Part shown: positions 1 through 64,000 of the stretch, piece by piece
Numbering within the stretch: the first letter of the stretch is position 1
Layout of the letters: each line of letters begins with the position of its first letter
Source: Corylus avellana
Taxonomy: Eukaryota > Streptophyta > Magnoliopsida > Fagales > Betulaceae
Assembly: GCF_901000735.1 (NCBI RefSeq)
Contig: NC_081545.1
Coordinates: 24,893,780-24,957,779, forward strand
Direction of reading: 5' to 3'
DNA length: 64,000 nt
Made by a program: the position numbers and the translations under genes
The notes under the pieces: model-generated
Database searches by the model: none
What the model was told of the DNA's origin: nothing
The model's input: only the letters and a program-made list of their open reading frames with translations

Positions 1-32
1 TTTCTAGGTAACATATTCCAATATTTGGTTAA

Positions 33-199
33 GGAATGCTAGGCTTGCAAATAAATTTTACGAAAAAAATTTTATAAATTGATGTGGCACAACATGATTA
101 GATATAAGATAAATTCAAATTTTAAAAAATTTAATCATATTGTGCCACATCAATTTGTAAAAGTTTTTCTGTAAAATTTGTTTGTAAGTCTAGCACTCC
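33..199. repeat. Fold-back MITE, 167 bp
   Basis: The two halves are imperfect inverted repeats. The left end begins GGAATGCTAGGCTTGCAAAT and the right end, read on the other strand, begins GGAGTGCTAGACTTACAAAC. The pairing continues through the shared core TGTGGCACAA / TTGTGCCACA. No coding potential. I could not see a convincing target-site duplication (TSD), so the superfamily is open. Confidence 0.75.
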
Positions 200-244
200 T
201 CTATTTCATTTCTTTTTTTAACCCTCTAAAAATAATAAGAGAAG

Positions 245-350
245 TCCCCGAGAAGTAGTTCGATCGGCTAGAACCACGCCTAATGAAGCGGTGGTTACTA
301 ATTCGAATCTCCCTCCCCCCTCTTGTGCGGACATGTCAAAAAATAATAAT
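245..350 (+). repeat. tRNA-related SINE, plus orientation
   Basis: A short pol-III-like unit has an A-box-like stretch near 257-275 and a B-box-like stretch (TAATTCGAATCTCC) near 298-311. It then has the phrase CTTGTGCGGACATGTC and a simple AAT-rich tail. A second copy of the same family lies in the opposite orientation at 676-790, which supports a dispersed SINE rather than a tRNA gene. No cloverleaf can be drawn. Confidence 0.6.
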
Positions 351-675
351 AATAAAATAAACTCAATTTTTAAAAAATAAATTTATAACTATATATCAAA
401 ACCGTCTCACGACAATTTTTAACATAAACTCAACATAAAATTAATAAGTTATAATTTAATATAATTAGGTTCAGGTGATTGCCGAGTTGACCTCGCATAA
501 CCCCGTATAATAAACATGTCAATCCCGCTGAACTCATAAATGACCCATTTAACCAGTTTATACATTTAATTTTTTTTAACAAAAAAAAAAAACCCTACTT
601 GTAGGAACCCCGCAAGTGGATACAAGTTTTGAGCAACTCGATATGGCATTTTTAGTTAGACTGCTTTTACAAACG

Positions 676-790
676 ATTTTTTTTTTTTTTTTTTAACATG
701 TTCGCACAAAAGGGAGAAGGAGATTTGAACTAATAACTTCTGTTTCATTAGGCATAATTCCAGCCGATTGTGTAGTTTTAACCTAAAAGT
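676..790 (-). repeat. tRNA-related SINE, minus orientation
   Basis: Read on the minus strand this matches the SINE at 245-350: CGGCTGGAATTATGCCTAAT, then TTAGTTCAAATCTCC, then CTTTTGTGCGAACATGT, then a poly(A) tail seen as poly(T) at about 678-694 on the plus strand. Same family, opposite orientation, different tail. Confidence 0.6.
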
Positions 791-799
791 TCCTTTTAA

Positions 800-2088
800 A
801 TTGATAAAGCTCGACTTAGATTTTATTTTCTCACCACATCGTGGACCCACCAAATAGAATAGGAGCTCACAAATCATATTTCGTCCAAAGAAGAGATGTT
901 GCTAGAAGGCTTGGGCATTTTTCTCTTCAGAAAATAACCAGTGCAATTAAGGTGTTTGCTTATGATAGTTATTTTTGGACAAATAATGAAGATTGCATGA
1001 AACATAGCAACATAATGTCAGTAAACACATTTCTATGATGTCTACATGCATGACACTGGTTTAGAAAATCTAAATCATGCTCCTAAATGAGTTCATGCAA
1101 ACTTTTAAGAGTCAAATATAGTTTCATGAAAACTAAACATCTTAGAAACATCTCAAACAGTTGCTTCAAATAGTTCATAATAGCACATTTTAGGACATCT
1201 ATATCACATAATGATTTCTAAGAACCTAAACCACAACGTCAGCCATAACTCTATAATCTCTCTTGTTTTTTTTTTTAACAATCGAATGGGGCAAAATGCT
1301 TCGTACGATGCCAAGGTACAATTTGATATATTCACAACCTAAACATTATCTATGGTATTAACAATAGCTCGAGGCTATTACAAGACAAGATCTATGAAAT
1401 GTCACCGTCCCAATAAATTTCAAATTTACAACAAATTCTGATGAATTACGTCTCTATCTGCTACCAGGTCATTGATTTCTTGACTTTTTCATCTTCGCTA
1501 CTAGTGCTTTACCAAACGCAACCCCCTTCACTGTCTCTACCATAATGACAATTCTTCTTTATACCTGATAACTTATCCATCATCAGTGTAAGGTTTGCTC
1601 CCATAAAAGAACCATAACAAAACAAAAGACCGACTTGAAATTAATTCTGTTATTCTGAAGGATTCGTGAAAACAAAACTAAGAAAACGACTAAACTTCAC
1701 CCCATAAATCGCTTCTAAAAACATATTTAGAGATAATACAATCTTATTTATAAACAACGAAAATACAATAACAATAGAAAAACAACAAAAATCCAACATA
1801 CTCTCACGCGCCGCCGCCATAAGTTGTTTCCAGAAGGGACCAACAAATCCGAATTAGGGGGATCTACATAATCCCTTCAAAACCTGCCTAAAAATCGTGC
1901 ATAGACGCACCCTCTCGCACTGCTTCAGTAGGTGGAATCCTCTTTCATGCACTATTGTCAGACCTCCCATGCTGCCGTCGAGCTATCGGTTTCAAAGGAA
2001 TCCACCAAATCCAAGATAGGTGGCGGCCAATCTATCAACTTGTTGTTAGAACGCATCCCAAGGACCATTGACACAAACGCCCAGGTCG
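800..2088. other. Single-copy left flank, no supported gene
   Basis: Only short open frames occur, without recognisable domains or splice-supported structure. The duplication shared with 27580 onward starts at about 2089-2091, so this stretch is the flank outside the tandem repeat. Confidence 0.5.
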
Positions 2089-2149
2089 ATCTATGGTGGA
2101 AGTGGAAAAAGGAGGAGGAATGAGGAAAGGGGGTCGACTCCCTCCTCCC

Positions 2150-3287
2150 CACCCCCCACCCTCAGCTATGTTCTCTCTTTAGGGTTTGACAGCTACCGGG
2201 CTATCGCATTCTCAGTTTGCACTCCGTGTTTTGTAATTGTCATTAAAATAAGAGGGAAACTTTAGAGACTACTGCCATAACTCTAGAATCTAATTCATAT
2301 TTTATTCCAAGTTAAAAGTTGGTCATAAACTTTGACATTTATTAGCTTTTCTATCCCTTGAAAATAATTTCTCTATAAAAATAGGCTTAGGGCTTGACCT
2401 TAAGTAATTTTTATTTTTTTTAATGTAATCCGAAAATAAATATTTTTATTTAAATAAGTTATCATTACACCAAAATAATTTATATTTAAACTTTATTGTT
2501 TTTTAAAATATTTTTCACTTAGAAAATCACCTATCGGCCTATTTTTACTTTAGAAAATTCTCAAAAAAATAAATAAATAAATTAGCTCTTAATTCTAAAG
2601 TCCTAAATCACTTAAATGGGCTTGAAGACATAATTAACTGGGTTGGGCCCATTAAGTGAAAACGCCCCCCATAATCCAACTACAATGGATCAAACACTTG
2701 ATCTAAAATATATTTTACAAAGTTTGTGGTATCAATTCAAATCATAACTTTTCTTGAAATTTTAATGAAAAAATAATGTTGTTTGAACCCGCTTTTTACC
2801 TAAAACATATAGTTATTTCATAAATCGGTTTCTCAGATGTTTAGAGGACCTTTATATGGATTTTTCAGCCCTTGTAGGTTCTGCCATGGCCGAAATTTAG
2901 GTCCCCTAAATCAGGTTTTCAAAATAGTTCCAAACAAAAATATAGTTTATAACATTAAAAATCAATTTAACAATGAAAACTCAGGTTTTTATGCATGAAT
3001 CTGCTGCAATTATTCTTCATTGAAATCAAGAGGTAAATGTTTCTTCAAGTCCCAACAAAGAGTGATTTTCTTGTTCTTAATCAGCAAGAATTGATATCCA
3101 GCAGTTAGCAATTACCTATTTACCAGCAAACACCAAAATAGGAAAAATACCAATATCTGTAAATATCACAAACGGTAAGGATTCTAGTATTCTCTTTGCT
3201 ATCATTGATAATGAGTAAACATTAAATACCTTACCAGGAAAAGTACCAAGAGTAAATTCAAGAGCAAAAGGTAAATACAAGTTGAAA
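2150..3287. other. AT-rich spacer downstream of ATS3, no gene seen
   Basis: AT-rich sequence with no supported open frame. It is repeated almost unchanged at about 27640-28785 in unit 2, so conservation here reflects recent duplication, not constraint. Confidence 0.5.
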
Positions 3288-6200
3288 TTAGAGCACTAAG
3301 AATAGAAGCCCTATTATTACATACATGAACCACTTCCAGCTAGAGAGTTGATGAGAAGAAGAAGCATTCTGGCACAAATTAAATCCATACCAAATATCAC
3401 TGGGGATATAGGTGTTGTAGGTAAAGGTAACAGCTCTAGTATTATAGCCATAGATTTTCACACTTTCAGGCTTCCAACCATCTGGTCCAGTCCGATAAAG
3501 ATACACATAACAGATCTGGTAGGCGCACGGTCCATATATCTGAAACGTATCTGATGAACATCGTTCAAAGGCCCTCGAAGATGGATCATCCAGCCTTGGT
3601 GCATAAACCTGATGATTAAATTTTAAAACATTAATCACAAACACCCATTTTTTGTCCTTAAGGTTCATTGATGGGTTTAACAACTCTGTTACTGCAAATA
3701 TCTGAAAATATCCTCTTGGACCTAGTTATGCAGATACTTTTGGGAAAACTTTGTTCATTAACACCCATTATTTAAACTTTTGTACTTATTTTTGGCAAAG
3801 AAAATGCATAATTAAAAAGCTAATACCATCCAACTCTATCAGAAACACATTCATTTCAAGCTAATAAACTTGGTGTATTTGGGCAATGAAAATACAATTT
3901 GGGGGATTCAGCCCTTCTTTTATGAATAATAATTTTATTGAAAGAAAACCTCATACACGAATAGTATACAAGAGAGCCAATCACTCTATAGGCTTCTATA
4001 ATCTAAAAATTTAATCAGATCTACCAGATCCGATAAGGAAAATTAAGAACATATTCAACAGCCCAATCCAAAAGTGTTGGGAGAGATCTCAAAAAAAGAA
4101 CTTTAAAGAAAGCACATTGGACTCGCAATCCTCAAACAGACGCCTATTCATTTTTCTAACAATTCAGATTGGCTCTTTTGGATGTCCCCTCCCCTGGATC
4201 TTCTAACAATAAAACAACTCTAGGATGTTGCTAGGCATAGTCAATGAAACCCCAGATAAGTTAAAAACCAAGTGCCAGAGATCAATAGTGTATTGGCAAT
4301 GAATGAGAAGGTATTTATAGTCTCTTCATTCTTTAACAAGAGAGAAACCCCGCCTTCTAAGATTGTCAATCATCAGGATTTTACCATTGTTGTCCATAAG
4401 AAGAAAGCAATGTGAGGATCCTTAACCTTCCAAATACTTTTCCAGAAAAACGAACAATACTCTCCTATTTGTAACATTTTATAATAGCTCACAACTTCGA
4501 AACCGTGACTGCTAGCTTAAATCCACAACATTCTATCCACTTCCCCCCGGATGGGTTTTCGAGGAGTATAATAAATTGAGAAAGAAGTTAAGAGATTCTA
4601 GCTCCCAATTTTGGATTGCCTAATGAAACTCGGATTCTAATGGATAGAAGAGCTGGAGGGATCCAAGTAGTTTGACACTAAGGCCTCTTTATTACAAGCT
4701 ATTGAATAAAGTTATGGAAATGAGTAGTTTAGAGCCACATCTCTGTGGTGCACATCTCCACACTACACGTCATGCCAAAAACGAATGTGGGATTTGTCCC
4801 CAACCTTGATCCTACAAGATTGGAGAAAGACCCCCAACCGTTTCTAATATTCCCCTGAAGACTCACCCTATAAGGCCCTCGAGCTTCCACTGAACTTGAA
4901 CTCCAGCCCCCTCTCTGAATCTCATACTTTTCAATAATCACATGTCTTCATAAAGAATTCTCCTCTTACCCGAATCTCCATAGCCATTTACCAAGAAGAG
5001 TTTTGTTGAACAGCATGAGATTTTTTACTCCCAACCCTCCTTTAGAGATTGGGAAGCAAATAGTCTTCCAATTCACTACGTGAAAACTTGGACTCCCCAC
5101 TTGGACCATCCCAAAGAAAGTCTTTCTGAAGACGCTCCAATCTCCTAGCAATGCCTGGTGGTAATGGGAAGAGGGATAAGAAGTATGTAGGAAGACTGGA
5201 TAACGTACTCTTAATAAGAGTAAGTTGCCCTCCCTTGGACACGTAGACTTCTTCCAACTAGCCAACATTTTTTCCATTTTCTCGACTACCATCCCAAATA
5301 GCTTTTGACTTATCTGAAATGGTCTCAAAACACATTAGAATGTGACCAAAATAATGGATTTGATCAATACCTGTATCACACATAATAAGTGTTTCATCTG
5401 CGAATAGAAGATGGGATATTTTCAGGGGGGCAGCGCTAAGGATGTACACCCAAAATCTTAATAAATAACCCCCAACCATCACTCTAGTGAACACTCTAAT
5501 GAAAGCATCCATAACAATCACAAAGAGAGTGGGTGAGAGAAGGTTCCCTTGGCAAAGGCCTCAAGAACTATCAAAGAAACCATACAGACTACTGTTCATC
5601 AAGATGGAAAACAGGGTCGGGAAAAAAAATACAAGCAGTTATCCATTTCCTCCATTTAGTACCAAACCCACTAGCCCTCATGAGGTAGGAGAGGGACTTT
5701 CAATTGACACGGTCAGAATCCTTTTCAGGTCCAGCTTGCACATAATGCCTGGAATTCTCAATCTCAGCCTGCTATCCAGGCACTCATTATCTACAAGAAC
5801 TAAGTCTAGAATTTGTCTCTCCCCAATAAAAGAATTCTGGCCATTCGAAATGAGTGCTCGTAGCACCTGATTCATTCCAATAGCAAGAACTTTGGCCATG
5901 ATTTTATACACACTCCCCACCAAGATGATAGGTCTGAAATCCCAAACTTCCAACAGTCCGATCTTGTTAGGGATGAGAACAATAAAAGTAGCATTGACTA
6001 TTTTCGAACATCTCATGCTCATGGAAGTAATGAAATATGCACATGAGATCAACCTTCGCTATAGCCCAGCAAAAAAAAAAGCAATAGTGAAGCTGGTAGG
6101 GCCCGATGCTTTGTCTCCATCCATACTAAGCAATTCTTGAAGAGGTTCCTCCTTTTGAAACAATCTCTCAAACTAGTCCGCTTCTGTAGAATCCAAACAG

Positions 6201-8167
6201 GGAAACTCCAAGCTGTCGTCAATGCAAAAACTGGAGATAAAGTTGTATCTTTTGTGAGAATTAGCAAGGTGACGAAAAAATCTGGTGTTATGATCCCCTT
6301 CTTTTAGCCAGGTTGCCCTAGACTTTTGCCTCCAGCTAATTTCTTGCATAAGAGCCACATTCTCCTCACCTATTTTTGCCTTAGCCCTCCTAACTCTCTC
6401 CTCTTCTACCAACAATCTTTCCTCTTCTAAACCATCAAGAACCTGGATCTCCAACAGCAAGGACTTCTTCCTCTCCACTACATTTCCAAAGACTTCTTTA
6501 TGAAGAGGTGCCGGCAGTGATGGAACATCAGCTAGAGATGTGTAGTTCACGGAGACGAACAGTGACAACATATAACACAACACCTCAAAAAACCCGCACC
6601 ATCCCCACTTTTTCTTGCCTTTGGGGAGGAGAATGGGAATGACTCCCCTCTGCCTGCCACCACAGAACTCTTCAATTGCCAAATAGTTACCGTGAGAATT
6701 GTACCACCTCTGGCACAACAAATGCACCATGTGAATCTCTGACCTCGTGAACAAACCCCACATTGATATCCAGCCAAACCACCACTTTAGCCGCTGCCAA
6801 CAGCCAAAAAATTCCTCTTCCCAATCATACCGAACAAAGATAGCCTTTACCCCCAACACCCCCCCCTCAATAATACGTACACAAAGGGTTTTACCCCCTA
6901 AATCGATGATAGACTCCAACAATTTCAAGTCAACAAAAAAGAACCTGCCCATGGTGCAAGTCAACAAAAAAGAACCTGCCCATGGTGCCTTCGATACACT
7001 AGCAGGTTCAGAAAGGCAGGGAACGTGCATCAACCACTCCAACGACTATCAACTGCAACCTTCTATAACACCCACACCAATCCAGCACCAAAGGAACCCA
7101 AAAAAAAAAAAAAATCAAAAACTCAAGAGGGAGACAGTCAGAAAGGCAACGGCACGAAAGATTCTCAGCAAATATTCTCTAGCCTCAAATTTTTATTACG
7201 TCTGAATGAACAGGTGGTCATGGGGAAAAACCTTTTACACTTTTTTTTACAGATACATGGTGTGTTATTTCATGCACCATCATTATGTGGATGAGTTTTT
7301 GTTCTGCTTGCTGTTATGTTCGGGTAAACAGCTATTTTACATGCTATTGTTCTGCTTCCATCATTCCATGGGCAGAACAAAACCATATGTCACATCCTTT
7401 TTTTGGGAGATCCGCCGTTGACAAGTCATCATGAACTACGGCCAATTTGAGTTATGGCCTAAAATATCAGGAAAACAATTTTTCAAATTCATTATCTACA
7501 ATCTAATCCGCTTTGATCTTTCTTTTCTTCCTGGAAAGTCTTAAATTTATGAGTATTTTAGCAATCAATTTTTTTAAAAAAAAATATATATTTTAGACTA
7601 TGTTTTGAAGAGAAAATGCTAATACTGACAAAATTAATGGGTAAATTTTATGTTTCTACCTCAAAACAAACATGATTATCCCATTAAATGACGAGTTCAT
7701 CTTAATTTACACAATATGTTCAAATTTTGGGTAACAGAGCCAGTGAATTTAAACAAACAAAAAAATGGAAGACATAAAAATTCCTCCAAATAAATAGAGA
7801 AACTCGTAATAAAACGAACCTGATTGCCGTAAGCGTCACCAAAAGAAATACTGATCTGGTCTCGCGTGTATCTCGGTGAGGAACAGCTTGTTGTGATAAC
7901 AACCGTGTAAGAACAGCTTGTTGCACTCTTTCAGAACCAAAAAGGAACAGAAAAGCAAAAAAGAAAACTTTAATTCAAAGAGATAGAGAAAACCCAAATA
8001 CAAAAGTCAAAAAAAAAAAAAAAAAAGAATCTTTGGATGAAACACTCAACCTGGAGATAGCTTATGTTGAAGGATTTGGCAGCTTGGGGCTGCAAGCCGG
8101 AAGATTTGGCTTCTGAGAGGATAAAGATGAAGGCGAGCTGGAGCAGAAAAAGAAGTGCTTTGATCAT
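3288..8167 (-). CDS. ATS3: ATS3-like embryo-specific protein, PLAT/LH2 family, three exons
   Basis: I read three exons on the minus strand: 8051-8167 (start ATG at 8165-8167), 7820-7927, and 3288-3608 ending in a stop. All junctions are phase 0 with GT donors (CAG|GTTGAG, CAG|GTTCG) and AG acceptors. The product is 181 aa. Residues 1-21 are a hydrophobic signal peptide ([13 protein letters not shown]...). Residues 44-155 carry ATS3/PLAT hallmarks: [62 protein letters not shown] and DIWYGFNLC. In Arabidopsis ATS3 is an embryo-expressed, secreted-type protein of unclear biochemical role. A TATATA at 8264-8269 lies about 97 nt upstream of the ATG. Odd points: intron 2 is 4.2 kb because it holds a LINE remnant, and residues 166-181 are a hydrophobic tail resembling a GPI-anchor signal or membrane segment. 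The frame is intact; whether it is transcribed is unknown. Confidence 0.85.
3901..7100 (-). mobile_element. L1-type LINE remnant inside ATS3 intron 2
   Basis: Broken minus-strand frames read in order as a plant L1. 6173-7042 holds an ORF1-type stretch ([18 protein letters not shown]) joined to the ORF2 linker ([20 protein letters not shown]). 5678-6052 has a reverse transcriptase core ([42 protein letters not shown]). 4966-5521 has further RT, and 4729-4941 is the ORF2 C-terminal part ([19 protein letters not shown]). The endonuclease region seems deleted between the ORF1-like and linker parts. Multiple stops and frameshifts make it dead. It is antisense to nothing: it has the same orientation as its host gene ATS3. 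A 33-bp direct duplication at about 6926-6991 is absent from the unit-2 copy. Confidence 0.8.
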
Positions 8168-8415
8168 TTTTTTTTTCCGCTTGAAAATGGCACCTGGGAA
8201 TTGGGATTTGGAAATCAAATAGCCACAAAAGGCATGTGGATGACTTGAACAAGACGCAGACGCTATATACCATTATTTTCTTTTACATTTTTTAAGAGTA
8301 ATTCACTTATAATTTATGAATATACGACAAAATAAATAATTTTCATACGAAGGAAGAAGGAAGAAGGTCGAATCTGTCATTTGGTGGACTGTTTTTTTTT
8401 TTTTTTTAAAAAAAA

Positions 8416-8434
<19 letters not shown>

Positions 8435-8450
<16 letters not shown>

Positions 8451-8990
8451 AACCCACAAACTATCATTCAGTTACAATTTGGTCACTCCGTTAGTTATTA
8501 CAATCAAATAAAATGAAAAATTCAATATTACGTTGTTTTGACAATGTTAAATTACTAAAATACCATTTTGAGAAAAAAAAAAAAAAACGATAGTTTAGAG
8601 TTGGCTTGCCAGCCACCCCATAGGCCATGGGGGTGGCTGCCCGTGTGGCTAGGTGGCCATTCCATAGGCTTGGGGGTGGCTCGCCGGCCACCCCATAGGC
8701 CATGGGGTGGCTCAACAGCCACCCCAATCCACCTTTTTTTCCTTTTTTCAAAATGACGTCGTTTTTGGGGGGGCATTTTTTTAATTGATTTTTTTTTTTT
8801 TTCAAAATGGCATTTTAATAATTTAACCTCAAAAAATAATGTTGTTTTGCATTTTTCATCCTATTTTGATTAACGGAATGGCTAAATTATAACTTTTTGA
8901 TAATTTAAGAGATTACTTTATTTGTTTAAACATCAAGGAGCTAAAATAAAAATAACTGATAATATAGAAGGCTAAATTATATTTTTCCTT
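8435..8990. repeat. Fold-back element with GC-rich core
   Basis: AT-rich arms (about 8460-8580 and 8790-8920) are inverted repeats; for example, CACTCCGTTAGT on the left pairs with ATTAACGGAATGG on the right. Both arms contain the AAAT-CCATTTTGA motif. Between them, at about 8600-8745, lies a GC-rich core built of repeated GGCCACCCCATAGGCCATGG-type palindromic units. Copies exist at 33890-34560 and, cut by a gap, at 50230-50677. A preceding (TA)n run is at 8420-8446. No coding capacity. Confidence 0.7.
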
Positions 8991-9614
8991 TTTTTTTTTT
9001 TTTTTTGGTACATAGTTATTATTGTTTGTATGTGACACTATTTCAGTATTTCTGCTTTGATATTTGGGCCATGTGAGATTTTTCACTAAATTAATTTGAA
9101 TGGCAAAAAAATGGTTTAAGAATTCTTAAGCTATGAAAATAAAAGGTTTTTTTTTTTTTTTTTTCTGGGGAGAAATTGACGTTTTTATACCACATTTTTA
9201 TTCTATTGCCTATTGGAAGGCGGTATGAAAATAATTTGTTATATAAAAAAAAAAAAAAAAAAAATACACTATAAAAGTTCAATACGTGGCTACCATTTGA
9301 AAAAAACGTGAAATGCGTCTGAAAAGAGTTGGGTACTGTATATTTGAAAATGACTTATACTTGGAGACTCTCATTTGTATTGACGATAGAATGTAAATCA
9401 ATATTTTTTTCGCTTTCTTTTATATTTTATTTTGATGTTTATTAGTTAATTAATGTGGGAGTGCTTTTTTTTTTCTTTTTTTTTTTGAAATAGATAATTA
9501 TGATTGATGAAAAAATTAGAAGGTGGAGTGAAAAAAGCTCTATCAACAATCAAGAGTTAGAGCTACATGTTCCATTAACACAATATCACTGATACAATTT
9601 AGAGGATGATCCCT

Positions 9615-10001
9615 CTATATCTTATCACTGACATTTGTAATAGCCGTCTTTGCAAATTTGTGTGCTGCATCGTTGGTTTTACGGTAGACAAAACCGCATC
9701 TCCACCTTGGGAATGTATGCAAAATACAACGCGTATCCTCCACAATGTGACCAAACCGACTCCAAGTGCTCATGTTTGAGTTCAAAGCATCCACTATGAG
9801 TTTCACATCACCTTTCAAAAAAAGATGTAGGATGCCCAGGTCTCTACGCAGACATGCTGCATGAAAAGAAGCAAGAGCTTCTCCCGTCGTTGGCTCAAAA
9901 AGACTTAGTCTAGTCTTGCTTATCCCTGCAATAACCCGCCTCCTATTCTCTTGTACAACAACTCCTATCCCCATTATTCCACAAGCTAAGTAACACTTCA
10001 A
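9615..10001 (-). pseudogene. RNase H-like (RVT_3 type) retroelement remnant
   Basis: A 128-codon open frame encodes a domain typical of the RNase H tail of plant non-LTR elements. It contains GIGVVVQENRRRVIAGISK, then EALASFHAACLRRDLGI, then LKGDVKLIVDALNS, and ends in NDAAHKFAKTA. The acidic positions of the RNase H fold (E in GEALASF, D in KGDVK, D in NDAAH) are visible, but the first conserved Asp strand is truncated. There is no attached reverse transcriptase. It lies 357 bp downstream of the GT47 gene on the same strand. Copies are at 34960-35346 (intact frame) and 49208-49572 (frameshifted). It is probably a fossil carried with the gene, not a host gene. Confidence 0.65.
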
Positions 10002-10357
10002 ACTAATTATAATAATTAATTAGTTTCAATGGCGTTACAATGTCTATATAAGTGTTATTTTATATTCCAATAAAAACAGATACATGGAAAGAATTGTCGC
10101 GCAAATAGATCAAGAACATAAAACATAAAAATTGGCGTATGACTAAACAAAGGAATTGAAGTCACGTCAAAAGAGTAATCACAACTTTAAAAAAATAAAA
10201 AAAATAAAAAAACAAACTCTATTTAATCAATTCTATTATGTATCCATTGGAATACATTGACAGAACTTTAGAGCTAGTTTGACTGACTTAGAGTAAAATG
10301 TATTATTGAATTACAAAATAACAGTAACTCTTAAAATTTAAATTAGAAAAGCATTAA

Positions 10358-11722
10358 TTAGCCTCCATGTTTCTCCTTAATCCTCCTGAAGACCCCTTCA
10401 ATGGCAACATCAAAAGCATCTTTTATACTCTCCAAACCCTCTTGAGGTTTTGCATATAAAAGTTTCGGAATAAATTCAATCACCCTCTCCCTCATCTTCC
10501 TCACCTCTTCTCTGCTATACTTCTCAAGCACCTTCCTAATTATGGCCGTCCCATTTTTCACCAATTCGTGATCAATAAAAACTGAATAACTCGCCAGCTG
10601 TTGACCCGGTAAAAACCACTCATATTGATCATAAGCGGTCCGCTTCCAAAAAAGAACCGGGATTGAACCGGCCACCATGCAGTCGAACATGGACCGCCTC
10701 GTGTACGTGTCCCCTCTGGGTTGCAGGCAGAACTCGGAACCCAAGAACGTGTCCAAGATAGCCGAGGCGCCATTGTAACACCGAGTCCCGCTGCAATCCA
10801 CGAGTCGGCAAGAATCTGACTCGTTCTGACAATAACTCAGCAACCGACCTCTAAAATCGTCCTTGAATGCGCCACGTTTCCCTCCGACGAAGCAGAAGAG
10901 GCGGCTCCGCTTGTGTGCGCGAACATGCCTCTGCCACTCCAACACGTCAGCATCGGATCTGGGATGGAATCCAGTGGGGTAAGGCACACCGATGTCGAGT
11001 GGGTCCCACGGACTCCGCTCAATGACGAGGCGATTGACTTTCTTCATCCCGGGCATGTGGACAAAGCTGGACCCCCATTCGTTCTCCCCCCACCGTCGAA
11101 AATCCCATACCATCCGTCCCAGCGTTATGAAGTGATCTGAGCCGTTCGATCTTTTCCAATAGGGCTGGTGTTGGACCCACCTCAACAACATCTCGCAATC
11201 CCTATCGCGCTCTTCGCCGCTACGGCCAGTGAAAAGAAGCCTCCCAACAGCGAGTCCAGCATAAAAGGGAATGTAGAAAGCCGTAGCGGATTCGGGCTCC
11301 AAAGTTCTACACCTATGCTTCAAAACCCGATTGTGGAAAATCACTTCCAACATGAACTGGTCCGTCCAGTACCAAGCCGGAGCTAGGCTCGCCGGCACCA
11401 CCCCAGCGATCTCCGTCGCTCTCCGGCCGAACCCACCGTTCAAAACGGCGTCGCAGTATCGTGGGCTCCACGGGTCCAAACTAGAGCAATTGTGTAGCAT
11501 TTCTTTGTTGAACATGGGTGGTAAATCATAGACGTAAACCCTGCCGGACGGACATGTTTCAGACACATTATGGGCCGGAGTTTCAACAGTTGTGTTTGTG
11601 GCTACAGACGCAATAGAGGTGAAGGAATATTGGAAGCATAAGAATGTTTGAAACAAAACAAGTGTGAATAGGAGGAAGCGTTTGCAAGAGCAGAAGTTTT
11701 TGTTGGCATCTTTGAGCTCCAT
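10358..11722 (-). CDS. GT47 xyloglucan galactosyltransferase, XLT2-like (copy A)
   Basis: Intronless, 454 aa. Residues 1-14 are a short basic cytosolic tail and 15-38 a signal-anchor helix (RFLLFTLVLFQTFLCF), so this is a type II Golgi protein. The lumenal exostosin/GT47 domain runs from about 60 to 440. It shows VYVYDLPPMFN (62-72), PAWYWTDQFMLEVIFHNR (115-132), ESATAFYIPFYAGLAVG (144-160), DHFITLGRMVWDFRR (196-210), PYPTGFHPRSD (247-257), and the signature GSEFCLQPRGDTYTRRS (328-344) with FDCMVAGSIPVLFW. Several N-glycosylation sequons are present. The family (MUR3, XLT2) adds galactose from UDP-Gal to xyloglucan side chains. The pattern is closest to the XLT2 branch, but this paralogue is more diverged than the 495-aa gene at 50808-52295, so the acceptor position is uncertain. 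The start Met is favoured because it leaves an ideal anchor. Confidence 0.9.
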   Translation of the reverse strand: MELKDANKNFCSCKRFLLFTLVLFQTFLCFQYSFTSIASVATNTTVETPAHNVSETCPSGRVYVYDLPPMFNKEMLHNCSSLDPWSPRYCDAVLNGGFGRRATEIAGVVPASLAPAWYWTDQFMLEVIFHNRVLKHRCRTLEPESATAFYIPFYAGLAVGRLLFTGRSGEERDRDCEMLLRWVQHQPYWKRSNGSDHFITLGRMVWDFRRWGENEWGSSFVHMPGMKKVNRLVIERSPWDPLDIGVPYPTGFHPRSDADVLEWQRHVRAHKRSRLFCFVGGKRGAFKDDFRGRLLSYCQNESDSCRLVDCSGTRCYNGASAILDTFLGSEFCLQPRGDTYTRRSMFDCMVAGSIPVLFWKRTAYDQYEWFLPGQQLASYSVFIDHELVKNGTAIIRKVLEKYSREEVRKMRERVIEFIPKLLYAKPQEGLESIKDAFDVAIEGVFRRIKEKHGG

Positions 11723-12490
11723 GATGATGTTCTTGGGTTTACGTTTGGTTGCAGACTTGCAGTGAGGTTTGTGTGTGGTATTGAGAGAGATCTAGCGAAA
11801 ATAAACTATACACAAGAAGCTATGAAGAGCCAATAATTCACAAGGTTGCGAAATGAAAAGTCTTCTTCAACAAAATATTGCATTTGATAGTCATTGTTTC
11901 TTCCCAGTTGATCAATCAATAACACAGAAAATTCCATGCACATATATAAAATTGAAAAACGCATGTGTTCTTTGTTGTTTTTTCCCCAGAAGAATTTAAA
12001 ATGACTTGGCGACAAACAAGTCAACCCATGCGCGCTTAGTAAGAGACGAAAAATTAAAATACGAAAATTAGCATGCGGCAAGGCAGTTGCGAATGCTTGC
12101 TGGATCCAAATACGTACCATTCACCTACAATTCAATTTTCAACACGGTTCATATATGTGAAGTTTTTTTTTTTATTATTATTTTTTAATTAATGCATGTG
12201 AAGGTAATTATCATTGCGTATTTGGGTTAATATCATCACATGCTCTGCCAGTGCACCTCTCCTATACCTACCATAATCTTGTTTGCTCTCTCTTAACTTC
12301 TCTATATATATTTTGATTGATGGTGTGTATATATACAACTTGTAAAGACCTTATGAGACGTATACGTTTAATTATTGAACTACAGCTAGCGAGGATCCTC
12401 TTAAATATTAATTGCTCTGTATAAACATGCTATTTATAAACATTAATTTAGTATATTTAACCTATTTCCTTTTTCATTTACAATTATCTT
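11723..12490 (-). promoter_or_regulatory. GT47 promoter and 5' UTR region (P1)
   Basis: On the minus strand a TATAGTTTATT element (about 11800-11810) lies 80-90 nt upstream of the ATG. It is followed by a CT-rich leader (CTAGATCTCTCTCAATACC). The whole block to about 12490 is repeated at 12963-13460 (P2), in unit 2 (37068-37830) and in the inverted copy. A 104-codon open frame across it is conserved only because the block was recently duplicated. Confidence 0.55.
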
Positions 12491-12496
12491 TTTGGA

Positions 12497-12960
12497 TAAA
12501 GTCCATATATCCCTTTCAAATTACCACCCAATTAACAATGTCACCTCCAAACTTTTAATTGTGACAATGTCCCTCCCAAACTACTAAAACATTGTCAATG
12601 TCCCCCTATAAAGCTAGCAAAAAGATAAAAATGCCCCTATATATTTCTTAATAAGACAAAATTACCCCTATAAATTCAAAAAAAAAATAAAAACAAAAAT
12701 AAATTTTTTTTTTTAAAAAAAAAAAATTATAAATTTTTTTTTTTAAATGAAATTTTTTTTTTTTTTTGTAAACGGAAATTTTTATTTTATTTTATTTTTA
12801 AAAAAAAAACGATTTTCTTTTTTAACTTTTGCTTTTAAAAAACATAATTTTTATTTTTTTAAACAAAAATATTCAATTTTTATATAAAAAAAAAATTCGA
12901 AAATTTTTAATTTTTTTCTTATAAAAAAGATTTTTTTTTTTTTATAAGCTTATAAAAAGG
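12497..12960. repeat. AT-rich insert between P1 and P2
   Basis: P1 and P2 share the run ending TTTACAATTATCTTTT, after which P1 alone continues with GGATAAAGTCCATATATCCC. It then has a 'protein-free' repeat (AACAATGTCACCTCC..., ACATTGTCAATGTCCCC) and long A/T homopolymers. The phrase family resembles fold-back repeats elsewhere in the window (for example 56049-56412), but only one arm is obvious here. No genes. Confidence 0.5.
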
Positions 12961-12962
12961 AT

Positions 12963-13460
12963 TTTGTGTGTGGTATTGAGAGAGATCTAGCTAGCGAGAA
13001 TAAATTATACACAAGAAGCTATGAAGAGCCAATAATTCACAGGTTGGGAAACGAAATGTCTTCTTGATCAACAAAATATTGCATTTGATAGTCATTATTT
13101 CTTCCCATGCAGTTGAATCGATCAATAACAGATCAGAAAGTTCAATTCCATGCATATATACATAATAAAAATGACTTCATGACAAAAAGCCAACCCATTG
13201 CGCGCTTAGTAAGAGACGAAAAATTAAAATACTAAAATTATATAGAAAGGTGTGCATGATATATATATTTGGGAGAGGCCAACATGCATGCGGATCCTCT
13301 TAAATATATACAACTTGTAGTGACCTTATGAGATACGTTTATTCAACTACAGCTAACGAGGATCCTCTTAAATATTAATTGCTCTGTATAAATATGAGAT
13401 TATGAACATTAATTTAGTGTATTTAAACAATTTCCTTTTTCATTTACAATTATCTTTTCA
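12963..13460 (-). repeat. Second copy of the GT47 promoter region (P2), without a gene
   Basis: P2 starts with TGTGTGTGGTATTGAGAGAG, exactly as the 5' UTR of the GT47 gene does at about 11771. It then follows P1 through ACACAAGAAGCTATGAAGAG, TAAGAGACGAAAAATTAAAA and GCTAGCGAGGATCCTCTTAA-type blocks. On the minus strand, P2 should lead into a coding region but instead runs into the AT-rich insert and then P1. The inverted copy has the same arrangement (45790-46290), so it predates that duplication. Confidence 0.7.
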
Positions 13461-13665
13461 TTTCATTTCCTCAGTTTCCCTTGCGGATATATATGATCAC
13501 CGTATATAAGAAATTGAGTAATGATATAAGGAGGATTAGAGTCCTCCTAGAGTAATTTCAAATGTGAAGTGACATTTAAAATCATCAATAGATTAAAATT
13601 TAATAATGATCGTCTCAAATTGAATGGTAATTTTAAATGCCACCAATGATGTCCATGAACATTGT

Positions 13666-14373
13666 TAGGGGTGAGCACGGGTCGGTTCAGGGTGGATTTC
13701 TACAGTTTTCCTACCCGAACCTGCACATTGCGGGTTGGAAAATTTCAACCCGGGTGGCTGGCACAAGGAACAAAATCCGCGTGGGTCGGGGTAGATCGGG
13801 GCGGGTTTCTTTCTTCTCCTCCATTTTCATTTCTTCTGCAAATTTATCATCTATTTTCCTTCTAAACAAACAACCCAACAATCAGAAGTTGCTAAACCCC
13901 AAGATTAACCCAACATCTTCAGATTAAGATAATGAAAGAAGAGATCTCTTGTATCCCCATTCATGAAAGAGGTCTAAAGAGAGAAAAAAACCTGGATCGG
14001 CAGAGGTTGAGCGGCGGCGCAGATGAGAGAAGAGTCGGACGAGAGAGAGGAAGAGAGACGAGAGAGAGGGAGAGAGGCGAGACAGCAGAGAGAGAGGCGA
14101 GACTGAGAGAAGAGAGGAGAAGGAAAAAAAAAAAAAAAAAAGAGGTGAGGGGGAGGCGACTGGAGAAAATTAGGGTTTTTCCTTTTTATTTGATTAATGT
14201 GAGGCGGGTCGGGTCGAGTCGGGTATCCAGAGAAAAATTGTTATAACCTGTAACCCGCCCCACCCAGGTTTGGGAAAAAACCACCCGTACTCGCGAAAAA
14301 TAACTTAAAATCCGGCTTTTGCGGGGCGGGTAGGGGCAGTTTTGCGGGTCGGGCGGATTTTTGCTCACCCCTA
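13666..14373. mobile_element. hAT-like nonautonomous element, 708 bp
   Basis: Terminal inverted repeats (TIRs) are TAGGGGTGAGCA at the left and TGCTCACCCCTA at the right. The flanks are an 8-bp target duplication, AACATTGT (13658-13665) and AATATTGT (14374-14381), one mismatch. The interior is GC-rich near the ends (repeated CGGGTCGGG-type words) with a purine tract (GAGAGAGAGG) at about 14035-14150. It has no transposase. The inverted copy of the locus has the empty site at 45572-45579. Confidence 0.9.
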
Positions 14374-14632
14374 AATATTGTTCTATATCTATAAGACGTG
14401 CACCACCTCTAAAATCAATTTGCAATTTGCATGCGGTACGGTCAAGTAGCAAATGACAGAAGTCTAAACATAAAAAAATTAAAAATTGTAGAAAGAAACC
14501 CTCATGAACTATGAAATATAAAAAGATTAAGAAAAGAAGAATATAGTACATGTTGTGCGTTTTTAGGTCCAAGAATTTGCTACCTCAACGATTTTCTTCA
14601 TGGCTAATTAAGCTATGAAGGGACCCTTGTAC

Positions 14633-15118
14633 TGTTACACTCCAAGTATTTCCAGTAGAATTTGAAAGAGAAACTAACTGGAATTGGAATGAAACTTCAC
14701 TGTTTATTCAGACTCAAGTAGATTTATACAAAGATCGATTCAAGTTGATCAAACTCCTCACTACAGAATCTACAAAGCTAAATAGCAGCTACTTCTAAAC
14801 ATACAAGCTGATAGCCAAAAGTCTGAATGAATACACAAAGACTACCTTCAGCCTTTTATACCCCTTTCCCGGTTACAATAGAACCTTATTACAGAGAATT
14901 AAAACTCAAATAAGTTGTAACTAATAAACCAAAATTGCACACGTGTGTTTGACTGTGCAACTGAAGTAGTTACATGCTTGCAGCCAGCTGTATTCCAAGT
15001 GTCCCCTTCTCAACTACTTCTCCACGCGTCACCTCCTCAATTCAACAGCATGTTCCAACTTTCCCACATACTACCTCCAGCTCACTCAATCCTCTCTTCA
15101 ACCAAAAGACTTGTAACA
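14633..15118 (-). repeat. 3' LTR of the chromovirus
   Basis: This 486-bp LTR is bounded by TG...CA ends. It contains the transcript-end type sequence TATAAAAGGC on the minus strand (near 14855-14865) and matches 21067-21553 throughout. Because the element is reversed, this left LTR is its 3' LTR. Confidence 0.9.
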
Positions 15119-15132
15119 AATACCCCATTTGA

Positions 15133-15645
15133 TTAAAACACCTTGCCAACAAAGTGTGGATAAGATGATTTCAACCAATGGAATGCTTCCCAAGTAGCTT
15201 CCTCACAATCCTGACCATGCCAACGAACCAGTAGCTCTACCACAGCACTGTTGTGCACCCTCCTCGAACGCTTATCCAAAATTTCTTCAGGTTTAGATTG
15301 GACAACACCTGCAGGATTTACTGGAGATAAGTGAACAATAGAAGTCTCAGTCCTTCCCAGCTTAAACTCCAACTGAGAAACATGAAAGATTGGATGAATC
15401 AAAGATCCTGATGGTAAGTCCAACTTATAAGCCACTGACCCCACTCTAGACAGGACCATAAAGGGTCCATAAAAACGAGGGGATAGCTTCAAGTTCCTCC
15501 TCCAAGCAACATAAACTTTTCTATAAGGTTGTAATCGCAAATAGACCCAATCCCCTTCTTTAAATTCCCTCTCGGTGCGCTTCAAATCAGCATACCTTTT
15601 CATCCTGTTCTGGCTTCTTTGTAAATTCTCCTTCAGTAACTGCAA
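15133..15645 (-). pseudogene. Chromovirus integrase C-terminus and chromodomain
   Basis: A 170-codon open frame. The first part is the integrase C-terminal GPY/F-type region ([47 protein letters not shown]). The end is a chromodomain: ILDKRSRRVHNSAVVELLV, RWHGQDCEEATWE, then FHWLKSSYPHF. A chromodomain at the integrase end defines chromoviruses and is thought to guide insertion into chromatin. The frame is separated by stops from the upstream integrase at 16068-17009. Confidence 0.85.
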
Positions 15646-16067
15646 AACTTAATCCCTATGTTTAAGCTGATCCTCCACAACAGCAACCATAGTAGTTCCT
15701 CGCATATAAGTAAGCAACCGAGGTGGGGAATATCCAAACATAGCTTCAAATGGGGTTATTCAAGTAGAATGATGAAATGAGGTATTATAGCAATACTGAG
15801 CTAAAGGTAGCCACTCCACCAAATTCTTTGGTTTATCCCCAACCATGCACCTGAAATAATTCTCAAGGTATTTATTCACTGCTTCTGACTGGCCATTAGT
15901 TGTGGATGATAAACAGTACTGAATGCTAAGAAAACACCTTGGAGTTTGAAAATCTCAGTCCAAAATCTGCTAGTGAAAGTAGAATCCCTGTCAGAATCTA
16001 TAGTTTAAGGCATGCCATGCAGTTTAAACAACTAACTCATAAAGAGTTGAGCTAGTTTATTTGCAGT

Positions 16068-17009
16068 CTAAGGATGTTTCAAGGGCAGGAAATGACCAAA
16101 CTTAGTCAATCGATTCACTACCACCCAAATCACACTCTGCCCTTGAGACAAAGGTAAGCCCTCTATAAAATCCATAAAGATGCTTAACCAAGGTCTATTA
16201 GGAATAGGTAAAGGCTGCAACAAGCCTCCAGGAGAAAGATTTTCTGCCTTCACCTTTTGGCAGACATCACATTCCCGAATAAGCCTTTTCACATCAATCT
16301 TCATCCTAGACCAATAGAAATCTTTTTGAACTCGATGCACAGTCTTGTCATATCCAGCATGACCGGCAATAGGACTAGCATGAACAAAATAGAGGACTTG
16401 GTGTCTAAGACCCTCTCCCACATATAATCTATTCTTGTAAAACAGAATTTCTTGCTTCAAAACAAATTTACTATTGGATAGCAGCCCCTCATAAGCCTTT
16501 TGAACTAAATCCTTCATAACAGGATCATTCAAGTAACTCTCCTTCAATTCTGTTAACCATTCCAAAGTAGGATAAGAAATGACTGAGAGTGTCATAACTG
16601 ACTCTTCTTCCTCATTCCTTCGAGAAAGAGCATCAGCAACCTTATTATCCCTACCCTTTTTGTATTCAACAACAAAGTCATACCCTAGCAACTTGGAAAC
16701 CCACCTCAGTTGCATAGGAGTACCAATTTTCTGTTCCAACAGAAACTTCAGGCTTTGATGACCAGTTTTGATGGTCAAAGGGTGGCCTAAAATGTAGGGT
16801 CGCCACTTCTTCACTGCTGCCACTAATGCCACTAACTCATTCTCATAAGTGGACATTAGTAAAAATCTACCCTTGAGGACCTGACTGAAAAAAGCAATTG
16901 GCCTCTGATTTTGCATTAACACTGCTCCAATACCCCTTCCTGATGCATCACACTCAATGACAAAGGGTTGACTGAAATCAAGTAAGATCAACATAGGAGG
17001 ATTAGTCAT
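16068..17009 (-). pseudogene. Chromovirus RNase H and integrase core
   Basis: The first 100 residues are the RNase H domain (FVIECDASGRGIGAVLMQNQ, STYENELVALVAAVKKWRPY, VADALSRR). The usual TDHQSL is read here as TGHQSL. Next comes the HHCC zinc-binding domain of integrase (HASPIAGHAGYDKT ... CDVCQKVK) and the start of the catalytic core with its first Asp (FMDFIEGLPLSQG). The rest of the core (15650-16067) is interrupted by stops and frameshifts. Confidence 0.85.
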
Positions 17010-17150
17010 TGCCCTCTTGAAACTCTAAAAGGCATGATCAGCATCCTTATTCCATAGAAAAGCATTTTTCTTTAGCAAATAAGCTAGAGGAGCTGCAATT
17101 GTGCCATACCCTTTTACAAATTTGCGACAATATCCAGTTAGGCCAAGAAA

Positions 17151-17945
17151 TCACCTTAAGGCCTTTAGGGATTGATGTCTTGGCCAATCCACCATAGCAC
17201 TTAGCTTCTTTTCATCAGCTCTCACCCCCTCAGCAGAAATCATATGCCCTAGATAATCAATCTCAGAACAACCAAATATACATTTACTCCTCTTGGCAAA
17301 TAGCTGATTGCATCTCAGGACCTCTAAGGTCAATTTCAAATGCTGTAAATGTGTCTGCAGGTTAGGACTATACACCGAAATATCATCAAAAAACACCAAA
17401 ATGAACTCCCTCAAGTAAGGTTTGAAAATATCATTCATCAAGCTTTGAAAGGTTGATGGGGCATTGGTTAACCCGAAAGGCATAACCAGGAACTCATAGT
17501 GTCCCTCATGAGTCCTAAAAGCAATCTTATGCAATCCTTCAGGTCTAACTCTGATTTGGTGATACCCTGACCTCAAATCCAACTTGGAAAAAACCCTAGA
17601 ACGATGTAACTCATCTAATAATTTGTCAATCACGGGAATGAGAAACTTGTCATTGAATGTCTCATTATTAAGAGCTTTATAGTCCATGCACATTCTCCAT
17701 GATCCATCAGCTTTCCTTACCAATAAAACTGGAGATGAAAATGGGCTTTGAGAAGGTCGAATAACTCCAGATTCTAAAAGCTCCTTAACAATCCTTTCAA
17801 TTTCTTCTTTCTGGAAATAAGGATATCTGTAAGGTCTCACACAAATTGGTCTAGAACCAGTGTGAAGGATAATTGCATGGTCATGGGACCTAAAGGGTGG
17901 TAAGCCTTTTGGCTCTTCAAACAGATCACCAAATTCCTTCAACAA
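17151..17945 (-). pseudogene. Chromovirus reverse transcriptase
   Basis: A 264-codon frame with a full Ty3/gypsy RT fold: [69 protein letters not shown], and the catalytic box FFDDISVYS in place of YxDD (common in plant gypsy elements). It is cut from the following RNase H by a short frameshifted stretch (17010-17150). Confidence 0.88.
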
Positions 17946-18049
17946 GGCCTCTAATTCAGATCATGCATTCAGTATCTACTACATTATCCAACAAATGCAG
18001 CAATAACCCTTTGGTAGTCCCCTCCTTTAAATCAACTCACTCAGTGGGT

Positions 18050-19139
18050 GTTTGGCAATCGGGATACGCCCACCTAGTTACTGTGCCCTCTCAGTAATGG
18101 TGCCTTCCAACATATGACTCATCAAACCCAATTTTTAAAATGACCTTTTTACCCATTCATTTGTTTTTCCAGCGCACACTCTTCTCCCACACGCAAGTCT
18201 TCTCCCTCTACAAGCCCTCCACGCCATTTCCCTTCCAAAGCCTCTTCCTATTTCTCAAGGTTCACTTTGTCCAGGTTAATATTTCTCTTTCTTTTTATTT
18301 TCCTTTTTCTCTCCCTCTCTGGATATTTATTTCAGAAAACCTTTCCCTTTCCCGCTCTCCCTCCCTCGCTCACCCTCTCTGTCACTCCGGCCCACGGACA
18401 CCGGACACCTGCGTCGCTTACCCCTCTCTCACCCCAGCGTAAGGTTCCGGCAACCCTATCTATCACTCCACCGGTGTTGAAGAAGGCTCTCTTTCTCTCC
18501 TCCACCGGTGGTTTGTGTCTCTCTCCAAAATTGCAGATGCAAACTTCCACCGTGGTTTCTTTTCTGTCTCTCTCCAAAATTGCAGATGCAAAATTTTTAT
18601 GTGGGTTGCTTTAGTTTTTCATTTCCTTGTAAGTTTGTGTAACTTTGGTACGTGTGTGTAAATTCAATAAAAAATTTGTGTATATAGAGAGAGTCTGGGA
18701 ATAGTCTTTATACACAAATTGTTTATTTTTCTTGTCTATCACACAAAAGCTGGCCAGATTAGAACATTTCTTGGGACAGCTTGTTGAAAAATACCCACAG
18801 AGCAAAACAAAAAAGAAAAGCGTTTTGTTCCTGAACCTTTTGCTGGTTCAAAAGTAACGCCATTTTTCTTGGAGTTTTTGTTTTGGCTTTGAAGGATCTT
18901 CATGTTTCAAGGGAAAAAAAAAATCAAAAACTGCAAGGATGGAGCGCAGGGGGATGCCTGTTTCGGTGATTTGGGCATTCTCAAAAAAAAAAAAAAAAAA
19001 AAAAAGAACTCAAAAAGTGGCCAGAGAAAGATAAGGGTAATATAGTCAAAGTGTGTAAAATATTAATGTTGAAAGTTCAAAGTTTGATGCTCAAAAGGTT
19101 AAAAGGTGAACAGGGTCTAGGACATCCCTGTTGCCAAAC
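18050..19139. mobile_element. 1.1-kb noncoding insert within the chromovirus
   Basis: This block separates protease from RT. Its ends carry a short inverted repeat: GTTTGGCAATCGGGAT at 18050-18065 pairs with ATCCCTGTTGCCAAAC at 19124-19139 (14 of 16 positions). Inside are CT-rich leader-like sequence (18140-18560), two repeats of CTCTCCAAAATTGCAGATGC, and an A23 run near 18980-19003. I see no clear target duplication. A nonautonomous DNA transposon is the best reading; captured genic sequence is possible. Confidence 0.55.
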
Positions 19140-19762
19140 GAAGCCTCAATTTCCTCCCACAGCTTCGGAGCAACTAAACCTTGTAACAAAATAGTCTCTA
19201 CAGCCACTGTAAATTCTATAGTCAAAGCCTTAAAATTCCAAATGATAGAACCTAAGGTGACTAACCATTGAATACCCAAAACCATGTCACAACCAACTAA
19301 GGGAATCACATAAGCATTAGTGAAAAATGCAAACCCAATTAACTGTACATGAACATTCACACACTTGCCTTCGGTTTCAACTACTTCCCCATTAGCTACC
19401 CTCACTCGAATTCTGTGTTCTTTCTGCACCAACAACCGAGTCTTACTGCATATTGCAGAAGCTACAAAGTTGTGTGTGCTCCCACTATCAATTAAAATAA
19501 CAATCCTCCGAAGGCCTATTCTCCCAAGAATGCGCATGGTTTCAAGGTGAAGACTCTCAGTGATGACATGCAAAGAGATTTCAGGTAAATGTTCATCATA
19601 AGAGAATTCCATAAAATCCTCACCCTTTTCCTCCATTACATTATTACCCTCTTCCACCTCAACAGAATCAATCAAAAACAGCTTTGGAGTTTGACACTTA
19701 TGCCCAAAATGCCATTTGGAGTCACAATTATAACACAACCCCTTCTTTCTCCTTTCCTCCAT
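19091..19762 (-). pseudogene. Chromovirus zinc knuckle and aspartic protease
   Basis: The frame begins with a CX2CX4HX4C knuckle (CYNCDSKWHFGHKC) and continues into a retropepsin-like protease with the active site LIDSGSTHNFVAS. The last dozen residues are probably encoded by the insert that begins at about 19139, so the native protease/RT linker is lost. Confidence 0.85.
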
Positions 19763-19780
19763 CTGTGATTGAGAAATTTT

Positions 19781-20527
19781 CTAAATAGGCATGGTAGGTT
19801 TCTGACTTCCTACTGATTGTTGTTGAATGCTAGACCCTCCCCCAAATTTTGGTGAACTTGAATTAGAAAAATTCAAGTTAGAGCTCCTAAACCTTCTAGC
19901 AGACAAAACATGCTCTTCTTGCATCTTAGCCAAACCATAAGCTTTCAGCAATGTAGGTGGATTAAACATTTTCACAGGCAAGGGAATCTCATCCTTTAAC
20001 CCACTCAAAAAATAGCTAAGCTTATTTTGGTCATCAATCCCTCTAACTCTATTAAAAAGAGTTTCAAACCTCTCCTTATACTCCTCTACACTAGACAATT
20101 GTTTCAATCTAGCTAGGGACTCCATTGGATCATCATAAGCTAAGGAACCAAACCTTTGCAGCAAGGCTTGAGCTAACACATTCCAATTAGGCAAATAACT
20201 AGACATATGCATGTGTTGGTATCACACTAAGGCCTTACCCTCCATCTGAATAGATACAAGCATTAATCTTTAATTATAAGGGATTTTATGATAATAGAAA
20301 AACTTATTGGCCTTATATATCCACCCAAAAGGATCAGAACCATCAAACCTAGGAAAATTGATTTTAACTGACCTTGTTATGATGGTCAGTTGATCATCTG
20401 CTTGCTGCTCACCCCTATCAAATCGATCATCTTGATAATACCTCCTTCCTTGATTCTGTGCAGGCTGCCGAAAACTCTGCACATTAAATTCTGGTGGAAT
20501 TCTCTGATCGTTCCTCTCCTCATGCAA
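19781..20527 (-). pseudogene. Chromovirus gag, split
   Basis: Two minus-strand frames (20270-20527 and 19781-20212) give a plant Retrotrans_gag region. The first has PRFDGSDPFGWIYKANKFF. The second has LLQRFGSLAYDDPMESLARL, VEEYKERFETLFNRV and YFLSGLKDEIPLPVKMFNP. A stop near 20213-20269 divides them. Confidence 0.85.
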
Positions 20528-21051
20528 GAACGAATCATAGTTGCCATTTGTCCATGGCCTTCTCTGCTCTCTGGTCTCAAATTGAGAAACTTCAGGAACA
20601 TGTTGAATGAAAGATGGCCTCCTCTGTCAATCCTCAGCCACACTAGTACCAGGGATATCACTCTCCTCAATGTGCACACCTTTATTCCTGCCCGCCTCAT
20701 TTGGAAACTCCAAAATCTGAAAGCCATCATCTGTCCTTGTCTCCAAGGTTACAGGTACATTCTATTTGTCTTCTAGAGTGCTTTTTCCCTTCTCCATAGC
20801 CTTAGTAAGATAGGCCATGGTCTTCATCATCCCCTCCCATCTCTTATCAGACTTCTTCTCAAAGTTTTGGAAGAACTAAGAAAGTTGATTCTTCACTTGA
20901 AGATCATTTTGCTCCAGCCTTTTCTCTACCTTCTCCAACACCTTCTCGTTTTCTTCTTGATTTTCTTTGAGAGAGCAATTGTCTCTGCCATCTAGTTCAT
21001 GCGTGTACCATCAGCCATGGTTGCACCTCAAGAAGCTCAGCACCAAGAAAG

Positions 21052-21064
21052 TGCTCTAATACCA
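21052..21064 (-). other. Primer-binding site of the chromovirus
   Basis: Directly inside the 5' LTR, the minus strand reads TGGTATTAGAGCA, one change from the TGGTATCAGAGC site complementary to initiator tRNA-Met. It fixes the orientation of the element. Confidence 0.75.
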
Positions 21065-21066
21065 CT

Positions 21067-21553
21067 TATTACACTCCAAGTATTTTCCAGCAGAATTTGA
21101 AAGAGAAACTAACTGGAATTGGAATGAAACTTTACTGTTTATTCAGATTCAAGTATATTTATACAAAGATCGATTCGAGTTGATCAAACTCCTCACTACA
21201 GAATCTACGAAGCTAAGAAACAACTACTTCTAAACATACAAGCTGATAGCCAAAAGTCTGAATGAATGCATAAAGACTACCTTCAGCCTTTTATACCCCT
21301 TCCCCGGTTACAATAGAATCTTATTACAGAGAATTAAAACTTAAGTAAGTTGTAACTAATAAACCAGAATTGCACACGTGTGTTTGACTGTGTAACTAAA
21401 GTAGTTACATGCTTACAGCCAGCTGTATTCCAGGTGTCCCCTTCTCAACTACTTCTCCATGCGTCACCTCCTCAACTCAACAGCTTGTTCCTACTTTCCC
21501 GCATACTACCTCCAGCTCACTCAATCCTCTCTTCAACCAAAAGACTTGTAACA
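21067..21553 (-). repeat. 5' LTR of the chromovirus
   Basis: This 487-bp partner of 14633-15118 has its TG end mutated to TA at the internal side. The outer end CTTGTAACA abuts the target duplication TGTAC. Confidence 0.9.
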
Positions 21554-22378
21554 TGTACATAGATAAGGTTCTTGCAAAACAAAATTAATGTCAGTTTATC
21601 AAAGGGTCAGCGGTTAGGGCCAAAGACTCTCTGACGCTAAAGTTAACATCTTTATTCTTGGATAAAAAAGATAATAAAAATTTGTCTCAAGTTATCCATG
21701 AATCAGTGTGTGTTGAGAAAGGTATGAGAGAAATGAGAGGGAGTGAGGGTCATCAAAGAGAGAGAGAGACATCTCTAGGTCTCTACCAAAGAGACCTTAT
21801 CCGGAGGAAGGAGAGAATGCCCCTTCTTGTCTTCTCCTCTTTTATTTAAGAGAATCAAAGTGAGATGCATATGTGTCATTAGGTGAGCGGGTGATGGCAT
21901 ACTACAAATAAGCATAAAAAGAATGAGGCCTACTAGGGGAGATTTTCTCCCCAACAGTACACATTAGAATTCTAAAACCCCAATTAAAGAATTTGACATA
22001 TATGAAAACTATTATATTATATCATTTTTCATGTATGTATGTTCATTGTTAACCGCACATATATTTTTATTTCTTTTCTAAAGACTTCAATGTGACAATA
22101 TAAATTGATTTGTAGCTAATAGGAAAGCTAAATACAATACTTGCCTTTTTCAAACAAAAAGATGCACAAATTAAGGTCATAAGCTTATGTGTATAACCGA
22201 TCTTTTTATGTCGCACATTGAAAGATAACTTGCAGTGGAATTTATAAAGATTTAATCATAGATGATTTTCGGGATTTAAAAAACATCGGGTTCCATTTTG
22301 ATAAATGTTTCAGCTTAAAATTGAAATATATTATGAAACAATTATTTTGTACCATTAATTTAATTTGTATATATTAAT
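21554..22378. other. Spacer with LTR-like sequence, no gene
   Basis: Right of the chromovirus the sequence has LTR-like phrases (AAAGACTCTCTGACGCTAAAG, a GAGAGAGAGA tract, TCTTTTATTTAAGAG) but no coding region. The unit-2 copy at 38372-39255 has an expanded (GA)n. Confidence 0.35.
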
Positions 22379-22870
22379 GGGGAAAGTTCACTTTAGATTC
22401 TTGAACTACCATGCGATTTGACGTACCCTCGAACTTTGAAACCTCTCAATTTGGACACCTAAACTTTCAATTACAATCAATTTGAACCTCTCCATCAAAT
22501 TTTAAACGTTAAAACTCCTAAAAATATAAAATTACCCTTCTATTTTCTTTTTATTAAAAAAATTTTGAAAAAAAAGGTCACAAGGTGGCCCAACCGTGTG
22601 TCACCTTGTGATCTTTTTTTTTTTTTTATAATGTTTTTTTTTTAAAAAAAAAAATTATTTGAAATTAAGTGTAAATTTGAAATTTTATAAAAAAAAAAAA
22701 AAAAAAGTTACGAGTATAAACGTCATTGTATCACTTTTAACGTTTAAAATTTGATGGAATAGTTCAAATTGATTGCAATTGAAAGTTCAGGGGTTCAAAT
22801 TGAAAGGTTTCAAAGTTTGGGGATATGTTAAATCGCGTGGTTGTTCAGGGGTATAAAGTAAAGTTTCCCT
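22379..22870. mobile_element. MULE-type fold-back MITE, 492 bp
   Basis: Long terminal inverted repeats start GGGGAAAGTTCACTTTA and, on the other strand, AGGGAAACTTTACTTTA. They extend over about 120 bp each. A 9-bp target duplication TATATTAAT flanks it (22370-22378, 22871-22879), as expected for Mutator-like elements. The centre has a hairpin GGTCACAAGGTG / CACCTTGTGATC (22577-22614). Copy at 39256-39736. Confidence 0.85.
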
Positions 22871-23299
22871 TATATTAATTTAATCTTTATTTTAATATAT
22901 TTCTTATTCATACTTTGGCCCCTCCTATAAAATTTGTTGGCTCCATCCCTGCCTCCCTCTCTAGGACTACTAAGGGTCCAAAGAGCATATTGCCATCTCT
23001 TGATCATCTTTTCTCCACTCTTTAAGTGAATCATCACCATTAAGCACCTGTATATCTCATATTGGTAGAAAATAACAAGAGAAATGGTACATGCTCTTCT
23101 AAATGTTTGCTTTTAAGTGCGCACTTCTTAATGTGACAGTAAAAATTATCATTGATTCTAAAATTTAATTGTGATTTATCTAAAATTTTATAAAAATATA
23201 TGATGAGAATGTAAAGAGTGCGAGAACATAGAGAGAAACAATGAAGCATTAAAGCTATATCTTCGAAGTTTCACATGTTGGCTTGTCGATAGTGTGTTT

Positions 23300-23430
23300 G
23301 TGTGTAGCAGCACCTTGATAGAGTTCCAGCACAATGAAGAGTTTATTAGTGTTTAGTTATTTACTGGACCAAGGAGTCTATTAATTGCTTTCTTATTTGA
23401 TATCTACGTGGTATCAGAGCCTTTGCAACA
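23300..23430 (+). repeat. Copia-type LTR end and primer-binding site (remnant)
   Basis: TGGTATCAGAGCC at 23409-23421 is a canonical initiator-tRNA primer-binding site. It is followed by ATG TCG AAT TCT CTC (23431), typical of copia gag starts, which soon hits stops. Upstream sequence is presumably the LTR end. In the unit-2 copy the site is mutated to TGGTATCACAGCC (40255). Confidence 0.5.
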
Positions 23431-23552
23431 ATGTCGAATTCTCTCAACTTTATCGTTTAATTGATTGTCTTGTGCTGATTTTCGCTCATCAGCTAGCCAA
23501 TCAAAGCCATGAAACAAATTGAGTGAAATTTAAGAGTTGTTAGTTAAACAAC

Positions 23553-23793
23553 ACCCCATTCCCAAACATTATTCACTTCATTCCTCAAAAAAATCAACAT
23601 CAAAACATTCTCACTTTTATATCACATTATTCACTTTTTTATACCATATCGTTTACTTTTTATTACTATTTAAATAAATAAAAAAAAACTACAAAACAAA
23701 GTTTTTCCACTTTTCAATACTACTTTTTCACTTTTTTGTACTAATTATTACACTCATTTTTTTCCTCACCAAACATAAACAATATTTGGGGAT
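23553..23793. mobile_element. MITE with 10-bp target duplication
   Basis: The flanks are GTTAAACAAC at 23543-23552 and 23794-23803. Ends are imperfect inverted repeats (ACCCCATTCCCAAACATTATT versus CATCCCCAAATATTGTTTAT). The interior is AT-rich and noncoding. A target duplication of 9-11 bp suggests a Mutator-like origin. Copy at 40402-40639. Confidence 0.7.
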
Positions 23794-23974
23794 GTTAAAC
23801 AACCCCTTAGATGAAATATTGTGTGGCCTGAAGGCATTGAAAGAGGATGAAGAATCATTGCTCATCTCTCTAAAAAAATCTTGGGTCCATTGTAAGCCAC
23901 CATCAAGAAATGACTTACAAAGATCCAGAATATCGCGACACCGTCCACAAACCGAGCCATTCACAACCCACAGT

Positions 23975-24215
23975 CCTATGTTAGTTAGTGTTTGAGTCCT
24001 ACATTACTTAGAATCTCTGGTCTATGTTATTTTGTAATTCTTAGATTATAAATAGGAGGTCATAGCAATAGTTTTGATTATGAAAGATTAATAAATAAGT
24101 TGTGGTATTCTCCTGCTCTGAGTCGAATTATTGTGGTCTCTCCTATCCGAAAGCCGAAAGGAGCTATTGAGGTATCTCCTACCCAAAATGAGTTAATATT
24201 ATCCATATATTCATG
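23975..24215 (+). repeat. Copia-like LTR remnant
   Basis: It begins TGTTAGTTAGTGTTTGAGTC, has a TATA-like TATAAATAGGAGG near 24048, then AATAAATAAGTTGTG and TTCTCCTGCTCTGAG, the usual order of promoter, R and U5 in copia LTRs. It may be the 3' LTR of the element whose primer-binding site is at 23409. Copy at about 40821-41060. Confidence 0.45.
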
Positions 24216-24228
24216 TTATTCAGTTGTG

Positions 24229-24405
24229 GGGAGTAATGTTATAAGTCTTTTTAGAGTCATCATAGGCTCCTCCCAAATATGATGTGACTTTTAAAATTAC
24301 CGTTAAATTTGAGATGTGATGTATTGAACTTTGATCTATTGATGATTTTAAAAGTTATATCATATTTAAAATGACTCAAAAAAAACTCTAAAAAGATTAA
24401 CAACA
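24229..24405. mobile_element. Short fold-back MITE, 177 bp
   Basis: It sits between two copies of TTATTCAGTTGTG (24216-24228 and 24406-24418). The arms pair around AAGTCTTTTTAGAGT on the left and ACTCTAAAAAGATT on the right. Copy at 41075-41251. Confidence 0.7.
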
Positions 24406-24419
24406 TTATTCAGTTGTGA

Positions 24420-25433
24420 GTTCCGTCGTACCTCAAGTGTCAACTTCAAGTAAGGGACAATGTCACATGTACGTACTCAAAGTGAGTCCAACCTTGATTA
24501 TCACCGACATTAAGTAAATCAATTAACCAAATATTTAATACAACCTGCGTTGTCATCAGTCTTTTGCTTTCAGTGAAGAGATAAAAATGACTTTAAAATA
24601 ATTTATTAAAGATTTTTTAAAATAATAATAATAATAATAATCCCTTCCTCTCCTGTGCTTTTTCCCACAGAAGTCCCAAAAAATGAAAAGGCATCATCGA
24701 CGAATGCAAACTTGCAAACCCTTTCTCAACCACCAATTATATGCAGTAAAGTAAGAAAACACTCTCATTTTCTAACATCATATGATGACTTTTCTTTTCC
24801 TTAGTTTGCCTGAGAAAAGAAAAAGGTTGATTGCCCTTTTAAGACTCGAGAAGTTGGCTGCATTAATTTGCATCCACCAGTTAAATCTCTTCTTCCACGA
24901 GGCAAATTTCCATTGAAAACGAAACCTGTCTCTTTATACCTATAAACTATCTAAAAGGAATTACATAATTGTTTTTAAGAATGAACAAAGGGGCAACCTA
25001 AACATATTGATTTCAAAGTATTGGGGTTTCAGAAATCTCAACCCAACACTTAAATATTTAACTGAAATGATGGTAGGATTAAGATTCAAATTCGTTATAG
25101 TACCATGTTAAATAACCAATTATTTAAAAAAAATTTAATTAATAAGAAATAAGAAATTTAATTTAACTAATTTTGGAAATTTAAATGGACTTTCTTTCTA
25201 AGGTTAAACGTCAAGATAAAAACAGGAGACGAAAAATTAATAGTCATGTTTTAACCTTCATGATCAAGGAGAAAAAAAAAGTTTCTTTTGTTTCGAAAAA
25301 ATGAATCATATATTTGGCATATCTTAGAACTTATTTGAGACTGCGTTTGAGAAAGACAACTTTTAAGTCAAAAAGCGTTTTGATTATTTTTAAGCTTTTT
25401 GAATCATTAAAAGCGCTTTTAATTTTTTTTTAC

Positions 25434-25476
<43 letters not shown>

Positions 25477-26772
25477 TGAATATTAAATGCACTTTTAAGC
25501 CTCTCAAACAAATACCCACCCTTGGGGTCAACTTTTTTTAAAAAAATTTTTAACTTAAAAAAATAACAAAATTAAAAATTAAAAAAGTTTCTGAAAAAAA
25601 AAATGGTCATTATTATGAATGAAAATACAATTTTTATTTTAAAAAAAAAATACGAAATAAAAGAAGGACCAAAATAAAAATTATTGCTTTAGAAAATTTT
25701 TTATTTTTTAAATTAAAAAATAAGGAAAAAGTTTCTAAAGCAAAATACAGTTTTTATTTTTTTTAAAAAAATACCAAAAAAAAAAATAATAACCAAAATA
25801 AAAATTATTGTTCCAAAAACTTTTTTTTTATTTTTTATTTTTTTATTTTTTAAATTAAAAAATAAGACAAAAGTTAGTCCCATATTGAACAAAATAGTTA
25901 GACCTTTAGCATTTTCGATTTGAAAAAGATTTGTCAAAGGCACCATAGTTTACTTCAAAGTTTCAAAAGTTGGGGATCTACCACCATTAATGTGGTGTGT
26001 CCACGTAGTAGGTAGCACCGAAAGTGTCAACTTTCACACAGTGGCAATATCACATATAACTAAATTTGAGTGCAACCATATTGTTAACTTCCATTTATTA
26101 AATAAATCACTGAGCACGAGAAAGTTAGCACTAATCTCTTGTTACTCAATTTAAATTAGCACTTTTATTCAACTTCTCTTTGTCGTCTTATGGACTGAGC
26201 TTATAACCTTTTAATATTGCTCCCACCAACAAAAGTTATCTGGGTTACTTATTTATTTATTTATTTTAATTTGGTTTTTTCTAGGTTAACTATGTTAGTA
26301 TTTGTGCCTTTTCATACCTTCAGAAGTATTATCAGTTGTTCTTCTTTTATTTCTACAATTAGGATTAATATGCACTCATAAACCATAGCTTAAATGCTTA
26401 ATCTTTATCTATTTTCAAAGTTTATGGGTTTCACCTTTTTGATATTACAATGGCAGCCAAAATATAGCTACTGCTCCACACTCCAGCAATAAGGACCCAT
26501 GCATGTTGCAATTCTGGCCAATGAACCCAGAATTGGCCCCCCAGTTGGTGGATTACTGGGTCTTCATTGGTGAACATGACAATTTCCATCATCTACAGAA
26601 AAAGGTTTAGACTTTAATCCACCATAAAATATATTCCCAGGAAAAGAACAAAAAAGTTTGTGAAAGGATTAATGAAGGAAGAGAAAGGTAAGTGGCTGAA
26701 GCTTTACCCATTGGTTAAATCTCTACTCTTCCACAAAGTTTTCGCACCAGACATAATTTCACTACTTTCAAA
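24420..26772. other. AT-rich spacer, no gene; one hAT-like AT-rich repeat
   Basis: No supported coding region. 25330-25520 has the repeat phrases GAGACTGCGTTTGAG, AAAAGCGTTTTGA, AAAAGCGCTTTTAA and a (TA)n run (25437-25468). 25540-25900 is A/T homopolymer-rich. The segment is repeated at 60082-62313, where 60900-61500 is clearly more diverged than its neighbours. Confidence 0.5.
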
Positions 26773-26919
26773 GAATTTCACTACTTTAGAACTGTTATAG
26801 TTATGATCATAATTCGTTGAGCTTCAGTCTAGCGATCGATCTCCTGTCTTGAGATTACCAATTTCCTTGATCTTCGAGTATCAGGCAGGCGTGAGCCCCG
26901 ATATATGGTCTTACGACTA
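26773..26919 (-). pseudogene. Decayed organellar 23S rRNA fragment
   Basis: On the minus strand I read AGTCGTAAGACCATATATC, GGGGCTCACGCCTGCC, GATCAAGGAAATTGGTAATC, then ATAACTATAACAGTTCTAAA and GTAGTGAAATTC. This is the order of the conserved large-subunit rRNA region around CGUAACUAUAACGGUCCUAAGG-UAGCGAAAUUCC, with many G-to-A and C-to-T changes. The wording fits plastid rrn23 best; mitochondrial 26S is the alternative. It is about 147 bp, with a nearby partial repeat of GAATTTCACTACTTT. It is not functional. Copy at 62314-62460. Confidence 0.65.
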
Positions 26920-27460
26920 TAAATGATAAATTCTGCAATCTAAATAAAATTTCAAAGGAATTACAAAATGGTAACCAAAATGCATTACAACAACAACGAC
27001 AACACATAATTTATTTCCCAATTGTTTCATGATATTATTGGATGCCTACCATGCCCATGGTCCCCAAAAAGACACTGTCCACCTTCCTTCCAACATTATG
27101 GACCACTGCCAATACGTGGTCCTAAGCATTTGATCCATTTGGTGAGGGGAAGGCCAGCACTATTATTACAAACGTACCCTTCATTTGCGTACAAATTTAA
27201 ACCCAGAAATTCCGAGTCCGATTCCTCAACAAAAGAATACAAATCGTAAATGTAAATAACTCTATACTATACAACATGTACAATCTAGTAAAACAACTAC
27301 ATTGTACCAAATCCTCCCCTTTCCTGGCCTTTTTCAAAACTCTAAGAATAACATATAACTATAATAACACTATTAACTGCCTCCTCATAAAAATTTCCTA
27401 TTTTTTTCATTCAATAAATATAAATCTAAAACAATTTATATATATATTTTCTTTCCATTA

Positions 27461-27577
27461 TTACCACTTGAACCCCCACTCCTCTTGCTCCCTGAACCTC
27501 CTGAGCACCCCCTCAATAGCCACATCGAAAGCGTCCTTTATGGTCTCCAACCCCTCCTGGGGTCTGGCATACACTAT
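27461..27577 (-). pseudogene. XLT2: C-terminal stub of an XLT2-type GT47 gene
   Basis: Only the last 38 codons and the stop of the XLT2-type gene remain (VYARPQEGLETIKDAF ... REQEEWGFKW). At 27578 homology to the full genes (50808, 63007) stops after ACACTATC. Sequence homologous to position 2089 starts at about 27580, one extra base apart. The open frame continues 22 codons into unrelated sequence, so a chimeric small frame exists, but it lacks the anchor and catalytic domain. This is the tandem-duplication breakpoint. Confidence 0.9.
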
Positions 27578-28044
27578 CAATCTATGGTGGAAGTGAAAAA
27601 AGGAGGAGGAATGAGGAAAGGGGGTCGACCCCCTCCTTCCCACCCCCCACCCTTTGCTATGTTCTTTCTTTAGGGTTTGACGGCTACCAGGCTATCGCAT
27701 TCTCAGTTTGCACTCCGTGTTTTCTAATTGTCATTAAAATAAGAGGAAAACTTTAGAGATTACTGCCATAAGTCTATAATCTAATTCATATTTTATTCCA
27801 AGGTAAAAGTTGGTAATAAACTTTGACATTTATTGGCTTTTCTATCCCTTGAAAATAATTTCACTATAAAAATAGGCTTAGGGCTTGACCTTAAGTAATT
27901 TTTATTTTTTTTAATGTAATCCGAAAATAAATATTTTTATTTAAATAAGTTATCATTACACCAAAATAATTTATATTTAAACTTCATTGTTTTTTAAAAT
28001 ATTTTTCACTTAGAAAATCACCTATCGGCCTATTTTTACTTTAG

Positions 28045-28075
<31 letters not shown>

Positions 28076-28785
28076 TTAAATTAGCTCTTAATTCTAAAGT
28101 CCTAAATCACTTAAATGGGCTTAAAGACATATTTAACTAGATTGGGCCCATTAAGTAAAAACGCCCCCCATAATCCAACTACAATGGATCAAACACTTGA
28201 TCTAAAATATATTTTACAAAGTTTATGGTATCAATTCAAATCATAACTTTTCTTGAAATTTTAATGAAAAATTAATGTTGTTTGAACCCGCTTTTTACCT
28301 AAAACATATAGTTATGTCATAAATCGGTTTCTCAGATGTTTAGAGGACCTTTATATGGATTTTTCAGCCCTTGTAGGTTCTGCCATGGCCGAAATTTAGG
28401 TCCCCTAAATCAGGTTTTCAAAATAGTTTCAAACAAAAATATAGTTTATAACATTAAAAATCAATTTAACAATGAAAACTCAGGTTTTTATGCATGAATC
28501 TGCTGCAATTATTCTTCATTGAAATCAAGAGGTAAATGTTTCTTCAAGTTCCAATAGGAGTGATTTTCTTGTTCTTAATCAGCAAGAATTGATATCCAAC
28601 AGTTTGCAATTACCTATTTACCAGCAAACACCAAAATGGGAAAAATACCAATATCTGTAAATATCACAAACAGTAAGGACTCTAGTATTCTCTTTACTAT
28701 CATTGATAATGAGTAAACATTACATACCTTACCAGGAAAAGTACCATGAGTAAATTCAAGAGCAAAAGGTAAATACAAGTTGAAA

Positions 28786-31700
28786 TTAGAGCACTAAGAA
28801 TAGAAGCCCTATTATTACATACATGAACCACTTCCAGCTAGAGAGTTGATGAGAAGAAGAAGTATTCTGGCACAAATTAAATCCATACCAAATATCACTG
28901 GGGATATAGGTGTTGTAGGTAAAGGTAACAGCTCTAGTATTATAGCCATAGATTTTCACACCTTCAGGCTTCCAACCATCTGGTCCAGTACGATAAAGAT
29001 ACACATAACAGATCTGGTAGGCGCACGGTCCATATATCTGAAACGTATCTGATGAACATCGTTCAAAGGCCCTCGAAGATGGATCATCCAGCCTTGGTGC
29101 ATAAACCTGATGATTAAATGTTAAAACATTAATCACAAACACCCATTTTTTGTCCTTAAGGTTCATTGATGGGTTTAACAACTCTGTTACTGCAAATATC
29201 TGAAAATATCCTCTTGGACCTAGTTAAACAGATACTTTTCGGAAAACTTTGTTCATTAACACCCATTATTTAAACTTTGGTACTTATTTTTGGCAAAGAA
29301 AATGCATAATTAAAAAGCTAATACCATCCAACTCTATCAGTTCATTTCAAGCTAATAAACTTGGTGTATTTGGGCAATGAAAATACAATTTGGGGGATTC
29401 AGCCCTTCTTTTATGAATAATAATTTTATTGAAAGAAAACCTCGTACACGAATAGTATACAAGAGAGCCAATCACTCTATAGGCTTCTATAATCTAAAAA
29501 TTAATCAGATCTACCAGATCCGATAAGGAAAAATTAAGAACATATTCAACAGCCAAATCCAAAAGTGTTGGGAGAGATCTCAAAAAGAGAACTTTAAAGA
29601 AAGCACATTGGACTCGCAATCCTCAAACAGACGCCTATTCATTTTCTCCAAATGCTCCGCATTAAGGAAGCATGAATAACAATTCAGATTGGCTCTTTTG
29701 GATGTCCCCTCCCCTGGATCTTCTAACAATAAAACAACTCTAGGATGTTGCTAGGCATAGTCAATGAAACCCCAGATAAGTTAAAAACCAAGTGCCAGAG
29801 ATCAATAGTGTATTGGCAATGAATGAGAAGGTATTTATAGTCTCTTCATTCTTTAACAAGAGAGAAACCCCACCTTCTAAGATTGTCAATCATCAGGATT
29901 TTACCATTGTTGTCGATAAGAAGAAAGCAATGTGAGGATCCTTAACCTTCCAAATACTTTTCCAGAAGAACGAACAATACTCTCCTATTTGTAACATTTT
30001 ATAATAGCTCTTCACTTCGAAACCGTGACTGCTAGCTTAAATCCACAACATTCTATCCACTTCCCCCCAGATGGGTTTTCGAGGAGTATAATAAATTGAG
30101 AAAGAAGTTAAGAGATTCTAGCTCCCAATTTTGGATTGCCTAATGAAACTCAGATTCTAATGGATAGAAGAGCTGGAGGGATCCAAGTAGTTTGACACTA
30201 AGGCCTCTTTATTACAAGCTATTGAATAAAGTTATGGAAATGAGTAGTTTAGAGCCACATCTCTGTGGTGCACATCTCCACACTACACGTCATGCCAAAA
30301 ACGAATGTGGGATCCGTCCCCAACCTTGATCCTACAAGATTGGAGAAAGACCCCCAGCCGTTTCTAATATTCCCCTGAAGACTCACCCTATAAGGCCCTC
30401 GAGCTTCCACTGAACTTGAACTCCAGCCCCCTCTCTGAATCTCATACTTTTCAATAATCACATGTCTTCATAAAGAATTCTCCTCTTACCGAAATCTCCA
30501 TAGCCATTTACCAAGAAGAGTTTTGTTGAACAGCTTGAGATTTTTTACTCCCAACCCTCCTTTAGAGATTGGGAAGCAAATAGTCTTCCAATTCGCTACG
30601 TGAAAACTTGGACTCCCCACTTGGACCATCCCAAAGAAAGTCTTTCTAAAGACGCTTCAATCTCCTAGCAATGCCAGGTGGTAATGGGAAGAGGGATAAG
30701 AAGTACATAGGAAGACTGGATAATGTACTCTTAATAAGAGTAAGTTGCCCTCCCTTGGACACGTAGACTTCTTCCAACTAGCCAACATTTTTTCCATTTT
30801 CTCAACTACCATCCCAAATAGCTTTTGACTTATCTGAAATGGCCTCAAAACACATTAGAATGTGACCAAAATAATGGATTTGATCAATACTTGTATCGCA
30901 CATAATAAGTATTTCATCTACGAATAGAAGATGGGATATTTTCAGGGGGGTAGCGCTAAGGATGTACACCCAAAATCTTAATAAATAACCCCTGACCATC
31001 ACTCTAGAGAACATTCTAATGAGAGCATCCATAACAATCACAGAGAGAGTGGGTGAGAGATGGTCCCCTTGGCAAAGGCCTCAAGAACTACCAAAGAAAC
31101 CATACGGGCTACTGTTCATCAAGATGGAAAACAAGGTCGAGAAAAAAAATACAAGCAGTTATCCATTTCCTCCATTTAGTACCAAACCCACTAGCCCTCA
31201 TGAGGTAGGAGAGGAACTTTCAATTGACACGGTCAGAATCCTTTTCAGGTCCAGCTTGCACGTAACGCCTGGAATTCTCAATCTCAGCCTGCCATCCAGG
31301 CACTCATTATCTACAAGAACTAAGTCTAGAATTTGTCTCTCCCCAATAAAAGCATTCTGGCCATTCGAAATGAGTGATTCATTCCAATAGCAAGAACTTT
31401 GGCCATGATTTTATACACACTCCCCACCAAGATGATAGGTCTGAAATCCCAAACTTCCAACAGTCCGATCTTCTTAGGGATGAGAACAATAAAAGTAGCA
31501 TTGACTATTTTCGAACATCTCATGCTCATGGAAGTAATGAAATATGCGCATGAGATCAACCTTCGCTATAGCCCAGCAAGGAAAAAAAAAAAAAAAAACC
31601 AATAGTGAAGCTGGTAGGGCCCGATGCTTTGTCTCCATCCATACTAAGCAATTCTTGAAGAGGTTCCTCCTTTCGAAACAATCTCTCAAACTAGTCCACT

Positions 31701-33656
31701 TCTGTAGAATCCAAACAGGGAAACTCCAAGCCGTCGTCAATGCAAAAACTGGAGATAAAGTTGTATCTTTTGTGAGAATTAGCAAGGTGACGAAAAAATC
31801 TGGTGTTATGATCCCCTTCTTTTAGCCAGGTTGCCCTAGACATTTGCCTCCAGCTAATTTCTTGCATAAGAGCCACATTCTCCTGACCTATTTTTGCCTT
31901 AGCCCTCCTAACTCTCTCCTCTTCTACCAACAATCTTTCCTCTTCTAAACCATCAAGAACCTGGATCTCCAACAGCAAGGACTTCTTCCTCTCCACTACA
32001 TTACCAAAGGCCTCTTTATGGAGAGGTGCCGGCAGTGATGGAACATCAGCTAGAGATGTGTGGTTCACGGAGATGAACAGTGACAACATATAACACAACA
32101 CCTCAAAAAACCCGCACCATCCCCACTTTTTCTTGCCTTTGGGGAGGAGAATGGGAATGACTCCCCTCTGCCTGCCACCACAGAACTCCTCAATTGCCAA
32201 ATAGTTACCGTGAGAATTGTACCACCTCTGGCACAACAAATGCACCCTGTGAATCTCTGACCTTGTGAACAAACCCCACATTGATATCCAGCCAAACCAC
32301 CACTTCAGCCGCTGCCGACAGCCAAAAAATTCCTCTTCCCAATCATACCAAACAAAGATAGCCTTTCCCCCCCTCAATAATACGTACACAAAGGGTTTTA
32401 CCCCCTAAATTGATGATAGACTCCAACAATTTCAATTCAACGAAGAAGAACCTGCCCATGGTGCCTTCGATACACTAGCAGGTTCAGAAAGGCAGGGAAC
32501 GTGCATCAACCACTCCAACGACTATCAACTGCAACCTTCTATAACACCCACACCAATCCAGCACCAAAGGAACCCAAAAAAACATCAAAAACTCAAAAAC
32601 TCAAGAGGGAGACAGTCAGAGAGGCAACGGCACAAAAGATTCTCAGCAAATATTCTCTAGCCTCAAATTTTCATTACGTCTGAATGAACAGGTGGTCATG
32701 GGGGAAAACCTTTTACACTTTTTTTTACAGATACATGGTGTGTTATTTCATGCACCATCATTATGTGGATGAGCTTTTGTTCTGCTTGCTGTTATGTTCG
32801 GGTAAACAGCTATTTTACATGCTATTGTTCTGCTTCCATCATTTCATGGGCAGAACAAAACCATATGTCACATCCTTTTTTTGGGAGATCCGCCGTTGAA
32901 AAGTCATCATGAACTACGGCCAATTTGAGTTATGGCCTAAAATATCAGGAAAACAATTTTTCAAATTCATTATCTGCAATCTAATCCGCTTTGATCTTTC
33001 TTTTCTTCCTGGAAAGTCTTAAATTTATGAGTATTTTAGCAATCAAATTTTTTTAAAAAAAATATATATTTTAGACTATGTTTTGAAGAGAAAATGCTAA
33101 TACTGACAAAATTAATGGTCAAATTTTATGTTTCTACCTCAAAACAAACATGATTATCCCATTATCTATAATCTAAATGACGAGTTCATCTTAATTTACA
33201 CAATATGTTGAAATTTTGGGTAACAGAGCCAGTGAATTTAAACAAACAAAAAAATGGAAGACATAAAAATTCCTCCTAATAAATCGAGAAACTCGTAATA
33301 AAACGAACCTGATTGCCGTAAGCGTCACCAAAAGAAATACTGATCTGGTCTCGCGTGTTTCTCGGTGAGGAACAGCTTGTTGTGATAACAACCGTGTAAG
33401 AACAGCTTGTTGCACTCTTTCAGAACCAAAAAGGAACAGAAAAGCAAAAAAGAAAACTTTAATTCAAAGAGATAGAGAAAACCCAAATACAAAAGTCAAA
33501 AAAAAAAAAAAAAAAGAATCTTTGGATGAAACACTCAACCTGGAGATAGCTTATGTTGAAGGATTTGGCAGCTTGGGGCTGCAAGCCGGAAGATTTGGCT
33601 TCTGAGAGGATAAAGATGAAGGCGAGCTGGAGCAGAAAAATAAGTGCTTTGATCAT
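28786..33656 (-). CDS. ATS3: ATS3-like protein, second copy, three exons
   Basis: Exons 33540-33656, 33309-33416 and 28786-29106 have the same splice sites as the first copy and give 181 aa. Compared with 3288-8167 I read L6I, Y59N, S124G and A157T. Y59N changes the RYTRDQ motif, one of the most recognisable parts of the family, to RNTRDQ, and may be the more damaging change. Signal peptide, PLAT region and hydrophobic C-tail are retained. A TATATA at 33752-33757 lies 96 nt upstream of the ATG. Intron 2 holds the duplicated LINE remnant. The frame is open, so I call it a gene, with reduced certainty about function. Confidence 0.8.
29392..32500 (-). mobile_element. L1-type LINE remnant in ATS3 intron 2, unit 2
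   Basis: It is collinear with 3901-7100, with the same order of RT and ORF1-like pieces (31691-32389, 31326-31559, 30657-30848, 30249-30461) and more frameshifts. It keeps about 30 bp near 29646-29680 (CTCCAAATGCTCCGCATTAA) that unit 1 lost, and lacks unit 1's 33-bp duplication. Confidence 0.78.
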
Positions 33657-33889
33657 TTTTTTTTCCCCTTGAAAATGGCACCTGGGAATTGGGATTTGGA
33701 AATCAAATAGCCACAAAAGGCATGTGGATGACTTGAACAAGACGCAGACGCTATATACCATTATTTTCTTTTACATTTTTTAAGAGTAATTCACTTATAA
33801 TTTATGAATATACGACAAAATAAATAATTTTCATACGAAGGAAGAAGGAAGAAGGTCGAATCTGTCATTTGGAGGACTGTTTTATATAT

Positions 33890-34560
33890 ATATATATATA
33901 ATTTAACATTTTAATGTTCAAAAAGTGATAAAGTAACTCATAAGCTATCATCCAGTTGCAATTTATTTAGTCACTCCGTTAGTCATTACAGTCAAATAAG
34001 ATGAAAAATTCAATATTAGGTCGTTTTGACAAAGTTAAGTTACTAAAATATCATTTTGAGAAAAAAAATCAATTTAAAAAATACTCTCCAAAACGACGTC
34101 ATTTTGAGAAAAAGAAAAAAAAACGGTGGTTTAGAGTTGGCTTGCCGGCCACCCCAAAGGCCATGGGGGTGGTCAACAAGCCACCACCAGGCCATGGGGG
34201 TGGCTGCCCGTGTGGCTGGGCGGCCATTCCACAGGCTTGGGGGTGGCTGGCCGACCACCCCAATGGGGTGGCCGTTGAGCCACCCCTAATTCACCCTTTT
34301 TTTATTCGCGGCGATTCAGTTTTTTGGTACATTTTAAATTGATATATATATATAACCATATATATATATGCTCTTTCTCTCATTATTTTGAAAATGGCGT
34401 TTAATAATTAACCGAAAATAATGTTGTTTTCGTTTTAAATCACATTTGTGAGGGTTGGTAATAGAATTCATTTAGAATTGTAACTTTTTGGTACTTTAAA
34501 GAACTACTTTATCACTTTTTAAACATTAAAGAGCTAAAATAAAAATAACTAATATATATA
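33890..34560. repeat. Fold-back element with GC-rich core, unit 2
   Basis: Counterpart of 8435-8990. The GC core (about 34130-34290) has different numbers and order of the GGCCACCCCA / GGCCATGGGGGTGG units, and the right arm is rearranged with (TA)n insertions. The core therefore evolves faster than its surroundings. Confidence 0.65.
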
Positions 34561-34848
34561 TATATAAAAGTTCAATACGTGGCTACCATTTGAAAAAAAC
34601 GTGAAATGCGTCGGAAAAGAGTTGGGTATTGTATACTTGAAAATGACTTGTACTTGAAGACTCTCGTTTGCATCGACGATAGAATGTAAATCAATAAATT
34701 TTCGCTTTCTTTTATATTTTATTTTGATGTTTATTAGTTAATTAATGTGGGAGTGCCTTTTTTTTTTTTTTTTTTTTAAAGAGATGATTATCATTGATGA
34801 AAAAATCAGAAGGTGGAGTAAAAAAAGCTCCATCAACAATCAAGAGAT

Positions 34849-34890
34849 AGTCTCTCTTCTCCCTCTTGTGCGGACATACCAAAAAAAAAA
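34849..34890 (+). mobile_element. 5'-truncated SINE insertion, 42 bp
   Basis: The SINE tail phrase CTCCCTCTTGTGCGGACATA plus poly(A) lies between two copies of the 13-bp ACAATCAAGAGAT (34836-34848 and 34891-34903). Unit 1 has the uninterrupted site at 9546-9558. The inverted copy has the same insertion at 49643-49684. Confidence 0.85.
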
Positions 34891-34959
34891 ACAATCAAGA
34901 GATGGAGCTACTTGCTTCATCAATACAATATCACTAATACAATTTAGAGAATGATCCAT

Positions 34960-35346
34960 CTATATCCTATCACTGGCATTTGTAGTAGTCGTCTTTGCAA
35001 ATTTGTGTGCCGCATCATTGGCTTCATGGTGGACAAAACCGCATCTCCACCTTGGGAACGTATGCAAAATAAGACGCGTATCCTCGACAATGTGACCAAA
35101 CCAACTCCAAGTGCTCATCTTTGAGTTCAAAGCATCCACTATGAGTTTCACATCACCTTTCAAAAAAAGATGTAGGATGCCCAGGTCTCTACGCAGACAT
35201 GCTGCATGAAAAGAAGCAAGAGCTTCTCCCGTCGTTGGCTCAAAAAGACTTAGTCTAGTCTTGCTTATCCCTGCAATAACCCGCCTCCTATTCTCTTGTA
35301 CAACAACTCCTATCCCCATTATTCCACAAGCTAAGTAACACTTCAA
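34960..35346 (-). pseudogene. RNase H-like retroelement remnant, unit 2
   Basis: Same 128-codon frame as 9615-10001 with a handful of substitutions, including the restored-looking HEANDAAH for RKTNDAAH. It lies 357 bp downstream of the GT47 gene. Retroelement fossil carried with the duplication. Confidence 0.6.
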
Positions 35347-35702
35347 ACTAATTATAATAATTAATTAGTTTCAATGGCGTTACAATGTCTATATAAGTGT
35401 TATTTTATATTCCAATAAAAACAGATACATGGAAAGAATTGTCGCGCAAATAGATCAAGAACATAAAACATAAAAATTGGCGTATGACTAAACAAAGGAA
35501 TTGAAGTCACGTCAAAAGAGTAATCACAACTTTAAAAAAATAAAAAAAATAAAAAAACAAACTCTATTTAATCAATTCTATTATGTATCCATTGGAATAC
35601 ATTGACAGAACTTTAGAGCTAGTTTGACTGACTTAGAGTAAAATGTATTATTGAATTACAAAATAACAGTAACTCTTAAAATTTAAATTAGAAAAGCATT
35701 AA

Positions 35703-37067
35703 TTAGCCTCCATGTTTCTCCTTAATCCTCCTGAAGACCCCTTCAATGGCAACATCAAAAGCATCTTTTATACTCTCCAAACCCTCTTGAGGTTTTGCAT
35801 ATAAAAGTTTCGGAATAAATTCAATCACCCTCTCCCTCATCTTCCTCACCTCTTCTCTGCTATACTTCTCAAGCACCTTCCTAATTATGGCCGTTCCATT
35901 TTTCACCAATTCGTGATCAATAAAAACTGAATAACTCGCCAGCTGTTGACCCGGTAAAAACCACTCGTATTGATCATAAGCGGTCCGCTTCCAAAAAAGA
36001 ACCGGGATTGAACCGGCCACCATGCAGTCGAACATTGACCGCCTCGTGTACGTGTCCCCTCTGGGTTGCAGGCAGAAGTCCGAACCCAAGAACGTGTCCA
36101 AGATAGCCGAGGCGCCATTGTAACACCGAGTCCCGCTGCAATCCACGAGTCGGCAAGAATCTGACTCGTTCTGACAATAACTCAGCAACCGACCTCTAAA
36201 ATCGTCCTTGAATGCGCCACGTTTCCCTCCGACGAAGCAGAAGAGGCGGCTCCGCTTGTGTGCGCGAACATGCCTCTGCCACTCCAACACGTCAGCATCG
36301 GATCTGGGATGGAATCCAGTGGGGTAAGGCACACCGATGTCGAGTGGGTCCCACGGACTCCGCTCAATGACGAGGCGATTGACTTTCTTCATTCCGGGCA
36401 TGTAGACAAAGCTGGACCCCCATTCGTTCTCCCCCCACCGTCGAAAATCCCATACCATCCGTCCCAGCGTTATGAAGTGATCTGAGCCGTTCGATCTTTT
36501 CCAATAGGGCTGGTGTTGGACCCACCTCAACAACATCTCGCAATCCCTATCGCGCTCTTCGCCGCTACGGCCAGTGAAAAGAAGCCTCCCAACAGCGAGT
36601 CCAGCATAAAAGGGAATGTAGAAAGCCGTAGCGGATTCGGGCTCCAAAGTTCTACACCTATGCTTCAAAACCCGATTGTGGAAAATCACTTCCAACATGA
36701 ACTGGTCCGTCCAGTACCAAGCCGGAGCTAGGCTCGCCGGCACCACCCCAGCGATCTCCGTCGCTCTCCGGCCGAACCCACCGTTCAAAACGGCGTCGCA
36801 GTATCGTGGGCTCCACGGGTCCAAACTAGAGCAATTGTGTAGCATTTCTTTGTTGAACATGGGTGGTAAATCATAGACGTAAACCCCGCCGGACGGACAT
36901 GTTTCAGACACATTATGGGCCGGAGTTTCAACAGTTGTGTTTGTGGCTACAGACGCAATAGAGGTGAAGGAATATTGGAAGCATAAGAATGTTTGAAACA
37001 AAACAAGTGTGAATAGGAGGAAGCGTTTGCAAGAGCAGAAGTTTTTGTTGGCATCTTTGAGCTCCAT
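35703..37067 (-). CDS. GT47 xyloglucan galactosyltransferase, XLT2-like (copy A')
   Basis: 454 aa, intronless, identical to copy A except R61G (PSGGVYVYD), H222Y and E330D in the GSDFCLQPRGD signature. Anchor, sequons and all listed GT47 motifs are intact. E330D is conservative. R61G sits at the entrance to the first conserved strand and is the change most worth testing. The promoter (37068-37830) is almost identical to P1 of unit 1, so co-expression is expected. A short block TTTTTTTTTTATTATTATTT in unit 1 near 12165 is missing here. Confidence 0.9.
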   Translation of the reverse strand: MELKDANKNFCSCKRFLLFTLVLFQTFLCFQYSFTSIASVATNTTVETPAHNVSETCPSGGVYVYDLPPMFNKEMLHNCSSLDPWSPRYCDAVLNGGFGRRATEIAGVVPASLAPAWYWTDQFMLEVIFHNRVLKHRCRTLEPESATAFYIPFYAGLAVGRLLFTGRSGEERDRDCEMLLRWVQHQPYWKRSNGSDHFITLGRMVWDFRRWGENEWGSSFVYMPGMKKVNRLVIERSPWDPLDIGVPYPTGFHPRSDADVLEWQRHVRAHKRSRLFCFVGGKRGAFKDDFRGRLLSYCQNESDSCRLVDCSGTRCYNGASAILDTFLGSDFCLQPRGDTYTRRSMFDCMVAGSIPVLFWKRTAYDQYEWFLPGQQLASYSVFIDHELVKNGTAIIRKVLEKYSREEVRKMRERVIEFIPKLLYAKPQEGLESIKDAFDVAIEGVFRRIKEKHGG

Positions 37068-37830
37068 GATGATGTTCTTGGGTTTACGTTTGGTTGCAGA
37101 CTTGCAGTGAGGTTTGTGTGTGGTATTGAGAGAGATCTAGCGAAAATAAACTATACACAAGAAGCTATGAAGAGCCAATAATTCACAAGGTTGCGAAATG
37201 AAAAGTCTTCTTCAACAAAATATTGCATTTGATAGTCATTGTTTCTTCCCAGTTGATCAATCAATAACACAGAAAATTCCATGCACATACATAAAATTGA
37301 AAAACGCATGTGTTCTTTGTTGTTTTTTCCCCAGAAGAATTTAAAATGACTTGGCGACAAACAAGTCAACCCATGCGCGCTTAGTAAGAGACGAAAAATT
37401 AAAATACGAAAATTAGCATGCGGCAGGGCAGTTGCGAATGCTTGCTGGATCCAAATACGTACCATTCACCTACAATTCAATTTTCAACACGGTTCATATA
37501 TATATGTGAAGGTAATTATCATTGCGTATTTGGGTTAATATCATCACATGCTCTGCCAGTGCACCTCTCCTATACCTACCATAATCTTGTTTGCTCTCTC
37601 TTAACTTCTCTATATATATTTTGATTGATGGTGTGTATATATACAACTTGTAAAGACCTTATGAGACGTATACGTTTAATTATTGAACTACAGCTAGCGA
37701 GGATCCTCTTAAATATTAATTGCTCTGTATAAACATGCTATTTATAAACATTAATTTAGTATATTTAACCTATTTCCTTTTTCATTTACAATTATCTTTT
37801 TGGATAAAGTCCATATATCCCTTTCAAATT
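37068..37830 (-). promoter_or_regulatory. GT47 promoter region of copy A'
   Basis: Collinear with 11723-12490, with the same TATAGTTTATT element and CT-rich leader. A 104-codon open frame again spans it. Confidence 0.5.
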
Positions 37831-38178
37831 ACCACCCAATTAACAATGTCACCTCCAAACTTTTAATTGTGACAATGTCCCTCCCAAACTACTAAAACAT
37901 TGTCAATGTCCCCCTATAAAGCTAGCAAAAAGATAAAAATGCCCCTATATATTTCTCAATAAGACAAAATTACCCCTATAAATTCAAAAAAAAAAAAAAA
38001 ATTATAAATTTTTTTTTTTAAATGGAAATTTTTATTTTTTTTGTAAACGGAAATTTTTATTTTATTTTATTTTTTAAAAAAAACGATTTTCTTTTTTAAC
38101 TTTTGCTTTTAAAAAACATAATTTTTATTTTTTTAAACAAAAATATTCAATTTTTATATAAAAAAAAAAAAAATCGAA

Positions 38179-38278
38179 NNNNNNNNNNNNNNNNNNNNNN
38201 NNNNNNNNNNNNNNNNNNNNNNNNNNNNNNNNNNNNNNNNNNNNNNNNNNNNNNNNNNNNNNNNNNNNNNNNNNNNNN
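38179..38278. other. Assembly gap, 100 N
   Basis: Fixed-size N run. The left side ends in the AT-rich insert upstream of P1 and the right side resumes inside the chromovirus LTR. Confidence 1.
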
Positions 38279-38371
38279 GCATCACCTCCTCAACTCAACA
38301 GCTTGTTCCTACTTTCCTGCATACTACCTCCAACTCACTCAATCCTCTCTTCAACCAAAAGACTTGTAACA
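38279..38371 (-). repeat. End of chromovirus LTR in unit 2
   Basis: Matches the outer end of the right LTR of unit 1, finishing CTTGTAACA followed by TGTAC (38372-38376), the same target duplication. Confidence 0.85.
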
Positions 38372-38571
38372 TGTACATAGATAAGGTTCCTGCAAAACAA
38401 AAGCAATGTCAGTCTATCAAAGGGTCTCCAGTTAGGGCAAAAGACTCTCCGACGCTAAAGTTAACATCTTTATTCTTGGATAAAAATGATAATAAAAATT
38501 TGTCTCAAGTTATCCATGAATCAGTGTGTGTTGAGAGAGGTATGAGAGAAATGAGAGGGAGTAAGGGTCAT

Positions 38572-38574
<3 letters not shown>

Positions 38575-38607
<33 letters not shown>
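38575..38607. repeat. (GA)n microsatellite
   Basis: About 16 GA units, expanded relative to the short GAGAGAGAGA at the matching place in unit 1 (about 21759). Confidence 0.9.
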
Positions 38608-38610
<3 letters not shown>

Positions 38611-39255
38611 AGGTCATGAGACTAAAAGACTCAAGAGGAAGAGAGACATCTCTAGGTCTTTGACAGAGAGACCTTATCTGGAGGAAGGAGAGGATGCCCC
38701 TTCTTGTCTTCTCCTCTTTTATTTAAGAGAATCAAAGTGAGATGCATATGTGTCATTAAGTGAGCGGGTGATGGCATATTGCAAATAAGCATAAAAAGAA
38801 TGAGACCCACTAGGGGAAATTTTCTCCCCAACAGTACACATTAGAATTCTAAAACCCCAATTAAAGAATTTGACATATATGAAAACTATTAGATTATATC
38901 ATTTTTCATGTAAGTATGTTCATTGTTAACCGCACATATATTTTTCTTTCTTTTCTAAAGACTTCAATGTGACAATATAAATTGATTTGTAGCTAATAGG
39001 AAAGCTAAATACAATACTTGCCTTTTTCAAACGAAAAGATGCACAAATTAAGGTCATAAGCTTAAGTGTATAACCGATCTTTTTATGTCGCACATTGAAA
39101 GATAACTTGCAGCGAAATTTATAAAGATTTAATCATAGATGATTTTCGGGATTTAAAAAACACCGGGTTCCATTTTGATAAATGTTTCAGCTTAAAATTG
39201 AAATATATTATGGAACAATTATTTTGTACCTTTAATTTAATTTGTATATATTAAT

Positions 39256-39736
39256 GGGGAAAGTTCACTTTAGATTCCTGAACTACCATGCGATTTGACA
39301 TACCCCCGAACTTTGAAACCTCTCAATTAGGACCCCTGATCTTTCAATTGCAATCAATTTAAACCCCTCCGTCAAATTTTAAACGTTAAACCCCTTAAAA
39401 AGATTAAATTACCCTTCAATTTTTTTTTAATAAAAAAATTGAAAAAATAGAAAGAAAAAAATTTGAAAAAAAAAGGTCACAAGGTGGCCCAACCGTGGGT
39501 CACCTTGCGATTTTTTTTTTTTTAATAATATTTTTCTTAAAAAAAATTATTTGAAATTTTATAGAAAAAAAGTCACAGGTATAAACGTCATTGTATCACT
39601 TTAAACGTTTAAAATTTGTCGGAGTGGTTCAAATTGATTGCAATTGAAAGTTCAGGAGTTTAAATTGAAAGGTTTCAAAGTTTGGGGGAATGTCAAATCG
39701 CGTAGTAGTTCAGGGGTATAAAGTGAAGTTTTCCCT
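39256..39736. mobile_element. MULE-type fold-back MITE, unit 2
   Basis: Counterpart of 22379-22870 with the same TIRs. Its arms differ from unit 1 at many positions, more than the flanking DNA does. Confidence 0.8.
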
Positions 39737-40401
39737 ATATTAATTTAATCTTTATTTTAATATATTTCTTATTCATACTTTGGCCCCTCCCATAAAATTT
39801 GTTGGCTCCATCCCTGCCTCCCTCTCTAGTACTACTAAGGGTCCAAATAGCATATGCCATCTCTTGATCAATTTTTCTCCACTCTTTAAGTGAATCATCA
39901 CCGTTAAGCACATGTATATCTCTTATCGGTAGAAAATAACAAGAGAAATGGTACATGCTCTTCTAAATGTTTACTTTTAAGTGCGCACTTCTTAATGTGA
40001 CAGCCAAAATTTAATGGTAATTTATCTAAAATTCTATAGGTATATATGATGAGAACGTAAACACTGCGAGAACATAGAGAGAAACAATGAAGCATTAAAG
40101 CTATATCTTCGAAGTTTCACATGTTGGCTTGTCGATAGTGTGTTTGTGTGTAGCAACACCTTGATAGAGTTCCAGCACAATGAAGAGTTTATTAGTGTTT
40201 AGTTATTTACTGGACCAAGGAGTCTATTAATTGCTTTATTATTTAATATCTACGTGGTATCACAGCCTTTGCAACGATGTCGAATTCTCAACTTTATCGT
40301 TTAATTGATTGTCTTGAGCTGATTTTCGCTCATCAGCTAGCCAATCAAAGCCAAATCATGAAACAAATTGAGTGAAATTTAAGAGTTGTTAGTTAAACAA
40401 C

Positions 40402-40639
40402 ACCCCATTCCCAAACATTATTCACTTCATTCCTCAAAAAAATCAATATCAAAACATTATCACTTTTATATCACATTATTCATTTTTTATATCACATCAT
40501 TTACTTTTTATTACTATTTAAATAAAATAAAAAATTACAAAACAAAGTTTTTCCACTTTTCAATACTACTTTTTCACTTTTCTATACTAATTATTACACT
40601 CATTTTTTTCCTCACCAAACATAAACAATGTTTGGGGAT
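40402..40639. mobile_element. MITE with GTTAAACAAC duplication, unit 2
   Basis: Counterpart of 23553-23793, flanked by GTTAAACAAC at 40392-40401 and 40640-40649. Confidence 0.7.
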
Positions 40640-41074
40640 GTTAAACAACCCCTTAGATGAAATATTGTGTGGCCTGAAGGCATTGAAAGAGGATGAAGAA
40701 TCATTGCTCATCTCTCTAAAAAAATCTTGGGTCCATTGTAAGCCACCATCAAGAAATGACTTACAAAGATCCACAATATCGCGACACCGTCCACAAACCG
40801 AGCCATTCACAACCCACAGTCCTATGTTAGTTAGTGTTTGAGTCCTACATTACTTAGAATCTCTAGTCTATGTTATTTTGTAATTCTTAGATTATAAATA
40901 GGAGGTCATAGCAATAGTTTTGATTATGAAAGATTAATAAATAAGTTGTGGTATTCTCCTGCTCTGAGTGGAATTATTGTGGTCTCTCCTATCCGAAAGC
41001 CGAAAGGAGCTATTGAGGTATCTCCTACCCAAAATGAGTTAATATTATCCATATATTCATGTTATTCAGTTGTG

Positions 41075-41251
41075 GGGAGTAATGTTATAAGTCTTTTTAG
41101 AGTCATCATAGGCTCCTCCCAAATATGATGTGACTTTTAAAATTACCGTTAAATTTGAGATGTGATGTATTGAACTTTGATCTATTGATGATTTTAAAAG
41201 TTATATCATATTTAAAATGACTCAAAAAAAACCCTAAAAAGATTAACAACA
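41075..41251. mobile_element. Short fold-back MITE, unit 2
   Basis: Counterpart of 24229-24405 between two TTATTCAGTTGTG copies. Nearly identical to unit 1. Confidence 0.68.
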
Positions 41252-42165
41252 TTATTCAGTTGTGAGTTCCGTCGTACCTCAAGTGTCAACTTCAAGTAAG
41301 GGACAATGTCACATGTACGTACTCAAAGTGAGTCCAACCTTGATTATCACCGACATTAAGTAAATCAATTAACCAAATATTTAATACAACCTGCGTTGTC
41401 ATCAGTCTTTTGCTTTCAGTGAAGAGATAAAAATGACTTTAAAATAATTTATTAAAGATTTTTTAAAATAATAATAATAATAATAATCCCATCCTCTCCT
41501 GTGCTTTTTCCCACAGAAGTCCCAAAAAATGAAAAGGCATCATCGACGAATGCAAACTTGCAAACCCTTTCTCAACCACCAATTATATGCAGTAAAGTAA
41601 GAAAACACTCTCATTTTCTAACATCATATGATGACTTTTCTTTTCCTTAGTTTGCCTGAGAAAAGAAAAAGGTTGATTGCCCTTTTAAGACTCGAGAAGT
41701 TGGCTGCATTAATTTGCATCCACCAGTTAAATCTCTTCTTCCACGAGGCAAATTTCCATTGAAAACGAAACCTGTCTCTTTATACCTATAAACTATCTAA
41801 AAGGAATTACATAATTGTTTTTAAGAATGAACAAAGGGGCAACCTAAACATATTGATTTCAAAGTATTGGGGTTTCAGAAATCTCAACCCAACACTTAAA
41901 TATTTAACTGAAATGATGGTAGGATTAAGATTCAAATTCGTTATAGTACCATGTTAAATAACCAATTATTTAAAAAAAATTTAATTAATAAGAAATAAGA
42001 AATTTAATTTAACTAATTTTGGAAATTTAAATGGACTTTCTTTCTAAGGTTAAACGTCAAGATAAAAACAGGAGACGAAAAATTAATAGTCATGTTTTAA
42101 CCTTCATGATCAAGGAGAAAAAAAAAGTTTCTTTTGTTTCGAAAAAATGAATCATATATTTGGCA

Positions 42166-42265
42166 NNNNNNNNNNNNNNNNNNNNNNNNNNNNNNNNNNN
42201 NNNNNNNNNNNNNNNNNNNNNNNNNNNNNNNNNNNNNNNNNNNNNNNNNNNNNNNNNNNNNNNNN
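42166..42265. other. Assembly gap, 100 N
   Basis: Separates unit 2 (ending at the equivalent of 25320) from the inverted third copy. Confidence 1.
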
Positions 42266-43740
42266 TTAGAGCAGTGTTAATGCAAAATCAGAGGCCAATT
42301 GCTTTTTTCAGTCAGGTCCTCAAGGGTAGATTTTTACTAATGTCCACTTATGAGAAGGAGTTAGTGGCATTAGTGGCAACAGTGAAGAAGTGGCGACCTT
42401 ACATTTTAGGCCACCCTTTGACTATCAAAACTGATCATCAAAGCCTAAGGTTTCTGTTGGAACGGAAAATTGGTACTCCTATGCAACTGAGGTGGGTTTC
42501 CAAGTTGCTAGGGTATGACTTTGTTGTTGAATAAGGTTGCTGATGCTGATGCTCTTTCTCGAAGGAATGAGGAAGAAGAGTCAGTTATGACACTCTCATT
42601 CATTTCTTATCCTACTCTGGAATGGTTAACAGAATTGAAGGAGAGTTACTTGAATGATCTTGTTATGAAGGATTTAGTTCAAAAGGCTCATGAGGGGCTG
42701 CTATCCAATACTAAATTTGTTTTAAAGCAAGGAGTTATGCTTTACAAGAACATATTATATGTGGGAGAGGGTCTTAGACACCAAGTCCTATATTTTTTTC
42801 ATGCTAGTCCTATTGTTGGTCATGCTGGATATGACAAGACTATGCATCATGTTCGAAAAGATTTCTATTGACCTGGGATGAAGACTGATGTGAAAAGGCT
42901 TATTCGGGAATGTGATGTCTGCCAGAGGGTGAAGACAGAAAATCTTTCTCCTACAGGCTTGTTGCAGCCTTTACCTATCCTTGATAGACCGTGGTCAAGC
43001 ATCTCTATGAATTTTATAGAGGGCTTACCTTTGTCTCAAGGGCAGAGTGTGATTTGGGTGGTAGTGAATCGATTGACTAAGTTTGGTCATTTTCTGCCTT
43101 TGAAGCATCCTTACACTACAAATAAACTAGCTCAACTCTTTATGAGCTAGTTGTTTAAACTGCATGGCATGCCTCAAACTATAGTTTCTGACAAGGATTC
43201 TACTTTCACTAGCAGATTTTGGACTGAGATTTTCAAACTCCAAGGTGTTTTCTTAGCATTCAGTACTACTTATCATCCACAACTGATGGCCAATCAAAAG
43301 CAGTGAATAAATACCTTGAGAATCATTTGAGGTGCATGGTTGGGGATAAACCAAAGAATTGGGTGGAGTGGCTACCTTTAGCTCAGTATTGCTATAATAC
43401 CTCATTTCATCATTCTACTCGAGTAACCCCATTTGAAGCTATATTTGGATATTCTCCACCTCGGTTCCTTACTTATATGCCATGAGCTACTATGGTTGCT
43501 GCTGTGGAGGATCAGCTTAAACATAGGGATTAAGTTTTGCAATTACTGAAGGAGAATTTACAAAGAAGCCAGAATAGGATGAAAAGGTATGCTGATTTGA
43601 AGCGTACCGAGAGAAAATTTAAAGAAGGGGATTGGGTCTATTTGCGAGTACAACCTTATAGAAAAGTTTATGTTGCTTGGAGGAGGAACTTGAAGCTATC
43701 CCCTCGTTTTTATGGACCCTTTATGGTGCTGTCTAGAGTG
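42266..43740 (+). pseudogene. Chromovirus RNase H / integrase, inverted copy
   Basis: Plus-strand frames 42266-42534, 42515-42871, 42878-43150 and 43303-43485 correspond to 15480-16950 of unit 1. RNase H keeps TDHQSLRFLLERK here, where unit 1 has TGHQSL. The stretch after FVVE is deleted and rearranged (GCTGATGCTGATGCT). The integrase zinc domain (CDVCQRVK) and core (MNFIEGLPLSQG, where unit 1 has MDFIEGLP) are present. Stops and frameshifts throughout; inactive. Confidence 0.85.
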
Positions 43741-44278
43741 TAGGGGTGTCAACCCGGTCCGGTTTCCCGGTTTTTGGCCAAAACCGGAACCGGAACCGGG
43801 GTACCCCGGTTCTTGGTTTTGGGAAACCGGAACCGGAACCGGGACCCCGGTTAACCGGGCTCCCGGTTCCCGGCCGGTTCCGGTTTTACCCGGTCCGGTA
43901 CCCGGTTTTTGAAAATAATTAGTGTTTGGGGCTTATTTTAGGTATTGGGCCTAAAATAAGCCCATTATTTTTTTCATAAGTTAGCTCATTTAAAAAAGAA
44001 ACTATTAATCTTTTTGTCTAAATTAAAGAGGCTTTATTGTGATTGTTTTAAATAATTAAAAAATAAACCTAAAAAAGCATAAAAATCCTAAATAATCAAT
44101 GTTTTTGCCTATATGAGCCTTAAAAATAAAAATGCAAATTTTTTAAAATACCCTAAACATAATTTTAAATTAGATACATAAATAAAACATTAAAACAATA
44201 AAAAGTATTGTTTTATATATATACTGAGTATTGCGTAATACTAAGAGTAAAAGAATTAAAATATATATATATATATAT

Positions 44279-44325
<47 letters not shown>

Positions 44326-44502
44326 CCAATAATTCGTTCGCTTTTCCTGGCTTTTGACCGGTGCCAAAACCGACCTGAACCTGGTCCCTGCTTTTTTTTT
44401 TTCAACCGAACCTAACCAAGTCCCAGTTTTTCCTGCCGTTTCCCCGAGCCTCCCGGTTTTCCGGTCCCGGTTCCGGTTTCCCGGTTATTTTTGACACCCC
44501 TA
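43741..44502. mobile_element. hAT-like nonautonomous element, 762 bp
   Basis: Perfect 12-bp TIRs TAGGGGTGTCAA and TTGACACCCCTA with a perfect 8-bp target duplication CTAGAGTG (43733-43740 and 44503-44510). Subterminal regions are dense in CCGGTTCCGG-type words, and the middle is AT-rich with (TA)n at 44263-44320. No transposase. The empty site is visible in unit 1 at 15442-15449. Confidence 0.95.
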
Positions 44503-44817
44503 CTAGAGTGGGGTCAGTTGCTTATAAGTTGGCCTTACCATCAGGATCTTTGATTCATCCAGTCTTTCATGTTTCTCAGTTGGAGTTTAAGCTGGGAAGA
44601 CTGAGACTTCTATTGTTCACTTATCTCTAGTAAATCTTGTTGGTGTTGTCCAATCTGAACCTGAAGAAATTTTGGATAGGCGTTCGAGGAGGGTGCACAA
44701 CAGAGCTGTGGTAGAGCTACTGGTTCGTTGGCATGGTCAGGACTGTGAGGAAGCTAATTGGGAAGCATTCCATTGGTTGAAATCATCTTATCCACACCTT
44801 GTGGGCAAGGTGTTTTA
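44503..44817 (+). pseudogene. Chromovirus chromodomain part, inverted copy
   Basis: Continues the frame interrupted by the hAT-like element and matches 15133-15441 of unit 1 (EILDRRSRRVHN-type chromodomain, RWHGQDCEEANWEAFHWL). A frameshift occurs near 44600. Confidence 0.8.
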
Positions 44818-44832
44818 ATTAAAGGGGGTGTT

Positions 44833-45320
44833 TGTTACAAGTCTTTTGGTTGAAGAGAGGTTTGAGTGAGTTGGAGGTAGTATGCGGGAAAGTAGGAACA
44901 AGCTGTTGAGTTGAGGAGGTGACGCATGGAGAAGTAGTTGAGAAGGGGACACCTAGAATACAGCTGGCTGCAAGCATGTAACTACTTCAGTTACACAGTC
45001 AAACACACGTGTGCAATTCTGGTTTGTTAGTTACAACTTACTTGAGTTTTAATTCTTTGTAATAAGGTTCTATTGTAACCAGGAAAGGGGTATAAAAGGC
45101 TGAAGGTAGTCTTTGTGTATTCATTCAGACTTTTGGCTATCAGCTTGTATGCTTAGAAGTAGCTGTTACTTAGCTTCGTAGATTCTGTAGTGAGGAGTTT
45201 GATCAACTCGAATCGATCTTTGTATAAATTTACTTGAGTTTGAATAAACAGTGAAGTTTCATTCCAATTCCAATTAATTTCTCTTTCAAATTCTGCTGAA
45301 AAATACTTGGGAGTGTAACA
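44833..45320 (+). repeat. 3' LTR of the chromovirus, inverted copy
   Basis: 488 bp from TGTTACAAGTC to GAGTGTAACA, followed by GTACA (45321-45325). The flank is the reverse complement of the left flank of the element in unit 1. It is therefore the same ancestral insertion, not a new one. Confidence 0.9.
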
Positions 45321-45790
45321 GTACAAGGGTCCCTTCATAGCTTAATTAGCCATGAAGAAAATCGTTGAGGTAGCAAATTCTTCGACCTAAAAATGCACAA
45401 CATGTACTATATTCTTTTTTTCTTAATCTTTTTATATTTCTTGGTTCATGAGGGTTTCTTTATACAATTTTTAATTTTTTTATGTTTAGACTTCTGTCAT
45501 TTGCTACTTGACCGTACCGCATGCAAATTGCAAATTGATTTTAGAGGTGGTGCACGTCTTATAGATATAGAACAATATTCATGGACATTATTAGTGGCAT
45601 TTAAAATTATCATTAAATTTGAGATGATCATTATTAAATTTTAAATGCTACATCATATTTGAAATTACTCTAAGAGGACTCTAATCCTCGTTATATCATT
45701 ACTCCATTCCTTATATACGGTGATCATATATATCCACAGATCATATATATCCACAAGGAAAACTGAGGAAATGAAATGAAAAGATAATTG
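45321..45790. other. Flank with empty hAT site, no gene
   Basis: Reverse-complement counterpart of about 13500-14632 of unit 1 without the 708-bp element. Position 45572-45579 (ACAATATT) is the single, unduplicated target. No gene. Confidence 0.7.
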
Positions 45791-46290
45791 TAAATGAAAA
45801 AGGAAATTGTTTAAATACACTAAATTAATGTTCATAAATAGCATATTTATACAGAGCAATTAATATTTAAGAGGATCCTCGTTAGCTGTAGTTGAATAAA
45901 CGTATCTCATAAGCTAGGTCACTACAAGTTGTATATATTTAAGAGGATCCGCATGTAGGCCTCTCCCAAATATATATATATATATCATGCACACCTTTCT
46001 ATATAATTTTAGTATTTTAATTTTTCGTCTCTTACTAAGCGCGCAATGGGTTGGTTTTTTGTCATGAAGTCATTTTTATTATGTATATATATGCATGGAA
46101 CTTTCTGATGTGTTATTGATCGATTCAACTGCATGGGAAGAAATAATGACTATCAAATGCAATATTTTGTTGATCAAGAGGACTTTTCGTTTCCCAACCT
46201 GTGAATTATTGGCTCTTCATAGCTTCTTGTGTATAATTTATTCTCGCTAGCTAGATCGATCTCTCTCAATATATACCACACACAAAATCC
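45790..46290 (+). repeat. Orphan GT47 promoter copy (P2), inverted copy
   Basis: Reverse-complement counterpart of 12963-13460. It ends TATACCACACACAAAATCC, then runs into the AT-rich insert (46290-46740) and P1 (46740-47479). Confidence 0.65.
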
Positions 46291-46739
46291 TTTTTATAAG
46301 AAAAAAATTAAAAAATTTCGATTTTTTTTTTAATTATTTTTTTATTTTATTTTTATAAAAATTGAATATTTTTGTTCAAAAAAATAAAAATTATGTTTTT
46401 TAAAAGCAAAAGTTAAAAAAGAAAATCGTTTTTTTTAAAAAAAAAATAAAATTAAAATTTCCGTTTACAAAAAAAATAAAAATTTTCATTAAAAATTAAA
46501 TTATTTTTTAATTAAAATTTTTGTTTTTTTGTTTTTAATTTATTTTTGAATTTATAGGGGTAATTTTGTCTTATTGAGAAATATATAGGGGCATTTTTAT
46601 CTTTTTGCTAACCTTATGGGGGACATTGACAATGCTTTGGTAGTTTGGGAGGGACATTGTCATAATTGAAAGTTTCGGGATGATACTATTAATTGTGTGG
46701 TAATTTGAGGGGATATATGAACTTTATCCAAAAAGATAA

Positions 46740-47479
46740 TTGTAAATGAAAAAGGAAATAGTTTAAATACACTAAATTAATGTTCAAAATTAAATAGCAT
46801 GTTTATACAGAGCAATTAATATTTGAGAGGATCCTCGCTAGCTGTAGTTCAATAATTAAACGTATACGTCTCATAAGGTCTTTACAAATGTATATATATA
46901 TATATATATACACCATCAATCAAAATATATATAGAGAAGGTACGTAAGAGAGAGCAAACAAGATTATGGTAGGTATAGGAGAGGTGCACTGGCAGAGCAT
47001 GTGATGATATTAACCCAAATACGCAATGATAATTACCTTCACATAAATATATGAACCGTGTTGAAAATTGAATTGTAGGTGAATGGTACGTATTTGGATC
47101 CAGCAAGCATTCGCAACTGCCTTGCCGCATGCTAATTTTCGTATTTTAATTTTTCGTCTCTTACTAAGCGCGCATGGGTTGACTTGTTTGTCGCCAAGTC
47201 ATTTTAAATTCTTCTGGGGAAAAAACAACAAAGAACACATGCGTTTTTCAATTTTATATATGTGCATGGAATTTTCTGTGTTATTGATTGATCAACTGGG
47301 AAGAAACAATGACTATCAAATGCAATATTTTGTTGAAGAAGACTTTTCATTTCGCAACCTGTGAATTATTGGCTCTTCATAGCTTCTTGTGTATAGTTTA
47401 TTCTCGCTAGATCTCTCTCAATACCACACACAAACCTCACTGCAAGTCTGCAACCAAACGTAAACCCAAGAACATCATC
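46740..47479 (+). promoter_or_regulatory. GT47 promoter region of copy A''
   Basis: Collinear with P1 of units 1 and 2, reaching TGTGTATAGTTTATTCTCGC about 80 nt before the ATG. A (TA)n run sits at about 46890-46910. Confidence 0.5.
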
Positions 47480-48844
47480 ATGGAGCTCAAAGATGCCAAC
47501 AAAAACTTCTGCTCTTGCAAACGCTTCCTCCTATTCACACTTGTTTTGTTTCAAACATTCTTATGCTTCCAATATTCCTTCACCTCTATTGCGTCTGTAG
47601 CCACAAACACAACTGTTGAAACTCCGGCCCATAATGTGTCTGAAACATGTCCGTCCGGCAGGGTTTACGTCTATGATTTACCACCCATGTTCAACAAAGA
47701 AATGCTACACAATTGCTCTAGTTTGGACCCGTGGAGCCCACGATACTGCGACGCCGTTTTGAACGGTGGGTTTGGCCGGAGAGCGACGGAGATCGCTGGG
47801 GTGGTGCCGGCGAGCCTAGCTCCGGCTTGGTACTGGACGGACCAGTTCATGTTGGAAGTGATTTTCCACAATCGGGTTTTGAAGCATAGGTGTAGAACTT
47901 TGGAGCCCGAATCCGCTACGGCTTTCTACATTCCCTTTTATGCTGGACTCGCTGTTGGGAGGCTTCTTTTCACTGGCCGTAGCGGCGAAGAGCGCGATAG
48001 GGATTGCGAGATGTTGTTGAGGTGGGTCCAACACCAGCCCTATTGGAAAAGATCGAACGGCTCAGATCACTTCATAACGCTGGGACGGATGGTATGGGAT
48101 TTTCGACGGTGGGGGGAGAACGAATGGGGGTCCAGCTTTGTCCACATGCCCGGGATGAAGAAAGTCAATCGCCTCGTCATTGAGCGGAGTCCGTGGGACC
48201 CACTCGACATCGGTGTGCCTTACCCCACTGGATTCCATCCCAGATCCGATGCTGACGTGTTGGAGTGGCAGAGGCATGTTCGCGCACACAAGCGGAGCCG
48301 CCTCTTCTGCTTCGTCGGAGGGAAACGTGGCGCATTTAAGGACGATTTTAGAGGTCGGTTGCTGAGTTATTGTCAGAACGAGTCAGATTCTTGCCGACTC
48401 GTGGATTGCAGCGGGACTCGGTGTTACAATGGTGCCTCGGCTATCTTGGACACGTTCTTGGGTTCCGAGTTCTGCCTGCAACCCAGAGGGGACACGTACA
48501 CGAGGCGGTCCATGTTCGACTGCATGGTGGCCGGTTCAATCCCGGTTCTTTTTTGGAAGCGGACCGCTTATGATCAATACGAGTGGTTTTTACCGGGTCA
48601 ACAACTGGCGAGTTATTCAGTTTTTATTGATCACGAATCGGTGAAAAATGGGACGGCCATAATTAGGACGGTGCTTGAGAAGTATAGCAGAGAAGAGGTG
48701 AAGAAGATGAGGGAGAGGGTGATTGATTTTATTCCGAAACTTCTATATGCAAAACCTCAAGAGGGTTTGGAGAGTATAAAAGATGCTTTTGATGTTGCCA
48801 TTGATGGGGTCTTCAGGAGGATTAAGGAGAAACATGGAGGCTAA
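47480..48844 (+). CDS. GT47 xyloglucan galactosyltransferase, XLT2-like (copy A'')
   Basis: 454 aa, intronless, same anchor and GT47 motifs as copies A and A'. Relative to copy A I read L387S, K397T, R408K, E416D and E442D, all in the C-terminal 70 residues. The first 380 residues match copy A rather than A' at positions 61, 222 and 330. The signature GSEFCLQPRGDTYTRRS is intact. Clustering of all changes at the 3' end is unusual for simple drift and suggests conversion of the 5' part. If the block is an alternative haplotype, this may be an allele and not a paralogue. Confidence 0.9.
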   Translation: MELKDANKNFCSCKRFLLFTLVLFQTFLCFQYSFTSIASVATNTTVETPAHNVSETCPSGRVYVYDLPPMFNKEMLHNCSSLDPWSPRYCDAVLNGGFGRRATEIAGVVPASLAPAWYWTDQFMLEVIFHNRVLKHRCRTLEPESATAFYIPFYAGLAVGRLLFTGRSGEERDRDCEMLLRWVQHQPYWKRSNGSDHFITLGRMVWDFRRWGENEWGSSFVHMPGMKKVNRLVIERSPWDPLDIGVPYPTGFHPRSDADVLEWQRHVRAHKRSRLFCFVGGKRGAFKDDFRGRLLSYCQNESDSCRLVDCSGTRCYNGASAILDTFLGSEFCLQPRGDTYTRRSMFDCMVAGSIPVLFWKRTAYDQYEWFLPGQQLASYSVFIDHESVKNGTAIIRTVLEKYSREEVKKMRERVIDFIPKLLYAKPQEGLESIKDAFDVAIDGVFRRIKEKHGG

Positions 48845-49207
48845 TTAATGCTTTTCCAATTTAAATTTTAAGAGTTATTGTTATTTTGTAATTCAATAAT
48901 ACATTTTACTCTAAGTCAGTCAAACTAGCTCTAGAGTTTTGTCAATGTATTCCAATGGGTACATATTAGAATTGATTAAATAGAGTTTGTTTTTTTTAAA
49001 AAAAGTTGTGATTACTCTTTTGACATGACTTCAATTCCTTTGTTTAGTCATACGTCAATTCTTATGTTTTATGTTCTTGATCTATTTGCGTGACAATTCT
49101 TTCCATGTATCTGATTTTATTGGAGTATAAAATAACACTTATATAGACATTGTAACGCCATTGACATTAATTAACTATTATAATTAGTTTGAAGTGTCAC
49201 TTAGCTT

Positions 49208-49572
49208 GTGGAATTAATGGGGATAGGAGTTGTTGTACAAGAGAATAGGAGGCGGGTTATTGCAGTGATAAGAAAGACTAGACTGAGCCTTTTTGAGCCA
49301 ACGGGAGAAGCTCTTGCTTCTTTTCATGCAGCATTTCTATGCCGAGACCTAGGCATCCTACATCTTTTTTTAAAGGTGATGCGAAACTCATAGTGGATGC
49401 TTTGAACTCAAACGTGAGCACTTGGAGTTGGTTTAGTCACATTTTGGAGGATACGCGTCGTATTTTGCATACGTTCCCAAGGTGGAGATGCGGTTTTGTC
49501 CATCGTAAAGCCAACGATGCGGCACACAAATTTGCAAAGACGGCTACTACAAATGCCAGTGATAGGATATAG
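49208..49572 (+). pseudogene. RNase H-like remnant, frameshifted, inverted copy
   Basis: Two overlapping frames (49208-49393 and 49339-49572) together match the 128-codon frame of the other copies. A frameshift lies near 49370-49390. The loss of the frame here fits a nonfunctional fossil. Confidence 0.65.
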
Positions 49573-49642
49573 ATGGATCATTCTTTAAATTGTATTAGTG
49601 ATATTGTATTGATGGAGCAAGTAACTTCATCTCTTTGATTGT

Positions 49643-49684
49643 TTTTTTTTTTTGTATGTCCGTACAAGAGGGAGAAGGGAGACT
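49643..49684 (-). mobile_element. 5'-truncated SINE insertion, inverted copy
   Basis: Same insertion as 34849-34890: poly(T), then TATGTCCGTACAAGAGGGAG, between ATCTCTTTGATTGT (49629-49642) and ATCTCTTGATTGT (49685-49697). Confidence 0.8.
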
Positions 49685-50229
49685 ATCTCTTGATTGTTGA
49701 TGGAGCTTTTTTTACTCCACCTTCTGATTTTTTCATCAATGATAATCATCTATTTTTTTTTTTAAAAAAAAAGGCACTCCCACATTAATTAACTAATAAA
49801 CATCAAAATAAAATATAAAAGAAAGCGAAAATTTATTGATTTACATTCTATCGTCGATGCAAACGAGAGTCTTCAAGTACAAGTCATTTTCAAGCATACA
49901 ATACCCAACTCTTTTCCGACGCATTTCACGTTTTTTTTCAAATGGTAGCCACGTATTGAACTTTTATAGTTTTTTTTTTTAAAAAAAAAAGAAAAATTTA
50001 TAACAAATTATTTTCATACCACCTTCCAATAGGCAATAGAATAAAAATGTGGTATAAAAACGTCAATTTTTCCCCAGAAAAAAAAAAGAAAAAAAACTTT
50101 TATTTTCATAGCTTAAGAATTCTTAAACCATTTTTTTGCCATTCAAATTAATTTAGTGAAAAATCTCGCCCAAATATCAAAGAGAAATACTGAAATAGTG
50201 TCACATACAAACAATAATAACTCTGTAGG

Positions 50230-50677
50230 AAAAATATAATTTAGTTCTTTATATTATTAGTTATTTTTATTTTAACTTTTTAATGTTTAAAAAGTGATAA
50301 AATAGTCATCTAAACTCCCAAAAAGTTACAATTTAGCCACTTTATTAGTTAACACCGTCAAATAGAATAAAAAATACAAAATAACATTATTTTTTGAGAT
50401 TAAATTATTAAAATGCCATTTTGAAAAAAAAAAAATCAATTTAAAAAATGCCTCTAAAAAACGACGTTGTTTTGACAAAAAGAAGGTGGATTAGGGGTGG
50501 CTCAACGGCCACCCCCAAGCCAATGGAATGGCCGCCCAGCCACACGGGCAGCCACCCCCATGGCCTGGCGGTGGCTTGTCGACCACCACCATGGCCTTTG
50601 GGGTGGCTGGCAAGCCAACTCTAAACCACCGTTGGTTTTTTTTTTTTTTTTTCAAAATGGGAGGGTATTTTTTAAAT
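50230..50677. repeat. Fold-back element with GC core, cut by the gap
   Basis: One AT-rich arm and the GC core (about 50495-50630, GGCCACCCCCA / GCCATGGGG-type units) are visible. The second arm is lost in the gap. Confidence 0.65.
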
Positions 50678-50777
50678 NNNNNNNNNNNNNNNNNNNNNNN
50701 NNNNNNNNNNNNNNNNNNNNNNNNNNNNNNNNNNNNNNNNNNNNNNNNNNNNNNNNNNNNNNNNNNNNNNNNNNNNN
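50678..50777. other. Assembly gap, 100 N
   Basis: Joins the inverted copy to the XLT2 contig. The expected ATS3 gene of the inverted copy is missing here. Confidence 1.
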
Positions 50778-50807
50778 TTTATATATATATATATTTTCTT
50801 TCCATTA

Positions 50808-52295
50808 TTACCACTTGAACCCCCCCTCCTCTTGCTCCCTGAACCTCCTGAGCACCCCCTCGATAGCCACATCGAAAGCGTCCTTTATGGTCTCCAACCC
50901 CTCCTGGGGTCTGGCATACACTATCTTCGGTATATTGTCGATCACTTTCTCTCTCATTTTCCTCACCTCCTCTTTACTGTAACTCTCCAGCACATCCTTG
51001 ATAGACGTTCCATTTTTGACCGCGTTACGGTCTATGAAAACCGAGTAACTCTCCCATTTGTCCGGTAAAAACCACTCGTACTGGTAATACGCGGTTCGCC
51101 GCCAGAAGAAAACCGGGATCGAACCGGCCAGCATGCAGTCGAAAATCGACCTTCGCGTGAAGCTATCACCCCTCGGCTGCAAACAAAACTCGGAGCCCAG
51201 AAACGTTTCGAGGATCGCCGACGTGCCGTTTGAACACCGAGACTTGGCGCAGTTTACAACCGTACACGTGTCCGTCTCATTGCATTGTCTAAGTAACAGT
51301 CCTCTGAAGTCGTTCCGGACCGCGCCACGCGTCGCTCCGGCGAAGGAGAAGAGGCTGGCGCGGTTACGCTCGCGGACGAAGCGCTGCCATTCTATAACGT
51401 CGGAGTCTGACCTGGGGTGGAATCCGGTGGGGTAGGGCACGCCGACGTCGAAGTAGTCCCACGGGTTCCGCTCGATCAGGAGGCGCGTGATGTTCCGCAT
51501 CCCGGACATGTAGATACAGCGGGAGCCCCAGTCGTGATCCTTGGAGCGCCGAAAGTCCCACGTGATGCGCCCCATCGTGAGGAAGTGATCCCAGCCATTG
51601 GATCTCTTGTAGTACGGCTGGTCCTGAACCCACCCCAACATCATCTCGCAGTGGCGATCGCGCTCTCTGGCGCTCGAATTCGACCACAGATGCTTCCCCA
51701 CCGCGAGTCCAGCGTAGAACGGTATGTAGAAAGCCGTGGCGGATTCGGGCTCCAGAACCCGGCACTTATGCTTCAAAAGCCGGTTGTGGAACACGATCTC
51801 GGACACGAACTGGTCCGTCCAGTACCACGCCGGGACCAGTCCCTCCGGCACGATACCGGCGAGCCCGGTGGCGCTCCGGCCGAATCCGTCGTTGGCCAGC
51901 GCGTCGCAGCGCGAGCTCCACGGGTTCAAGTCGTCGCAATTGGCCAGAATCTCGGAGTTGAACGCAGCGGGCAACTGGTAGACAAATATCCGATCCGACC
52001 CGCATGGGTCCTGTGTCGGGTCGACGGGTGTGGAGTTGCCGACATGGATGTTGGCCTGGCGGCCGAGTGGGTTGGGGAGGGAGAGGGAGAGAGGGAGGGA
52101 GCGGAGGGTGAAGACGAGGAGGATCTGGAGGGAGAGGATGGTGAGGAGGAGGCAAGTGCGAGGGTGGGCATGGTGGATGGGTTGGAGGACGGAGTTGAGG
52201 GAATTGAGAGAGTTCTTGCGCTCTAACAACGCGGGGTTTTTGGGTTTTTTCTGAGGCTCGGAGGAAGCGTGATTGGGAATGGGAAGCGAAAGCAT
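50808..52295 (-). CDS. XLT2: XLT2-type xyloglucan galactosyltransferase (GT47), complete
   Basis: Intronless, 495 aa. Residues 1-46 are cytosolic, 47-65 are the signal anchor (TCLLLTILSLQILLVF), and a Pro/Ser-rich stem runs to about 95. The GT47 domain follows: DRIFVYQLPAAFN, PAWYWTDQFVSEIVFHNR, ESATAFYIPFYAGLAVGKH, DHFLTMGRITWDFRRSKD, WDYFDVGVPYPTGFHPRSD, NGTSAILETFLGSEFCLQPR, GDSFTRRSIFDCMLAGSIPV. Arabidopsis XLT2 galactosylates the second xylose of xyloglucan XXXG units in the Golgi. The close match across the whole domain and the short N-tail make it the likely XLT2 orthologue. Coding GC is far above the flanks, and a long opposite-strand frame (51417-52226) is a by-product. Against 63007-64000 I see only two base differences in the shared part, changing W to G in the tail (EEGGFKW) and I to V (GWVQDQPYY). 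Confidence 0.92.
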   Translation of the reverse strand: MLSLPIPNHASSEPQKKPKNPALLERKNSLNSLNSVLQPIHHAHPRTCLLLTILSLQILLVFTLRSLPLSLSLPNPLGRQANIHVGNSTPVDPTQDPCGSDRIFVYQLPAAFNSEILANCDDLNPWSSRCDALANDGFGRSATGLAGIVPEGLVPAWYWTDQFVSEIVFHNRLLKHKCRVLEPESATAFYIPFYAGLAVGKHLWSNSSARERDRHCEMMLGWVQDQPYYKRSNGWDHFLTMGRITWDFRRSKDHDWGSRCIYMSGMRNITRLLIERNPWDYFDVGVPYPTGFHPRSDSDVIEWQRFVRERNRASLFSFAGATRGAVRNDFRGLLLRQCNETDTCTVVNCAKSRCSNGTSAILETFLGSEFCLQPRGDSFTRRSIFDCMLAGSIPVFFWRRTAYYQYEWFLPDKWESYSVFIDRNAVKNGTSIKDVLESYSKEEVRKMREKVIDNIPKIVYARPQEGLETIKDAFDVAIEGVLRRFREQEEGGFKW

Positions 52296-53388
52296 CGGAG
52301 AAAGAGTGTTGAGCCTTTTTTTCCGTTAATGGTGGGGGGAGGATTCAAGAGAGAGAAGTAGGGGGTGTTTGTGGGGGAGATTGGACTATAGGATAATTTT
52401 AGAGCTCAAGAAGGAGGCGAGCGATCGACACGTGTGCGCGGACTTTGGGGTTACCGGCTGGCTGGGGCAACCGACACCGGTATAAACTGCTTTTTAACTG
52501 ACACGTGGGCGTTTTCGTTTCGGTGGGTCTGGGTTCTCTCTGGTGATTGAGCCATTATGAGCATCAGTTTTGGAAAGATTGACAATACTTCATAGATTAC
52601 AATAGCATATTAGCAATGGCGCATTATGATTATGATTTTAAGGAGAATGACCATATGTTTTATACCTCATAAAAAACAACCCATAAATATTAATTCTGTC
52701 TTTTTTTTTTCTTTTTCTTTTTTGTCAAAGTTTTTTCATTCCCACTTTTATTTTTTATTTTTAAACAAAAATATTATCAAACAATCTAAAATACAAAATT
52801 ATTAAAATTATTTTCACATTTATGTCATTTTAAAATATTTTTTCAAATAGAAAACAAAAGAAAAAAAAAATCATCAAAATACATTAGGAAACGGAACCTT
52901 ATCTTAATTTTTTTTTAAAGGGATATTCAAATATTTGTGGTTTATAGTAGAGAGGAGTCATGCAAATTATATGCAAATTATAAATCAATTCGAGTAATGT
53001 TATATATCATATTTTTATTTGATGTAATAATCTCAATTAACTCTATGATTTTTTTAGTAATGCTATAAATTACATTTTTATCTCACAATGCTAATATGGT
53101 AATCTTGACCAACCATTTAATCAATCATTGTAAAAAAAAAAAAAAAAGATTTATTCAAACTGTCACGTCAACATTATAGGATAAACATGTTGTATAATAT
53201 ATAAGTATATATAAAGGCCGATGCAATGATTGATTGCGATTGCCGCAAGTAAGATAAATAAGAAATAAAAGTATAATTTTTAACATTATTCCTTGAATTT
53301 TAAGCACTAAAATGCATTGTAATGCTCTGAGTAATGTTATTCAACACAATTTATCGTAATGTGACACATTTAGTAATCATTAGATATT
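52296..53388. other. XLT2 upstream region, no other gene
   Basis: GC-rich near the gene, then AT-rich from about 52600. No confident TATA box. Repeat arms with TAATGTTATATATCA / ATGTTGTATAATATATA at about 52995-53200 look like another decayed MITE. Confidence 0.45.
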
Positions 53389-53570
53389 GAGAAATGTTAT
53401 GGGTACAAAATTTTTTACTAAGAGAATCTTATCAAACTGATGTGTAGCTCATTTATTGGTACCCGTTACATTTCTTTTAATTAATTGTTTTGTTTATCTC
53501 CAATGAATGAGCTACACATCAGTTTGGTAAAACTCTCTTGATAACAGATTTGATACCCCTAACATTTCTC
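53389..53570. mobile_element. MULE-type MITE, 182 bp
   Basis: TIRs are GAGAAATGTTATGGGTA and, reversed, GAGAAATGTTAGGGGTA. The inner arms share AAACTGATGTGTAGCTCATT. The target duplication is TTAGATATT / TTAAATATT (9 bp, one mismatch; 53380-53388 and 53571-53579). It lies inside an older inverted repeat (about 53327-53640). Confidence 0.82.
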
Positions 53571-53639
53571 TTAAATATTAATCATTGCTACGTCACTACA
53601 ATGTAATTGACTAATTGTGGTGTGAAGAATTTCATTTCT

Positions 53640-56040
53640 CTAAAATTAATAACCATCTAATTTTTTTTTTTTGTACTAAATATTTACATTTTGACTTGCT
53701 TGAAATAAAGTGAGCCAACAAACTATATTTGATGCCCTTATTACGTTAAATACATTAGCGTCAGCTATGGTGTAATTGTCCTGTTCTATTGATGAACGAT
53801 TATTGATAATTAATAGTAATATATTTCCTCTATCTCTTAATAATAACCCTTATTTCTTTTTATGATTATCCCGAAAAATGTATCTTAAATATCTAAAAGA
53901 CAACAATAGCTTCTCACAAATTGGTTTAATATCTCTGAAAGATCATTTGGATTTGGATAACGAAGGTGCCAGAAGGCCGCGGTTCCTTGATAACACGACA
54001 CAGGTGTTGGCAACGGATCACAGCTCGGATCTTGTTTTATAAGCGCAGAAGGCTGGAAAAAAGTGACGCATGACGCAAACTCCAACCACGTGGGGAAACA
54101 ACGTAGGTCCAAGCTGAAGATCCTGACACCTGTTAGATACTGTCGTCGTTGGTGGCCAGAAACCAAACGACATCGTACCTTCGATGGACGTCATGCCGTC
54201 TATAAAATATTGTTGAATTGGGGGTGCGTGGCGTCCGGTGCAGCTGGGTTTGAATAATTATTGATATAGGGAAGGTGCTAGCGTACGACGCGCTTATAAC
54301 TTTGTCTTGGTAAATATAAATAGTAGTCGAGGTAATTGCCGACAAAATGGGTTTTGTGTCTTGGGTTTGTGCCTAAATATTTGAGACCATTCATCTGGTC
54401 ATAGGCCTGACACGTGGCGGATAACCAGTGGGTGATGTAGTAGGTCCCAAGTAGGAGGTTGAGCTGATGGCTCTGTGGTCCATCCTTTTTTTTTTTTTTT
54501 TTTTTTGCCTATCATCATCCTGCTCATCTCCGCTAGGCGCTAGTGGGACATCGAACATGTCCTGCTAGTGCTTGCGAAATTCAACTTTCTTCTGTCACGT
54601 GCTTTATAATTCAACTGTTTTTTTTTTTTTCTTAAAAAAAAAAAATTAATTTGTCAGTAACAAAATTATAGATATTCCATAAGTGATATATATTGTAGGA
54701 TCAAATTATTTCAATTATTGTTAATGTTTGCTCATTAAGTTCGAGTCGTGTCGAAACAGAAATATAAGATTATACAAGCTAATCATAATTTGATTAATTA
54801 ATTAAATATATCAAATTCCTCAAGTTCTTAATTCTAACCTATTAATTTTGTATTGAATTTATAAGTCATGTAAAAAATTATTAGAGTTAAACATTACGTG
54901 TTATAGAAGGTGTAAAATTATATAAGTTAACCCAAACTCAACCTATTTAATTAAACGTGCTAATTTCATATTAGATCTATAAATCATGTAAAAAATTGTC
55001 ACGTCTCTCAAATTGTGTTTAGAGTTTATGTGATAATGGCTACTACAGTTGTTAATAATTGCACTAGATTAAAAATGGGAGAATCAATTGAATTTCATTA
55101 ACAACGAGTGAGGAAATGTGAACAGTTTCATTGGTTTTCGAGTTAAGGAGGATGAGTTTCAGCATTGAGTTTTTTACTCTCAAAATCGAGGAATATGAGA
55201 TACTTATACATTGAGTTGAGTCTGAAGATTAATCCTGAGTTGGCGGATATTGATGTCATAAATATGTCTTGAATGTCAGATTTATAACTTGTAACTTCTT
55301 AGTTTCGGCTATGATTTTTTAAGAGCTTTTACTTTGTGAGGTAAGAGCTTTATACTTTTGACCCTTCATCAATTAATAAGAGGCTGGAATGATTCCCCTT
55401 AAAAAAAAATAATAAAATAAAATAAAAAAGAAAAAGGGGGAGGAAATGAGATAGCTTGAGCTATATTACGTACAAAGTTGTTTAATGTTGCATTGAATTA
55501 TAGAGCTAAAAGGGGGGATGCCCCATTATGAATAGCAATAGATGGACAGCCTTCATTATGAAACACATGCAATGAGCAAAATATCCGGAAATGGACCCCT
55601 TCTCCGATGCCTATTTCAGCCATTGTTTGTGTTTTTGCTAAATTTGAAGCCCATGTGATGTGGATATGTGGCTTCCATGCACAACGGCTAGATCTGGTTA
55701 ACTTGTTCATTGAGATGTGTAAATAACTGTCAACTTAATTAACTCTCAACCTTTATTGATTGGACCGCGAGGCACCACAATCGGCTTACATCTGTGCTTT
55801 CGCATGTGATTAATTAATGCATGATCTAGTTTTGAACAAATATAATCATATCATATCATATTTATATTCCTTCACCACTTTTTAAGATATCAAAAGGGAA
55901 TTCAATAACATATTTCACATACAATTATTATTATTTTTTGTTTTAATGGGATGCACGAAGTATCAAACTTGTTGCCTGGGTCCTCCTTTTGTTACTTTAT
56001 TTTTCAAAGTTTACGTGGCGCAATCCTTTAATTTAAAAGT
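53640..56040. other. Gene-poor AT-rich spacer
   Basis: No domain-bearing open frame. 54000-54450 is less AT-rich and contains ACACGTGG-type words (54410) but no recognisable coding region. The 70-codon frame at 55498-55710 has no motif I know. Confidence 0.4.
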
Positions 56041-56048
56041 TAATTTTT

Positions 56049-56412
56049 AGGGTAAAATTTAATTAACCTCCATAAATTGTCACCACAATGATAATCTATC
56101 TTAAAAACTATCCATTACAACAATTTACCTTTTAAACTACCAAAACATTGATAATGTACCCAAATTTTTAAAAAATGACAAAATTACCCTTATTAAAATA
56201 AAAACAAAAATACTAAAATTTATTTATTTCTTCCAAAATTTTAAGGGCATTTTTGTCTTATTGAAAATTTTATAAGAATTATTTCGTCATTTTGCTAGTA
56301 TTAGGGGTTACATTGTCATTATTTTGGTAATTTTGAGAATAAATTATCGTAATTAATAGTTTGGAGGGTAAATTGTTATTGGGATAATAATTTGAGGAGA
56401 TAAAGTACCCTA
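56049..56412. repeat. Decayed fold-back repeat
   Basis: Left phrases AGGGTAAAATTTAATTAACC and ACTACCAAAACATTGATAAT are mirrored on the right by ATTGTCATTATTTTGGTAAT and AGATAAAGTACCCT. It resembles the half-repeat upstream of the GT47 promoters (12497-12960). Noncoding. Confidence 0.55.
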
Positions 56413-57269
56413 ACTTTTATATATTAAATGCTGTAAAGAACCACGTCGTATAAATTTATAAATTGAGAAGAATGAGAGTTTTTGTCTTGCAGTCCTCCGT
56501 AGCGGAAGTTTTGAGGATGTTGTACGCGGATGTTCCTGGAACACGATGAAAAATTACTTTTCAGGAATGAAGACTGGGAATTTCATGACTTAGCCGGTCC
56601 AATTTGCCCGCTGCCGACGACTTTTCAATTCACTTTTGTCTTTTTTCTTTTTTGTCATTGAGACTATGATCACATTTATTCGGTGATACCGTCACCCGGA
56701 AAAATTCCAAATCTATATTTCTGGTTTTGGAATAACGGGTGGTGGGGGGAATTATTATTACTTATTAGGGATTATGATAAGACATGTCTCATACTTTGTC
56801 TTGTTCCATTACCATGACCTTTTGTTTGCCAGCTTTTGAGTGGATCGAATATCCGTATTCCCATATGTTGTTTGCTTCTTTAAGCGTTAGGCTTTAGCTT
56901 TAATAATTAGGGTTCATAGTCCCTCTTTGGCATCCAATGATGATTATATCTTTTCTCTCATAATAATACCCCCCAAAAGGAGAAGAACAACGCAAATCAA
57001 CCTGAATCAAATTTTAAGAAATAAAGTTGAATCATGGTGAATAAAATCTCAATAAATCTGGCTTAAATAGTTAAATCATTGGACAAAAGATTATTAGCTC
57101 ACGTAAAGTAAAGTGAGTAGATTATAAAAGGACATTACTTAACTTAAAAACACTTTTTTTTTTTTTTTTTAAGCTAAAAACTTAAACTACCATGTTTGGT
57201 CCTAACATCTTGAAACATGCTTTCATATCTTGTTAGCATTTTTTTTTAAAAAAAGTTGGAGGGGAAGAC

Positions 57270-57545
57270 CAATTGTGACTAATTCTAGCTGGGCATGACC
57301 ATAATAGCACAAACATGCGAGGGACTGCTCAGAAGGGACCTAGACGGTGAAAACTGCAAGCGCACCCTTAAGATCAGCCAAGCCATAACTTAACCGCCCG
57401 TTCCACCAGGGCATCAATGGGAACCAAGGTGGTTTATACTAAACAGGCAAAGAAATTCTCCATTGCGAAAATTTGAACCTACATCTTAGTACTTACCTAA
57501 CCATTTGAGAATTTCTTTGAGCCATTGAACCACCACCTTGATAGT
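57270..57545 (-). repeat. Possible tRNA-related SINE
   Basis: On the minus strand TGGTTCAATGG (57525-57535) and GGTTCAAATTTTCGC (57465-57479) are spaced like pol III A and B boxes, in a repeat-like context with no coding. No cloverleaf. The family differs from the SINEs at 245 and 676. Confidence 0.4.
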
Positions 57546-58953
57546 ATATCTTGTTAGCCATAAATTATGTTTCATATAGATTAGGAGTTCGTTTCCATAT
57601 CCCTTGCTGCTTTTGAACATACAAATTTACTAAGTGAAAATCAACATTTTATTTTTGCAACTACTGATCCAATAGTTGATTTTCACAATCACATTATGAT
57701 AATGTTGTCTAACAATCTACTAAATTGTATTATTTTTATTATGCTATATTTTTAACGTGATTTAATTATTTTTCACTCAAATCTGTATAGTCAATATCCA
57801 GTTGAATCATGGAAAACAAAAATGGGAAAGATCCCCTCGTAGTCATTTTCCCTCATTCAATTAGAAAAATAAATTTTTTAAAAAAAATGGTAAACAAAAC
57901 CTCAAGAAATTAGGCTAAATCATTTGACAGGATTCCATTTCCATGTATGTCAACTTTTATATATAGACCACCTCTTGTAATTACTAATAAATGTGATTAA
58001 CAAAAAATAAAGTGTGAAAATCAATTTTGTTGTTACCTTATGAAAAAAAAAAAAATAAAATTGTTTAAACTCTCATATGTCGTCAACAAGCAATTGTCAT
58101 GGTGAGATATACATTTCCTTTTCTTTTTTTTTTGAATTGGTAGCATGCCAACCAATCCAAGGTTGTAGATTTCAAAATCATCATAAATCTAATAGTGATT
58201 TTTAAAGCCAAATCAAGAGACGTGAGAGCGAGAATATAGGAGTGAGTTTGTGTAGCATTTCTCATTCAAAACAAAAGTTTCTGTCATGGACATGCCAGAT
58301 AAAGTACCAGGACGAAAGCATTGCAATTACTATTACTGTTTCTTCAAGAGCAATGGTCCAACATTGTCCCCATTAGCTTTGTTGTGCTTGACATGGCTTC
58401 CATCACACAAAGGGAAAGTTCCCGACCTCCAACATCTGCAACAAAACTCAAAGTTTAGATACATGGGCTACTACAAAAGGGGAATTGGGATTTTCTGAAA
58501 TCCCCATCCCAAAGACAAGGAACCGGGGAATTGCAGAAAATTTGTGAGAAATGACTCCCTGCCTGAGCAGAAGGGGACATATCCCCTACCCAAGTAGGGA
58601 GGGTAGGAGGAATTGGCCGGGATCCCAATTGTAGGGCTCCCGATCCGCTACAAGGGCATACTATCAAACAATTTCAAAAGAATGCATCTACATGTTATTC
58701 ACTTTAGGCAACCGTTTCCTTACAAAATATTTCAGCTGTTTGTGGTCTGGACCATATTTAAGGTTTGATTTTTGTATCGAAGACGTAACAAAATTGTACG
58801 GCCACATCGGTAACCAGGATCGGCAGACCAAAGACCTTGAAGAGACTGACAAATCTCTACGCATCTTATTAACCGTAGCTCAAAATATTACTTGTGAAGA
58901 ATCTAAAATACCCTTAAGCGAGGAAAAAGCGCAATAGCAATCATTTTGGTGAG

Positions 58954-59148
58954 TCAAAAAGAGCTGTTGCCTGAAGCAGTCATCCAATTCTGTGGGATTT
59001 CTACACCGAGAAAAGTCTGGTTATTCTTCTCACACCAAATAGACAACATTATGCAAAACATTATACCATTCCAAATCCGACCACCTCTATGCATATTAAA
59101 CCACATCTTCCAGCACTTAAGCAACTCAACCACATTCTTAGAGAACAC
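58954..59148 (-). pseudogene. LINE ORF2 C-terminal remnant
   Basis: The frame WFNMHRGGRIWNGIMFCIML, then SIWCEKNNQTFLGVE, is the usual 'W..W..IP.C..W.IW.ERN.R.FE' tail of plant L1 ORF2. It is short and isolated, with decayed sequence around it (58700-59280). Confidence 0.6.
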
Positions 59149-59639
59149 CCAGTTAACTCCAAGAAAGAGCAGAACAATAAGGATCCTTAATCCGCAGTGG
59201 GAAATAGAAAGGATGAAACTAGCTCGGATCCAACTAAAGGCACTAGCATTAGATTCTAATATTACTTGTATTTTATAGTTCCAAGCCTCTTGGACTTGTT
59301 ATTGCATATATATTTCAAATCAGACAGACTATTACACGTAATAAAACTTCGGGTTTATATCAGAACATCCTTAGTGTTTCCAAAGTCATCACCAACCAGA
59401 CAAGTTCCCCTAACAGCTCTCGGCATTGTAAGTTAAGTCTGCCCTGAAAAATTTTCAGCCACTTTCTGGCATGAGTAAGACTTATTTGTGTGTATGTGTG
59501 TTGGTGGGGCTAAGAAATAACTCACCAAAGGTCATGTTATATTCCCAAGACCACAGGGGATGCTCGAAATTTAATTTCATTAATTCAAAGACAACAAGTA
59601 TAAGAAAATATGGTCCAAGAAATGTAACACCCTACACAA

Positions 59640-59981
59640 TCCTAGGTAATTTTGTGATGCCATTTGCTTTTCTTTTTTTTTTTTTTTTTGGAAAAATCAT
59701 ATTTAGCCCCTTGGTTTTCTTATGATCTGAATTCAGTTCTTAGGTTTTTAATTTCAAGAATCAAGTACTTAGATTTTACCCCAGTTTCAAATAGGTCCCT
59801 TTGTTACTTTACCTCGGTTCATCTATCACCTGCCACATGTCTCTTATTTAACAAGTCAGCATCCATGTTAGTCCCTAATGTCAATGTCACGTCAGCAAGA
59901 GCCAAATCATTCATTAAAAAAAAAGAAGACCCAATTCGAGAATCAAAAACCAATTGATGGATCTGAGAACCAAAAGACCTG
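59640..59981. repeat. Half of a fold-back repeat cut by the gap
   Basis: Phrases such as TTTAGCCCCTTGGTTTTC, AGGTCCCTTTGTTACT and GTCACGTCAGCA are of the kind seen in plant MULE-type fold-back repeats. Only one arm is visible before the N run. Confidence 0.4.
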
Positions 59982-60081
59982 NNNNNNNNNNNNNNNNNNN
60001 NNNNNNNNNNNNNNNNNNNNNNNNNNNNNNNNNNNNNNNNNNNNNNNNNNNNNNNNNNNNNNNNNNNNNNNNNNNNNNNNN
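59982..60081. other. Assembly gap, 100 N
   Basis: Separates the XLT2 flank from another copy of the unit-1 right part. Confidence 1.
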
Positions 60082-63006
60082 CATTAAGTAAATCAATTAA
60101 CCAAATATTTAATACAACCTGCGTTGTCATCAGTCTTTTACTTTCAGTGAAGAGATAAAAATGACTTTAAAATCATTTATTAAAGATTTTTTTTTTAAAA
60201 AAAAAATTTAATCCCATCCTCTCCTCTGTGCTTTTTCCCACAGAAGGCCCGAAAAATGAAAAGGCATCATCGACGAATGCAAACTTGCAATCCCTTTCTC
60301 AACTACCAATTATATGCAGTAAAGTAAGAAAACACTCTCATTTTCTAACATCATATGATGATTATTCTTTTCCTTAGTTTGCCTGAGAAAAGAAAAAGGT
60401 TGATTGCCCTTGTAAGACTCAAGAAGTTGGCTGCATTAATTTGCATCCACCAGTTAAATCTCTTCTTCCACGAGGCAAAATTTCCTTTGAAAACGAAGCC
60501 TGTCTCTTTATACCTATACACTATCTCAAAGGAATTACATAACTGGTTTTAAGAATGAACAAAGGGGGCAACCTAAACATATTGATTTCAAAGTATTGGG
60601 GTTTTAGAAATCTTAACCCAACATTGAGAATATTTAATTGAAATGATAGTAGGGTTAAGATTCAAATTCGTTCGAGTACCATGTTAAATAATCAATTATT
60701 TAAAATGTTTTAATTAATAGGAAATAAGAAATTTAATTTAACTAATTTTGGGAATTTAAATGGACTTTCTTTCTACGGTTAAACGTCAAGATAAAAATAG
60801 GAGACGAAAAATTAATGGTCATGTTTTAACCTTCATGATCAAGGAGAAAAAAAAAAAAGTTTCTTTTGTTTCGAAAAAATGAATCATATATTTGGCATAT
60901 CTTAGAACTTGTTTGAGACTGCGTTTGAGAAAGACAACTTTTAAGTCAAAAAGCGTTTTGACAATTTTTAAGCTTTTTGAATAATTAAAAGCGCTTTTAA
61001 TTTTTTTTTTACCAAATATGTTTTTTTTTTTTTTAATATTAAATGCACTTTTAAGCCTCTCAAACAAATAACTACCCTTGGGGTCAACTTTTTTCTTATT
61101 TTTTAATTTAAAAAAAAATAACAAAATCAAAAATTAAAAAAGTTTCTAAAAAAAAAAATTGGTCATTATTATGAATAAAAATATGATTTTTATTTTTTTT
61201 GTTAAATACCAAATAAAAGAATGACCAAAATAAAAATTATTGCTTCAGAAACTTTTTTAATTTTTAATTTTTTTAAATTAAAAAATAAGGAAAAAGTTTC
61301 TAAAGCAAAATACAGTTTTTATTTTTAAAAAAAATACCAAAAAAAAAAAAGAATAACCAAAATAAAAATTATTGTTTCAAAAACTTTTTTTTTTTTAAAT
61401 TAAAAAATAAAGCAAAAATTGGCCTGAACAAAATAGTTGGGCTTTAGCATTTTCCATTTTCCATTTGGAAAAGGTTTGTCAAAGGCACCATAGTTTACTT
61501 CAAAGTTTCAAAAGTTGGGGATCTACCACCATTAATGTGGTGTGTCCACGTAGTAGGTAGCACCGAAAGTGTCAACTTTCAGACAGTGACAATATCACAT
61601 TTAACTAAATTTGAGTGCAACCATATTGTTAACTTCCATTTATTAAATAAATCACTGAGCACGAGAAAGTTAGCACTTATCTCTTGTTACTCAATTTAAA
61701 TTAGCACTTTTATTCAACTTCTCTTTGTCGTCTTATGGACTGAGCTTATAACCTTTTAATATTGCTCCCACCAACAAAAGTTATCTGGGTTATTTATTTA
61801 TTTATTTTAATTTGGTTTTTTCTAAGTTAACTATGTTAGTATTTGTGCCTTTTCATACCTTCAGAAGTATTATCAGTTGTTCTTCTTTTATTTCTACAAT
61901 TAGGATTAATATGCACTCATAAACCATAGCTTAAATGCTTAATCTTTATCTATTTTCAAAGTTTATGGGTTTCACCTTTTTGATATTACAATGGCAGCCA
62001 AAATATAGCTACTGCTCCACACTCCAGCAATAAGGACCCATGCATGTTGCAATTCTGGCCAATGAACCCAGAATTGGCCCCCCAGTTGGTGGATTACTGG
62101 GTCTTCATTGGTGAACATGACAATTTCCATCATCTACAGAAAAAGGTTTAGACTTTAATCCACCATAAAATATATTCCCAGGAAAAGAACAAAAAAGTTT
62201 GTGAAAGGATTAATGAAGGAAGAGAAAGGTAAGTGGCTGAAGCTTTACCCATTGGTTAAATCTCTACTCTTCCACAAAGTTTTCGCACCAGACATAATTT
62301 CACTACTTTCAAAGAATTTCACTACTTTAGAACTGTTATAGTTATGATCATAATTCGTTGAGCTTCAGTCTAGCGATCGATCTCCTGTCTTGAGATTACC
62401 AATTTCCTTGATCTTCGAGTATCAGGCAGGCGTGAGCCCCGATATATGGTCTTACGACTATAAATGATAAATTCTGCAATCTAAATAAAATTTCAAAGGA
62501 ATTACAAAATGGTAACCAAAATGCATTACAACAACAACGACAACACATAATTTATTTCCCAATTGTTTCATGATATTATTGGATGCCTACCATGCCCATG
62601 GTCCCCAAAAAGACACTGTCCACCTTCCTTCCAACATTATGGACCACTGCCAATACGTGGTCCTAAAGCATTTAATCCATTTGGTGAGGGGAAGGCCAGC
62701 ACTATTATTACAAAAGTACCCTTCATTTGTGCACAAATTGAAACCCAGAAATTCCGAGCCCGATTCCTCAACAAAAGAATACAAATCGTAAATGTAAATA
62801 ACTCTATACTATACAACATGTACAATCTAGTAAAACAACTACATTGTACCAAATCCTCCCCTTTCCTGGCCTTTTTCAAAACTCTAAGAATAACATATAA
62901 CTATAATAACACTACTAACTGCCTCCTCATAAAAATTTCCTATTTTTTTCATTCAATAAATATAAATCTAAAACAATTTATATATATATATATTTTCTTT
63001 CCATTA
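60082..63006. repeat. Third copy of the spacer upstream of the XLT2 3' end
   Basis: Collinear with 24504-27460. Its first 820 bp also match the last 820 bp of unit 2 (41350-42165), with a few percent differences. No gene except the rRNA fragment. Confidence 0.85.
62314..62460 (-). pseudogene. Decayed organellar 23S rRNA fragment, second copy
   Basis: Identical or nearly so to 26773-26919, including the partial repeat of GAATTTCACTACTTT just before it. Carried by the duplication. Confidence 0.63.
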
Positions 63007-64000
63007 TTACCACTTGAACCCCCACTCCTCTTGCTCCCTGAACCTCCTGAGCACCCCCTCGATAGCCACATCGAAAGCGTCCTTTATGGTCTCCAACCCC
63101 TCCTGGGGTCTGGCATACACTATCTTCGGTATATTGTCGATCACTTTCTCTCTCATTTTCCTCACCTCCTCTTTACTGTAACTCTCCAGCACATCCTTGA
63201 TAGACGTTCCATTTTTGACCGCGTTACGGTCTATGAAAACCGAGTAACTCTCCCATTTGTCCGGTAAAAACCACTCGTACTGGTAATACGCGGTTCGCCG
63301 CCAGAAGAAAACCGGGATCGAACCGGCCAGCATGCAGTCGAAAATCGACCTTCGCGTGAAGCTATCACCCCTCGGCTGCAAACAAAACTCGGAGCCCAGA
63401 AACGTTTCGAGGATCGCCGACGTGCCGTTTGAACACCGAGACTTGGCGCAGTTTACAACCGTACACGTGTCCGTCTCATTGCATTGTCTAAGTAACAGTC
63501 CTCTGAAGTCGTTCCGGACCGCGCCACGCGTCGCTCCGGCGAAGGAGAAGAGGCTGGCGCGGTTACGCTCGCGGACGAAGCGCTGCCATTCTATAACGTC
63601 GGAGTCTGACCTGGGGTGGAATCCGGTGGGGTAGGGCACGCCGACGTCGAAGTAGTCCCACGGGTTCCGCTCGATCAGGAGGCGCGTGATGTTCCGCATC
63701 CCGGACATGTAGATACAGCGGGAGCCCCAGTCGTGATCCTTGGAGCGCCGAAAGTCCCACGTGATGCGCCCCATCGTGAGGAAGTGATCCCAGCCATTGG
63801 ATCTCTTGTAGTACGGCTGGTCCTGAATCCACCCCAACATCATCTCGCAGTGGCGATCGCGCTCTCTGGCGCTCGAATTCGACCACAGATGCTTCCCCAC
63901 CGCGAGTCCAGCGTAGAACGGTATGTAGAAAGCCGTGGCGGATTCGGGCTCCAGAACCCGGCACTTATGCTTCAAAAGCCGGTTGTGGAACACGATCTCG
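63007..64000 (-). CDS. XLT2: XLT2-type xyloglucan galactosyltransferase, 5' part beyond the window
   Basis: The C-terminal 330 or so residues of the 495-aa XLT2-type protein are open up to the window edge, including FHNRLLKHKCRVLEPE, the PYPTGFHPRSD motif and the GSEFCLQPRGDSFTRRS signature. The apparent Met at 63993 is internal (FVSEIVFHNR in the complete copy), so the real start lies outside. The tail reads EEWGFKW, like the 27461 stub and unlike EEGGFKW at 50808. The stub therefore shares this copy's 3' end. Nothing suggests it is broken. Confidence 0.9.
   Translation of the reverse strand, partial: EIVFHNRLLKHKCRVLEPESATAFYIPFYAGLAVGKHLWSNSSARERDRHCEMMLGWIQDQPYYKRSNGWDHFLTMGRITWDFRRSKDHDWGSRCIYMSGMRNITRLLIERNPWDYFDVGVPYPTGFHPRSDSDVIEWQRFVRERNRASLFSFAGATRGAVRNDFRGLLLRQCNETDTCTVVNCAKSRCSNGTSAILETFLGSEFCLQPRGDSFTRRSIFDCMLAGSIPVFFWRRTAYYQYEWFLPDKWESYSVFIDRNAVKNGTSIKDVLESYSKEEVRKMREKVIDNIPKIVYARPQEGLETIKDAFDVAIEGVLRRFREQEEWGFKW

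Follow-up and report, generated by a model that had tools for sequence, protein, structure and literature searches.

A head-to-tail junction between the end of an XLT2 gene and the left end of a 25.5-kb unit in hazelnut, probably left by an end-joined tandem duplication

In the 64,000-nucleotide stretch of Corylus avellana DNA that was analysed here (the window), the 3' end of an XLT2 gene is joined to the left end of a 25.5-kb unit. Two homologies meet at this point, the junction between them is bare and lies inside a contig, and the XLT2b (XLT2-like) copies on its two sides are intact. We regard it as probable that the junction goes back to a tandem duplication with an end-joined breakpoint, in which XLT2b was copied and XLT2 was left as a stub. 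The ancestral order would have been: left flank, ATS3-like gene, LINE-like relics, XLT2b, Ty3/gypsy element, intergenic DNA, XLT2 and right flank. Breakage in the intergenic DNA near 2087 and within the last 40 codons of XLT2 would have supplied the ends, and their joining by NHEJ, or by template switching during replication with pairing of no more than two bases, would have produced the head-to-tail copy. Each original order would have been kept once, the left flank at 2085/2086 and the uninterrupted XLT2 at 63124; the copy would have brought the gain of a second intact XLT2b, but of XLT2 only the last 38 codons.

The junction and its two parents

The following features define the junction:

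2086..27578: unit 1, 25.5 kb, with an ATS3-like fragment, LINE-like relics, XLT2b, a Ty3/gypsy element, intergenic DNA and the XLT2 tail (self-BLAST, Pfam)
27461..27578, minus strand: XLT2 tail, the last 38 codons and one base, with the stop codon; outside the GT47 domain
27577..27580: junction, TC common to both parents, A (27579) in neither, then left-end sequence (alignments)
27579..38178: sole contiguous part of unit 2, 10.6 kb, ending at the first N gap

Gapped alignments of 27400-27759 confirm the end point given in the first-pass annotation: the homology to XLT2 stops at 27578 (178/183 to 62900-63300 and 142/145 to 50700-51100). The 118 bases of 27461-27578 have two mismatches to 50808-50925 and a single one to 63007-63124, and with 117 of 118 bases identical to the latter the match is not due to chance. 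The left-end homology had been placed from 2089 at about 27580; it is indeed there, but it starts slightly earlier, with 2086 at 27577, and extends over 7071 aligned columns at 92.7% identity in the self-BLAST of the window (2086-8966 versus 27577-34560). A second collinear match, of 24508-27578 to 60082-63124 (93.8%), comes from the other side, and both long matches meet at the junction.

At the break, the full XLT2 reads ...ACACTATC and continues with TTCGG, the left-end parent has ...CAGGTC before and GATCTATGG after the break, and in the junction itself ...ACACTATC is followed by AATCTATGG. The only flush bases shared at the join are TC (27577-27578 = 2086-2087). Base 27579 is an A where XLT2 has T and the left-end parent has G; it is either an inserted base or the result of a subsequent change. 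Around the break, the two parents are identical at 20% (±10 bases), 20% (±20), 19% (±50) and 22% (±100) of the positions, which is at or below the mean of 25-27% for random pairs. Since the parents share only the flush TC and base 27579 matches neither of them, end joining fits the junction and homologous exchange does not; the latter was rejected for the lack of homology between the parents, a verdict which presupposes that no repeat at the break has since disappeared. By its sequence, the join is non-homologous; it may be due to end joining of the classical type or to template switching. The initial proposal of end joining has therefore withstood the analysis, with unrelated parents, at most two flush shared bases and one unmatched base. 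The accompanying claim of a few bases of ATC microhomology and one extra base is only half right: 27579 matches neither parent, but ATC cannot have mediated the joining because both ATCs were retained (TATC-A-ATC). An overlap of two or more bases was found in 18.6% of 20000 random joins, so that TC alone does not speak for a microhomology pathway.

The 40-mer spanning the junction (27559-27598) is found at one place on the plus strand of the 64,000-nucleotide window and nowhere on the minus strand. The junction is located inside one gap-free contig (C1), with the nearest assembly gap 10.6 kb away and no N within 10 kb.

The XLT2 stub and the content of the units

The stop codon of the stub occupies 27461-27463, and 27464-27578 comprises 38 codons plus one base, in agreement with the previous count of the last 38 codons of XLT2 at the seam. 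These codons correspond to residues 458-495 of XLT2, and the GT47 domain covers residues 102-433 of 495 (Pfam). Judging from its sequence, the XLT2 piece at 27461-27578 is a dead 3' stub that has neither a start codon nor the catalytic domain. A small chimeric open frame at 27461-27643 had been noted as well. This frame is present, but it opens with GTG, and extended from stop to stop (27461-27691, 76 codons) it contains neither an ATG nor any Pfam family at E <= 0.1. For these reasons, the frame across the junction is not a credible plant gene, and the idea of a chimeric gene, lacking both ATG and domain, was discarded. The stub lies downstream of the unit-2 ATS3-like sequence and shares its strand; in this position it could at most act as a distant 3' end.

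Unit 2 follows unit 1 directly, head to tail, on the same strand and with no gap (27577-34560 after 2086-27578), and in the self-BLAST it matches 2086-8966, 9245-9560 and 9545-12895 in this order, i. e. it is contiguous to about the 12.9-kb position of unit 1. The 25.5-kb repeat unit of the first-pass annotation thus applies to the length of unit 1 (2086-27578), whereas unit 2 can be followed contiguously for 10.6 kb only. Apart from an inverted hairpin at 32-200, the self-BLAST found nothing of 150 bases or more in the window that repeats the left flank (1-2085).

An ATS3 (embryo-specific protein 3) gene fragment is found in unit 1 at 3291-3725 (PF06232). The same unit harbours a reverse-transcriptase-like relic at 9618-10019 (PF13456), and the stretch 4969-7045, which we take to be LINE-like because of motif resemblance, gave no Pfam match. 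The end repeats of the Ty3/gypsy-type element in unit 1 (14635-15118 and 21069-21553) differ at 26 of 484 sites (5.4%). A part of this element (14635-21553) is present at the same place in the inverted contig C3, and was therefore there before those copies split.

The XLT2b and XLT2 genes of the window are the following:

10358..11722, minus strand: XLT2b of unit 1, 454 aa, GT47
35703..37067, minus strand: XLT2b of unit 2, 454 aa, intact; 8/1365 bases differ from unit 1
47480..48844, plus strand: third copy of XLT2b, 454 aa, intact; in the inverted contig C3
50808..52295, minus strand: XLT2, full reading frame of 495 aa at the start of contig C4; Pfam GT47
63007..64000, minus strand: XLT2 cut by the window end, contig C5 (self-BLAST)

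Contigs beyond the first gap and divergence between the copies

Four gaps divide the window into the contigs C1 (1-38178), C2, C3, C4 and C5, the first of which carries the junction; it is these N runs that limit the contiguous part of unit 2 to 27579-38178.

38179..38278, 42166..42265, 50678..50777 and 59982..60081: assembly gaps, exactly 100 N each
38279..42165: contig C2, copy of 21461-25319
42266..50677: contig C3, which in inverted orientation covers about 8563-16930 of unit 1, except for some unmatched stretches
60082..63124: first part of contig C5, matching 24508-27578 and continuing into XLT2 past the break, i. e. the unbroken right parent

The contigs between the gaps repeat segments of unit 1 in another order, one of them reversed. 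The junction had been thought to explain the entire layout (unit 1, truncated XLT2, unit 2, full XLT2). This does not hold: the region 38178-64000 consists of four gap-joined contigs, one of which is inverted, and the wider layout beyond 38178 is not established. The window contains segment B (with XLT2b) and segment D three times each and full-type XLT2 ends twice, so that a two-unit model leaves a third, partial set of unit sequence unplaced. Contig C4 (50778-59981) begins inside the XLT2 3' end, and it is identical to C5 at 1022 of 1024 bases, the whole overlap up to the window end. As these XLT2 ends are in different contigs and nearly identical, they may be one locus assembled twice, and the window may contain two copies of the right flank, in C4 and in C5. 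The equivalent of unit-1 24508-25319 is carried by both C2 and C5 as different copies (41/808 sites); C2 differs from unit 1 at 1/812 sites and C5 at 42/808. The copy counts are as compatible with three units as with two units and additional allelic contigs, and on this scaffold they should not be trusted unless reads support them.

Divergence was counted per 500 bases, with 13 full windows in region A and 6 in region B. Between units 1 and 2, divergence ranges from 1.2 to 5.0% in region A and from 0 to 5.2% in region B, where the windows include the XLT2b coding sequence and selection lowers divergence; over 2086-8585, the difference amounts to 167/6413 sites (2.6%). The ranges are 0-9.7% between unit 1 and C2 and 0-8.3% between unit 1 and C5. 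For the dispersion test, we left out the windows of A from 8586 (67/361, 18.6%, poorly aligned), of B from 12545 (short) and of D from 27508 (71 sites), and kept the last C window (359 sites). The counts were over-dispersed in all five comparisons (2.7, 15.8, 16.4, 15.2 and 13.6); the uniform divergence expected from one event without exchange was thus found in none of them. In addition, the two sides of the junction are unequal: 62/2491 sites differ to its right (2086-4585 versus unit 2) and 13/1567 to its left (26008-27578 versus C5; Fisher p 1e-4), the left-side value resting on the scaffolded contig C5. The patchy divergence and the unequal sides argue against the simplest one-event history, and suggest that gene conversion, mixed haplotypes or more than one event may be involved.

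In the comparison of C2 with unit 1 (23961-25319 / 38279-42165), divergence is 0-0.6% at the right end and 2.4-9.7% in the left part, a sharp change as it might be seen in gene conversion or a haplotype switch. At a substitution rate of 6.5e-9 per site per year, the 2.6% mean of the 13 region-A windows would correspond to about 2 million years, and to several times more at tree rates; given the patchy divergence, this date was rejected and is not relied on.

Origin of the junction

The case for an end-joined tandem duplication is built on homologies that abut at 27577/27578 with parents no more alike than random pairs and no N within 10 kb, on the unbroken right parent at 63124, and on a left flank (1-2085) that, apart from the hairpin at 32-200, has no second copy in the window. 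From these features we infer the order of events and the repair pathway, and the junction molecule would accordingly be one that exists in the plant. Unequal homologous exchange between repeats was considered as another source of the junction; TE copies as well as XLT2 paralogues (72% identical at the DNA level) are abundant in the window (self-BLAST) and could have driven later changes. For the junction itself, this origin is scarcely credible, as the parents have no homology there and XLT2b is not at the 2086 break. A more serious alternative, even if an unlikely one, is a larger tandem duplication that initially comprised the whole XLT2 in unit 1 and some left flank in unit 2, followed by an end-joined deletion from XLT2 codon -38 to 2088 of unit 2. 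Such a deletion would be expected to leave a junction of the same appearance, the junction alone fits both histories, and the unequal divergence on either side allows more than one event. It does, however, require two events, and no remnant of the deleted stretch, such as another copy of 1-2085 or of the 5' part of XLT2 in C1, appears in the self-BLAST.

It is also conceivable, with a probability that we consider low, that much of the sequence after 38178, possibly including unit 2, stems from the second haplotype: C2, C3 and C4 would then be allelic contigs scaffolded alongside, and the junction would be present on at most one haplotype or would be a chimera. The four 100-N gaps coincide with the switches between unit copies, the XLT2 of C4 and C5 differ at 2 of 1024 sites, and C2 is identical to unit 1 at 811 of 812 sites (24508-25319). 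Assembly misjoins normally run through long shared sequence, whereas the junction has two shared bases. The heterozygosity quoted for two Betulaceae, 0.38% and about 0.92% (PMC6972722 and PMC7917096), is in favour of the haplotype reading. The 2.6% between units 1 and 2 exceeds both averages, though local values can exceed these. Typical signs of false (heterotype) duplications, according to PMC9516828, are gaps between the duplicated pairs on one scaffold and half read depth. The contigs after 38178 are similar to such cases, with near-identical copies on one scaffold and gaps between them; units 1 and 2 differ from them in that no gap separates them, and this argues for a tandem duplication at the junction itself. 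A true complex array, with a direct duplication, a correctly placed inverted third unit, three intact XLT2b copies kept alike by gene conversion and XLT2 as a stub, is likewise of low probability, and would mean increased dosage for only one of two neighbouring xyloglucan galactosyltransferases.

The end-joined tandem duplication would belong to an ordinary, known class. Among the 27 rice CNV genes without collinear ancestors that are broken down in PMC4812662, 14 were attributed to NHEJ, 12 to TEs and one to NAHR. The rice NHEJ cases resemble the hazelnut junction in having micro-homology or none at the breakpoint and a gene duplicated together with a truncated neighbour; they differ in that the ancestral copy was compared in other species, whereas the comparison of the hazelnut junction was made within the window. 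With respect to mechanism, our case adds one further non-homologous junction to the many known. If real, the duplication is a dated, asymmetric change in gene copies, with XLT2b doubled and XLT2 not; the counts on the scaffold (at most two full-type XLT2 ends, three XLT2b) are possibly inflated by duplicate or allelic contigs.

Like the Arabidopsis XLT2 / MUR3-type xyloglucan galactosyltransferases (CAZy GT47), the intact hazelnut copies have a Pfam GT47 domain, and their nearest relatives bear the name XLT2; the junction piece differs, with the last 38 codons only, all outside the domain. The nearest named relative of the 495-aa XLT2 is an XLT2-like protein of Alnus glutinosa (91%; best 120 of 1231 proteins at E <= 0.001). 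The named relatives of XLT2b include proteins of Quercus suber (82% over 81% of the query) and Castanea mollissima (75%), and its three copies differ pairwise at 8, 11 and 17 of 1365 bases. Near the C terminus of XLT2, one of the two base differences between C4 and C5, at 50825, gives Gly in the C4 copy; the residue is Trp in the C5 copy, in the stub and in Alnus.
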